From contig REEB01000108.1 of assembly GCA_007695295.1 (NCBI GenBank), forward strand, positions 1 through 47,498: a stretch of DNA of 47,498 bases, read 5' to 3'. The position numbers and the translations under genes are program-made. The notes under the pieces were generated by a model. That model was given only the letters and a program-made list of their open reading frames with translations. It did no database searches and was not told the DNA's origin. Source of the stretch: Puniceicoccaceae bacterium (GTDB lineage: Bacteria > Verrucomicrobiota > Verrucomicrobiia > Opitutales > Opitutaceae). Shown in pieces: positions 1 to 47,498 of this stretch; within the stretch, counting starts at the first letter, position 1, and every line of letters starts with the position of its first letter.

Positions 1-41
1 ATGTCATCGGGGGTCAGGGGGAGGTCTTCGGGGGTAGTCAT
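1..41 (-). CDS. 5' end of an unidentified CDS, cut by the window edge
   Basis: An ATG on the minus strand opens a frame reading MTTPEDLPLTPDD before the window ends. It is 47 bases downstream of the ACT-domain gene on the same strand, so it could be the next gene of one transcript. Thirteen residues are too few to assign a family. The alternative ATG a little upstream, in another frame, meets a stop within about twenty codons, which favours this start. Confidence 0.35.
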   Translation of the reverse strand, partial: MTTPEDLPLTPDD

Positions 42-87
42 GGCCGCCAGCTTTACCAGTGTCAGGCATCGAGTCAAATGCCGACGA

Positions 88-612
88 TCAACCAGCGTCC
101 TCTTCCAGCGTCAGATCGACCATGAGGTCGGCGGCTATCTGCTCGAGGCCCCGGCGGATCGACTCGATCGCCACGCCTTCGGGCACCAAGGCCTCGGCCC
201 GGGCGCGGAAGAGTGGCTCGCCCGACATCGGCGCACTTCCCACCGAGGTTTTCATGTCCTCCACGTTGACGTGAAATTCCGCCAGCGCGTGGGCGATCTG
301 CCGCACGATCCCGGGCCGGTCCTGGCCAACCACTTCCAGGCGGATGCGCCGCGCCGCCGGCTGTGGGCCGGGCGGCCCGGCCGGATGGATGGTCACCGCC
401 ATACCGCGGGCGGCCAGGGCGTTGAGTGCGTTCGTGAGGTTCTCCTCCCTCACGACCGGAACCTCCACCCGGATAATCCCGGCAAATTGACGGCCCAAGC
501 GGCACATCCGGCTTTCCAGCCAGTTGCCGCCGTGCTCGTTGACCACGGCCGCGACCGTATCCACCAATCCGGGACGATCCTCCGCCACGAGGGTAAAAAG
601 AAGCGGCTTCAT
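88..612 (-). CDS. Tandem ACT-domain protein, GcvR-like
   Basis: This 174-residue protein has two ACT-type modules. The first opens with FTLVAEDRPGLVDTVAAVV near the N-terminus, and the second has LEVVGQDRPGIVRQIAHAL around residues 90-110. The DRPG(L/I)V turn is the ligand-binding signature of amino-acid-sensing ACT domains. Two tandem ACT domains at this length match the glycine cleavage regulator GcvR and related stand-alone ACT proteins, which act by protein contact rather than DNA binding. I chose the ATG at 612 because the ACT fold begins directly after it; an in-frame start at 633 would add seven residues. It follows the LuxR-type gene by about 60 bases on the same strand and may be cotranscribed. 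No gcv genes are nearby, so the ligand and partner are unknown. Confidence 0.75.
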   Translation of the reverse strand: MKPLLFTLVAEDRPGLVDTVAAVVNEHGGNWLESRMCRLGRQFAGIIRVEVPVVREENLTNALNALAARGMAVTIHPAGPPGPQPAARRIRLEVVGQDRPGIVRQIAHALAEFHVNVEDMKTSVGSAPMSGEPLFRARAEALVPEGVAIESIRRGLEQIAADLMVDLTLEEDAG

Positions 613-673
613 AGGCCCGCCAGACAAGTGCATCGGCGCTCCGGCGGCAAGCCCCGGCTGGCCCGGGCACCGT

Positions 674-1861
674 TTACCCGGTCCGGGCGGAATCCGCGGC
701 CGGTTCCTGATTGAGAATCGCTATCAACCGCGCGCGACTGGCGATGCCCAGCTTCCGGTAGGTGGAGTGCAGCTGCCGCTTCACCGTCGGCACGCTTTTG
801 CCCAGCCGGCGGGCGATCTCCCGGTTGTCGGTGCCGAGAGCGGCCAGACAAGCCACCTCGCGCTCTCGGAGCGTCAGTGCCGCCAGCCACTCCTCGGGGT
901 CCGCTGCGAGGGCTTCACGTGCCGTGCCCCTGCGAAACCGCACCAGGAAACCGGTCCGCTCGCAATTCGCACTGTCCAGGGCCAAGGGGGATATTTCCGC
1001 CTTCCAAGCATCGCCGATGGGGGACTCGACCACCGCCTGTTTGCTGGTCGCACCGAAGTGCAGGCGGGCGGCATCGGCCTCGATCTCCGCCCGCATCCGG
1101 CGAATCGCCGCCAGCACGACTCGCGGCAGCACCCCGGAGCCATTACCGCCTCCGTTCCACTGTGCACTCAGGGCCTCGGCTGCTTTGTTCCGGAAGAGGG
1201 TCTCCAGGGTCCAGTCCACCATCACGCAGGGGGTCGGCATTGAGTGGGCCAGCCGCTGCAGTGACTCGCGCACCGCCGCCTGGCGCTCCTGGCGCAGGAC
1301 ACGCCCGAGGGCCGCTTCGAGGTGGGCATGCAGGCGCCCGAGTTGCCGAAACGCCTCCGGTCCAAAGTCCCCCTGGTCGCGGTCTCGCAGCAGGCCGAGA
1401 AATCCGCTCAGCCGGTTCCCGTCCCAAAACGCCAGTCCGCCAGCAAAACACAACCCCATCGGTTTCAGGACTTCGTTGTAGTAGAAACCCCGATACCAAT
1501 CTTCCTCCGCTTCGACCAGGTCTTTCCAGTGAATCAGCCAGGCCCCGGGATTGCCGCCCAAACTGCCGATCCCGGGGCAAACGCCCGCAATCCGCCGCAC
1601 CGCCTCACCATCCATCAGGTCCAGGCTGCCATCCCGGCTCATCCAGACCTGCGGGCGGCGGGGGTCAATGATGTTGGCGAAAAAACTGACATGCTGCACC
1701 GGACACCAGACATCCAGGAGCGAGCAGGCGGCTTCAAAAACGGCCTTGACCGAACCCGCCTTCGCCAGAGCCAGCAAAGCCCGGTCTTCCAAGCCGAGCC
1801 GCGGCCTGGTCTTTTTTCCGCCACACAGGTACTTCTCGATGCCGGGGTCTTCGGAAATCAT
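674..1861 (-). CDS. LuxR-family transcriptional regulator
   Basis: The protein has 395 residues. The last ~65 form a classic LuxR/GerE helix-turn-helix: LTLREREVACLAALGTDN, then EIARRLGKSVPTVKRQLHS and a YRKLGI end. This module binds DNA as a dimer and normally activates transcription. The ~320 residues before it show no receiver-domain aspartate pattern and no autoinducer-domain signature that I recognise. They contain a possible GAF/PAS-like sensory region (FLGLLRDRDQGDFGPEAF, about residues 155-175), so the signal is unknown. The upstream 106 bases separate it from the CheX/REC pair and could hold its promoter. The ACT-domain gene follows closely downstream. The family call is firm; the regulon cannot be inferred from this window. 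Confidence 0.8.
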   Translation of the reverse strand: MISEDPGIEKYLCGGKKTRPRLGLEDRALLALAKAGSVKAVFEAACSLLDVWCPVQHVSFFANIIDPRRPQVWMSRDGSLDLMDGEAVRRIAGVCPGIGSLGGNPGAWLIHWKDLVEAEEDWYRGFYYNEVLKPMGLCFAGGLAFWDGNRLSGFLGLLRDRDQGDFGPEAFRQLGRLHAHLEAALGRVLRQERQAAVRESLQRLAHSMPTPCVMVDWTLETLFRNKAAEALSAQWNGGGNGSGVLPRVVLAAIRRMRAEIEADAARLHFGATSKQAVVESPIGDAWKAEISPLALDSANCERTGFLVRFRRGTAREALAADPEEWLAALTLREREVACLAALGTDNREIARRLGKSVPTVKRQLHSTYRKLGIASRARLIAILNQEPAADSARTG

Positions 1862-1967
1862 GGCGCGACCCTACCCAAGGCCACTTCCACAGTGATGGCA
1901 AGCGGCCCGGATCGTTCGGACCGGAGTCCGATACCCCCCTCCATCCGGGCGATCACGCAAGCATCGC

Positions 1968-3098
1968 TCAGACCTTGGCCACTTCGCAGTCGACGGTGTC
2001 CAAACTCTCGTGGAATTTCCAGTCCTTGGACTCCTCGAAGCCGCGGCAGTCGTCGACCACTTGGCCGGTGCCGACCATGGAGTGGGTCAGGCTGAGGTCT
2101 TTGCAGACCTGCATCGCGCTGTGGATAAACTTGATCGTTTCCATCGTCATCGATTTCAGCGCCAGCACATCGAAGACCACCGTGCCCACCCCGCTGTCCA
2201 CCGCTTCACTGAGCTTGTGCTTGAGATAGGAGTCAATCTCGGTGAGCACGGCCGGGGTGCAGTTGGCCGGCATTTTGATGACCAGCCGGTCGTTGCCGAG
2301 GCGATAGTAGCGACCGGAGGTGTCGAGGTTGATGGAGCGGGAGGCTTTCAGCTCCAGCTCGGTGAAATCGATCGGCTTGGTGATGATGGAGGTGAAGCCG
2401 CACTGCTGCGCACGTTGCTGCTCTTCCAACTCCGTCTTCACAGAGAGTCCGAAGATGGGCACATACTTGGTCTTGTTGGTGGACCGGAGGACGCGAAACA
2501 GGGTCAGGGCGGAATCGTCCGGCAGGGAGAGGCTGATCAGCACGAGTTCGGGGATGAGCTTGCCGGTGAAGTCGATCGCCTCACCCGTGGAAGCGACGCC
2601 GTGGATCTTCCACGGGGTGTGCTTGAGGCCGTCCTGGAGTTGCTTGATGATGGCCGGCTTGTCCTCGACCACGAGCACGTCGATCGGATCTTCGATGCTC
2701 TTCTTCTTCGCCTCGGCTTCTCCGGCGGGCCGCAGCTCGACCACGCGGGAAACCTTTTCCACCAGAACTTCTTCCTTGAAGGGCTTCACGATGTAATCCC
2801 GCACCCCGATTTTGGCGATCTTGAGCACGTGCTCTTTGCCCGCTTCGGCCGTGAGCATGATCACCGGGATGCCTTTGAGGTCGTTGTCGGCCTTGATCTT
2901 GGTCAACATCTCAACCCCGTCCATCACCGGCATGGTGATATCGAGCAGGATGATGTCGGGAACTTCCTTCGCGGCCATCGCGAGGCCCTCGACGCCGTTC
3001 TGGGCTTCGAGAATTTCGCAGTCGTAGGCCTTGAACGCCTTCCGGACGATGATGCGAACGGTCTTGGAGTCGTCTACTGTGAGGATTTTGGCACGCAT
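1968..3098 (-). CDS. Response regulator with two receiver domains (second lacks the phosphoacceptor) and a STAS-like C-terminus
   Basis: In this 376-residue protein, residues 1-120 are a complete receiver domain: DD at 9-10, phosphoacceptor D53 in LLDITMPVMDG, T83 and K105 in the KPF motif. Residues ~138-255 are a second receiver-like domain (VLVVEDKPAI), but the position matching the phosphoacceptor is S189 (LISLSLPDD), so it probably cannot be phosphorylated. The last ~115 residues resemble a STAS-type domain with an isolated FDVLALKSMTMETI stretch where STAS proteins place their conserved loop; this part is inference. The start at 3098 is preferred over 3143, because the longer form overlaps the CheX-like gene and the receiver fold begins right at MRAKILTV. 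It lies 16 bases downstream of the CheX-like gene, so the two are probably cotranscribed as phosphatase and substrate. Confidence 0.8.
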   Translation of the reverse strand: MRAKILTVDDSKTVRIIVRKAFKAYDCEILEAQNGVEGLAMAAKEVPDIILLDITMPVMDGVEMLTKIKADNDLKGIPVIMLTAEAGKEHVLKIAKIGVRDYIVKPFKEEVLVEKVSRVVELRPAGEAEAKKKSIEDPIDVLVVEDKPAIIKQLQDGLKHTPWKIHGVASTGEAIDFTGKLIPELVLISLSLPDDSALTLFRVLRSTNKTKYVPIFGLSVKTELEEQQRAQQCGFTSIITKPIDFTELELKASRSINLDTSGRYYRLGNDRLVIKMPANCTPAVLTEIDSYLKHKLSEAVDSGVGTVVFDVLALKSMTMETIKFIHSAMQVCKDLSLTHSMVGTGQVVDDCRGFEESKDWKFHESLDTVDCEVAKV

Positions 3099-3114
3099 GG
3101 GGAGATGGTGGCGG

Positions 3115-3651
3115 TCAGTCGCCGGGTTTGAGCAGGAGATCAACGATCAGGGCCTGGCCCTGGGTTTCAAATTGGAAGAGCCGGCGGATGGCGGCGGCAA
3201 TGGGTTCAATGGTGAGGCGGGAGCCGCGGAGAATCGAGGGGATGGTCAGCTTGCAGTTGAAACCCTGATCACAGAGCATGTTCTTGAAGGTGCCGGTGAT
3301 CATGTTGGTCAGCTCGCCGACCGCATCATTGACCGTCTCGTGCATCTCCCCGTCGAGGTCTGCCGGCTCGAGTCCCAGAATGGTGCAGGTCAGAGTCAGT
3401 GCGAGCGGCTCGTTCATGTAAATGTAGATCACACCATCGACACTGCCGAGAAATCCGACCGTGCCGACCACGAGGGCGGAGTTCGGATCCAGCGGCAGAT
3501 GGATCGGCGCATCGGCCTGGCCGTCCGCATCTTGGCTGACCTGGCTGACGAGCGTGACTTCCCGATGCAGCATGGTCGAAAAGACTTTCTCCAGGGAATG
3601 GGCGACCATACCGGAGATTTCCGAGTCGGGAATGGGGATGGCGACTTGCAT
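3115..3651 (-). CDS. CheX/CheC-family phosphatase-like protein
   Basis: This 178-residue protein carries the CheC/CheX/FliY active-site pattern. D109, E113 and N116 form D-x3-E-x2-N in NDAVGELTN, and P138 follows 21 residues after the Asn, close to the family spacing. In that family the Glu and Asn position the water that hydrolyses phospho-Asp on CheY. Only one such motif is present, as in CheX. The protein lies immediately upstream of a gene with one active receiver domain, its likely substrate. No other chemotaxis gene (cheA, cheW, mcp) is in the window, so it may serve a non-chemotaxis pathway. The start at 3651 has no visible Shine-Dalgarno. Confidence 0.75.
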   Translation of the reverse strand: MQVAIPIPDSEISGMVAHSLEKVFSTMLHREVTLVSQVSQDADGQADAPIHLPLDPNSALVVGTVGFLGSVDGVIYIYMNEPLALTLTCTILGLEPADLDGEMHETVNDAVGELTNMITGTFKNMLCDQGFNCKLTIPSILRGSRLTIEPIAAAIRRLFQFETQGQALIVDLLLKPGD

Positions 3652-3741
3652 GGTTAATCGTAGGGCCTGAAATGGCCTTCCCCTATATCGCAGGATTGCG
3701 GATACAATTTAGCCCGGGATGGAAAAACCTTCCCCGCGGCG

Positions 3742-5229
3742 CTAGTTTGTCTCCACAAATTCATCCGCAAGACCCTCCTGGCGATAGAGTGCCAGCTTGT
3801 TTCGGAGGGTGCGAATGCTCACCCCGAGGGCGTTGGCGGCCTGGGTGCGGTTGCCGCCGGTCTGCCGGAGCGTGTCGAGGATATGCCGGCGCTCGACCTC
3901 GGCCAGCGGCACCGGAGGGACTTCGCCGCCATCGGGCTCGGTCTGCTCGCCGGCTGCGTTTTCGGCCAAGGTGGGCGCAACACCGTTTTCGCCCGACTCC
4001 GGGTCGGGCCGGACCGGTGACGGCAGCGCGACCACCGGGGGAACCACCGCCTGGACGGATGCAGGCAGCGAAACCAGACCGAGGGCGGCCGCCTGCAGGG
4101 GCTGGCCGGTTTCTGACAGGATCACCGCCCGCTCCAGGGTGTTCTGGAGCTCCCGCACGTTGCCCGGCCAGGAGTGGCGGACCAGCGCTTCCAGCGCAGC
4201 GGGCTCGATGCCTTTGACTTTGATGCCGTGCTTGCGCCCGAAGCGCTCCAGAAAATGCCGGGCCAGCAGCGGAATGTCTTCCTGCCGCTCCCGCAGGGGC
4301 GGCACATGGACCGGAAAGACGTTGAGCCGGTAATACAAATCCTGCCGAAACTCCCCGGCCTCGACCAACTTGAGCAGGTCGCGGTTGGTCGTGGCGACGA
4401 CCCGCACGTTGACTTGGATGGTCTTGTTGCCGCCGACCCGCTCGAACTCCCGTTCCTGCAGAACCCGGAGCAGCTTGGCCTGCACTTTGGGCGAGATTTC
4501 GCTGATCTCATCAAGGAGAATGGTGCCCCCGTCCGCCAGCTCAAACCGCCCCTCCCGCTTCTGCAGGGCACCGGTGAAGGCCCCTTTTTCATGACCGAAA
4601 AACTCACTTTCGATCAGGCTTTCGGAGATTGCGGCACAGTTGACCCGGATAAAGGGACCCCTCCGGCGAGCCCCGAGCCGGTAGAGTTCGTTGGCCACCA
4701 TTTCCTTGCCGGTGCCATTCTCCCCGCTGATCAGGACGGTCGCCTCCGTCGGGGCCACTTTCGCCACCAGTTGCCGCAGACGCTGCAGCGGCGCACTATG
4801 ACCGATCAACTCGGTCTCCCCGGCCATTTCCTGGTGGAGAAACTGGTTCACCTTCACCAAGTGGGTGTAGGACTGGGCTTTCTTCAACAGGACATCGATC
4901 TGGCTGTTGGAAAAGGGTTTGATGATGTAGTCAAACGCCCCCGCCCGCATGCAGCTCACCGCCGACTCGACCGTGCCGTAACCCGTGATCACCACCACCA
5001 ACGGTCCGTCCGGCGACCCGGCGAGACGATCCAGCAGATCGGTGCCGTTGCCGTCGGGCAGATTCACATCCAGAAAAATCAAATCCACTTCCTCGCGGGC
5101 GAGGTACTTCTCCGCCTCGGCCATGGTCCCAACGCTGATGGCTGAAAGGCGCTTGCGCCGCATCTGCTCTTCCAGGGACTTCCGGATGATCAATTCATCA
5201 TCCAGAATCATGACGCGTTCCAGACTCAT
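3742..5229 (-). CDS. Sigma-54-dependent response regulator (NtrC/FlbD type)
   Basis: The 495-residue protein is REC-AAA+-HTH. The receiver domain has the phosphoacceptor in LIFLDVNLPDGNG. The AAA+ domain has Walker A GENGTGKE, the sigma-54-contacting GAFTGA loop in GHEKGAFTGA, and Walker B GGTILLDEI. A Fis-type HTH closes the protein (RTQAANALGVSIRTLRNKL). A Pro/Ala/Glu-rich linker of ~60 residues joins the ATPase and HTH. Such proteins activate RpoN promoters when phosphorylated. The TLRNKL ending resembles the flagellar FlbD/FleR group, but no flagellar gene is present. The start at 5229 puts MSLERVMILDDE at the N-terminus; a start at 5268 would add 13 unconserved residues. No partner kinase is adjacent. 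The 138 bases upstream (5230-5367) hold no gene that I can see. Confidence 0.88.
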   Translation of the reverse strand: MSLERVMILDDELIIRKSLEEQMRRKRLSAISVGTMAEAEKYLAREEVDLIFLDVNLPDGNGTDLLDRLAGSPDGPLVVVITGYGTVESAVSCMRAGAFDYIIKPFSNSQIDVLLKKAQSYTHLVKVNQFLHQEMAGETELIGHSAPLQRLRQLVAKVAPTEATVLISGENGTGKEMVANELYRLGARRRGPFIRVNCAAISESLIESEFFGHEKGAFTGALQKREGRFELADGGTILLDEISEISPKVQAKLLRVLQEREFERVGGNKTIQVNVRVVATTNRDLLKLVEAGEFRQDLYYRLNVFPVHVPPLRERQEDIPLLARHFLERFGRKHGIKVKGIEPAALEALVRHSWPGNVRELQNTLERAVILSETGQPLQAAALGLVSLPASVQAVVPPVVALPSPVRPDPESGENGVAPTLAENAAGEQTEPDGGEVPPVPLAEVERRHILDTLRQTGGNRTQAANALGVSIRTLRNKLALYRQEGLADEFVETN

Positions 5230-5367
5230 AAACCTGACTGGTCTATCCCGGGCGTTCCGGGGGTTCAACCTCGTTGTCCCCGCGAAGCTGTAAATTATTT
5301 CGAAAAATCATCGCCACCGGCGCGAGCCGCCGCTTCCCACCGGTCTTCTTGCCGCTCAGCCTCGGCA

Positions 5368-6390
5368 TCAAAACCGCTCCAGCGCTTCCATGCGGTCCAC
5401 CACCCGGGACGCCCCCCCGCCATCGATCCCAACAAAGCGATCGCACCCGCCGCTCTCGACAAGGCGGCGCAGGATCATTCCCAGCGGTGCGTGTGGAACC
5501 CGGCTCCGCTCCAGCACGGGCAATCGCCACAGTCGTTCCACAGCCGCACCTTTGATGATCTGGTTTTCCACCGCCACCACGCCAAGGAAAGGCAGGCCCA
5601 AAGCGGCGGCTTCGTATACGCTGGATCCACAGGCCAGCACGCCCGCCGCACACACGCGCATCCAACCCGCCAGCCGCCGGCTGTCCACTTTCTCCAGCCG
5701 GCACCCCCCCGGAAACCGCCCCAACAACCGGTCGACCGCGGCTGCATCCGGGTGCTCCGAAGCCAGGATCACCACCGGATGAAAATGTCCCGCGTCCGTG
5801 GCCAACAGTTGCTCCAGCACCGCCCGCGCCAGTCCAGTCGGATCCGTCCCTCCCGGCAGGACCAACAATCCCCGACCCTCCGGAGGTCGTGCTCCCGGCG
5901 GCGGCGGCAGCGGATCCGCCAGGCCGGGACGCAGCGGCGCAAACCGCTCGCCCCAGAGCAACCGAGCCTCCTTCCCCTCCGGCGCCCGCAGCCCGAGTTC
6001 CGGGTTCAGCACCAGATCTCCGCAGACGTCCCACTCCTCGGCGTCGTCATCAATCATCAGGATCCGGGCCTGAGGATAAGCGGCCACCAGACCAGGCATG
6101 GGACCGGCCGGCTGCAAATGCAGATCGTCCAGCACGATCCAGCTGGGTCGCACTTCCACCGGCAGATCCCGGGGATCGGAAATACGCGCCTCAAACGCAG
6201 CCGGCATTTCATCCGGCAATGATCCTGCCGAGGCCTCCGAAGGCAGCAGAAAGCATCGCCCGCCCCGCCTGGCCGCTTCCGTTGCCAGGGAGGCACAGCG
6301 GACCGCGTGTCCCCACCCAATGGCCGGACCATAGGCACAGTGAAAGAGCAACGCCGGGGCGGTGTCCGCGGAGCCGCACGGCAAGGGCAT
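5368..6390 (-). CDS. PseG-like UDP-sugar hydrolase / GT28-fold protein
   Basis: This 340-residue protein resembles PseG, which removes UDP from UDP-2,4-diacetamido-2,4,6-trideoxy-beta-L-altrose in pseudaminic acid synthesis. The N-terminal GWGHAVRCASLA matches the glycine-rich GxGHxxR loop with the catalytic His. Near the C-terminus GSSVYEAAALGLPFLGVVAV followed by ENQ matches the nucleotide-binding segment shared with MurG-type glycosyltransferases. The start at 6390 is supported by the motif's distance from it and by a TGATG overlap with the stop of the upstream heptosyltransferase. The longer frame to 6522 is Arg/Gly-rich and overlaps that gene. No other pse gene is nearby, so the substrate may be a different nucleotide sugar. 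I infer a role in surface glycan assembly. Confidence 0.65.
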   Translation of the reverse strand: MPLPCGSADTAPALLFHCAYGPAIGWGHAVRCASLATEAARRGGRCFLLPSEASAGSLPDEMPAAFEARISDPRDLPVEVRPSWIVLDDLHLQPAGPMPGLVAAYPQARILMIDDDAEEWDVCGDLVLNPELGLRAPEGKEARLLWGERFAPLRPGLADPLPPPPGARPPEGRGLLVLPGGTDPTGLARAVLEQLLATDAGHFHPVVILASEHPDAAAVDRLLGRFPGGCRLEKVDSRRLAGWMRVCAAGVLACGSSVYEAAALGLPFLGVVAVENQIIKGAAVERLWRLPVLERSRVPHAPLGMILRRLVESGGCDRFVGIDGGGASRVVDRMEALERF

Positions 6391-7391
6391 CAGTCGGCGG
6401 TGGTTGTCATGCCGCCGTCTCCGCGCCGGACTCCGGCCGAGGCCACTCGTTTCCAGGCCTCCAGCACCGTTTCCACCTCCAGATTCTCCCACCGGCCGCC
6501 CGGCGCCCGCACGACCGCACACCCGGGCCGGTTCGGGGGAAACGGCCCATAGCGGACCGGATCCGTCGGGCCGAAGAGGGCCAGTGTCCGCACTCCCTGG
6601 GCGACGGCCAGATGGCAGGGGCCGCTGTCATTGGCCACCACCACAGCCGCATGGCGCAGCAGCCAGGCCAGCTCCGTCAAGCTGGTTTTGCCGATCAAGT
6701 CGGTGAAGCGCCCGCCGACGGCCGGCATCTCTCCGGGGGGAGCTTCGGTTCCCGCCCAGATCACCTGCAGATCCTTTTCCTCTTCCAGCAGTCGCCGGGT
6801 CAGGCCGCCATAGCCGGGCCAGCACTTGCGGGCATGGCGGCTGCCAGGCAACAGCACGGCAAAGTTTTTGCCGGCAGCAACCGCGCGGCCCGCCACCGTG
6901 TCCCCCACTCCCTCCGGCGAGCGAAACCACAGATCCGGCCCCGGCACCGGATCCACACTGAAGACTCGGCAGAATTCCAACAATACTTGGACGGCATGGG
7001 GAGGCCCCGGCACCGGTGGCTGGGGCACCAATTCACCATAACACCACCGCGCGCCTTCCCGCGCATCCGCGCGGCCCACCTTTCGCTCCGCCCGGCTCGC
7101 CACCGTCATCAGCCCCGTTCGCGCCAGTCCCTGCAGGTCGAGCACACAATCAAATCGCTCCCGCCGCACTTCTTTCATTAGCCGGAAAAAACCCGCCACG
7201 CCATCGCGGCGGTAAAACCGGAAGACTCGATCCACCAGGGGAGACGCTTCCACCAGGGGTGCGAAGGTGTCCCGCGCGATCCAGGAAACCTCCAATTGTC
7301 CATCAAAGCCTTCCCGCAAGCGGGCGACCATCTGCAGGGCATGCACGATGTCGCCGAGGGAGGAGGGCTTGATGATGAGAAGTCGCGTCAT
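6390..7391 (-). CDS. Glycosyltransferase family 9 (LPS heptosyltransferase I-like)
   Basis: This 333-residue protein has GT9 hallmarks. The N-terminal LLIIKPSSLGDIVHAL is the loop that holds the acceptor and distinguishes WaaC-type heptosyltransferases. The C-terminal ANDSGPCHLAVAQGVRTLAL and FGPTDPVRYGP bind the ADP-heptose donor. It should add L-glycero-D-manno-heptose to lipid A-Kdo at the inner membrane, if this organism makes heptose cores; the exact sugar is inferred. The start at 7391 places MTRLLIIKPSSLGD at the N-terminus. The stop is shared with the start of the PseG-like gene (TGATG), so translation is likely coupled. It is divergent from the acyltransferase-GT9 fusion across about 120 bases. 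Confidence 0.82.
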   Translation of the reverse strand: MTRLLIIKPSSLGDIVHALQMVARLREGFDGQLEVSWIARDTFAPLVEASPLVDRVFRFYRRDGVAGFFRLMKEVRRERFDCVLDLQGLARTGLMTVASRAERKVGRADAREGARWCYGELVPQPPVPGPPHAVQVLLEFCRVFSVDPVPGPDLWFRSPEGVGDTVAGRAVAAGKNFAVLLPGSRHARKCWPGYGGLTRRLLEEEKDLQVIWAGTEAPPGEMPAVGGRFTDLIGKTSLTELAWLLRHAAVVVANDSGPCHLAVAQGVRTLALFGPTDPVRYGPFPPNRPGCAVVRAPGGRWENLEVETVLEAWKRVASAGVRRGDGGMTTTAD

Positions 7392-7513
7392 GGTTGCCGG
7401 CGGAACCATGCGTTGCCCGCGTGGTTGGGGGATTCAATCCCAAAACCCCGCCCCGCGGCCGATTCCCCTTGGGACTTGCCGGAGCAGGTGGCCACCACTA
7501 AGCACGCCCCCGG

Positions 7514-9448
7514 ATGGTTGTCCTCCTCGCACGCTTTTGCGGCTGGGCGTTGGCCCGGTCCCCCGAATCCCTCGCCCGCGCCACCACCCGGGCCCTGGCC
7601 CGGTTCCTTTACCTCATCCTCGGCTGGCGCCGCCGCCTGCTCCTTTCCAACCTCCACCACGCTTACCCCGACCTCTGCCGTCGCGAACTCCGCCGGCTCG
7701 CCGTCACCTGCATGGAGCGCAGCGTGGAAACAGGCCTCTTCGCCGCCGCCATGCCGGGGTTTTCCCCCGCGCGCCTCCAAGCCATGGTTACGCTCGACGA
7801 GGAAACCCGCGGCCAGCTCCGGGCCGGCGCCGCTTCAGGAGAGCCCCACCTTATCCTCATCCCGCATCTCGGCTGCTGGGAGGCTCTCACCGCGCTGCCG
7901 CTCCTCTATGGGGGGTCCTTGCCCCGCATCGGGGTCGTCTACCGCCCCCTCGATCATGCCGGGCTCGAGCGGGAGATGATCCGCGTCCGCTCCCGCTTCG
8001 GCATCGAACTGCTCAGCCGCAAGGAGGGCTTCGCCCGCGCCGGCGCCCTCCTCGCCGAAGGCGGGGGGGTCGGGATTCTTTTCGACCAAAGCGCCGGTCG
8101 GCAGGGCACCCTTATCCCCTTCCTCGGCCGCATGGCCTCCGCCACCACTTTGCCCGGTCTGCTCGCCCAGAAATACCGCGCCCATATCTGGCTAATGTAC
8201 TTTCACCGCACTGGCTTCTGGCGTGGAAAGCTGCGCATGATTCCGAACGTCCTCCCGCCGGAGAAGGAGGCCGTTCTGATCGGGGCCAACCGCTGGTTGG
8301 AAACCATTCTCCGCACCGACCGCGACCAGGCCGCCTCCTGGCTCTGGCTTCACGACCGCTGGCGGACCCGGCCCGACCCTCAATCCCGCTTCAACCTCGG
8401 GGGCCGCCGCGGCGCCGTCGGCCTGGAGTCCTGCGGCCGCGGCAACCGCTTCTGGATCCGCCTGCCCAACTGGCTCGGCGATGCGATCCTCGTCGCCCCG
8501 CTCCTGCGGCTGCTCCGCGCAAGCCGGCCCGATGCCGCCCTCACCCTCATCGGCCCCGCCGCCTTCGCAGACTGGTTTCGCGCCACCGACCTGGCCGATG
8601 ACTACCTCCCCCTGCCGCCGCGCGGCCCGGGGCGTTTGCTCTGGTTCCGCCGGCTGCGTCACCGATATCCGGATACGTTTCTGATTCTGACTCAGTCCTT
8701 CCGCGGCGACCTCGAGGCCCGCCTCACGGCCTGCCCGGAGCGCATCGGCCTCCGCCTGCCGGGCCGGCCCCGCCCGCTCCTCACTCGTCGCTGGAAGCCA
8801 GTCCCCGATTTCGACTGGGACCGCACCCACCAGCTCCGCCTCCAGGAAGCCTTCTGGCGCGCCTTCGGTCTCCAAGGCGATCTCGACCTTTCGCCCCTCC
8901 GCATCCACGCGCCTCGCCAGCGCCATGAAATCGCCGTCTTCTGTGGCTCCAACAACCGCCCCGACAAACGCTGGCCCGCAGGGCATTGGGCCGCCCTCCT
9001 GGCGTCGCTGGCCCCCTCCCTGCCCGGCACCCGCTTCGTCTTGCTCGGCTCCGAGGCAGACCAATCTCTCGCCCAAACCGTTGCCGCGGCCGCCGCCGCC
9101 AATCTCCCCTTGGCCAACGAATGCGGACATCACCCGCTCGGAAGGCTCTGGCAGGAGCTGGACCGCTTCGCCGGCGTCCTCGCCATCGACTCCGGCGGCA
9201 TGCACCTCGCCAATGCCGCCGGCATCCCCACCGTCGCGCTCTTCGGCCCCACCAACCCGCTGCGCACCGGCCCCATCTTCCATGCCCCCCGGCTCGTCCT
9301 TCAGCCGCCGGGCTGCCCGGAGACGGGCGGCAGCCGGCTTGAGGTCCTGAATCCCTCCGAAGCAGCGGACCGGATCAAGCTTTTCCTGGCCGGCAGCCAC
9401 GGGACCACGGCCCCCGGGCCTTCCGACTCCGGAAATACCTCACCATAA
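7514..9448 (+). CDS. Fusion: lipid A acyltransferase (LpxL/HtrB family) + GT9 heptosyltransferase (WaaF-like)
   Basis: One 644-residue frame holds two enzymes. Residues ~1-290 are an LpxL/LpxM-type acyltransferase: an N-terminal hydrophobic region, then the catalytic HX4E motif at H118-E123 (HLGCWE), GVGILFDQ near 185-191 and a C-terminal WLWLHDRW. Residues ~312-640 are a second GT9 enzyme: RLPNWLGDAILVAPLL at 316-331 and IDSGGMHLANAAGIPTVALF then GPTNPLRTGP around 555-590. Each half is about full length for its family (~300 and ~330), and the frame is uninterrupted, so this is a real fusion rather than a readthrough artefact. Late acylation of Kdo2-lipid A and core heptose addition both occur at the cytoplasmic face of the inner membrane on the same acceptor, so a bifunctional enzyme is plausible. 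There is no Shine-Dalgarno before the ATG. Confidence 0.85.
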   Translation: MVVLLARFCGWALARSPESLARATTRALARFLYLILGWRRRLLLSNLHHAYPDLCRRELRRLAVTCMERSVETGLFAAAMPGFSPARLQAMVTLDEETRGQLRAGAASGEPHLILIPHLGCWEALTALPLLYGGSLPRIGVVYRPLDHAGLEREMIRVRSRFGIELLSRKEGFARAGALLAEGGGVGILFDQSAGRQGTLIPFLGRMASATTLPGLLAQKYRAHIWLMYFHRTGFWRGKLRMIPNVLPPEKEAVLIGANRWLETILRTDRDQAASWLWLHDRWRTRPDPQSRFNLGGRRGAVGLESCGRGNRFWIRLPNWLGDAILVAPLLRLLRASRPDAALTLIGPAAFADWFRATDLADDYLPLPPRGPGRLLWFRRLRHRYPDTFLILTQSFRGDLEARLTACPERIGLRLPGRPRPLLTRRWKPVPDFDWDRTHQLRLQEAFWRAFGLQGDLDLSPLRIHAPRQRHEIAVFCGSNNRPDKRWPAGHWAALLASLAPSLPGTRFVLLGSEADQSLAQTVAAAAAANLPLANECGHHPLGRLWQELDRFAGVLAIDSGGMHLANAAGIPTVALFGPTNPLRTGPIFHAPRLVLQPPGCPETGGSRLEVLNPSEAADRIKLFLAGSHGTTAPGPSDSGNTSP

Positions 9449-9451
9449 TAT

Positions 9452-9482
9452 TTGACACACTTTTCATTATGGAGACTATAAG
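9452..9482 (+). promoter_or_regulatory. Candidate housekeeping promoter for the CHRD/PEP-CTERM gene
   Basis: TTGACA at 9452-9457 and TATAAG at 9477-9482 are separated by 19 bases, longer than the ideal 17. The stretch is clearly AT-richer than its surroundings. It lies 89 bases upstream of the CHRD gene and just after the preceding stop. The position and sequence support a sigma-70-type promoter; the long spacer keeps this tentative. Confidence 0.45.
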
Positions 9483-9571
9483 CGGTCCATCTTCGGAGCA
9501 TTCCTCCCGGCCGGTTAATCCGGCCCCATGTTACGCCATCGAAAACCCAACCTCAACCTGACTATTCCACC

Positions 9572-10084
9572 ATGAGGTCAAAATTAAGAGCCATCGTTCT
9601 CTCCTTCGTGGGGCTTGTCGCCTCCACCGCCGTTCTCTCGGCCACGACCGTCGTTTTTGAATTCACCCTTTCCGGAGATCAGGAGGTGCCCGTCGTGGTT
9701 ACCCCGGCCACCGGTAACGCCACAGTCACCTTGGACATCGAAACCAATTATCTGACTTGGGATGTGTCCTACACCGGCCTCCTCGGCAATCTCACCATGG
9801 CCCATTTCCATGGCCCTGCGGCCGAAGGGGTCAATGCCGGAGTGATTATCAACATGAACCCCGACCTCGGGATGACTTCCGGCACCATTATCGGGAGCGC
9901 CACCATCTCAGATGAGAATAAAGGCTACATCATCGACGGCTTGGCCTATATCAATCTGCACTCCACCGTCCATGGAGGCGGCGAACTGCGCGGCCAAGTC
10001 ATCCCCGAGCCGGCCACTTATGCGCTGCTGGCCGGCTTGGCGGCCCTCGCCGGAGTGCTCTTCCTCCGTCGCCGGCGGGCTTGA
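9572..10084 (+). CDS. CHRD-domain PEP-CTERM exported protein
   Basis: This 170-residue protein starts with a Sec signal (MRSKLRAIVLSFVGLVAST). Residues ~28-140 form a CHRD domain: FTLSGDQEVP, MAHFHGPAA, NLHSTVHGGGELRGQV. It ends with a PEP-CTERM sorting signal: PEPATYALLAGLAALAG, a hydrophobic helix and RRRRA. PEP-CTERM proteins are exported and processed at the outer envelope by an exosortase, which is not encoded in this window. CHRD domains occur in chordin and in many bacterial secreted proteins of unclear function. It is a single-gene unit between a candidate promoter at 9452 and a strong terminator at 10112. Surface or matrix localisation is inferred from the signal. Confidence 0.88.
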   Translation: MRSKLRAIVLSFVGLVASTAVLSATTVVFEFTLSGDQEVPVVVTPATGNATVTLDIETNYLTWDVSYTGLLGNLTMAHFHGPAAEGVNAGVIINMNPDLGMTSGTIIGSATISDENKGYIIDGLAYINLHSTVHGGGELRGQVIPEPATYALLAGLAALAGVLFLRRRRA

Positions 10085-10111
10085 TTCCCCGGACACCATC
10101 GACCCTTCCAC

Positions 10112-10140
10112 AGCGGCGCGACTTCGGTCGCGCCGCTTTG
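10112..10140 (+). terminator. Rho-independent terminator after the CHRD gene
   Basis: A perfect 11-base-pair stem (AGCGGCGCGAC at 10112-10122 and GTCGCGCCGCT at 10127-10137) closes on a stable TTCG tetraloop and runs into a T-rich tail. It is 28 bases past the CHRD stop. The minus-strand membrane synthase gene ends at 10162, so the hairpin may also serve that convergent transcript. Confidence 0.85.
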
Positions 10141-10161
10141 CTTTGCCCACCTCAGCAGGCC

Positions 10162-12987
10162 CTACGGGCCGAGCAGCGCATCGATCCGGTCAAGGTTGCG
10201 GCGGGCATCCCCATGATCCGGATCCAGCCGCACCGCCTCCCGGAAATGCCGCCGGGCTTCGCCGTGTCGACCCCGTTCGGCCAAGGCCGCCCCGAAGTTG
10301 TTGTGGAGTTCGGCCACCTCCGGGGCGAGAGCCAGTGCGCGCCGGTAAAACCGCAGCGCCTCCTCCACCCGCCCGAGGCGGTGCAGGCACAAGGCCACCC
10401 CGCGTGGGGCCTGAAAATCATCGATCAAGTAGCGTTCCGCCTCCCGAAACGGATCCAAAGCACCGGTCACATCCCCCTGCCTCAAGAGCAGATCGCCGAG
10501 GCGAAGCTGGACTTCCCCGTTTTCGGGATTCCACCGCGCCGCCTCGACCAGATCAACCAGCGCCGCCGCCGCGTCCCCCCGCCGATCCGCCTGCACCGCC
10601 CGACGCAGCAACGCGGTCGCCGCGATGTCGCCGAGATTGCGCTCCCGGATCCGGCCCGTCTCCCCGTCCTCACCGCCCGCCCGCAGCTCCGCCCGCAAGG
10701 CTTCCACAATCCGCACCTCGTCCGAATCCATCGGATCAATCCGCGCACTCACTTGGTCCAGCAGGGGTCGGTTGTCCCGCAGGCCGACTGCTCCGCCGGC
10801 GAACCGGACCAGTTCCGCCGGGCCAAGCAAGAGCCCGGCGCGGAAAACTTCCGGCCGGTCCAAGGTACGCCGCAGACCGCCCCAGTGCGCATAACGAAGG
10901 TCCTCCATGATCTCCGGAGCCGTCTCCGGGCCCGGTCCCCGCGGACGCTCCCAGGGAAAGGAGGTTTCCGGGCTGCCAATCAACAGGACTTCCGAGGTGT
11001 TGAACCAGAGGCTGGCCTCGGGAAACTCTTCCAGAAATGTGCCCACCGCCGCCCGCAACGACTCCAGTGTGAAAAAGGGCAGCGGCATAAACTGCACCAC
11101 CAACCCTCCGGGGTTCAGCCGCTCGCGGGCATAGGCGTAGGCCTCCCGCGTGTAAAAGTAAGCCACCCCCGGCCGGAAGATCTGTCCCAATTCCATTGAT
11201 ACAATGTCGTACCGCTCGGAGGCATGCCGCAGGTAGGTCCGGCCGTCCTCCACGATCAATCGCGTGCGCGGATCCCGCATCCAGTCCGCTTCGAAAAACT
11301 GTCCGACGAAGTCGAAGATCACCGGCTCTATGTCCACGCAGTCCAGCCGCTCCACCCCGTGCATGAGAAAGCGGGCCGCGGTCTGCCCGGTACCCGCGCC
11401 GATCAGCAGCACCGAGCGGGGCTCCGGGTGCAGCAGCGCCGGGATATGGGCGGAAACGGACTGGTGGTTCCTGCGATCCTCTCCCTGCCACCACCGGTCG
11501 ATTTCCAGGCGCCGCACGCCCGCCTCCTCCACCACGGCCAAGTTCGCCCCGAATCCTTCCCGGTGCCCGAGCAACCGCCCCGCCCCTTCCACCAAAAAGT
11601 CCTCCGGCACCCGCGTCCATTCCGGCAGCACCACGGCCGCCCAAGCCGCCAGCGCGGCCACCGCACCCGCCCCCGCGCGCCACCATGATCGGCTGACCCC
11701 ACGATTCCAATACAACCACGCCGCCGCTCCCACTCCCACCATCACTAGGGTGAGGAGCAAAACCGCCATTCGCAGTCCGGCCAGAGGGATGATCGCAAAC
11801 CCGGTCGCCAGCACCCCGGCCACGCCTCCGAGCGTATTCGCCGCCGCCGCAGAGCCGGCCCCGCGCGCCGCCGTCCCCGCCGCCAGTGCGGCCGCCAGGG
11901 GAAAACTGGCCCCGCCCAGCACGGAGGGCGGCAGGAGCAGCAGGGCGTATACCCACCAAGCTCCGGAAGCGGCCTGCCAAAATCCCGCCGGCAGGGCCAG
12001 CAACAGCCCCACCAGACACCCCGTCGCCACCTGCAGGACCGCAAAGGCGCGCCCGGGATGCCACTCCCGCCGCACCAGTGCCGCCGCCAGCCAGCTCCCC
12101 AGCACAATGCCCGCCAGCACCACCGTCAGCACCAAGGTGTAGGTCGTCACGGTGTTGCGCAGGATCAGCGACAGAAAACGCAGCCAGACCACCTGCAGGC
12201 CGAGGGCGGCAAATCCGGCCACCCCATAGAGCCACAACGCCACCCGGGGATCCCCGCTGCCCAAGACCTCCAGGCTCGCCGACATCACGGTTTGCTCCCG
12301 GCTAAAACGGGCCAACGGCAACAGCAGCACCAGCACCCCGGATACAAGGCTCACCAGCGCCGCCACGGCCAACCCCGCGGCCATCCCCAGCAGCGGCAGG
12401 AGCACAAACCCCGCCAGCGCCGCCCCGCACGCCGCCCCCAAGGTGTTCAAACCATAGAGCCATCCCACGCTCCGAATCCGGCCGGCCGGATCCGCATCCC
12501 GCCACCGGCAATACAAGGGCAGGGTCGCCCCCATCACGACCGTGGCCGGCAGAATCACCAACCCCACCAAGAGGGTCCTTGCCGCGCCCAGCAGCAGGGT
12601 CGCTTCCGGCCAGGCCCGGTAAATCCCGCCATAAACCGCATCCGCCCAGTCAAACCAGACGAAGCTGAGAAGCGCATACAACCCCAGCGCAATTTCCAGC
12701 CCGGCAAACACCAACAGCGGACGCCTCAGCCGGCCGGCGTAACAGCCGAAGATCCAGCTCCCCGCCGCCAACCCCAGAAAAAACACCGCCACCACCGTGC
12801 TGACCGCAAAGGTCGTCGAGCCGAAAACCAGCGAAGCTTTCCGAATCCAGCAAATCTCATACATCAAGGCCGCCGCTCCCGATCCAAACAAGGCCGCCAG
12901 CGCCATCGCCGCCTGCCAGCGCCGGCCCGCGGCCTCCGCCGCCCGCCCGGTCCTCCTGCTCTCCGCGCTGGGCACGGCGTGGTCCAT
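10162..12987 (-). CDS. Multi-pass membrane aminopropyltransferase-like (spermidine synthase fold) protein with C-terminal TPR repeats
   Basis: This 941-residue protein has three parts. Residues ~25-460 hold a dozen or so hydrophobic helices with an MFS-like pattern (for example ALMYEICWIRKASLVFGST and PATVVMGATLPL), as in fused-MFS/spermidine-synthase proteins. Residues ~510-730 are a spermidine-synthase-like Rossmann domain with VLLIGAGTGQTAARFL (about residue 525-540), DCVDIEP and VEDGRTYLR. Residues ~790-935 are TPR repeats (ALRFYRRALALAPEVAELHN, then ALAERGRHGEARRHF). Whether it makes polyamines is doubtful, because membrane-fused members rarely have proven activity. The start at 12987 is the first ATG of the frame; the first helix begins about 28 residues later. 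The gene stands alone and is convergent with the CHRD gene. Confidence 0.8.
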   Translation of the reverse strand: MDHAVPSAESRRTGRAAEAAGRRWQAAMALAALFGSGAAALMYEICWIRKASLVFGSTTFAVSTVVAVFFLGLAAGSWIFGCYAGRLRRPLLVFAGLEIALGLYALLSFVWFDWADAVYGGIYRAWPEATLLLGAARTLLVGLVILPATVVMGATLPLYCRWRDADPAGRIRSVGWLYGLNTLGAACGAALAGFVLLPLLGMAAGLAVAALVSLVSGVLVLLLPLARFSREQTVMSASLEVLGSGDPRVALWLYGVAGFAALGLQVVWLRFLSLILRNTVTTYTLVLTVVLAGIVLGSWLAAALVRREWHPGRAFAVLQVATGCLVGLLLALPAGFWQAASGAWWVYALLLLPPSVLGGASFPLAAALAAGTAARGAGSAAAANTLGGVAGVLATGFAIIPLAGLRMAVLLLTLVMVGVGAAAWLYWNRGVSRSWWRAGAGAVAALAAWAAVVLPEWTRVPEDFLVEGAGRLLGHREGFGANLAVVEEAGVRRLEIDRWWQGEDRRNHQSVSAHIPALLHPEPRSVLLIGAGTGQTAARFLMHGVERLDCVDIEPVIFDFVGQFFEADWMRDPRTRLIVEDGRTYLRHASERYDIVSMELGQIFRPGVAYFYTREAYAYARERLNPGGLVVQFMPLPFFTLESLRAAVGTFLEEFPEASLWFNTSEVLLIGSPETSFPWERPRGPGPETAPEIMEDLRYAHWGGLRRTLDRPEVFRAGLLLGPAELVRFAGGAVGLRDNRPLLDQVSARIDPMDSDEVRIVEALRAELRAGGEDGETGRIRERNLGDIAATALLRRAVQADRRGDAAAALVDLVEAARWNPENGEVQLRLGDLLLRQGDVTGALDPFREAERYLIDDFQAPRGVALCLHRLGRVEEALRFYRRALALAPEVAELHNNFGAALAERGRHGEARRHFREAVRLDPDHGDARRNLDRIDALLGP

Positions 12988-13082
12988 CGCCGTTTAGGCT
13001 AGCCGCATCCAGCCGCCGGCTGGAAGCCCAAACCAACCCCGCAGCCGCTTCCCGCCTGGACTGCTCCGGCACGGCCAAACCG

Positions 13083-13135
13083 CTCGAAAATGGGGTCCTC
13101 GAAAATGGGGTCAGGCCGAAATTTCAACAAAGGCA
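13083..13135. repeat. Tandem 15-base repeat in a REP/RAYT-like scar
   Basis: CTCGAAAATGGGGTC occurs twice back to back (13083-13097 and 13098-13112), followed by AGGCCGAAATTTCAACAAAG. From memory, the ATGGGGTCAGGCC-AAATTTCAACAAA wording resembles the short sequences that flank REP-associated Y1 transposases (RAYT, IS200-related) in many bacterial genomes. No transposase frame is present, so I read it as a scar or an orphan copy. The repeat itself is seen directly; the RAYT link is inference. Confidence 0.5.
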
Positions 13136-13221
13136 ACGATTTCCCTCGCCGCCAACACGGGCCCGCGGCCTGGGGGTTCACCTACGACATTCAACCATAG
13201 CCGTCGATTCCCTCGCCCCGG

Positions 13222-13529
13222 ATGGGAAAACGCTCGAATCACGTGACTCATGCCACCAAGGGCCGGCCCGGCCACCGCGACCTCATCGAGGTCCACCTCT
13301 TCGACCCCACCAACGACGACGCCGAGAGCCTCGCTTTCCTCGAACGCTCCCCAAGCGCAACCGCATGCTCTCCTGCAACCTCGGAAGCAACAGCACCCGC
13401 ACCCGCACCGGCGCCCCCGCCGGCGCCGAATCCCGCCGACCACCCGAGGACGGCGCGGCCGCCTGGCAACTGCTCCGCCCGCTCGATTTACCGTTGCCGG
13501 AGCCGTCTCCTGCCGGCAGCGTCCTCACC
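13222..13529 (+). pseudogene. Frameshifted remnant of an unidentified gene
   Basis: From an ATG at 13222 one frame reads sensibly as RDLIEVHLFDPTNDDAESLA and then FLER. It then turns into Pro/Ala repeats, while the frame starting near 13350 takes over with KRNRMLSCNLGS and continues with PPEDGAAAWQLLRPLDLPLP. Gene-like composition therefore switches frame near 13350, which suggests a single indel. In the first frame a TAG lies just upstream, after AWGFTYDIQP. I do not recognise the family. It could also be a sequencing error or chance open frames in GC-rich DNA. Confidence 0.35.
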
Positions 13530-13640
13530 ATGAGCCAGCGCCCCCGCAAACTCGGCGGACCGAAGCCCATCCCCGCCTGGGTAATCGTCGTCGCCATCCT
13601 CCTGCTGATCGCGTTGGTCGCCCGCAGGATTTTCATCTGA
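13530..13640 (+). CDS. Possible 36-residue single-pass membrane micro-protein
   Basis: An ATG at 13530 gives a basic N-terminus (MSQRPRKLGGPKPIP), one hydrophobic helix (AWVIVVAILLLIALVA) and an RR end. The layout, positive inside then one helix, is that of a small inner-membrane protein. It stands 16 bases before the GT4 gene, so it may be cotranscribed with it. It is also in frame with the tail of the broken remnant upstream and could simply be that gene's C-terminal anchor. Confidence 0.35.
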   Translation: MSQRPRKLGGPKPIPAWVIVVAILLLIALVARRIFI

Positions 13641-13656
13641 CCATGGTTCTTCCCGG

Positions 13657-14796
13657 ATGAGCGTTCCGCCCACTGCCAAATCCAGATCCCCCCGCCTCAT
13701 CATTCCGCTGCAATCGCGCCGCCCCACGGGCATGGGCGTGGCCGCCGCCGCCGCCGAGGATCTCTGGCGCGACTGCCTGCCCGGCTACCAAACCGATCCG
13801 TCCAATCGCTGGTTCGAACGCATCAACCAGCTACCCCTGCCGGCGGTTTCTATCCTCTTCCTGCGTTTGCTGCTCGTGCAACTCCTGCCCCTGGTTCGCC
13901 CGAAGTCCTACCTTGTCTTCGCCAGCCATCACGCCCCGCTGTTCAACACCCATCGCCACGCGGTCATCATCCACGACCTCATTTCCCTCCACCACCCCGG
14001 CCAGCACCGCCTGCAAACCTGGTACTTCCGCCGCCTCGTCCCCCGGATTTTGAAATCCGCACACCGCCTCATCACCATTTCCCAAGCGGTTGCCGACGAC
14101 CTTCGCATGCGTTATCCCAAGGCCTGCCCGGCACGGATCGAGGTCATCCCTTCCTGGTCCCGTGAAATCGATCTGCCCGTAGCCGAACGCCGGCCGCGAA
14201 TGCCCGAAGTTCCGCCCTGCTTCCTCGTCCTCGGCGCCAACTTTCTCCACAAGAACCTCCAACTCGCCGTCGAGGCGGTGCGCGAAGTCCGGGATCGCGG
14301 CGTGGAAGTCCGTTTGCAGGTCGTGGGCGTGCGACCCAACCTCTGGCACCGCGCGGGCGTCGACCTCACCGCCCTTTCCCGCGAGGGCTGGCTGCGCTGG
14401 ATGAGCTACGCGAGCATCGAGGAGGTCCGCATCGCTCTTTCTTCCGCCACCGCCCTGCTCTACCTCAGCTCCACGGAGGGCATGGGGTTGCCCCCACTCG
14501 AAGCCCTGGCCGCCGGCTGCCCCGCTGTGTGTGCGGACATCCCCGTCCTGCGCGAAACGGCCGGCGAGGCCGCCTTCTATGTGCCGCTGGACGATCGCAA
14601 GGCCATCGCCGACCTCCTCGAAGGTCTGGCCACGGGTGCGCTCGCCAACGAGACGGCCGACCGCCTCGCCGCCGCTCCGGAAGTCCTCGCCCGCTATTCG
14701 CGGAAAAGCCTCGCTTCCCGATGGAATGATTTTCTGGTCGGTGTCTCGCCCGGAACCACCACTCCTCGCTCCGGTCACCCCGCTGCCTGCAGCTGA
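13657..14796 (+). CDS. Glycosyltransferase family 4 (GT-B) protein
   Basis: This 379-residue protein has a two-domain GT-B layout. The N-terminal half has IHDLISLHHPGQHRLQTWYF and ITISQAVADDL, typical of GT4 enzymes around the domain crossover. The C-terminal half has the retaining E-x7-E donor-binding segment in TEGMGLPPLEALAAGCP followed by PVLRETAG. These enzymes transfer hexoses from nucleotide sugars at the cytoplasmic membrane face in LPS or exopolysaccharide synthesis. The glycine-rich N-terminal loop (RPTGMGVAAAAAEDLW) replaces the usual GG motif. There is no polysaccharide cluster around it, so donor and acceptor are unknown. Confidence 0.8.
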   Translation: MSVPPTAKSRSPRLIIPLQSRRPTGMGVAAAAAEDLWRDCLPGYQTDPSNRWFERINQLPLPAVSILFLRLLLVQLLPLVRPKSYLVFASHHAPLFNTHRHAVIIHDLISLHHPGQHRLQTWYFRRLVPRILKSAHRLITISQAVADDLRMRYPKACPARIEVIPSWSREIDLPVAERRPRMPEVPPCFLVLGANFLHKNLQLAVEAVREVRDRGVEVRLQVVGVRPNLWHRAGVDLTALSREGWLRWMSYASIEEVRIALSSATALLYLSSTEGMGLPPLEALAAGCPAVCADIPVLRETAGEAAFYVPLDDRKAIADLLEGLATGALANETADRLAAAPEVLARYSRKSLASRWNDFLVGVSPGTTTPRSGHPAACS

Positions 14797-14899
14797 GACT
14801 TCGGATCACCGGTCTTGTCATCACTGCTTTCCTTCCCTACCTCCTCCGTTCAGCCCATTTCGGTTTTCGCCTCCAAAACCACCACCACGCACCCCCTTC

Positions 14900-16615
14900 A
14901 TGGCCTCCTTTCACCGTTCCCGCCGGCACCGCCGCAGAAAATCGTTTTTGCGCACCTTTGCGGTCGTGCTCGCGCTGGCCGGAGTCCTCGGGCTGGGATT
15001 ACTGATCCGCGGCACCGGTGGCGACACCCGCCAGTTCGCCGATCCCCAGGATCCGGCGATGGTCCAGCTCCTCGAAGAAAGCCGGAGCGAGGCCGCCCGC
15101 TACCGCGCCCTCGCGGCGGAAGGCCGTCACGATTCACCTGAAGCCATCCAGGCCCTCGATGCCGCCATCGAAAAACGCCGCGCCTTCCTTTACCGGACCG
15201 GCACCAATGACTGGGTGGAACAGCGCGAGCTGGATGAACTCGAACGCGAGCGCAACGCCCGTCGCATCGCCGACCTGCTCGCCCAAAGCGAGGAAAACGA
15301 GGCCCGCGCCCGCGAGGCCCGCGAAGCCGGCGACCCCGAAGGCGCCCTCGAAGCCCTCCGCGAGGCCCATCGCCAAATCGTCGAGCTGAACCGCCTCGCC
15401 CCCACCGGCTCCCAGCGGCAGACCGCCCGAGAAACCCGCCTGGCCATGGATATCGCCGCCGCCGAGGCCGAGCCGCTCCACCACCGCAGCATGCGACTCG
15501 AAGAACAAGCCCGCGCCGCCCTCGCTGCGGGAGATTTCACGGCCGCCGAATCCGCCTTTCTCCAAGCCCACGATCTTCAGATCCAGATCAACCGGAATTT
15601 CTCCCGCTCACGCTTCGCCGATTCCCAACGCGCCGCCGCGCTGGATGCGGAGGTTGCTTCCCTGCGCGCCGCCTCCACCGTTGTCCGGCGCGACGAAGCC
15701 GTCGCCACCGCCGAGCAGGCTTGGGATCGGGAGGACTGGCAGCAGGCGGCCGACGCCTTCCGAGTGGCCCGCGACTACCAGCGCCAGATCAACCAAGAGT
15801 TTCCCCGCAGCCGTTTCGTCTCCATCGAGCAGGCCGAAAGCTTCGAAACCCGCCGCCAGACCGCCCTCGGCAAGGTCCCGGCCCAGCGCATCCTTAACCG
15901 CCTCGCCGATCTCGATCGCGCGCTCGCCAACGGCGATGCCGCCGGCGGCCGCCGCCTCGCGGACACCCTCGCCATCGATCTGCGTGCCTTCGAAGACGAA
16001 TTCCCCCGCAGCGAGGCCATCGACGCCGATGTCCGCCAACGCATCCTCTACCTCAGCCAGCTCGGTGACCGCCTCGGCACCATCGTGGAGTTGACCCGCG
16101 ACCAGACCCTCCCGGTACCCGGCATTCATGGTGTGCGCCTAGCCCGCACCGAAGTGTCCCAAGCGCTCTTCGAAGCAGTCATGGGAGCAAATCCCAGCCG
16201 CCAGGCCGGCCCTTCCCGCCCCGTCGATTCCGTCAACTGGAATGAAGCCGCGGAGTTCTGCCGTCGTCTCGGCTGGGCGCTCGGTCGCAGCGTCCGCCTC
16301 CCCACCCGAGAGGAGTTTCTCGCCGCCGCCGGCCAACCTTCCGTTCAGGAGCTTGTCGACCAGGCCGCCTCCCGCGACACCACCGCGGAAGGCTCCCGAC
16401 CGGTCGGCTCGCTGCGCCCCAATGAGGCCGGCTTTCATGACTTGCTCGGCAATGTTGCCGAGTGGCTGCAACCCACCAACTCCGACTCGCCCGTCGGCTA
16501 CCTAGCCGGCGGTAGCGCGGCCGATGCCCTCGAGGATCTTGCCGCCGTGCCGGTCAACGAAGTGGCCAAAAACAACCGCTCCCGGACCATCGGGTTCCGC
16601 TTCGCGATCGAGTAA
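14900..16615 (+). CDS. Membrane-anchored repeat protein with a degenerate SUMF1-like C-terminal domain
   Basis: This 571-residue protein begins with a basic stretch and one membrane helix (RTFAVVLALAGVLGLGLLIR). Residues ~45-410 are charged, alanine-rich and helical, with recurring ~65-residue units marked by QINRNFSRSRF, QINQEFPRSRF and a similar EDEFPRSEAID. The last ~150 residues resemble the formylglycine-generating-enzyme/SUMF1 fold: ARTEVSQALFEAVMGANPS, PVDSVNWNEAAEFCRRLG, RLPTREEFLAAAG and LLGNVAEWL. In the region where catalytic FGE proteins have their redox cysteines, the end (YLAGGSAADALEDL to IGFRFAIE) has no Cys. I infer a non-catalytic binding or scaffold role in the periplasm. 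The start at 14900 is chosen because upstream sequence in this frame overlaps the GT4 gene and is out of character. Confidence 0.7.
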   Translation: MASFHRSRRHRRRKSFLRTFAVVLALAGVLGLGLLIRGTGGDTRQFADPQDPAMVQLLEESRSEAARYRALAAEGRHDSPEAIQALDAAIEKRRAFLYRTGTNDWVEQRELDELERERNARRIADLLAQSEENEARAREAREAGDPEGALEALREAHRQIVELNRLAPTGSQRQTARETRLAMDIAAAEAEPLHHRSMRLEEQARAALAAGDFTAAESAFLQAHDLQIQINRNFSRSRFADSQRAAALDAEVASLRAASTVVRRDEAVATAEQAWDREDWQQAADAFRVARDYQRQINQEFPRSRFVSIEQAESFETRRQTALGKVPAQRILNRLADLDRALANGDAAGGRRLADTLAIDLRAFEDEFPRSEAIDADVRQRILYLSQLGDRLGTIVELTRDQTLPVPGIHGVRLARTEVSQALFEAVMGANPSRQAGPSRPVDSVNWNEAAEFCRRLGWALGRSVRLPTREEFLAAAGQPSVQELVDQAASRDTTAEGSRPVGSLRPNEAGFHDLLGNVAEWLQPTNSDSPVGYLAGGSAADALEDLAAVPVNEVAKNNRSRTIGFRFAIE

Positions 16616-16791
16616 GGCCGCAGTGCCCGCACCGGGCTCGGTCAAATCCTTCTCTCGCACAATCCCGCGAGAATTCACGGGAATGTAACGCCATGGGATG
16701 GCTGGCAGCGGTTCGCCATCCATAATCGGCTTTCCATCGGTCGCTCCTGCCCGGGCATCCTTACCTCCGATAGACCAGACTCCTTCCCCCT

Positions 16792-17580
16792 ATGAAACGC
16801 ATCCTCCTCCCCCTGCTCGCCGGCGCGGCTCTCGCCCTGCCCTTCGCTTCCGCCCAAACCATCCTCACGGAATGGAAATTCACCGATGCCTCCGCCTACC
16901 CCGCCAACACCAGCACCCCGGCGGCCTCCAGCGGCACCGGCATCGCTTCCATCGTCGGCATCAACAGCCCCACCAACGCCGACTTTACGAACACCTCCGG
17001 CAGCCGCGCCTGGCGTATTCGGGGCACCGGTGATGTTGGCGGCAACGGCTGGGATGAAAAAGCCCCCTCCGGCTCCCAGGGCGCACGCTTCGACACCAGT
17101 ACGGCCGGTTTCACCGATGTCAATGTGACCCTCTCTTGGTGGGTGACGAACAACGCCATCAAGCATGCCCAGTTCCAATTCACCACCGACGGCTCCACTT
17201 GGATCGACTTCGGGGATGTCCAGACCGCCGGAAACGCCGGGGACTTCGCCAATGGGGCGGAGATCTGGACGGTGGCCGAGTTCGATCTCTCCGGCATCGC
17301 CGCCGTCAACGACAACCCCGACTTCGGCTTCCGCTTCGTCGCCGTCCACAGCCCGGTCGCCTTTACAACCAACGACAGTGTCGAAAACGCCGCCAGTACC
17401 GCCTACATGGTCGCCCGCTTTGATCCCGATGGCGATACCCGCCCCTTTGACGGCTCCAGCGGCAACTGGCGCTTCGGCGATGTCACCGTCACCGCCATCC
17501 CCGAGCCCTCCGCCTACGCTCTCCTCTTCGGGCTAACCGCCGTGGCCGCCGCTGTCTTCTTCCGCCGCCGTCGCTCCTGA
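16792..17580 (+). CDS. PEP-CTERM exported protein of unknown function
   Basis: This 262-residue protein has a Sec signal ([20 protein letters not shown] with an Ala-X-Ala-like cut near residue 21). A ~210-residue beta-rich body follows, with Trp, Asn and Thr spacing typical of jelly-roll surface proteins (LSWWVTNNAIKHAQFQFTT). The end is a PEP-CTERM signal: IPEPSAYALLFGL, a hydrophobic helix and FFRRRRS. It should be exported and processed by an exosortase encoded elsewhere. It is the second such protein in 7 kb but shows no similarity to the CHRD protein outside the signal. A good terminator follows 30 bases after the stop. No enzymatic motif was seen. Confidence 0.82.
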   Translation: MKRILLPLLAGAALALPFASAQTILTEWKFTDASAYPANTSTPAASSGTGIASIVGINSPTNADFTNTSGSRAWRIRGTGDVGGNGWDEKAPSGSQGARFDTSTAGFTDVNVTLSWWVTNNAIKHAQFQFTTDGSTWIDFGDVQTAGNAGDFANGAEIWTVAEFDLSGIAAVNDNPDFGFRFVAVHSPVAFTTNDSVENAASTAYMVARFDPDGDTRPFDGSSGNWRFGDVTVTAIPEPSAYALLFGLTAVAAAVFFRRRRS

Positions 17581-17610
17581 TCCATCCGTTGTGCGCATCA
17601 TTTTCACCTC

Positions 17611-17640
17611 GGCCGGGCGCCTTTGGGGCCCGGCCTTTTT
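17611..17640. terminator. Rho-independent terminator between convergent genes
   Basis: GGCCGGGC at 17611-17618 pairs with GCCCGGCC at 17628-17635 around a 9-base loop and is followed directly by TTTTT. It sits 30 bases past the PEP-CTERM stop and 14 bases past the end of uppP on the other strand. It clearly serves the plus transcript and may help stop the minus one. Confidence 0.78.
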
Positions 17641-17653
17641 GCGGCCGCGGCAA

Positions 17654-18478
17654 TTACGGTTGAAGGCCGTGGTCGAAATAGAGAAACACGAACACCGCCA
17701 CGGCAAAGCAGTAGATCGCAAAGTAAATCAACCGGCTTTTGCGGAGGAAATCGATCAGCCAGATGATGCCCGCCAACGAGGCGGCGAAGCAGACCAAGAA
17801 AGAGATCACCAGTGGCCCCCAGCCGGTCGCGAACATGACCTCATTGTCCCAGTCCTTCACCGCCAGCACGGAGGATCCAAGAATCACCGGGATGGCGAGC
17901 AGAAAGGAGTATTTCACCGCCGTCTCCCGCTCCAGTCCACAAAGCAGCGCCGCCACCAGTGTCGCCCCGGACCGCGAGATCCCCGGCAGGACCGAGACCG
18001 TCTGCCCCAGCCCCACCAGCACCGAATCCCGGAAGGTCATCGCCTCCATCCGGCGTTCGCCATAACGCCGGAAGCGCTCGATGAAAACCAGGAATGCTCC
18101 CGTCACCGCCAGCGCCCCCGCGATCACCGCAGTCGATTTCATCCCGTCACCCAGTGACTGCTGTAACAGCAGCCCCAACACACCGGTGATGACGGTCGCC
18201 ACTGCGATGTAAAGGCCGAAGAAAAACTGCACCCGGTCGCCGGGGTCCCGCCGCAGGAGGTAGCGCAAAAAGCCGGTCACGACTTCCGCCACTTCGCGCC
18301 GGAAATAGAGCAGCACCGCCAGGACCGAGGCCAGGTGGAGAAACACCTCGATCACCAGCCCCGGAAATTCCAGCCCGAGCAGGCGCTGCGCAAGCACGAT
18401 GTGGGCGGTGCTGGAAATGGGCAGAAACTCCGTCAGCCCCTGCACCAACCCAAGCAAAATGGCTTCCCAATAAGTCAT
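17654..18478 (-). CDS. uppP: Undecaprenyl-diphosphatase UppP (BacA)
   Basis: This 274-residue integral membrane protein dephosphorylates undecaprenyl diphosphate, recycling the lipid carrier for peptidoglycan and surface glycans. The family signatures are all present: GLTEFLPISSTAHIVL near residue 15-30 with the catalytic Glu and Ser-Ser, and LPGISRSGAT near residue 165 with the essential Arg. About eight hydrophobic helices fill the rest. Its length is normal for the family. The start at 18478 gives MTYWEAILLGLVQGLTE, the usual N-terminus. It is convergent with the PEP-CTERM gene and divergent from the EEP-family gene. Overexpression of this family is associated with bacitracin resistance. 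Confidence 0.95.
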   Translation of the reverse strand: MTYWEAILLGLVQGLTEFLPISSTAHIVLAQRLLGLEFPGLVIEVFLHLASVLAVLLYFRREVAEVVTGFLRYLLRRDPGDRVQFFFGLYIAVATVITGVLGLLLQQSLGDGMKSTAVIAGALAVTGAFLVFIERFRRYGERRMEAMTFRDSVLVGLGQTVSVLPGISRSGATLVAALLCGLERETAVKYSFLLAIPVILGSSVLAVKDWDNEVMFATGWGPLVISFLVCFAASLAGIIWLIDFLRKSRLIYFAIYCFAVAVFVFLYFDHGLQP

Positions 18479-18628
18479 GGCGCGGGAGACTGACCGCCGG
18501 CCCGCGGCAGTGACAACGGCAAATCATGCCAACGGCCATCCACCTCCGCTCGGGACTGCTTTCCCCCACCGGCGAGCCTCGGAATTCCAATATCGACAAT
18601 TTAAATATTCATTGCAGTTTTTCCCGCC

Positions 18629-19609
18629 ATGAACTTCGCACTGTTGCCCCTGCTCCCATCCCTCCGTGCGTGCTGGTCGATGCTGGCCGCCGGCCTCCTG
18701 CTCTTGATCGCCACCCCTGGCAACGGCGAACCGCAGCCCGCGGGTGCCGTCGCCACCTCCGTTCGCATCGCCACCTGGAATGTCGAAAATTACCTCATCT
18801 GTGATCGCATGGTGGCGGGCAGTTGGCGCCCCTCCTATCCCAAGCCCGAGGTCGAAAAAGCCGCCCTCCGGGAGGCTTTGCTCGCCGTCCGGCCGCATAT
18901 CCTCGCCCTCCAGGAGATGGGTACCGATGCGTTTTTGCGCGAACTTCAGGAAGACCTCCGCCGCCTCGGCCTCGACTACCCGCACCGATTTGTGCTCGAT
19001 GCAGCCGACGAGGTTCGCCACGTCGCCCTGCTTTCCGCCCTTCCCTGGGTCGAGCTGACCGCCCATCGCGATCTCGATCTCCCTTACCTCGACGGCGGAC
19101 GTATGCCGGTCAAACGCGGTCTCCTCGAAGCAGTGTTTGAAAGCAACGGTCACCGCTGGGCGCTCTTCGTCCTTCACCTGAAAAGCAAATGGACCGAACA
19201 TGCCGAGGATCCGCAGGCCGCCCGGCGGCGAACCGGCGAAGCCACCGCCATCCGCAACCGCATCCTCTCACGCTACGACCCCGCCGCGGGCGACCTCTAT
19301 CTCATTGCCGGGGACGTCAATGACACCTTCAACAGCGCACCGCTGCGGCGCCTGCTGGTGCGCGGCCCGGTGGAAATCTCCCGGGCGCTCCCCGCCGCCG
19401 ACTCCCGCGGCCACCGCTGGACCCAACACTGGGAGCGTGAGGATCTCTACAGCCGGATCGATTACCTGCTCGCCTCCCCCGCTCTCGAGGCCCTGCTGGT
19501 GGAAGGCTCCGCCACCATCCACGACTCCCCTGGATCGGCCCTCGCCTCCGACCATCGCATGCTCTACGCCGACTTCCGCTTTCCGGCCACCTCCGCATCC
19601 GCCGAATAA
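18629..19609 (+). CDS. Exported endonuclease/exonuclease/phosphatase-family protein
   Basis: This 326-residue protein begins with a hydrophobic signal region (LRACWSMLAAGLLLLIATPG). The EEP (DNase I-like) fold follows: RIATWNVENYL with the Asn near residue 55, ILALQEMGTDAF with the metal-binding Glu, AGDVNDTFNSAPLR with the Asp-x-Asn pair, and ASDHRMLYADF with the catalytic Asp-His near the C-terminus. These are the metal and phosphate residues of the family, so it should be an active phosphodiesterase or nuclease outside the cytoplasm. The substrate (DNA, RNA, inositol phosphate or lipid) cannot be read from sequence. Its stop is 9 bases from the stop of the convergent sigma-54 regulator. 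The leader (18580-18621) is an AT-rich island that probably holds the promoter. Confidence 0.82.
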   Translation: MNFALLPLLPSLRACWSMLAAGLLLLIATPGNGEPQPAGAVATSVRIATWNVENYLICDRMVAGSWRPSYPKPEVEKAALREALLAVRPHILALQEMGTDAFLRELQEDLRRLGLDYPHRFVLDAADEVRHVALLSALPWVELTAHRDLDLPYLDGGRMPVKRGLLEAVFESNGHRWALFVLHLKSKWTEHAEDPQAARRRTGEATAIRNRILSRYDPAAGDLYLIAGDVNDTFNSAPLRRLLVRGPVEISRALPAADSRGHRWTQHWEREDLYSRIDYLLASPALEALLVEGSATIHDSPGSALASDHRMLYADFRFPATSASAE

Positions 19610-19618
19610 CGGCCTGCC

Positions 19619-21121
19619 TCAGGACTGCTGCTTTTCGGCGTCGAGCCGCTTTTTGAGTGTGTTGCGGGTCATGCCGAGCAGGAGGGCCGCCTGGGCCTGG
19701 TTTCCGCCGGTTCGCGCGATCGCGCGCCGAACCATTTCCCGCTCCAGCTCTTCCAGAAGCCGCCCCGGATGGTGCTCGCCAAAGTGTTCGAAAACCCGGT
19801 CCAGCAGGGTTTGCGGGGATGCTTCCGCCGCCGCTTGGGGCGAGGGCGTCGCTGCTTCCGCAGCCGCCCCCGGCGCCGCTGTCACCGCCTCTGCCTCGGG
19901 TGCTGTTTCCGCGGACGACCCGGGTGCCGCCACCGTCTGGCGCAACTCTTCGGGTAGATCCTTGATCAGGATGGCGTCGCCCTGGGTCACCACCGCGCTG
20001 CGATAAATGACGTTTTCCAGCTCGCGCACGTTGCCCGGCCAGCGGTGCCGCACCAGCATTTCCATCGCCTCCGGTGAAACGATCCGCACCCGGGCTTTTT
20101 TGGCCTTTTCCAGCTTCTGCAGGATGTAATCGACGATTGCCGGGATGTCCTCGGCCCGCTCCCGCAGCGGCGGCACCCGCACCCGCACCACGTTCAAGCG
20201 ATAATAGAGATCCTCCCGGAAGGTTTTTGCTTTCACCATCGCCTCAAGATCCTTGTTCGTCGCCGCGATGATCCTGACATCCACTTTGATCGTCTCGGTG
20301 CCGCCGACCCGCTGGAGTTCCCCCTCCTGCAGCATGCGCAGAATCTTCGTCTGCGTCGGCAAAACCATGTCCCCGATCTCATCGAGAAAGATGGTCCCGC
20401 GGTCACAAAGCTCGAACTTGCCGATCCGCTGGGCCGTGGCCCCGGTGAAGGATCCCTTCTCATGACCAAAGAGCTCGCTCTCGATCAGGTTGTCCGGAAT
20501 GGCCGCACAGTTGACCGCCACAAACGGGCCCCGGGCCCGCAGGCTGTGCTGCACGATGCAGCGGGCGATCAACTCCTTGCCGGTGCCGCTCTCGCCTGAG
20601 ATGAGGACGGTGGCGTCGCTCGCCGCGACTTGGCCGATGGTCTTGAAAACCTCCTGCATGGCGGGCGCGTTGCCGACCAGACCTTCCTTGTAATCCTCGG
20701 TGTTGACACTGGGCCTGTAGCCGCCGGCCCGCCGCCGGTCCTCGACCGCCTTGAGCGCTCCTTCGATCAGGGCCAGGACTTTGGCGCTGTCGAAGGGTTT
20801 CATGAGGTAGTCGAAGGCGCCGTATTTCATCGCCTCGATCGCCGTCTGGGCCGTCCCATAGGCCGTCATCAGGATGATCGGGAGCTGGGGCGCCGCCGCC
20901 CGCAGGTGCTGGAGCGTCTCCAGCCCGCCCATCCCGCCCATGCGGATGTCGAGAAACACCACCGAAGGCGTGCGTTCCTTGACCGCCTTGATGCCGTCCT
21001 CTCCGGATCCGGCTTCGAGGGTTTCAAACCCCCGCGTGTTCAGCACCCGCTTCAGCGAATAGCGGATCTCCGAATCATCGTCGATGACGAGGATGGTTGC
21101 GGGTTTTTCAGGATCAGACAT
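19619..21121 (-). CDS. Sigma-54-dependent response regulator (NtrC family)
   Basis: This 500-residue protein is REC-AAA+-HTH. The receiver has [11 protein letters not shown] and the phosphoacceptor in [13 protein letters not shown]. The AAA+ domain has GESGTGKE (Walker A), [11 protein letters not shown] (Walker B) and a sigma-54 loop that reads GSFTGA instead of GAFTGA. The Fis-type HTH is [21 protein letters not shown] ~50-residue Ala/Pro/Glu linker precedes the HTH. The start at 21121 puts [16 protein letters not shown] first; the longer frame to 21211 would overlap the divergent M50 gene. No histidine kinase is next to it, so it is an orphan regulator. It shares its 75-base upstream region with the divergent protease gene. 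Confidence 0.88.
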
Positions 21122-21195
21122 TTCCAATAAGCGAAAAAGGTGCCACGTTGTGACAACCGCATCCGGCGGTTCTCCGCCCTTCGGCATGTCTCCGA

Positions 21196-22359
21196 ATGCT
21201 TTCCTGGTCAATTAACTTGTTCCGCATCTGCGGCATCCGGCTGGAGATGCACTTCAGCTTTCTCCTCTTGCTTGCTTACTTCGGTTGGCTGGGCTGGCAG
21301 GTCGACGGGCTCGCCGGGCTCGGAGCCGGGCTCGCCACCCTCGGGCTGGTTTTCGGCTGCGTGATCCTCCATGAGCTGGGCCACTCCCTGACCGCCCGCC
21401 GCTTCGGCATCCATGTGCGGCGCATTCTCCTCCTGCCGTTCGGCGGCATGGCCCAGTTCGACGAGCTGCCGCGCGAGCCAAGCAAGGAACTCGCCATCAC
21501 CGCGGCCGGCCCGGCCGTCAATTTTCTCCTCGTCGCCCTCATCTGGCCGTTCACCGGGATGCCCGACCTGGAGCGCTTTGCCGGACTTCCCCAGACGCCG
21601 ATGGACTTCCTCCATGTGCTCCTGCTCGTCAACCTCGTCATGGGGATCTTCAATCTGCTGCCGATCTTTCCCATGGATGGCGGCCGCATCTTCCGGGCCC
21701 TCCTCGCCCTCAAGCTCAGCTACCTCGACGCCACCCGCTGGGCCGCCCATCTCAGCCGTCCGCTCGCCATCGCCGGCATCGCCTTCGCCCTCTACCACCA
21801 GGCTTTCCTGCCCGCGCTGCTTTTCGCTTTCATCTTTCTCGGCGGGGATCTCGAATACCGCTTCGTTCGCCGGCGCGAGGCGCTCCGCGGCTTTTATGTC
21901 GGCGACTTCGTCCAGCGCAGTTTTCGCGCCCTCAATCCCGGCTCCTCCATCGCCGATGCCTGGAAAGCCTTCTCCGGCATCCCGGACCCCGAGCTGGTCG
22001 TCGTCGACGACGGCAGGGTCGTCGCCCTGCTCCACCGCGACATCCTCCGCCGGCACAGCCCGCCCGGCACCGACCTCGGGCAGGCCATTCTTCCTCTCGC
22101 CCACCAGCGCTTCACTTCCCTCCAGGCCGAGTGGCCCCTCGATCCTTTCTACGCCACCATCGTCAACAGCGGGCAGAACATCTTCCCCGTCTACTCCCTC
22201 CACCGCCTCGTCGGCATCCTCTCCGCCCGCGGGCTCGACGAATCCGTCGAGTGGCAACGCCACCGCCGCCGCCTCTTCCGCCAACCCGACCGCCACCCCG
22301 GCTTCCCCCCGCCGCTGAACCCACCCGCCGCCCCGGCCGAACCCCGCGCACCGGACTGA
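21196..22359 (+). CDS. Site-2-protease-like M50 zinc metalloprotease
   Basis: This 387-residue membrane protein has the S2P signatures: [13 protein letters not shown] (zinc His, Glu, His near residue 60) and [12 protein letters not shown] (third zinc ligand, Asp near residue 163) in hydrophobic helices, with [16 protein letters not shown] between them. The residues after ~225 form a soluble CBS-like region ([14 protein letters not shown], then [19 protein letters not shown]), as in rhomboid-independent S2P proteases of the SpoIVFB/Rip type. Such enzymes cut transmembrane substrates such as anti-sigma factors; the substrate is not indicated here. It is divergent from a sigma-54 regulator and is followed by typA after 126 bases. 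Confidence 0.85.
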
Positions 22360-22485
22360 ACCGCCGGATCAGCCCAGCCGCTCCCGGGGAATTGGCATTG
22401 ACTCCGGGCAAACCTTGGAGGCAAAACGTCCAGTTACCCCGCGCCCGGCATCCCGCCCGGCGCGGCTGCATTTACGACCATCGCC

Positions 22486-24303
22486 ATGGACGCCACTCCC
22501 ATCCGCAATATCGCCATCATCGCCCACGTCGATCACGGGAAAACCACCCTCGTGGATCAACTCCTGCGCAAGAGCGGCTCCTTTCGCGCCAACCAAGTTA
22601 TTGCCGAACGCGCCATGGACTCCATGGACCTCGAGCGCGAAAAGGGCATTACCATCAAGGCCAAAAACACCTCCGTCCACTGGAAGGAGGCCATCATCAA
22701 TATCGTCGACACCCCCGGCCACGCCGACTTCGGCGCCGAGGTCGAGCGGGTCATGCGCATGGTCGACGGCGTTCTCCTCGTCGTCGATGCCTACGAGGGA
22801 CCCCAGGCCCAGACCCGGTTTGTCCTCCGCAAGGCCCTCCAGGAAGGTCTCCACCCCATCGTCGTCATCAATAAAATCGACCGCGAAAACAGCGATCCCG
22901 CCCGCGTCCACGACCTCGTCCTGGAGTTGTTTCTGGAGCTGGAAGCCTCCGAAACGCAGTTTAACGCCCCCTTTCTCTACGGCAGCGCCCGCGACGGCTA
23001 CATGTCCCTCTCTCCCCAGGGTCCCCACGACTCCATGGATCCGCTCTTCGAGGCCATCCTCCGCCACATCCCCGCACCCCGGATCGGAGAGGGGCCGTTC
23101 CGTATGCTGGTCAGCAACATCGACTGGAACGACTACGTCGGCCGGGTCGCCCTCGGAAAAATCCACTCCGGTGAGATCCGCACCGGCCAGACCGTCCATG
23201 CCCTCCGCGAAGGCCTGCCGCTCCGCACCGCCAAGATCACCAAAATTTTCGAATACAGCGCCCTCGCCACCCAGGACACCGCCTCCGGGTTCGCCGGCCA
23301 CATCGTCGGTATCGCCGGCTTCGAGGAATTGGACATCGGCGACACCCTCTCGGCCGATCCCGAAGCGGCGCCCCTGCCTTTCGTCGCCATCGATCCTCCC
23401 ACCATTCGGATGCAATTCGCCGTCAATGACGGCCCCCTCGCCGGCCGCGAGGGCAAGCTCGTCACCTCCCGCCAGATCCGTGACCGGCTCTTCCGCGAGA
23501 TGAAGTCCAACATCTCCATCCATGTTACTGACACCGCGACCGCCGGTGTTTTCGATGTCAGCGCCCGCGGAGCCATGCAGATTGCCGTGCTCGTCGAGCA
23601 GATGCGCCGGGAGGGCTACGAGGTCCTCGTCAGCCGGCCCACCGTCATCACCCGCCAAGAGGGCGGCACCGTCCTCGAACCGTTTGAGACCCTCTATGTC
23701 GACGTTCCCGAGGATTGCCTCGGTTCGGTCATGAAGAGCATCACCGCCCGCCGGGGCCGTATCGAGCGCGTGGATACCCACCGCTCCACCGCCACCGTCG
23801 AGGCCACTATCCCGACCCGCGGCCTCATCGGCTATGAGACCGAGCTGGTCAATGCCACCAGCGGCCGCGGCGTCATGTCCCACCTTTTCAAGGAGTACCA
23901 GCCCCACTGCGGCGAGATCACCACCCGCTCCACCGGCACGCTCGTCTCGATCGAGCAGGGTGAGACCAAGGCCTACGCCCTCGATGCCCTCGAAAGCCGT
24001 GGGCGGCTCTTCGTCAGCGCCGGCGAGGAGGTCTACGAGGGCATGATCATTGGCGAAAACCCCCGCCAGGAGGACCTGCCCGTCAATCCGACCAAGGCCA
24101 AACAGCTCACCAACTTCCGCTCCCAGGGCGAGGGCAAGGGCATTCAGCTCTCCCCCAAGCTGGTCTTCTCCCTCGAGCGTGCCATCGAGTACATCGCGGG
24201 CGACGAATACGTCGAGGCCACCCCCAAGTCGATCCGGCTGCGCAAACGCATCCTCGATTCCCACACCCGGCGGCGCCTCGCCAAGGCCGCCGCCAACGTC
24301 TAG
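22486..24303 (+). CDS. typA: Ribosome-associated GTPase TypA/BipA
   Basis: This 605-residue translational GTPase is full length. G1 is [19 protein letters not shown], the switch region is [16 protein letters not shown], and G3 is [20 protein letters not shown]4 is INKIDREN. The C-terminal half has the TypA-specific [20 protein letters not shown]. TypA binds the 30S-50S interface in a GTP- and ppGpp-dependent way and helps ribosome assembly and stress adaptation, including growth in the cold. A long minus-strand frame over the same bases is a shadow. No Shine-Dalgarno precedes the ATG. Confidence 0.96.
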
Positions 24304-24698
24304 GCTTGGGCCTGACGATTAAACCCTTTTCCTCAAAGGTCTGGCATCTGGCCCAAAGGGCCAAAATTCAGCAGCCCGGCTCACAGGGCCGGGTGGAAAG
24401 TGGGGAAATCGCGGATTATAAGTCCGCCATTCTCTTTGCGAACACCTTCCGGATGCGTCGGCTCTATCGCGGACTTTCAGCCCGCTTGTTTCATGGTCAG
24501 GGCACCCAGCTCTTCGGACTGGGCTATTGAATAAATGCGCCTTTGGCGCTCCGGAAAATATGTCTACTCGGCCGGCCGGGCCGGACTCCGGCCACCTCCT
24601 GCTTCCCCGCCGGGGAGGGAGGCGCCCGGAAGCTTTCTCCGTCCTCCGGTCGGCGGCCGGGCCTCGAGACCGACCCGGCCGCGCAATCCGCCGTCGCT
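24304..24698. other. 395-base intergenic stretch with hairpins and REP-like palindromes
   Basis: No gene was recognised here. It holds a small hairpin at 24349-24363 (TGGCCC, AAA, GGGCCA), one at 24375-24393 (CCCGGC, seven bases, GCCGGG), the REP-like pair listed separately, a GCGCC-TTT-GGCGC hairpin at 24537-24549 and a GGCCGGA/TCCGGCC palindrome at 24579-24593. The 24537 hairpin is followed, on the minus strand, by ATTTATT, so it could end the GH130 transcript. None has a strong T-tract for typA. Confidence 0.6.
24411..24485. repeat. Inverted pair of REP-like palindromic units
   Basis: The unit at 24411-24427 reads GCGGATTATAAGTCCGC. The second at 24469-24485 read on the minus strand is GCGGGCTGAAAGTCCGC. 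They share GCGG, a 4-5 base core and AAGTCCGC, are each imperfect hairpins, and face opposite ways 41 bases apart. This paired layout is that of REP/BIME elements between convergent genes. The assignment is inferred from structure; genome-wide copy number is not visible here. Confidence 0.5.
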
Positions 24699-25694
24699 TC
24701 AGACCTTCGAGTTCTTTTTCGTGAACTCGACGATCTCTTCGACTTTGCCGAAGGCCAGCGCGGTCGTGGTGTCGGCGGCCCCGTAGTACACCGCGAGCCG
24801 GCCACTCGGGGCATCGACCAGAGCCGCACAGGGGAAGGCCACGTTGGGCACATCACCCACGCATTCGTAGTCAGTCCACGGCGACATCAGGTACGGCCGG
24901 GTCCGCGCGATCACTTTCCACGGTTTCTCCAGGTCGAGCAGGGCCGCGCCCATGCTGTAGACGAAGCCGTTGCAGGAAGTGAGCACGCCATGGTAAATCA
25001 TCAGCCAGCCCTCGGAGGTCTCGATCGGGATCGGACCCGCACCGACTTTCGTACTCTGCCAGCCCCCGGACGGATCCATCACCCAACGGTGGCAGCCCCA
25101 ATGCACCATGTCCGGGCTTTCGCTCACATAGATGGAGCCGAATGGGGTGTGGCCGTTGTCACTGGGCCGGCTCAGCATGACGTACTTCTTGTTGATCTTG
25201 CGCGGGAAGAGCACGCCGTTGCGGTTGAAGGGCAGGAGGGCGTTCTCCATTTGCCGGAAGGTCTTGAAATCTTTGGTGTAGGCCACGCCGATGGTCGGCC
25301 CGTGGTGGCCGTTGCACCACGTCACATAATAACGGTCCTCGATCCAGACCACCCGCGGGTCGTAGCCGAACTCAAAGGGCTGGATTTCCTTCACCCGGGC
25401 GGTGTCGGCCTTGAACTCGATCCGCTTCGGATTGAGTTTCCAAGTGATGCCGTCATCGCTGAAGCCGGCGTGCAGCTGCTGCAGGCGCGAGCGGTCGTCG
25501 CAGCGGAAGACCCCGGCAAACTTGCCGTTGTACGGGACCACGGCACTGTTGAAAATGCTGTTCGAGCACGGGATCAAATCACGGGGTATGATGGGGTTGG
25601 CACTGTAGCGCCAAAGCACCTCGCCGCTGCCGGCGGGGCGTTCTTCCCAAGGGATATTCGGCAGAGCCGAGCCAACGATTTTTAGGGCAGGCAT
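24699..25694 (-). CDS. Glycoside hydrolase family 130 phosphorylase (beta-mannoside type)
   Basis: The 331-residue length and motifs match GH130, a five-bladed beta-propeller. [11 protein letters not shown] lies near residue 29-40 and [17 protein letters not shown] near 49-65. [20 protein letters not shown] has D112, matching the proton-donor Asp of the family, and [19 protein letters not shown] follows. GH130 enzymes use phosphate to break beta-mannosides (for example mannosyl-glucose or beta-1,4-mannooligosaccharides), releasing mannose 1-phosphate. Which one cannot be decided here. The start at 25694 fits the family N-terminus; a longer frame runs upstream but has no family features. It is 157 bases from the divergent yifB. 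A GH94 phosphorylase lies 2 kb away, which suggests shared use of plant or algal oligosaccharides. Confidence 0.85.
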
Positions 25695-25851
25695 ATTGGA
25701 GACCCCACTGTCCTGTTTGAAGAAGGTCAAGCCGGTACGGTGCTCGCTCTGTAAAGCCGGTCGGATTTGGGGCATTCGCACCCTTCCCCGACGCAAAATC
25801 CCCAATGGTTGACAACCGCGCCGGGCTCCGTTGCCTCGGGGGCGTTTCCCC

Positions 25852-27390
25852 ATGCTCGCCACTGTCCTATCCGCCGCTCTGCACGGCATCGATGCCCTTC
25901 CCGTCACCGTTGAGGTCAACTCCGGCGAGACCGGCGACCCCAAGCTCATCCTCGTCGGCCTGCCCGATGCCGCCGTCAAGGAGTCCGACGACCGCGTCTT
26001 CTCCGCCCTTGCCAACAGCGGTTTCCGCATCCCCCGCACCCGCACCACCATCAATCTCGCTCCGGGCGACCTGCGCAAGGAAGGTCCGCTCTACGACCTG
26101 CCCATCGCCCTCGGCATTCTCGCCGCCACCGGGCAGATGGCCGGCGCCGATGCCCTTGGCCGCTACCTCATGGCCGGCGAACTTAGCCTTTCCGGCGCCA
26201 CCCGACCGATCCGCGGTGCGCTCGCCATGGCCCTGCTCGCCCGCGACCAAGGCCGCGCCGGCATCCTCCTGCCGCCCACATCCGCTCCCGAAGCGGCCCT
26301 CGTCGAGGGCATCCCCGTCTACCCGGTCGAAAGCCTTGCCCAGGCCCGCCACTTTCTCGAACACGGCGACGGCATCGAGCCGCTCGATCCCGTCGCCGCC
26401 CGCTCCGCCTCGGGAGCCGCCGAAGCCGCCGTCGATTTCTCCGAGGTCAAGGGCCAGGCCGCCGTCCGCCGCGCCGTCGAGGTCGCCGTGGCCGGCGATC
26501 ACAACCTGCTCCTCATCGGCCCCCCGGGCTCCGGAAAATCCATGATCGCCCGGCGCATCGCCACCGTCATGCCGCCCCCGGAGTTGGACGAATTCCTCGA
26601 AGTACTGCGCATCCACTCCGCCGCCGGCGCCACCCTCGGCGGCGCCTTGCCGCTGATGACCCGGCCTTTCCGCGCTCCCCACCACACCATCAGCGATGTT
26701 GGCCTGCTCGGCGGCGGCAGCATCCCCGGCCCGGGCGAAATTTCGCTCGCCCATCGCGGGGTGCTTTTTCTCGATGAACTGCCCGAGTTCAAGCGCTCCG
26801 CCCTCGAAGTGCTCCGCCAGCCGCTCGAAGATGGCGTCGTCACCATCTCGCGCAGCGCCGGCAAGGTCACCTTCCCCTGCCAGGTCATGCTCGTTGCCGC
26901 CATGAATCCCTGCCCCTGCGGCTACCTCGGCGACGCCGCCCACGAGTGCCGCTGCTCACCCGTCCAGATCCAGCGCTACCGCTCCCGCATCAGCGGCCCG
27001 CTCCTCGACCGCATCGATCTCCATGTCGAAGCGCCCGCGGTCGGCTTTGCCGAGCTGCGCAATCCCACTCCCGGCGAAAGCTCCGCCGACATCCGCGGGC
27101 GCGTCGCTTCCGCCCGACAAGTCCAGCGCGCACGCTTCCAGTCCGCCCGCACCCCCGCCAATGCCCGCATGAGCCACGCCCTGATCCGCCGCCACTGCAA
27201 AATCCCCGCGGACTTGGAGAAACTCCTCGAACACGCCATGGAGCAGCTCTCCCTCTCCGCCCGCGCCTACGACCGCATCCTCAAGGTCGCCCGCACCATC
27301 GCCGACCTCGAGGCCAGCGAAACGATCCGCGAGCATCACCTGCTCGAAGCCATCCAGTACCGCAGTCTCGATCGCAGAGTCTTCTACTGA
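25852..27390 (+). CDS. yifB: YifB/ComM-family AAA ATPase (Mg-chelatase-like)
   Basis: This 512-residue protein has the YifB architecture. An N-terminal Lon-like fold covers about residues 1-180 ([28 protein letters not shown]). The Mg-chelatase-like AAA+ domain has Walker [17 protein letters not shown], then [19 protein letters not shown] and [11 protein letters not shown]. The C-terminal lid has [19 protein letters not shown]. The related ComM is a branch-migration helicase that aids natural transformation; for others the role is unproven. The start at 25852 is the ATG that directly precedes the conserved N-terminus [11 protein letters not shown]. It converges with GH94, whose stop is 30 bases past this one. 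Confidence 0.92.
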
Positions 27391-27420
27391 GAGCTTGGCT
27401 GGCTATTCAGTGCCCGCCCC

Positions 27421-29751
27421 TCAGACCACCACGTGCACGGTGTATTCACCGGGAGGTTGTGGAGCGATGAGCGTTCCTCCCACTTCCCTGCCGTCGAGAG
27501 TGAGTGAAGTCACGCCCTTGCCCCGTCCTGACCGATGGTCCAGAAAGATGTTGTAGGTCGCTCCCCGGTATTCGCGACGCAGAGCGGCCTCCTTGATCGC
27601 CAGAGGGAGGCACGGGTCAATCAGCAGGCCGTCGTAGTGGCGTCGAGCGCCGAGGATCCACTCCACAATCCCCATGCAAAACCAACTCGCGGTGCCTGTC
27701 GCCCAGGGGTACTGCGCCTGCCCATAGATCTGCGGAATACGGTCGTAGCAGTTGGTCCAGGCGAAAGGCTCCGTCTTGGACTGACCAAGGGGATTCCAAG
27801 GATTGTCAGGTGCAACTTTTAGCACCGTTCGCCAAGCCTCCTCCGCCCGCCCCAGCATGCAGTCTGCGACCAGCTTGAACCCCGCGGCATGACAGTATGC
27901 TCCTCCATTGGTCGCATAGTGGGGTCGCATGGCTGACTTTTTGCCGATCCGTTCGTCAAACTTTGAATAAGGTGGATGGACGATCGCAAATCCAACGTCG
28001 CTCTCACAAAGTCGGTCGACGGATTCCATGCAGATGCGCGCCCGGTCGCCAGGCGCCGTCCGCGATAGCACCGCCCAAGGTTGGCAGTAGAAGTAGATCC
28101 GGCCCTCTTCGTTGGCACTGGTGCCGGCTATATATCCGCCTTCACAAAAGGTCCGCCGATACCACGCCCCGTCCCATGCAATGCTGTTCAGCCGCTCCGT
28201 GAAATCGCGATGCAAGCGGACCGCCTCGTCTGCCAGCGAGGTTTCTCCGCGTCTTCGGGCCAGCTCCTGCATCTCCAACAGCCCGAGGCAGAATTGCTGG
28301 GTGACCATGACGCTTTCGCGGGCGCCGGTCTTGTCACTTGGCTCAAGGCCGTCATCCCAATCCGCAAAACGCTGATCGCAAAGGCCGTTGGCACCGGTTT
28401 GCGACGCGAGAAAGCGCATCGCCCTCACCATGTGCTCCCAAACCGATCCACTCTCCTGCGAGTCAAAAAAGGGAACGGGTTCGTCAAGGAGCGAAAAGTC
28501 TCCGCTTTCCTGGATGATCCATGGGATGCAATGCAGGATCCAAGCGGGTTTGTCCGCATAGGGCAGCAAATTACGCGGACGGAAACCATGGGGAACATCG
28601 CCGTTGGCATATTGGGATGCGAGGGCAGGGAAAAGATTCTGCCTCACCAAAGCATAATCAGACATCGCAAGGCCCATGTCATTCTGCAGGTTATCCCGAA
28701 AGCCACTTTTGTAGATGTTGTAAAACACCATCTGCTTTTTCGAGAAGTCCGTCACCAAAGCATCAATCAGCACGTGACCGGTGGTAATCTCCAAACGCGA
28801 TGAACGGCGGTTTTCCAATTGCACTTGGTGAGACCAGGCGGTCTCGATCCGCTCCGCAGTCCAAGAGGCGGCTTCCAAGGCCTGGGTGGCCCCATCGGTC
28901 GGCCCGAGGATAAAATCAAAGCGGGCGGTCTCTTCGGGGCGAAGGGTTGCCCGGCATTGCAGCACGGCAGCGCAGTCCGGTCCGCAACCCGGCCGGCTGT
29001 CACAATTCCAGCCGCGGATAAGCTTCGGAGTGGAAAGAGAATAATCTTCATGGGTGAACCAATCACGATACCCGGTGGCAGCCAGGTAATGGGGAGAGTT
29101 CGTGGTCATGAAGCCATCGAATCTTCCCGCCGGCCGACGACGAGAGCGGTTGAGCACGAGCACACCATTGAACCCGGGATCAATCTCGGAATGATTGTCC
29201 GCATGGTGACCGCTGCCATCAGCGCGCTGGCCTCCAAGTGGCATCTGGGCATAACCGAAAACCGAAACGGTCCGTGCCCGGTCAGACCGGTTGGTAACCT
29301 GCACCGTCCAGATTTCCACACAGGCATCCGCGGGAACAAATACACGATGGGAGGCGACCAGCCCATCCCGTTCGCCTTCCGTCTGCGTGAAGGCCGCATG
29401 GTAAACCGTCCGGGTCGATGCGGGTGGCTCGGGCAGAGGGCCTCCACCGGGTGAAAAGCAAAGTCCCGAATCGTCATCCCGAAGATACACGTACTTTCGG
29501 TCCCAGGATACTAATTGAGACGTGTTACCCTCGGCGTCACGGTACACAGTGGGACCATCGCCAAGGTTGGAAACCTGCGCCCAGAGTTCATGATCTCCGG
29601 GAGCATTGTAGTGAACATTTCGCCACTTTCTGGGTGGAGCGGCGGTCAGAACAAACGTGCGGGCGCTCCGGTCAAATGATCCGAAGGCGGAGAAAGTTTC
29701 GGGAAAGGCGGTGTCGGATGAAGAAGGCATGTCAAACAGGGGATGCTGCAT
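27421..29751 (-). CDS. Glycoside hydrolase family 94 phosphorylase (cellobiose/chitobiose phosphorylase-like)
   Basis: This 776-residue protein is close to the family's normal ~800. Residues ~15-270 are the beta-sandwich domain (FGSFDRSARTFVLTAAPP, RKYVYLRDDDSG). The (alpha/alpha)6 barrel has GFRDNLQNDMGLAMSDY (family GYRD-LQD motif) and FADWDDGLEPS near residue 465, whose Asp should be the proton donor. A C-terminal CLPLAIKEAALRREYRG segment follows. These enzymes use phosphate to split beta-glycosides into a sugar 1-phosphate and a shorter sugar in the cytoplasm; there is no signal peptide. The start at 29751 gives MQHPLFDMPSSS; a frame extends further upstream but there it covers the ruins of the GH53 gene. 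The acceptor specificity is not readable. Confidence 0.85.
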   Translation of the reverse strand: MQHPLFDMPSSSDTAFPETFSAFGSFDRSARTFVLTAAPPRKWRNVHYNAPGDHELWAQVSNLGDGPTVYRDAEGNTSQLVSWDRKYVYLRDDDSGLCFSPGGGPLPEPPASTRTVYHAAFTQTEGERDGLVASHRVFVPADACVEIWTVQVTNRSDRARTVSVFGYAQMPLGGQRADGSGHHADNHSEIDPGFNGVLVLNRSRRRPAGRFDGFMTTNSPHYLAATGYRDWFTHEDYSLSTPKLIRGWNCDSRPGCGPDCAAVLQCRATLRPEETARFDFILGPTDGATQALEAASWTAERIETAWSHQVQLENRRSSRLEITTGHVLIDALVTDFSKKQMVFYNIYKSGFRDNLQNDMGLAMSDYALVRQNLFPALASQYANGDVPHGFRPRNLLPYADKPAWILHCIPWIIQESGDFSLLDEPVPFFDSQESGSVWEHMVRAMRFLASQTGANGLCDQRFADWDDGLEPSDKTGARESVMVTQQFCLGLLEMQELARRRGETSLADEAVRLHRDFTERLNSIAWDGAWYRRTFCEGGYIAGTSANEEGRIYFYCQPWAVLSRTAPGDRARICMESVDRLCESDVGFAIVHPPYSKFDERIGKKSAMRPHYATNGGAYCHAAGFKLVADCMLGRAEEAWRTVLKVAPDNPWNPLGQSKTEPFAWTNCYDRIPQIYGQAQYPWATGTASWFCMGIVEWILGARRHYDGLLIDPCLPLAIKEAALRREYRGATYNIFLDHRSGRGKGVTSLTLDGREVGGTLIAPQPPGEYTVHVVV

Positions 29752-29810
29752 GATTCCCAATTGACGGGTCGGAGAGCAATCCAATCCGGCCGACAAACCC
29801 CGTGTGTTTT

Positions 29811-29854
29811 TTCTTGCAATGGCCTCCGCCGAACAACGCCCCGCCATGCAAGAA
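29811..29854 (-). promoter_or_regulatory. Inverted repeat upstream of GH94, possible operator
   Basis: TTCTTGCAATGG at 29811-29822 and CCATGCAAGAA at 29844-29854 form an inverted repeat, 11 pairs with one bulged A, 21 bases apart. It lies 60-103 bases before the GH94 start. Its position suggests a repressor site or a transcript hairpin; it may also be chance. The rest of the 29752-29999 gap shows nothing else. Confidence 0.35.
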
Positions 29855-29999
29855 CAGGTGATTTTTTTGCACTTGGACCCGTTCCGACTTGGGCCATCCA
29901 TCAATCCCATCCGGTCTCCCCAGTAGCTCGTCGGATCGGCCGCAGCAGCACCGCCGGGTCTTTTACTGATCGCCACCGACGGAGCAGGGCGGGTTGGCC

Positions 30000-31041
30000 T
30001 CAGTCGGCGAACACCCTCTTCCCCGGCAGGGGGGGCCGTCTTCATCAAACATCCCTCGGCTCCGCAGGCCGGTGCGGTGTGGACCCCACCCACCGCCGCC
30101 TCCCACCAGCATACGCCGCGACCGAGGCCGTCGGGAACGCTTCGCACCACCTCGGCCACTGCGAGGAGAAAATTGCGCTGCCCTTCGGGACTTTCCGGAA
30201 AGGGACCCGTTGTCTCCCGATATTCGGTCGGCCTCCAGCAATAGGCTGTCTCGACCAGGGGAATCGGTTTCCCATAGGTGCGGGCCATGGCGTAAAGGGT
30301 GGACCCAAGATCCTCAAGGGAACCATGCCACCAGGGATAGTAGGATTGGCCGAGAACATCGACTTCGGGAACCTATTCCAGGAAGTGATCAAAAAACCAC
30401 TTCGTGTCCGTCCAGCTGCCGCTGCGTTCAATCTGGACGAGGATCTCCGGCCGCGGGGCATCCCCGCGGCCCGCTTCCACCCCTTCGATGCCCGCCCGCA
30501 CCAGGGATGCCAGGGCCTCCCAGTTCTCCGCCAGCCGCCCGTGCGGCCACAACATGCCCACGCTGATTTCATTGCCGTTCTGCACCATACCCGGCATCAC
30601 CCCGGCTTCCCGGAAAGCCACCATGCTATCGCGGGTGTAGTCGCGCACCGCCGCCTCGAGCTCCGCACCCTCGAGCCCTTTCCAGGCGGCCGGCGGATGC
30701 TGGTGCTTGGGATCGGCCCAGGTGTCCGAGTAATGACAGTTGAGCAGAAACTTGATCCCGAGCGCCCTCGCCTGCCGGGCCTGCTCAAGGGTGTTGGGCA
30801 GATTGAGGGAATCGTTCCCGGGATTATGGAAGAGGCGCTGCCGCACTCAGTTGTAGCCGTGGCCCCGGAAAATCTCCAGGCCCGGCCGGGGTTCGTCTCC
30901 GTCGTAAAACCGGACTCCAAGCGCCCCCGCCTCCCCCAGAAAAGAAAGATCCGCTCCGACGGCAAAGCGCGTCACGGCTTCCCCAGGCTTCGACCCACAC
31001 CACCCCGTCGCTGCCAAGATGCCCGCCGCAACCGCGGCCAC
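30000..31041 (-). pseudogene. GH53 endo-beta-1,4-galactanase pseudogene
   Basis: Pieces in one frame line up as a GH53 enzyme. They are an N-terminus with AVGADLSFLGEAGALGVRFY, then EIFRGHGYN, TGA, VRQRLFHNPGNDSLNLPN, LLNCHYSDTWADPKHQ, MVQNGNEISVGMLW with the acid/base Glu, FFDHFLE, TAG, VPEVDVLGQSYYPWWHGSLE, VETAYCWRP with the nucleophile Glu, and GRGVCWWEAAVGG. The TGA at 30849-30847 sits where GH53 proteins have an aromatic residue (Trp, TGG, by one base change). The TAG is at 30372-30370. After WWEAAVGG the homology moves to a second frame (LRSRGMFDEDG) and a third (PLPGKRVFAD, stop at 30002-30000). Two nonsense and two frameshift lesions make it non-functional. Catalytic residues remain legible, so inactivation looks recent. 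The likely start is GTG at 31041. No gene was seen in the 205 bases from 31042 to 31246. Confidence 0.8.
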
Positions 31042-31246
31042 GCCCGCTCTCTATCCCGAGCACCGTCCCGCACCTTTGCCTTGTCCATCCTCCAGCCCGC
31101 AAATCCGGCCATGCTTGGATTCGCGGGCAAGCCAACCTTGGCCGACCAGTCAGATCACCCGACGCTGCGGCGCCGACTCCGTCTCCCGCCTCAGCCTGCA
31201 GCCAGATGATCTGCGCCGAAAATGCGACTGCCCCCCGCCACCTCTC

Positions 31247-32401
31247 TCAAGGATCAAAGACCGCAATCTTTCCTTTGATCAGGTTCAACGAATACATATT
31301 GCGCAGTTTCTGCACCGTGAACGACGAAAGCCGCGAACCAACCTTCAGCAGGATCATCCCATCCGCCGTCGTCAGGTCCTGGGCGATGATCTGATCCTCC
31401 CGCAATTCGTCCGCGGACATCCATGACCACGCCAGGCAATCCGATCCGAAGGACTGCTCCTGTATGAATTTGCCGATGCAGACCGCCAGGTCCACGTCGC
31501 GGGTGGCACAGGTGCGCTGCACTTGGCCGACAGCTTTGGCGATGCTCTGCCCGCTGCGCTGCAGCTCGACGAGGTCGCGGCAGACGTTCAGCACCCGGCT
31601 CGAGAGCGGGATGTCCGATCCGCGGTGCTTGATCCGCTCCTCGAAAGAAAGGAAGGGCACATCCAGACCTTGGACGATCGCCGCCACCCCTTCCAAACGA
31701 GGGATCCGTTTCAGCATGCGCGCCCCTTCCACCTGGCTGGCCATCAGCATGTTTCGTTCTTTGGCATCTATTTTCTCCCCGGCGGAAACCCGCCCCAGGA
31801 GCGTTTCCGGCACCGCCAGCAGGCCGATCGTCGAAAGCATTGCGGAAACTTCCATTTCCCACTTCGGCAAATCCGGCCAAAGCACCGCCAGCGGGGCATA
31901 AAAATCACGCAGGGCCAGCGAGAGACCGAATCCCTCCGGATCTTTCGATCCAAGAATGTCCGCCAACAACCGCACCGCCCCATGCAAGGTGTTTTCCAAG
32001 AGCTCCCTTTCCGCATGGACCAGACGATACTGCTCGATGCCCTTTCGAACCGTCGCGATTATAAAATCGAAGTCGCACGGCTTGCAGAGAAATTGAAAGA
32101 TGTGACCCTCGTTGACGGCCTTGATCGCGGTCTGCTGATCGGCGTTCCCCGTCAGCATGATCCGCGTTGTATCCGGCACCTTCCGACGCAGAATCCGCAG
32201 CACCTCGAGACCGTTCATTTCCGGCATGTTCATGTCGACCACCACGACGGCAAAGGGACCGTCGGACTCGACCAGCTCCAAACCCTGCTTCCCGCTTTCA
32301 ACCGTGACGACTTCCATCTCGTCGCGGAGATGCCGCAGGTTACGCTCAATGGCCGAAAGGATGCCGACCTCGTCATCGACAAAAAGCACTTTAGCTTTCA
32401 T
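31247..32401 (-). CDS. Response regulator with degenerate HD-type output domain
   Basis: This 384-residue protein resembles RpfG-like regulators. Residues 1-122 are a receiver (VDDE, D56 in VVVVDMNMPEMNG, T84, K107 in CKPCD). From ~140 to ~250 the sequence follows the HD-GYP pattern. However, the metal-binding His-Asp of the HDIGK motif is replaced by S190-T191 (AMLSTIGLLAVPE), and the next His position is also lost (MASQVEGARMLKRIPRLEGV). No GYP motif is present. It should not hydrolyse cyclic di-GMP; it is more likely a phosphorylation-gated binding or scaffold protein. It overlaps the end of the REC-HDOD gene by 11 bases and is the last gene of a three-gene operon with that gene and a PAS histidine kinase. 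Confidence 0.82.
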   Translation of the reverse strand: MKAKVLFVDDEVGILSAIERNLRHLRDEMEVVTVESGKQGLELVESDGPFAVVVVDMNMPEMNGLEVLRILRRKVPDTTRIMLTGNADQQTAIKAVNEGHIFQFLCKPCDFDFIIATVRKGIEQYRLVHAERELLENTLHGAVRLLADILGSKDPEGFGLSLALRDFYAPLAVLWPDLPKWEMEVSAMLSTIGLLAVPETLLGRVSAGEKIDAKERNMLMASQVEGARMLKRIPRLEGVAAIVQGLDVPFLSFEERIKHRGSDIPLSSRVLNVCRDLVELQRSGQSIAKAVGQVQRTCATRDVDLAVCIGKFIQEQSFGSDCLAWSWMSADELREDQIIAQDLTTADGMILLKVGSRLSSFTVQKLRNMYSLNLIKGKIAVFDP

Positions 32402-33644
32402 GGTTGTATTCGCTCAATTGGTTCCAAAGGTTGTTCATCCCGGCGAGGCCGAACTTGAGACGGTCGCAATACTCTTGGTCGAGTTGAAGGTAGAGTTCCT
32501 GTGGTTTCGTCACCGTGTGTTGGCATCGGCTCCACGTCGCGGCCAAGTGAACCGGCAACAGCGGTCCGAAGAGGGCGGATCCTGTTTTGCTGGGATGATG
32601 GTGCAGTGCCACGCATTCGACGATCGGCTGCGGAAACCCCCACATTTGGAAAAGGTAGCCCCCGATTTCGGTGTGGTTGGCACCGCATCCGGCCGTCTCC
32701 AGCTCCAGTTCCTCCTCAAGGTTGCCCTGGACCAGTGCACTGCTTTGCAGAAACAGGTCCACGTGCTTGGCAAGGAACAAGAGCTTGCCGGCGTCCGCGA
32801 GCAATCCCCCGCTGAAAGCCACTTCCGATTCCTCCCGCTCCATCCCCAGCAGCTGGGCCAGGTTGCGGGCCAGCGTCGCCATCGAAATGGAACGGTTCCA
32901 GAGGTTCTCCAAGGGTTCGGAAACATCGCGCCCACAGGCGGCCGTGCCGTAGGTTTCCACAGCCAGGGCAAGCGCTTTGACCGTCTCCAACCCGATGAAC
33001 TGGATCGCCTCCGCCGGGCTCACCACTTTGCGCCGCAAGCCGAAATAGCCCGAGTTCGCCACCATCAGGATTCTCGTGGTCAGGCCCATGTCCTGCTCGA
33101 TGATTTTTCCGATGTCCTCCAGCGGACAGTCCGGGTTTTCCAAGGCCAGCATCAACTCCTGATAGAGCCGCGGAAACGACTTCAGCCCCGCCGAGTCGCT
33201 CACCACCTTCGACGCGGGATTCGCCTTCAGCATCGCCTGCAAACGCAGGGAGGACAGGATCCGCTCCATCAGCACCTCGGGATCACACGGCTTGGAGAGA
33301 TACTGGTGCGAGGAGCCCACACACCGGGTGATGAGGTCCTTGTCCGCCTTGCCTGAGAGGATGAAGCGGACGCAGGAGGGCCGCGTCAGCATGATCTTGT
33401 TGAGCAGCTCGGCCCCGTTCATTACCGGCATGTCCATGTCGGCGACGACGACGTCGTAATCTTCCGTCTGCATCCGCTCCAGAAGTTCGCCGGCACTCTC
33501 GAAATAATCCGCGCTCCAGTCTTCGGGGAGATCGCGCATGACCCGCCGCAATCCGTTGATAACCATCACTTCGTCGTCGACGAAGGCGATGTGCACGTTG
33601 CGCTGGATGGCGATGCCGCCGGCATCATCTGCAGTGTCGATCAT
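32391..33644 (-). CDS. REC-HDOD response regulator
   Basis: This 417-residue protein has a receiver domain (residues ~16-135, FVDDE, phosphoacceptor D69 in VVVADMDMPVMNG, SKPCD with the conserved Lys). An HDOD domain follows (~150-350): FPRLYQELMLALENPDC, VANSGYFGLRRKVVSPAEAI, AFSGGLLADAGKLLF and ALHHHPSKTGSALFG. HDOD domains are HD relatives without catalytic function that appear to organise signalling proteins. Its first codon overlaps the kinase stop by 4 bases (ATGA), and its end overlaps the next response regulator by 11 bases. Tight coupling implies stoichiometric co-production with kinase and REC-HD protein. It is likely phosphorylated by the upstream PAS kinase. Confidence 0.87.
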   Translation of the reverse strand: MIDTADDAGGIAIQRNVHIAFVDDEVMVINGLRRVMRDLPEDWSADYFESAGELLERMQTEDYDVVVADMDMPVMNGAELLNKIMLTRPSCVRFILSGKADKDLITRCVGSSHQYLSKPCDPEVLMERILSSLRLQAMLKANPASKVVSDSAGLKSFPRLYQELMLALENPDCPLEDIGKIIEQDMGLTTRILMVANSGYFGLRRKVVSPAEAIQFIGLETVKALALAVETYGTAACGRDVSEPLENLWNRSISMATLARNLAQLLGMEREESEVAFSGGLLADAGKLLFLAKHVDLFLQSSALVQGNLEEELELETAGCGANHTEIGGYLFQMWGFPQPIVECVALHHHPSKTGSALFGPLLPVHLAATWSRCQHTVTKPQELYLQLDQEYCDRLKFGLAGMNNLWNQLSEYNHES

Positions 33645-35137
33645 GACAGCGGAAGGTGAATATGGAAGGCTGTGCCCTGGCCGACTTCGGTGTCAAAGCT
33701 CAGGCGACCCCGGTGTTTTTCGCAGATGATATGGTAGGCGATCGATAGCCCCTGGCCGGTGCCCTGCCCCACGTCCTTGGTGGTGAAAAAAGGCTCCAGG
33801 ATGCGATCCCGGATCGATTCGGGGATGCCCATACCGGTGTCTGCGATGGTGATTTCAACTTCGCCGGCTTCCGCGAGGTGGCGCGTGGTGATGGTGATGG
33901 CCCCTTTTTCCTTCCACTCCTCCGCCTTGATCCGGTCCTGGATGGTGTGCGCGGCATTCACGATCAGATTGAGCAATACTTGGTTGATCTCGCCCAAGTT
34001 GCAGTCCACCAGCGGAAGTCGTTCGGCGAGGTCCAGTTTCATCTCCGCCGCATACTTCCACTCGTTTTTCGAAACCGTGACCGTGTTCTGAATCGCGTGA
34101 TTCAGGTCCGCTTTCGACTTGCTGTGCATCCCGGGGTGGCTGAACTCCTTCATCGCCTTCACGATGCCGGCGATGCGAGCGATGCCGTCGATGGCCTCAA
34201 GGATGGCCTGCGGAACTTCCTCGCGCGTAAAGGGATAGTCCAGCCGTGTCCATTGCTCCGTGATCACACCGGATAGCGGACCGTGCTCGCGCATGTGCTC
34301 GTCCAAACCGTCCAAAATCGCCAGGATCGCGCTGCAGCTTTTCTTCAGAAAGTGCAGGTTGTCGTTCACGAACTGCGTCGGTGAATTAATCTCGTGTGCG
34401 ATGCCCGCCGCCAGTTGCCCGATCGCTTCCATTTTGTTGGTGTGGCTGAGCTGCACTTGGAGCTGCTCCTTCTCGCGTACGAGCCGACTCCGGTGGGAAA
34501 TATCCTGCTTCATGGCGATGAACTGCCGGATGACACCATCCGGCCCCGGGATCGGGATCGCAATCATTTCCTCATCAAACAGGCTCCCGTCTTTGCGCCG
34601 GTTGATCAGTTCGCCCTTCCAAACCCGACCCTCCAGCAGGGTCTTGAAAATATCTTGGTAAAAGCACTCCGGATGCCGGCCGGACTTCAGAATACTGGCC
34701 CGCCGGCCCAAAAAATCACCGGGTTTGTACCCCGTCATTTCCTCGAAAGCGGGATTGGCCCACTCAATCACCCCGTCCGTATCCGTGATGATGACTGCAA
34801 AGGGGGCCGCCTGCAGCGCCCGGCATTGGACCAGGACCTGCTCGACCCCGGAGTGGAGCGCCGGCTTTTCCGAGAGCAGGACGTAGGTGCAGGACCCACC
34901 CCGGACCTCCAGCCCACCCGAGCAGACATCGAGGCGCCGCCTCTCTTCCCCCACGCCAGCGACCAGATACCCCTGTTCACTGGCGGCAAGGAGCCGGCCC
35001 GCCAGGTCCGCGTCCTCTCCAAGGCCGTAATCGGCAAGCAACTGGCATGCCCTGGGGTCGGAGAAGACACATTGCTTCTCCGAGTCCAGCAGCAGCAGGC
35101 CGACACTTGCGTGATGGTTCAAGACAGGGAATGACAT
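33641..35137 (-). CDS. PAS-domain sensor histidine kinase
   Basis: This 498-residue protein is apparently soluble, with no membrane helix. Residues ~1-95 are a weak PAS-like region. Residues ~105-215 are a clear PAS domain with PAC end (AVIITDTDGVIEWANPAFEE, MTGYKPGDFLGRRASIL, RRKDGSLFDEEM). The dimerisation helix has the phospho-His H248 (AAGIAHEINSPTQFVNDN). The HATPase_c domain has INQVLLNLIVNAAHT (N box), ITIADTGMGIP (G1) and GQGTGQGLSIAY (G2). The GIAHEIN(S/N)P type is common in kinases that regulate two-component cascades. It is the first gene of an operon with two response regulators, which are its likely targets. The start at 35137 leads into the divergent gap shared with the NAGGN operon. 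Confidence 0.88.
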   Translation of the reverse strand: MSFPVLNHHASVGLLLLDSEKQCVFSDPRACQLLADYGLGEDADLAGRLLAASEQGYLVAGVGEERRRLDVCSGGLEVRGGSCTYVLLSEKPALHSGVEQVLVQCRALQAAPFAVIITDTDGVIEWANPAFEEMTGYKPGDFLGRRASILKSGRHPECFYQDIFKTLLEGRVWKGELINRRKDGSLFDEEMIAIPIPGPDGVIRQFIAMKQDISHRSRLVREKEQLQVQLSHTNKMEAIGQLAAGIAHEINSPTQFVNDNLHFLKKSCSAILAILDGLDEHMREHGPLSGVITEQWTRLDYPFTREEVPQAILEAIDGIARIAGIVKAMKEFSHPGMHSKSKADLNHAIQNTVTVSKNEWKYAAEMKLDLAERLPLVDCNLGEINQVLLNLIVNAAHTIQDRIKAEEWKEKGAITITTRHLAEAGEVEITIADTGMGIPESIRDRILEPFFTTKDVGQGTGQGLSIAYHIICEKHRGRLSFDTEVGQGTAFHIHLPLS

Positions 35138-35272
35138 GGGCGGGCTGACACCTTGCGGCGTAACCCTTCATGCAACGGCATCGCAGCACGCGCGGTGAAG
35201 TAAAAGGGATGTCAATCGGGTTACCCTCGATGGGCTCCCGGCCTCCGACGGATCCGCCCTCCAAGACAACCT

Positions 35273-35301
35273 TTGACATCCCTTCCCGGGCGGCGTTTAG
35301 T
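35273..35301 (+). promoter_or_regulatory. Candidate promoter of the NAGGN/ABC operon
   Basis: TTGACA at 35273-35278 is a perfect -35 and TTTAGT at 35296-35301 is a 4-of-6 -10, with the ideal 17-base spacing. It lies 76 bases upstream of the amidotransferase start, in the 239-base divergent gap with the PAS kinase operon. No obvious operator was seen, so osmotic control, known for this pathway elsewhere, is not directly supported by sequence. Confidence 0.45.
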
Positions 35302-35376
35302 CAACCTAACCCTCTGTAGTGCCTTCAGTGCTACACTGTTTCTCTATCCATAAATCAACTACACAATCCATTCACC

Positions 35377-37152
35377 ATGTGCGGAATCTGCGGAGACATC
35401 CGATTCGGAGACCAACCGGCCGATCCGGCGGCCCTCGCCTCCATGTGCGGGGAAATGGTCCGGCGAGGACCCGACAGCGGCGGCCTCGCCCTCCAGGGGC
35501 GGGCCGGGCTCGGCCACCGCCGGCTCAAAATCATCGACCTCAGCGACGCCTCCCAGCAGCCGATGGTCGATGCCGGGCTCGGCCTCTCCATCGTCTACAA
35601 CGGCGCCATCTACAACTACCGCGAGCTTCGCACCGACCTCGAAGCCAAGGGCTACCGCTTCTTCAGCCAAGGCGACACCGAGGTCATCCTCAAGGCCTAC
35701 CACGCCTGGGGCGACGACTGCGTCACCCGCTTCAACGGCATGTGGGCCTTCTGTATCATCGAGCGTGATACAGGGAAAGCCTTCCTCAGTCGCGACCGCC
35801 TCGGCATCAAGCCGCTCTACTACGTCCGCGACCCCGGCGGCGTGCGCTTCGCCTCCAGCCTCCCCGCCCTCCTCCGCAGCGGCCCGGTCGACACCGGCAT
35901 CGATCCGGTCGCCCTCCACTACTACCTCACCTTCCACTCCGTCGTCCCGCCGCCGCACACCATCCTGCGCGGGGTCCGCAAGCTTCCCGCCGCCACCAAT
36001 CTCCTCATCGGGCCGGACGGATCCTGGAAGGAGCGCCGCTACTGGGACCTTTCCTTCGAGCCTCGCGAGGAATTCAGCACCTACACCGAGGCGGATTGGA
36101 AGGCCGGCACCCTCGAAGTCCTCCGCGCCGCCGTCAAACGCCGCCTCGTCGCCGATGTGCCCGTGGGCGTGCTCCTCTCCGGCGGGCTCGACTCCAGCCT
36201 CATCGTCGGCCTTCTCGCCGAGCAGGGTGCGGCCGGCCTGGAAACGTTTTCCATCGGCTTCGAAACCGTCGGCGAGGAAAAGGGCGATGAGTTCCAATAC
36301 TCGGACATCATCGTCGACCGCTTCCAAACCAGTCACCACAAGCTCTTCATCGACAGCCGCAAGGCCCTTCCCGCCCTCCGCGACTGCATCCGCCAGATGT
36401 CCGAGCCGATGGTCAGCCATGACAATGTCGGCTTCTACCTCCTCTCGCAGGAGGTGGCCAAATTCGTCAAAGTCGTCCAGAGCGGCCAAGGGGCGGATGA
36501 GATTTTCGCCGGTTACCACTGGTACCCGCCCATGCTCGAAAGCGACGATCCGGTCAGCGATTACGCCCGCGTCTTCTTCGACCGGGATTTCGAGGAATAC
36601 CGCTCCATCGTCCACCCCCGCTTCCTCCAGGAGAATCACGCCCGCAACTTCGTCGAGGAGCACTTCGCCCGCCCCGGCGCCCCCCGCCCCGTCGACCAAA
36701 CCCTCCGCATCGACACCCAGGTCATGCTGGTCGACGATCCCGTCAAGCGCGTCGACAACAACACCATGGCCGCCAGCCTCGAGGCCCGGGTGCCGTTTCT
36801 CGACTACGAGGTGGTCGAGTTCGCCGCCGCCGTCCCCGCCGAGCTCAAGGTCCGCGAGGGCGGCAAGTACATCCTCAAGGAGGCCGCCCGCGAGGTCATT
36901 CCCGCCGGCGTCATCGACCGGCCCAAGGGCTACTTCCCCGTCCCCGCCCTCAAATACCTCCGGGGCGAGTTTCTCAACCTCGCCCGCGATGCCCTCACCA
37001 ACCAGGCCGCCCGCGATCGGGGCTTGTTCCAACGCCCTTATGTCGACAAGCTGCTCGCCGATCCGGAAAAACACCTCACCCCCCTGAGGGGTTCCAAACT
37101 CTGGCAGCTCTCCCTGCTCGAACTCTGGCTCCAGACCCACGGTATCCAATAA
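35377..37152 (+). CDS. asnO: N-acetylglutaminylglutamine amidotransferase (asparagine synthase family)
   Basis: This 591-residue protein has Cys2 directly after the initiator Met (MCGICGDIR), the N-terminal nucleophile of class II glutamine amidotransferases, followed by the glutaminase domain to ~residue 200 (RRGPDSGG, YNGAIYNYREL). The synthase domain has the pyrophosphate loop LLSGGLDSSLIVGLL and GQGADEIFAGYHWYP. It is asparagine-synthase-like but belongs to the three-gene set (amidotransferase, GNAT/ATP-grasp, M42 peptidase) that makes NAGGN. In that pathway this enzyme amidates the terminal glutamine of N-acetylglutaminylglutamine with ammonia from glutamine. The assignment rests on that arrangement. 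It is the first gene of a seven-gene operon; the next gene starts 11 bases downstream. Confidence 0.88.
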   Translation: MCGICGDIRFGDQPADPAALASMCGEMVRRGPDSGGLALQGRAGLGHRRLKIIDLSDASQQPMVDAGLGLSIVYNGAIYNYRELRTDLEAKGYRFFSQGDTEVILKAYHAWGDDCVTRFNGMWAFCIIERDTGKAFLSRDRLGIKPLYYVRDPGGVRFASSLPALLRSGPVDTGIDPVALHYYLTFHSVVPPPHTILRGVRKLPAATNLLIGPDGSWKERRYWDLSFEPREEFSTYTEADWKAGTLEVLRAAVKRRLVADVPVGVLLSGGLDSSLIVGLLAEQGAAGLETFSIGFETVGEEKGDEFQYSDIIVDRFQTSHHKLFIDSRKALPALRDCIRQMSEPMVSHDNVGFYLLSQEVAKFVKVVQSGQGADEIFAGYHWYPPMLESDDPVSDYARVFFDRDFEEYRSIVHPRFLQENHARNFVEEHFARPGAPRPVDQTLRIDTQVMLVDDPVKRVDNNTMAASLEARVPFLDYEVVEFAAAVPAELKVREGGKYILKEAAREVIPAGVIDRPKGYFPVPALKYLRGEFLNLARDALTNQAARDRGLFQRPYVDKLLADPEKHLTPLRGSKLWQLSLLELWLQTHGIQ

Positions 37153-37163
37153 TTCACGACGCG

Positions 37164-38861
37164 ATGGCCGACCATGATAGTTCCGCCACCGGCGCTTCCC
37201 CGGGAGTCATCCTCGAATGCGGCTGGGGTCGCCTCCTCTTCGCCCACACGTTTCCCGATCCCGGCTCCGTCGCCGAAGCCATCCTCCGGGAAGAGCCCGA
37301 CCACCGAGACATCGCCTTCTACCTCACCGATCCCCACATCGTCCTCAACCACGCCCCCCAGCAGCTCTTCCTCGATCCCTCCCACACCTACCGCATCCGC
37401 TTCGAGCGCTACGCGCCGCGCTCCGCCACCGCCGCGGGTTTCTCCATCGGCCCGGTCGAGCGCCGGGAGGACATCGCCGAAATCAACCGCATCTACGGTC
37501 TCCATAAAATGGTGACCGTCGATGAAAAGGTCGTCTGGGCCAGCCGGGAGGACGAGCGGCTCGACTACGTCGTCGCCCGCTCGGACGAGACGGGATCCGT
37601 CCTCGGGGTCGCCCTCGGCGTCGACCACATGGCCAACTTCCAGGACCTCGAAAACGGCTCCAGCCTCTGGTCCCTCGCGGTCGATCCCCAGGCCCCCGTG
37701 CCCGGCATCGGCCAAGGGCTGGTCCGCTGGCTCATCGAGCACTACCAGCGGCGCGGCCGCTCCCAGCTCGATCTCTCGGTCATGCACACCAACAAGAGCG
37801 CCATTGCCCTTTACGAAAAGCTGGGCTTCGAGCGCGTGGCCGTCTTCGCCGTCAAAACCCGCAACTCCTACAACGAGCCTCTCTACGTCGGCGAGTTTCC
37901 CGACTCCGGCTACAATCCCTACGCCAAAATCATTATCGACGAAGCCCTCCGCCGCGGCATTGCCGTCGATCCGCTCGACCCGCCCCGGGGCTATTTCCGC
38001 CTCCGCCTCGGAGGGCGCCGGGTCACCTGCCGCGAGTCCCTGAGCGAACTCACCTCCGCCGTCGCCCTCAGCCGTTGCGACGACAAGGCCATCACCCGCG
38101 ACCTCCTCATCGAGGCCGGCCTGCGCGTCCCCGACCAGGTCGTCGTGAAATCTCCCGCCGAGGCCGAATCTTTTCTCGGCAAACACCACCGGATCGTGGT
38201 CAAACCCGCCCGCGGCGAGCAGGGGCAGGGCATCTCGGTGGATGTCCGCCGCCAGGATGAGCTCGAGGCCGCCCTCGCCGCCGCCGGCCGAATCTGCGAA
38301 ACCGTCCTGCTCGAGGAATTCGTCCAGGGCGAGGATCTCCGCATCATCGTCATCAACGGCGAGTCCGTCGCCGCCGCCGTCCGCCGCCCGCCCGAAATCT
38401 GCGGCACCGGCCGCCATACCATCCGCCAGCTCATCGAGTCCCTCAGCCGCCGCCGTGAGGCCGCCACCGGCGGCGAAAGCCACATCCCGATCGACGCCGA
38501 GACCGAGCGCTGCGTCCGCAACGAGGGCTTTTCCCTCGACGATACCATCGAAGAAGGCCGGCTCCTCGCCGTCCGCAAAACCGCCAACCTTCACACCGGC
38601 GGCACCATCCACGACGTCACCAGCCGGCTCCACCCGAAGCTTGCCGCCGCCGCCGTCCGCGCCGCCCAATGCCTGGAAATCCCCGTCGTCGGTTTCGACC
38701 TTATCGTCCCCTCCATCGAAGGTCCCGACTACGCCTTCATCGAGGCCAATGAGCGCCCCGGCCTCGCCAACCACGAGCCCGCCCCCACCGCCCAGAAGTT
38801 CATCGACTTCCTCTTCCCTCATACCGCGGAAAGCACCCGCGGCGAACCCGCCCGCTCCTGA
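37164..38861 (+). CDS. ngg: N-acetylglutaminylglutamine synthetase (GNAT + ATP-grasp)
   Basis: This 565-residue protein fuses two catalytic domains. The region around residues 90-250 is GNAT-like: LAVDPQAPVPGIGQGLVRWL (acetyl-CoA loop), LDLSVMHTNKSAIALYEKLG then FERVAVFAVKT. Residues ~290-550 form an ATP-grasp ligase: KAITRDLLIEAGLRVPDQVV, RIVVKPARGEQGQGISVDV, ILL-like EEFVQGEDLRIIVING and FDLIVPSIEGPDYAFIEAN, with metal-binding Glu and Asn at the end. Together they acetylate glutamine and join a second glutamine, giving N-acetylglutaminylglutamine. A 50-residue N-terminal stretch before the GNAT domain is unassigned. The next gene starts 4 bases after the stop, implying coupled translation. 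Confidence 0.88.
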   Translation: MADHDSSATGASPGVILECGWGRLLFAHTFPDPGSVAEAILREEPDHRDIAFYLTDPHIVLNHAPQQLFLDPSHTYRIRFERYAPRSATAAGFSIGPVERREDIAEINRIYGLHKMVTVDEKVVWASREDERLDYVVARSDETGSVLGVALGVDHMANFQDLENGSSLWSLAVDPQAPVPGIGQGLVRWLIEHYQRRGRSQLDLSVMHTNKSAIALYEKLGFERVAVFAVKTRNSYNEPLYVGEFPDSGYNPYAKIIIDEALRRGIAVDPLDPPRGYFRLRLGGRRVTCRESLSELTSAVALSRCDDKAITRDLLIEAGLRVPDQVVVKSPAEAESFLGKHHRIVVKPARGEQGQGISVDVRRQDELEAALAAAGRICETVLLEEFVQGEDLRIIVINGESVAAAVRRPPEICGTGRHTIRQLIESLSRRREAATGGESHIPIDAETERCVRNEGFSLDDTIEEGRLLAVRKTANLHTGGTIHDVTSRLHPKLAAAAVRAAQCLEIPVVGFDLIVPSIEGPDYAFIEANERPGLANHEPAPTAQKFIDFLFPHTAESTRGEPARS

Positions 38862-38865
38862 TGCC

Positions 38866-40089
38866 ATGACCGCCGCCGCCATCGACCGCCAATTCCTCCA
38901 GGACACCCTCCTGAAGTTTCTCGGCATCCACAGCCCCACCGGCTACACCGACCCAATCGTTCGCGAGGTCTGCGGCGAACTCGAGAAACTCAATATCCCT
39001 TTCGACCTCACCCGCCGCGGAGCCATTCGTGCCACCCTCCCCGGCAAACTCAAGGGCCCCGCCCGCGCCGTCGTCGTCCACCTCGACACCCTCGGCGCCA
39101 TGACCGCCTGCCTCAAGGACAACGGCCGCCTCGGCCTCGTGCCCGTCGGCACTTGGTCGGCCCGCTTCGCCGAAGGCGCCCGCGTCTCCATCTTCAGCGA
39201 CGCCATGATTTACCGCGGCTCCATCCTGCCGCTGAAGGCCTCCGGCCACGTCTACAACGAAGCGGTCGACACCCAGCCGGTGGCTTGGTCGAACCTCGAA
39301 GTCCGCGTCGATGAGCGCTCTCAGTCCCGCGCCGATCTCGACCGGCTCGGCATCCGCGTGGGCGACTTCATCGGGGTCGATGCCGGGGCCGAGTTCCTCC
39401 CCAACGGCTTTCTCGTCGCCCGCCACCTCGACAACAAGGCCGGCGTCGCCATGCTCCTCGCGGTCGCCGCCTTCATCCGCCGCAGTAGTATCCAGCTTCC
39501 CCTTACAACTTATCTCCTCTTCACCATCTCGGAAGAGGTCGGCATCGGCGCCTCCGCCGTCCTCCACGGCGATGTCGCCGAGATGGTCACCATCGACAAC
39601 GGCACCTGCGCACCCGGCCAGTCCTCCTCGGAATTCGGAGCCACCATCGCCATGGCGGACTCCTCCGGCCCTTTTGACTTCCACCTCACCCACCACCTTC
39701 TCCACCTCTGCGAGAAACACGGCATCCCCCACGTGCGCGACATTTTCCGCCACTACCGCTGCGACAGCGCCTCCGCCGTCGAGGCTGGCAACGATATCCG
39801 CACTGCCCTGACCGCCTTCGGGGTCGATGCCTCCCACGGCTACGAACGCACCCACCTCGATGCTCTTGATGCCGTCGGCCGGCTCGTCGTCGCTTACCTG
39901 CAGTCCGATCCGCTCCAGTCCGTCCGCGGAGACCTTGTCCGCGGCCTCAAACACTTTCCCTCCACCCGCACGGTCCCGGTCGGTCCGCTCCTGCACGAGG
40001 AAAAGACCCGCGTCGCCCAGGAACCGATCGATCCCTCCGCCACCACCGGCAAAAAGCCCGCGCGCGAAAAGTCGGCCCGGCCCTCCTGA
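38866..40089 (+). CDS. M42-family metallopeptidase of the NAGGN gene set
   Basis: This 407-residue protein has the cocatalytic metal site of M42/M28 aminopeptidases. VVVHLDTLGAM gives His and Asp, ARHLDNKAGVAM gives the bridging Asp, FTISEEVGIGASAV gives the Glu pair, and DNGTC follows. The amino half also has PTGYTDPIVREVCGELEK. Related proteins are always found beside asnO and ngg, where the peptidase is thought to degrade or recycle the osmolyte dipeptide. This particular role is inference. The start at 38866 is four bases past the ngg stop and agrees with the first conserved helix; a longer frame upstream runs through ngg and is a shadow. The stop at 40089 is one base before the next gene's GTG. 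Confidence 0.85.
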   Translation: MTAAAIDRQFLQDTLLKFLGIHSPTGYTDPIVREVCGELEKLNIPFDLTRRGAIRATLPGKLKGPARAVVVHLDTLGAMTACLKDNGRLGLVPVGTWSARFAEGARVSIFSDAMIYRGSILPLKASGHVYNEAVDTQPVAWSNLEVRVDERSQSRADLDRLGIRVGDFIGVDAGAEFLPNGFLVARHLDNKAGVAMLLAVAAFIRRSSIQLPLTTYLLFTISEEVGIGASAVLHGDVAEMVTIDNGTCAPGQSSSEFGATIAMADSSGPFDFHLTHHLLHLCEKHGIPHVRDIFRHYRCDSASAVEAGNDIRTALTAFGVDASHGYERTHLDALDAVGRLVVAYLQSDPLQSVRGDLVRGLKHFPSTRTVPVGPLLHEEKTRVAQEPIDPSATTGKKPAREKSARPS

Positions 40090-40090
40090 C

Positions 40091-41671
40091 GTGCCTTTCC
40101 GGATACCAGCCCGAATCCGCCTCACGCTCCTCACCACGCTCGCCGGCGCCGCCCTCGCCGCCTGCGCCCCCCACGCCGGCACCCCGCCGGACGCCATCGT
40201 CGTCGCCCAGGTCGCCGAGCCCCGCTCCCTCGATCCCCACGTCGCCACCGCCACCAACGACTTTCGCATCCTCGCCCACGTGTACGAGGGACTCGTGCGC
40301 TTCCAACCCGGCACCCTCGAGCCCGCCCCCGGGCTCGCCGCCAGCTGGAGCGTCTCCGCCGACGGCCGCCGCTACACCTTCCTCCTCCGCGAAGACGTGC
40401 GTTTTCACGACGGCACCCCCTTCGACGCCGAGGCCGTCCGTTTCAACTTCGAGCGCATGCTCGACCCGGAACATCCTTTCGCCGGCACCGGCCCGTTTCC
40501 GCTCGCTTTTTTCTTTTCCGCCATCGAGTCCATCGAAACTCCCGATGACCATACCGTCATCTTCGAACTCGACCGTCCCTACGCCCCGTTCCTCTCCAAC
40601 CTCGCCTACCCCACCGGCTTTCTCGTCTCGCCGGCCGCCGTCCGCGGGCACGGACGCAACTACGGTCGCCACCCCGCCGGCACCGGCCCCTACCGCTTCA
40701 CCGAGTGGGCGCGCCAGCGCTGGGTCAAACTGGAGCACTTCGACGACTACTGGGGCGAACCCGCCCGCATGCCCCGGCTCGTCTTCCGCCCCCTGCCGGA
40801 TGAAAACGCCCGCCTCACCGAGCTGCTCGCCGGTGGCGTCGATCTCGTGGTTGAAGCCCCCGCCGACATCATCGGCCACTTCCGCAATCAACCCGATTTT
40901 GTCGTTGCCGAGTCGGTCGGCCCCCACCTCTGGTTTCTCATCCTCAACACCCGCGAACCACCCTTCGACGACCTCCGCATGCGCCGGGCCGTCAACTACG
41001 CCATCGACAAGGACGCCATCGTCGAGGACCTGCTCCAGCGCACCGCCAGCGTCGCCCACGGCGTCATCCCCCGGGCTTTCGACTGGGCGATCGATCCGGA
41101 GCTAAATCCGTATCCATTCGATCCCGACAAAGCCCGAGAGCTCATCGCCGAGGCCGGCCACGCCGGCGCCACCATCCGGCTCCTCGCCACCGAAAGCGGC
41201 TCCGCCATGCTCGAACCGCTCCCCATGGCCGAAGCCATTCAGGCCGACCTCGCCCGCGTCGGCCTCACCGTCCGCATCGAGGTCTTCGAGTGGAATACGT
41301 TTCTCGCCCGGGTCAACGCCGGCCTCGAGGGCCAGGGCCACATGGCCCAAATGGCCTGGATGACCAATGACCCCGACACCTTGCCATCCCTCGCCCTCGC
41401 CTCCACCGCCCTGCCCGAGGACGGTGGCTTCAACTCCGGCTACTACCAGAACCCGGAACTCGACCGGCTCCTCGAGGATGCCCGCCGCTCCACCGATCCC
41501 ACCGAGCGCGGCCGCATCTACCACCGCATCGACCGCCTCGTCCACGAGGAGGCCCCGTTTCTCTTCCTCGCCAGCTGGCGCCAGAATGCCATCCACCACC
41601 GCGGCCTCCGGGACTTTGCCCTCGAGCCCTCCTTTCTCCTCAATCTCAGCCGGGTCGATAAACAGCCGTGA
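40091..41671 (+). CDS. Peptide/opine-type ABC transporter substrate-binding lipoprotein (family 5)
   Basis: This 526-residue protein starts with GTG. The first 24 residues are a lipoprotein signal with lipobox LAAC (C25). The rest is the family 5 binding fold of oligopeptide/dipeptide/nickel receptors: VYEGLVRFQPGTLEPAPGLA, WSVSADGRRYTFLLREDVRF, HDGTPFDAEAVRFNFERML, and C-terminal YQNPELDRLLEDARRSTDP. It should sit on the periplasmic side of the inner membrane and deliver a peptide-like ligand to the permeases encoded next. The start is supported by the 1-base gap to the peptidase stop and by the lipobox position; a longer upstream frame overlaps that gene. Its stop overlaps the permease GTG by 4 bases. 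Its place in the operon makes NAGGN or another small peptide the first ligand to consider. Confidence 0.87.
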   Translation: MPFRIPARIRLTLLTTLAGAALAACAPHAGTPPDAIVVAQVAEPRSLDPHVATATNDFRILAHVYEGLVRFQPGTLEPAPGLAASWSVSADGRRYTFLLREDVRFHDGTPFDAEAVRFNFERMLDPEHPFAGTGPFPLAFFFSAIESIETPDDHTVIFELDRPYAPFLSNLAYPTGFLVSPAAVRGHGRNYGRHPAGTGPYRFTEWARQRWVKLEHFDDYWGEPARMPRLVFRPLPDENARLTELLAGGVDLVVEAPADIIGHFRNQPDFVVAESVGPHLWFLILNTREPPFDDLRMRRAVNYAIDKDAIVEDLLQRTASVAHGVIPRAFDWAIDPELNPYPFDPDKARELIAEAGHAGATIRLLATESGSAMLEPLPMAEAIQADLARVGLTVRIEVFEWNTFLARVNAGLEGQGHMAQMAWMTNDPDTLPSLALASTALPEDGGFNSGYYQNPELDRLLEDARRSTDPTERGRIYHRIDRLVHEEAPFLFLASWRQNAIHHRGLRDFALEPSFLLNLSRVDKQP

Positions 41672-42615
41672 TCCTCTACATTCTAAAGCGGCTCGGCTTC
41701 GGCATCCCCGTCGTCATCGGGGTGTCCATCCTCGTTTTCCTGCTCATGGCGCTCATCCCCGGCGACCCGGCCCTCGCCCTTCTCGGCCCCTACGCGACCG
41801 AGGAAAACACCGAACAGATCCGCGAGCAACTCGCCCTCGACCAGCCCCTTCCCCACCGCTACGCCACTTGGATCGGCAACCTCGCCCGGGGCGACTTCGG
41901 CTACGCCTACAGTGTCGACCGCGCCGTCGCCGAGGAGGTCGCCGAACGCGCCGGCGCCACCCTCCTGCTCGCGGGAGCCGCTTTTTTCATCTGCGTGGTC
42001 CTGGGCATTGGAGTCGGGGTGGTGGCGGCGGCCCGCCAGTACAGTTGGGCCGACCGGCTGCTCTCGCTTTCCGTCATGGTCGGCATTTCCACCCCGGCTT
42101 TCTGGCTCGGGCTGGTGCTGATCGTGGTCTTCTCCATCCAACTGCGTTGGTTGCCTTCCGGCGGCATGGTCTCAATCGAGGGCGGCGGATCAGTCTTCGA
42201 CATCCTCTGGCATCTCGTTTTACCCGCGGTCACCCTCGGCTTCATCGCCGCGGCCGTGGTGGCCCGCTTTGTCCGCACCCAGATGCTCGAGGTCCTGCGG
42301 CAGGACTTCATCCGCACCGCCCGGGCCAAGGGCCTGAGCGAGGGCCGCGTCATCTGGGGCTACGCCCTCCGCGCAGGCATCGTCGCCACCCTCCCGGTGC
42401 TGGGCCTGCAAGCCGGCTTCGTCCTCGGCGGGGCCGTCTATGTGGAGACGATTTTCCAATGGCCGGGCATCGGGCGCATGCTCGTCACCGCCATCGCCCA
42501 GCGCGACCTGCTCCTCGTCCAGGGCGGCGTCCTCGTGGTGGCGGTTTTCTATGTGCTCGTAAATCTTCTGGCCGACGTGCTCCAGCACGCCCTCGACCCC
42601 CGCATCGAACGGTGA
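41668..42615 (+). CDS. Peptide-type ABC transporter permease (DppB/OppB family)
   Basis: This 315-residue membrane protein starts at GTG 41668, overlapping the upstream stop by four bases. It has six or so hydrophobic helices and the OppB-type N-terminus ILYILKRLGFGIPVVIGVS. The loop before the EAA region holds ARFVRTQMLEVLRQDFIRTA, then RAKGLSEGRVIWGYALR, the coupling helix contacting the ATPase. The C-terminal segment has GAVYVETIFQWPGIGRMLVT. It ends with DPRIER and overlaps the next gene by four bases (GTGA). It should pair with the permease half of the following fusion protein to form the transmembrane channel. Confidence 0.9.
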   Translation: MILYILKRLGFGIPVVIGVSILVFLLMALIPGDPALALLGPYATEENTEQIREQLALDQPLPHRYATWIGNLARGDFGYAYSVDRAVAEEVAERAGATLLLAGAAFFICVVLGIGVGVVAAARQYSWADRLLSLSVMVGISTPAFWLGLVLIVVFSIQLRWLPSGGMVSIEGGGSVFDILWHLVLPAVTLGFIAAAVVARFVRTQMLEVLRQDFIRTARAKGLSEGRVIWGYALRAGIVATLPVLGLQAGFVLGGAVYVETIFQWPGIGRMLVTAIAQRDLLLVQGGVLVVAVFYVLVNLLADVLQHALDPRIER

Positions 42616-44351
42616 AGGCCTTCTTCCGCAATCCCCTCACCGTCATCGGCTGCCTGCTTTTCGGAGGACTCGTCGGTCTCGCCCTGGCCGCCCCGTGGCT
42701 GCCCCTGGCCGATCCCAACGCCGCCGATTTGCGCAACCGCCTCGCCCCGCCGGGCAGCGAAAACCACCTCCTCGGCACCGATACGCTCGGCCGCGACATC
42801 CTCTCCCGCCTCGTCTGGGGCACCCGCGTCTCCCTCGCCGTTGCCGCCGCCGCCACCCTCGTCGCCGCTGTCATCGGCTCCCTCATCGGCCTGCTCGCGG
42901 GGTTCTTCCGGCGCTGGATCGACACCTTGCTGATGCGCGGGGTCGATATGGTCCTGGCTTTTCCTTACCTCATCCTCGCGCTCGCCATCGTCGCCGTGCT
43001 CGGGCCGGGCCTGCTCAACGCCCTTATCGCCATCGCCATCGTCAATATCCCGTTTTTTGCCCGCACCGTCCGCGGCACCACTGTATCCATAGCGCGGATG
43101 CCGTTTGTCGAAGCCGCCCGCCTCGGCGCCCAGCCACGGCGCCGCATCCTTTTCGCCGAGGTTCTGCCCAATGTCCTCCCGGTCATCATCATCGCCATGT
43201 CCACCACCCTGGGCTGGATGATCCTCGAAACCGCCGGGTTGAGTTTTCTCGGCCTCGGCGCCCAGCCACCCCAGGCCGATCTCGGCTCCATGCTCGCGGA
43301 CGGCCGCCGCGTCATGCTTGTCCATCCCCACGTCGGCCTCCTCCCGGGCGTGGCCATTCTCATCCTCGTCATCGGCATCAATCTCATCGGCGACGGCCTC
43401 CGCGACTGGCTCGATCCCCGCCTCGAAGGAGGCGCCCAGTCCGCCCCCGGAGCCGCCACCGCCGTCACCGCCAAGACCGCCGCCGCCGGGGAGCCGGAGC
43501 CGGAGGAGGCCGCCCCGGTGCTGGAAGTGAAGGATCTGCGTGTCGAGTTCGGCGAAGGCCGCAAACCCGTCGTCGCCGTCGATGGGGTCGGCTTCTCCCT
43601 CCGCCCCGGCGAGTGCCTCGGGCTGGTCGGCGAATCCGGCTCGGGCAAGTCCGTCACCGCCATGAGCCTGGCCCGCCTCGTCGCCTCGCCGCCCGGCCGC
43701 ATCACCCGAGGGGCGATTAGTATCGATGGGGTCGATACACTGAGGGCCTCAAACGAAGCGATCCGCCGGCTCCGTGGCGCCGCCATCGCCTACGTTTTCC
43801 AGAACCCCTTCGACAGCCTCCATCCGCTTATCCCGGTGGGCCGCCAAATCGACCATACCCTCGCCACCCATACCACCCTCAACTCCGGGGAGCGCCACAA
43901 GCGGATCCTCGACCTCCTCGACCGCGTCGCCCTCCCCGACCCCAAGGCCACCGCCCGCGCCCTCCCCCACCAGCTCTCCGGCGGCCAGTGCCAGCGGGTC
44001 GCCATCGCCATGGCTTTGGCCAACAATCCCAAAATCCTCGTCGCCGACGAGCCCACCACCGCCCTCGATGTCACCGTACAGAAGCGCGTCCTTGATCTCC
44101 TTGCCCGCATCCGCGAAGAGCACGGACTGGCCCTGCTCTTCATCAGCCACGATCTCGGGGTCGTCCGCGCCGTGGCCGACCGCATCATGGTCCTGCGCTG
44201 GGGCCGGGTCATGGAAGAGGGCGACGCCACCAAGCTGATCCGCAGCCCGAAAAACCCCTACACCCGCAAGCTCCTCGAAAGCAGCCCCCGCCTCGGCAAG
44301 GGACCCAAACAGGATCTCGGGCTCAGCCGGCCGGAGATCGACCCCGTATGA
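42612..44351 (+). CDS. Fused ABC permease (DppC/OppC type) and ATPase (DppD/OppD type)
   Basis: The 579-residue protein is one frame. Residues 1-~272 are a DppC/OppC permease: FFRNPLTVIGCLLFGGLVG, GTDTLGRDILSRLVWGTR and the coupling helix MPFVEAARLGAQPRRRILFA. Residues ~275-302 are an Ala/Pro/Glu-rich linker. Residues ~303-579 are an ABC ATPase: Walker A GESGSGKS at 340-347, LPHQLSGGQCQRVAIAMALA (signature), VADEPTTALD (Walker B) and ISHDLGVVRAVAD (switch His). In standard operons these are two proteins. Start GTG 42612 overlaps the upstream stop (GTGA), and the stop overlaps the next ATG by four bases. The hinge implies a defined 1:1 ratio and placement of this ATPase under its own permease. 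Confidence 0.88.
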   Translation: MKAFFRNPLTVIGCLLFGGLVGLALAAPWLPLADPNAADLRNRLAPPGSENHLLGTDTLGRDILSRLVWGTRVSLAVAAAATLVAAVIGSLIGLLAGFFRRWIDTLLMRGVDMVLAFPYLILALAIVAVLGPGLLNALIAIAIVNIPFFARTVRGTTVSIARMPFVEAARLGAQPRRRILFAEVLPNVLPVIIIAMSTTLGWMILETAGLSFLGLGAQPPQADLGSMLADGRRVMLVHPHVGLLPGVAILILVIGINLIGDGLRDWLDPRLEGGAQSAPGAATAVTAKTAAAGEPEPEEAAPVLEVKDLRVEFGEGRKPVVAVDGVGFSLRPGECLGLVGESGSGKSVTAMSLARLVASPPGRITRGAISIDGVDTLRASNEAIRRLRGAAIAYVFQNPFDSLHPLIPVGRQIDHTLATHTTLNSGERHKRILDLLDRVALPDPKATARALPHQLSGGQCQRVAIAMALANNPKILVADEPTTALDVTVQKRVLDLLARIREEHGLALLFISHDLGVVRAVADRIMVLRWGRVMEEGDATKLIRSPKNPYTRKLLESSPRLGKGPKQDLGLSRPEIDPV

Positions 44352-45154
44352 GCGACTTGGTCTTCCAAGTTAAGGGCCTCCACAAGACCTTCGGCCGGAA
44401 GGGCCTGCTCCGCCGCGGGCGGGTCGTGCAGGCCCTCCACGGCGTCGGCTTCGAGGTGGCGGAAGGCGCCGCCCTCGGCGTGGTCGGCGAATCCGGCAGC
44501 GGCAAATCCACCCTCGCCCGCATCCTCGTCGGCTTGGAAAAGCCCGACCGCGGCACCATCACTTTCAAGGGTCGGCCGCTCGGGGATTGCCTCCGCGAGC
44601 CCACCGCCTTTTACCGCCAGGTCCAGTTTGTCTTCCAAAATCCCTACGCCGCCTTCAACCCCCGCAAACGCGTCGGCGCCATTCTCGACACCCACCTCCG
44701 CCACCTCACCGACCTCAAGGCCCCCGCCCGGCGCGATCGTATCCGGGAAATAATGACAGCCACCCAGCTCGACGACGGACTGCTCCGCCGCTACCCCCAC
44801 TCTCTCTCGGGCGGCCAGGCCCAGCGGCTCTCCCTCGCCCGCGCCCTCCTCAGCCGACCCGCGGTCGTCGTCATGGATGAGCCCGTCTCCGCCCTCGATG
44901 TCTCCGTGCAGGCCCGCATCCTCCGCCTCCTCCGCGACTTGCGGGAGTCTTTTTCCTTCACCCTCGTCTTCATCAGCCACGACCTCGCCGTGGTCGACTA
45001 CCTCTGCGGTGAGACCATTGTCATGCGCGAGGGTGAGATCCAGGAGCGGGGACCGACCGCGGCTCTCCTCAGCCAGCCCGCAACGTCCTATACCCTCGAA
45101 CTCCTCGAGGCCTGCCGCTCCGTCGAGGCCGGCACCGGCCTTTCCCTGCGCTGA
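44348..45154 (+). CDS. Peptide-type ABC transporter ATPase (DppF/OppF family)
   Basis: This 268-residue ABC ATPase has GESGSGKSTLARILVGLEKP (Walker A), the DppF-like VQFVFQNPYAAFNPRKRVGA (Q-loop), YPHSLSGGQAQRLSLARALL (signature), VMDEPVSALDVSVQARIL (Walker B) and ISHDLAVVDYLC (H-loop). It lacks much of the C-terminal zinc-finger-like extension of some family members but is otherwise full length. Its ATG overlaps the stop of the permease-ATPase fusion by four bases. The two ATPases would form the heterodimer of the importer. It is the last gene of the operon, 95 bases before the next start; the palindrome AAGGGCGCCCTT at 45156-45167 is not a convincing terminator. Confidence 0.9.
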   Translation: MSDLVFQVKGLHKTFGRKGLLRRGRVVQALHGVGFEVAEGAALGVVGESGSGKSTLARILVGLEKPDRGTITFKGRPLGDCLREPTAFYRQVQFVFQNPYAAFNPRKRVGAILDTHLRHLTDLKAPARRDRIREIMTATQLDDGLLRRYPHSLSGGQAQRLSLARALLSRPAVVVMDEPVSALDVSVQARILRLLRDLRESFSFTLVFISHDLAVVDYLCGETIVMREGEIQERGPTAALLSQPATSYTLELLEACRSVEAGTGLSLR

Positions 45155-45248
45155 AGGGCGCCCTTTCGCTGCGGACCAGATCACCGCCAACCCGCCGATC
45201 CTGGGCGGCAGGTTGAAATCCAGTCCTTTCCCAACATCATCACCCATC

Positions 45249-45704
45249 GTGAGCACATCCAACCAACGGTTTTGATCGCGCATCATCCCGCTTCTTCTCG
45301 GCCGGCTCGCCCTCGGCTGGTATTTCCTTCACGCCGGCTGGGGCAAGGTCTCCGGAGAGGTCTCCAACGGCCTCGGCAGTTTCTACCGCGGTGATAGCTA
45401 TCAACGCCTGGAGCCGGGCTGGCTGCCGGCTTTTCTCTCCGCACCCTATGGCTACACCCTGCCGTGGGTGGAGTTGATCTTCGGGACGGGGCTTCTGCTC
45501 GGCCTCTTCACCCGCGTCTCCGCCGCCGTCGCCGCCCTCATGCTGTTTACCATCGGCCTCGCCCTGCTCGCCGCCGGCGATCTCTTTCCGCGACACCACG
45601 TGCTCGTCTTCTTTCCGCTTGCCATCATCCTCTGGCACGCCGGACCGGACCGGCTCACCCTCGACGACATCTTCCGACAACGGAAGACCAAACCGGAAAA
45701 CTAA
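45249..45704 (+). pseudogene. DoxX-family membrane protein interrupted by an in-frame TGA
   Basis: The frame reads VSTSNQRF, TGA (45273-45275), SRIIPLLLGRLALGWYFLHA, GWGKV, then more helices through WVELIFGTGLLLGLFTRV, ending in RQRKTKPEN. Helices, a GWYFLHAGWGK motif after the first helix and the LFTRVSA loop fit the DoxX/TQO-small-subunit-like family. No ATG, GTG or TTG start lies between the TGA and the first helix, so the intact part lacks a normal start. A TGG-to-TGA change in codon 9 would explain it. Alternatives are a rare start such as ATC, a sequencing error, or an inactive gene. If intact it would be a ~151-residue inner-membrane protein. I cannot say which is right. Confidence 0.55.
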
Positions 45705-45811
45705 GCCGCGCCCGGGCCGCCGAGAAAAACCACCGCTTCTCCGCCGGCCCGAGAACCGCCCTCCCATGTGGCCATTGACACGCCGCGGCCCCACCGGTGA
45801 ACTACGGGAAA

Positions 45812-47498
45812 ATGTTCGCTGGCTTGCTTTTTTCCCTAGTGCGCCGTCCGGTGACCACGATCGGCCCCATAGCCCCGGGAAGGCTCATCGGTGCGCTGGC
45901 GACGGCCATCGGACTCGGCCTCCTGACCGGAATTGCGGCCGCAGAGCAGCCAGTGGTCATCAACGAGCTCTCCAGCTCCAACTCCCGCTTTCCTTCCCCG
46001 GCGGGCGACACCCCTGACTGGATTGAACTCTTCAACCGCGGCCCCGATGTCGCCGACCTCAGCTTTTGGGGCCTGACCGACGACCCCGGCGACCCCTTCC
46101 AATGGCGCTTTCCCCCCGGCACGCTGTTGGAACCACAGAGCCACCTCGTCATCTGGGCTTCGGGAGTCGCTGCAAACCAGACTCTCGCCGACCATCCGCT
46201 GTTGCCGGCCGGCGCCTCCTGGCGCTACCACCAGGTCGGAGAGTCGCTGCCATTGGAATGGCAAACTCCGGAATTCGACGATTCCACCTGGCAGACAGGC
46301 CCCGCCCCGCTCGGTCATCCCAAAGTGGTCGGTCATCGGCCCATCGTCGCCACCCTGACCCACACCGACCCAGAGGACGAAAGTCCGCCTGCGCCCACCC
46401 TCTTCCGCCATGCCTTCAACGCGGATTCCACCGACCTCTGGCAGAGCCTCCACCTCTATCTGCGCTCCTCCGACGGCGTCATCGTCACTCTCAACGGGGT
46501 CGAAATCGTGCGCAGAAACCTGCCCGAGGACGCTCTCTCCGCCTCCTCCACCGCCCTGACGACCATCCCCTCGCCCTCCCATGAGCTGCGCTTCGAGCTG
46601 CCCGTCGAGCTGATCCTGCCCGGATCCAACATCCTGGCCGCAGCCGTCTTCCCCTCCGAGACGAGTTCCTCCCTGATCTTCGATCTGCGCCTCCTCGCCC
46701 GCGTCCAGGCCGAAGCCCTCCACGCCTCATTTCGCATTTCCCGCCACGGGGAACCCATCCTGCTGACCCGCCCCGACGGGTCCCTCGCCGACGAAGTTCC
46801 TCCCATCGCCCTCGGACGCGATGTATCCATGGGAAGGCTACCGGATGGCGGCGAGAAGTGGCGCTTTTTCGACCCACCCACGCCCGGGCTGCCCAATTCC
46901 GGCGGGCAGCCCGCGGTCGCCGATGCGGTCCAGTTTTCCCGCCCCGGTGCAACCGTCCGTGATCCATTCTCCCTCTCTCTCCTCACCACCACTCCCGGCG
47001 GTGTCATTCGCTACACACGCGATGGCAGCCTCCCGACCAAAGCCTCACCGGCTTTCCAAGAACCCCTCACCATCGACACCACCCAGCTGGTCCGGGCCCG
47101 CGTTTTCGCACCAGGCCATCTTCCCGGGCCCGTCGTCTCCCATCACTACCTCTTTCTCGATGCCGGCCTCGATGAGTTCTCCTCCAACCTTCCGCTCGTC
47201 ATCGTGGACACCCTCGGCGCTCAAGACCTGCCCGCCAGCCAGCCCGACCACCCCGGCTATCTCTTCTTCCTTGAACCAGACGAAGATGGCCGGACCCGGC
47301 TCGAGGAGACCCCGGCCATCCGAACCCGCGCCGGCCTGCGCCGCCGGGGACAGTCGTCGATGAGGTCCATCAACCACAAACCCAATCTCGCCCTCGAGGC
47401 ATGGTTCGACGACCGCGACGAAGACCGGCCCATCGCCCCCTTCGGCCTCCCCGAGGAATCCGACTGGATCCTTTACGCACCCGACTTGCTGGATCCAG
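45812..47498 (+). CDS. 5' portion of a large exported lamin-tail / CotH-kinase-family protein (truncated by window end)
   Basis: At least 562 residues are visible and the frame stays open at the window edge. Residues ~1-47 carry a hydrophobic export segment (LIGALATAIGLGLLTGIAAA). Residues ~50-130 are a lamin-tail domain: VVINELSSSNSRFPSPAGDT then PDWIELFNRG, FWGLTDDPGDPFQWRFP and HLVIWASG. Residues ~140-290 look like a jelly-roll unit (WQTPEFDDSTWQTGPAPLG). Residues ~395-440 include GGVIRYTRDGSLPT, a chitobiase-C/Fn3-like repeat. A CotH-type region starts near 455 (PLVIVDTLG) and reaches APFGLPEESDWILYAPDLLD. CotH proteins act as unusual kinases in spore coat and in surface proteins of other bacteria. 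Surface function is inferred. The start at 45812 is supported by the signal segment, although it has no Shine-Dalgarno. Confidence 0.8.
   Translation, partial: MFAGLLFSLVRRPVTTIGPIAPGRLIGALATAIGLGLLTGIAAAEQPVVINELSSSNSRFPSPAGDTPDWIELFNRGPDVADLSFWGLTDDPGDPFQWRFPPGTLLEPQSHLVIWASGVAANQTLADHPLLPAGASWRYHQVGESLPLEWQTPEFDDSTWQTGPAPLGHPKVVGHRPIVATLTHTDPEDESPPAPTLFRHAFNADSTDLWQSLHLYLRSSDGVIVTLNGVEIVRRNLPEDALSASSTALTTIPSPSHELRFELPVELILPGSNILAAAVFPSETSSSLIFDLRLLARVQAEALHASFRISRHGEPILLTRPDGSLADEVPPIALGRDVSMGRLPDGGEKWRFFDPPTPGLPNSGGQPAVADAVQFSRPGATVRDPFSLSLLTTTPGGVIRYTRDGSLPTKASPAFQEPLTIDTTQLVRARVFAPGHLPGPVVSHHYLFLDAGLDEFSSNLPLVIVDTLGAQDLPASQPDHPGYLFFLEPDEDGRTRLEETPAIRTRAGLRRRGQSSMRSINHKPNLALEAWFDDRDEDRPIAPFGLPEESDWILYAPDLLDP

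Follow-up and report, generated by a model that had tools for sequence, protein, structure and literature searches.

The window analysed here, 47,498 nucleotides of a contig from a Puniceicoccaceae bacterium, contains seven genes on the + strand which the original prediction had described as one tight block, joining genes for the osmolyte N-acetylglutaminylglutamine amide (NAGGN) to a peptide-type ABC importer. Coordinates and spacing bear this out: intergenic gaps of 11, 4 and 1 bases are followed by three 4-base overlaps. The genes and the probable promoter element ahead of them are as follows.

35271..35278, + strand: -35-like element CTTTGACA, probable promoter, from its recurrence upstream of asnO
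35377..37152, + strand: asnO, N-acetylglutaminylglutamine amidotransferase (TIGR03104, 966 bits, cut-off 570)
37164..38861, + strand: ngg, N-acetylglutaminylglutamine synthetase, GNAT plus ATP-grasp (TIGR03103, 808 bits, cut-off 569)
38866..40089, + strand: NAGGN-system metallopeptidase of family M42, probably a hydrolase for turnover (TIGR03106, 540 bits, cut-off 398)
40091..41671, + strand: family-5 solute-binding lipoprotein, type A (PF00496, 317 bits; GTG start)
41668..42615, + strand: permease 1, DppB/GsiC-like (PF00528, PF19300; GTG start)
42612..44351, + strand: permease 2-ATPase 1 fusion in a single frame (PF12911, PF00528, PF00005, PF08352; GTG start)
44348..45154, + strand: ATPase 2, DppF-like (PF00005; GESGSGKS and LSGGQ motifs)

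The first three genes are adjacent and each of their products exceeds the equivalog cut-off of its NCBIfam model, as is found in a NAGGN biosynthesis cassette. The other four encode a family-5 ABC importer with one SBP_bac_5, two BPD_transp_1 and two ABC_tran domains (Pfam), one of each of the latter two being carried by the fusion gene. A lipobox-like LAAC, judged by eye, is present in the binding protein, Walker A and LSGGQ motifs are found in both ATPases, and the M42 protein has metal-ligand-like motifs; we take these to be ATPase motifs and metal ligands, respectively. Rfam and tRNA scans gave no matches inside the block, a phage search returned one 44-base match, and a scan of viral sequences turned up no relative suited to structure prediction. 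The -35-like element lies 75-124 bases upstream of asnO in all nine loci of the window's order, with a chance of occurrence per locus of at most 0.8% (Markov resampling), and in none of 26 other asnO loci compared, one of which carries TTTGACA. This recurrence suggests that the element is a probable part of the promoter. The histidine kinase and response regulators encoded further upstream were rejected as a conserved partner, with no match upstream in G158; the lone match, in L055, is weak, and G119 offers only 1.6 kb of upstream sequence.

The same three families, whose NCBIfam cut-offs the window's proteins exceed, occur in P. aeruginosa (PA3459-PA3461) and in S. meliloti (asnO-ngg, which we take to be SMb20481-20482, plus M42), and literature on these homologues has AsnO and Ngg making NAGGN. 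The Pseudomonas cassette has the gene order of the window. In contrast to known NAGGN cassettes, the window has four importer genes directly after it, and no MarR gene was noticed beside asnO. The importer shares its make-up with E. coli DppABCDF, likewise a family-5 binding protein, two permeases and two ATPases, although permease 2 and ATPase 1 are fused in the window. An orthologous importer with the same fusion and a binding protein 56-57% identical lies beside asnO-ngg on S. meliloti pSymB, around SMb20478. That locus differs in having a GntR/FadR gene between importer and asnO, a binding protein in which no lipobox was seen by eye, and an M42 gene located upstream at a strain-dependent distance from the importer, about 1.6 kb in Sinorhizobium strain ml47, 9.5 kb in 2011 and 19 kb in S. 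medicae WSM1115. PMC3687685 describes SMb20478 as the permease and ATP-binding protein of a putative dipeptide ABC transporter. Identity of this importer with Prb was rejected, as PrbA bears another locus tag, given as SMc01642 in PMC4941405.

How far the coupling extends was followed with importers orthologous to that of the window, here called type A, whose binding proteins are 53-74% identical, the next best match reaching 35%. Own-genome matches (L004, L007, L008 and one without a locus) were not separate rows in the BLAST of binding proteins, and L020, a partial ATP-grasp match, was left out of the ngg counts. Type A importers are present in three of 387 genomes searched in the phylum, beside NAGGN genes in all three, and within the window's order they adjoin them in 3 of the 9 genomes with ngg. 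They again stand beside NAGGN genes in Sinorhizobium and Shinella, with a different gene order, importer-GntR-asnO-ngg, and the same permease-ATPase fusion is annotated in both of these genera as well as in Klebsiella, Agrobacterium and Devosia. A second family-5 importer, type B (clade support 100/100), lies directly 3' of the M42 gene in two further genomes of the phylum (G115 and G294). Altogether, a family-5 binding protein is found within 5 kb of ngg in 5 of the 15 genomes with ngg in the phylum sample, against 0.14 expected, the estimate resting on 58 family-5 matches in these genomes (binomial 2e-7, uncorrected for kinship). A single clade of linked loci was rejected by the ngg tree, in which the five linked rows do not group together (p-AU 3.6e-38); therefore, the linkage had either several origins or a single one followed by many losses. 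The conservation beside the trio by which the original prediction was to be judged thus takes the form of recurrence, in the phylum, Sinorhizobium and Shinella, rather than of universality. Most ngg loci were seen without the importer, which is clearly absent at 8/15 ngg loci of the phylum sample and at all 11 full-length ngg loci of a second locus set.

These absences, together with an alphaproteobacterial sample in which the type A importer is unlinked to ngg in all 13 genomes having it, are what would be expected if the neighbourhood were incidental or reflected read-through into an importer unrelated to NAGGN. We consider this very improbable given the tight overlaps, the excess of linked loci over expectation, the joining of two importer families to these genes, one of them in two separate linked lineages, and the M42-importer operons on ngg-less plasmids (below). 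The linkage is probably not incidental. Its recurrence, which involves two importer families and, for one family, two separate lineages, makes a functional tie between the ABC and NAGGN genes probable.

The binding protein bears on what the importer carries. In E. coli DppA, R383 and D436 bind the ends of the peptide, with D436 holding the free amino end (PMC12136057). The window protein has no equivalent of either. Among the proteins aligned, from which the fragmentary matches L005 and L006 were left out, the aspartate is kept in none of 22 type A and none of 4 type B proteins but in 22 of 24 other family-5 proteins; the arginine is missing also in 20 of these 24, so that D436 alone discriminates. 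The ends of NAGGN are capped, and loss of D436 is as expected for NAGGN as a ligand. However, GsiB and NikA lack both residues, and the loss thus argues against free peptides rather than for NAGGN alone. The pocket comparison with Dpp that had been proposed therefore makes free peptides unlikely without being specific to NAGGN. Permease 1 has G-P-Y where DppB has G-E41-R42, and G-[PSA]-[YFW] is found in 21/21 type A permeases; this change in the "scoop" is weak evidence, since Dpp-like controls with the arginine and aspartate also lack E-R. As a separate observation, the second site of the Nitratireductor protein did not match the search pattern.

General uptake of di- or oligopeptides, feeding glutamine into NAGGN synthesis, would suit the closest solved relatives of the binding protein, which include Dpp, heme-binding (Hbp) and YliB/GsiB proteins, and the annotation of the fusion as "dipeptide/oligopeptide/nickel". 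It is nonetheless unlikely, with the aspartate for the free amino end gone from every type A protein while four Dpp-like proteins of the same phylum retain both Arg and Asp. The score against the DppA model agrees, at 212 of the 1005 bits required, and the window protein in fact falls under the cut-off of all 11 NCBIfam models that it matched. The best of these is GsiB, of the glutathione importer GsiABCD (226 bits against 594), and in the tree GsiB groups with L128 in a clade apart from type A. For NikA the score is 219 of 393 bits. At the positions of NikA H416, R97 and R137, which we take to be functional residues of the nickel importer, the window protein has D, P and a gap; R97 and R137 are kept in 0/22 type A proteins and H416 in 1/22. 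An importer of nickel or another metal complex, the ligand named beforehand as speaking against the prediction, was therefore rejected and has a negligible probability, even though the permease and ATPase resemble Opp/Nik families.

Further evidence came from plasmids. In Klebsiella michiganensis, Agrobacterium salinitolerans and Devosia neptuniae, a plasmid operon encodes in order binding protein, permease, permease-ATPase fusion, ATPase, regulator and M42, and the M42 proteins of all three are above the TIGR03106 cut-off. The Klebsiella element is found on nine Klebsiella and Enterobacter records altogether. None of these genera, Klebsiella, Enterobacter, Agrobacterium or Devosia, is among 84 plasmid records carrying ngg, a count that covers plasmid records only. 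None of 5426 E. coli genomes holds 80% of the plasmid cassette. Among the matches listed, the short ones are confined to its first 70-87 bases and are probably related to an insertion sequence. Because M42 is located 3' of the importer on plasmids without asnO and ngg, a role in turnover suits the enzyme better than a third place in synthesis. The synthesis trio of the original prediction accordingly stands as to its three families and not as to the role of M42, a gene of the NAGGN cassette called a hypothetical glutamyl aminopeptidase in PMC8070244.

Taken together, we lean modestly toward an operon which serves both to make NAGGN and to import and recycle it. Three findings temper this preference: M42 stands apart from the importer in Sinorhizobium, it is absent from 6 of 8 ngg-less alphaproteobacterial genomes with the importer, and R383 does not discriminate. 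In this reading, Ngg and AsnO would build NAGGN from glutamine, the lipoprotein would catch it outside the inner membrane after leakage from the cell itself or release by neighbours, and the two permease and two ATPase domains would bring it inside. The M42 metallopeptidase would hydrolyse NAGGN when due for turnover, with synthesis, import and hydrolysis genes all read from one promoter. That NAGGN is the ligand, that M42 hydrolyses it, that the genes are cotranscribed and which way the benefit runs are inferences. Of the two roles first suggested for the importer, salvage or uptake of NAGGN is thus the better one, and the lost aspartate speaks against ordinary peptides being imported as building material. 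More tentatively, and with somewhat less than even confidence, type A importer and M42 may form a dedicated module for capture and hydrolysis of NAGGN, which producers would join to asnO-ngg so as to recover leakage, and which non-producers, among them conjugative plasmids of Klebsiella and Enterobacter, would bear by itself to feed on the NAGGN of others. If true, NAGGN gains a transporter and a breakdown enzyme, M42 being the degradative enzyme of the cassette, and an osmolyte thought private proves to be shared and to have scavengers of its own, worth importing for bacteria unable to make it. No importer for NAGGN was found named in the open literature among the matches listed.

The unlinked type A importers bear on this question as well. 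In the alphaproteobacterial sample, type A and ngg occur together in five genomes against 0.8 expected (p 6e-4, uncorrected for kinship), while ngg is absent in 8 of the 13 importer-bearing genomes and the NAGGN-type M42 is also absent in 6 of these 8. At unlinked type A loci, a hydantoinase/carbamoylase-type amidase adjoins the importer in 9/16, and a DUF1028 gene and a FadR-type regulator are found in 6/16 and 10/16, respectively; HMMs named four of the amidases, two DUF1028 proteins and one FadR-type regulator, and the others were assigned by BLAST clustering. Two further loci have an amidase and an amidohydrolase nearby. Such amidase and DUF1028 neighbours fit other capped or ureide ligands, or a wider range of them. 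The importer might then take N-acyl or N-carbamoyl amino acids, ureides or amidated peptides as nitrogen source or osmoprotectant, its linkage to NAGGN genes reflecting either the supply of glutamine or shared regulation in response to osmotic or nitrogen stress. The pocket residues would suit any ligand without free ends, and the Opp-like importer Prb of S. meliloti takes the osmoprotectant proline betaine. We regard this explanation as possible but doubtful, for it leaves unexplained both the joining of a second importer family to the same genes and the presence, 3' of the importer on ngg-less plasmids, of an M42 from TIGR03106, a family that the NAGGN cassette defines.

The NAGGN genes and the importer genes of the window form one block of seven genes on the forward strand, in the tight order that the original prediction had described, with intergenic gaps of 11, 4 and 1 bases followed by three 4-base overlaps:

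35377-37152, +, asnO, over the TIGR03104 cut-off
37164-38861, +, ngg, over the TIGR03103 cut-off
38866-40089, +, M42 peptidase, over the TIGR03106 cut-off
40091-41671, +, family-5 binding lipoprotein
41668-42615, +, permease
42612-44351, +, permease-ATPase fusion
44348-45154, +, ATPase

The last four constitute a complete family-5 ABC importer. The window makes up one contig of an assembly of 4.6 Mb that is 98.55% complete. Between the importer genes of the window there is hardly any space for a separate promoter, and we infer that all seven genes are cotranscribed. The binding protein falls under the cut-off of all 11 NCBIfam models that it matched, its top scores being GsiB (226 bits), NikA (219) and DppA (212). 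An economical reading of this gene content would be a closed NAGGN economy: Ngg and AsnO would synthesize the osmolyte, the importer would recapture it (ligand and direction being putative), and M42 would turn it over through a putative cleavage. NAGGN synthesis by Ngg and AsnO is described in a passage of PMC8070244, after Sagot et al. (2010). Among the matches listed from open PMC papers, none names a NAGGN importer in its title or the opening of its abstract; Sagot et al. (2010) lies outside this search and may already mention the neighbouring transporter.

Conservation of the trio beside family-5 ABC genes, which the original prediction proposed to check in relatives, holds for part of them. 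Of the 387 genomes sampled from the phylum, presumably Verrucomicrobiota, 15 have ngg over the cut-off, and in five of these (the window's, G119, G158, G115 and G294) a family-5 binding protein follows the NAGGN genes on the same contig and strand, against a chance expectation, with kinship ignored, of 0.14 of 15 genomes having one within 5 kb of ngg; in eight (G157, G256, G134, G131, G336, G163, G228 and G128) no importer lies near ngg. The contig of G242 stops within M42. Those of G315 stop between M42 and the expected importer position, which leaves its linkage undecidable, and an importer of the G115 type starts near the end of another contig. Within the window's order, three of nine ngg loci are linked.

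Two importer families are involved. In G119 and G158 all four importer proteins are orthologous to the window's (type A), with binding proteins of 67-74% identity. Type A occurs in 3/387 genomes of the phylum, each time within a NAGGN operon, and the next best match has 35% identity; since this search scored at most three candidates per genome, more distant copies may be missed. G115, G294 and G315 carry a different importer (type B), whose binding protein is 33-34% identical to the window's. Together with an unlinked protein of G157, which also carries ngg, these form their own clade (100/100), not grouped with type A in a tree whose deep forks are weak. By eye on one alignment, the type A binding proteins of the window's order (loci L045 and L046, and the window's at 40091) look like lipoproteins with an AC box, and the proteobacterial ones like soluble periplasmic proteins.

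Type A linkage also occurs outside the phylum. Shinella sp. HZN7 has the order M42, binding protein, permease, fusion, ATPase, GntR/FadR regulator, asnO, ngg. On Sinorhizobium plasmids the genes from the binding protein through ngg keep this order and, in the records compared, the importer, asnO and ngg stay together, while M42 lies upstream of the importer at a distance that varies from about 1.6 kb (S. meliloti ml47) through 9.5 kb (S. meliloti 2011) to 19 kb (S. medicae WSM1115); insertions may have pushed it away. Public annotation shows the S. meliloti linkage. In the relevant passage of PMC3687685 the fusion gene, SMb20478, is called a 'putative dipeptide ABC transporter permease and ATP-binding protein', and a screen is reported to have found the regulator ChvI bound to one of its fragments. 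The ngg tree places the Rhizobiaceae rows with unlinked alphaproteobacteria, and the three linked rows that include the window's with unlinked relatives. A single group of all five linked rows is rejected (p-AU 3.6e-38), so the type A arrangement had either two origins or many losses. A universal coupling of ngg to the importer did not hold up: none of 11 full-length ngg loci of a further set and none of 23 alphaproteobacterial loci (three on contigs under 10 kb) is linked, and the ngg loci of Shinella sp. H4-D48, Haematobacter, Azospirillum brasilense and Skermanella have no linked importer.

Six further annotated plasmid loci were inspected for the importer's neighbourhood. At three of them, from Klebsiella michiganensis, Agrobacterium salinitolerans and Devosia neptuniae, a gene annotated 'osmoprotectant NAGGN system M42 family peptidase' comes directly after the importer and a GntR/FCD regulator; in two of these loci, 4-base overlaps connect the genes from permease through M42. 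The three M42 proteins reach 457, 438 and 447 bits, respectively (cut-off 398), and keep the HLDT, HLDD and EE motifs. M42 was not seen in the stretch examined at the other three loci, where a hydantoinase/carbamoylase-type amidase is found in one, DUF1028 in one and neither in one; a Rahnella locus has DUF1028 and a FadR gene, with no M42 within the stretch examined. In a comparison by group, covering plasmid records, M42 (E 1e-70) occurs in 92 records and ngg (E 1e-120) in 84; M42 is present in Klebsiella (5), Enterobacter (4), Devosia (1) and Agrobacterium (1), which have no place among the ngg records, and one further M42-bearing group carries no name in the tally. The nine Klebsiella and Enterobacter records share a near-identical importer and M42 element, apparently spanning the record start in two, and therefore count as one case. 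On the conjugative K. michiganensis plasmid pD (locus L151, cassette at 6328-14232), the cassette is flanked on both sides by IS26 copies and a short DUF1028 gene is present. At least 80% of its 7.6-kb stretch is found in one place in eight plasmid records, and in 0 of 5426 E. coli genomes. On plasmid records lacking ngg M42 is joined to the importer, and so can accompany import in the absence of synthesis.

Type A was found in 13 and ngg in 24 of 385 alphaproteobacterial genomes; both occur in five, against 0.8 expected (p 6e-4, kinship ignored), and side by side in none of the five. The gammaproteobacterial sample has type A in 1/350 genomes. At 16 unlinked type A loci, where HMM names cover only a few of each neighbour family, the importer is adjoined by a FadR/GntR-type regulator in 10, a hydantoinase/carbamoylase-type amidase in nine and a DUF1028 gene, with no mention in the open literature searched, in six; at the lone gammaproteobacterial locus (L100) no permease was found adjoining the binding protein. 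Such neighbours point to the uptake and hydrolysis of some amide rather than to NAGGN specifically, and the amidase neighbourhoods make a wider class of capped or ureide ligands the strongest rival to NAGGN itself. The TIGR03106 M42 is absent from six of eight alphaproteobacterial genomes with type A and without ngg; the other two, in which ngg is absent at E 1e-100, have it away from the importer, over the cut-off in G694 (551 bits) and under it in G510 (370 bits).

The binding pocket was compared by aligning 22 type A proteins (including two S. meliloti strains), four type B and 24 other family-5 proteins, mostly best query matches in the phylum plus two paralogues from the window's genome, with DppA, GsiB and NikA. 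D436, which binds the free amino end of the peptide in E. coli DppA, is kept in 22/24 of the other proteins and in none of type A or type B; the position holds N in 20 type A proteins, H and T in two, and a gap in type B. The position of R383, the other end-binding residue, is G in all 26 type A and B proteins; it does not discriminate, being kept in only four of the 24, namely the Dpp-like ones. The type A sites read GGSGMLDP and MAWMTN-DPDT, nearly invariantly, and six further type A proteins fit the first pattern in 6/6 and the second in 5/6 cases. Such losses are expected for NAGGN, since its acetyl and amide groups replace the charged ends of a dipeptide. GsiB and NikA likewise lost both residues, and the loss is thus not proof of a NAGGN ligand.

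Upstream of asnO, CTTTGACA, a good candidate -35 element, lies at 75-124 bases in all nine loci from the window's order, but in none of 26 other asnO loci compared. Two features of the window accompany it:

31247-35137, -, divergent block with overlapping ends: PAS histidine kinase, response regulator with HDOD, response regulator with HD domain
35315-35335, inverted repeat TGTAGTGC-CTTCA-GTGCTACA, in the interval from the -35-like element to the start codon, some 40 bases ahead of asnO

The repeat could be an operator; it is not evident by eye in the 140 bases that precede asnO in G119 and G158, and no counterpart of the divergent block was found upstream of asnO in G158. Elsewhere in the window, a single frame at 7514-9448 (+) joins a lipid A acyltransferase domain to a family 9 (heptosyltransferase-like) glycosyltransferase domain, and in a frame of 941 residues at 10162-12987 (-) TPR repeats come after a spermine/spermidine synthase domain.
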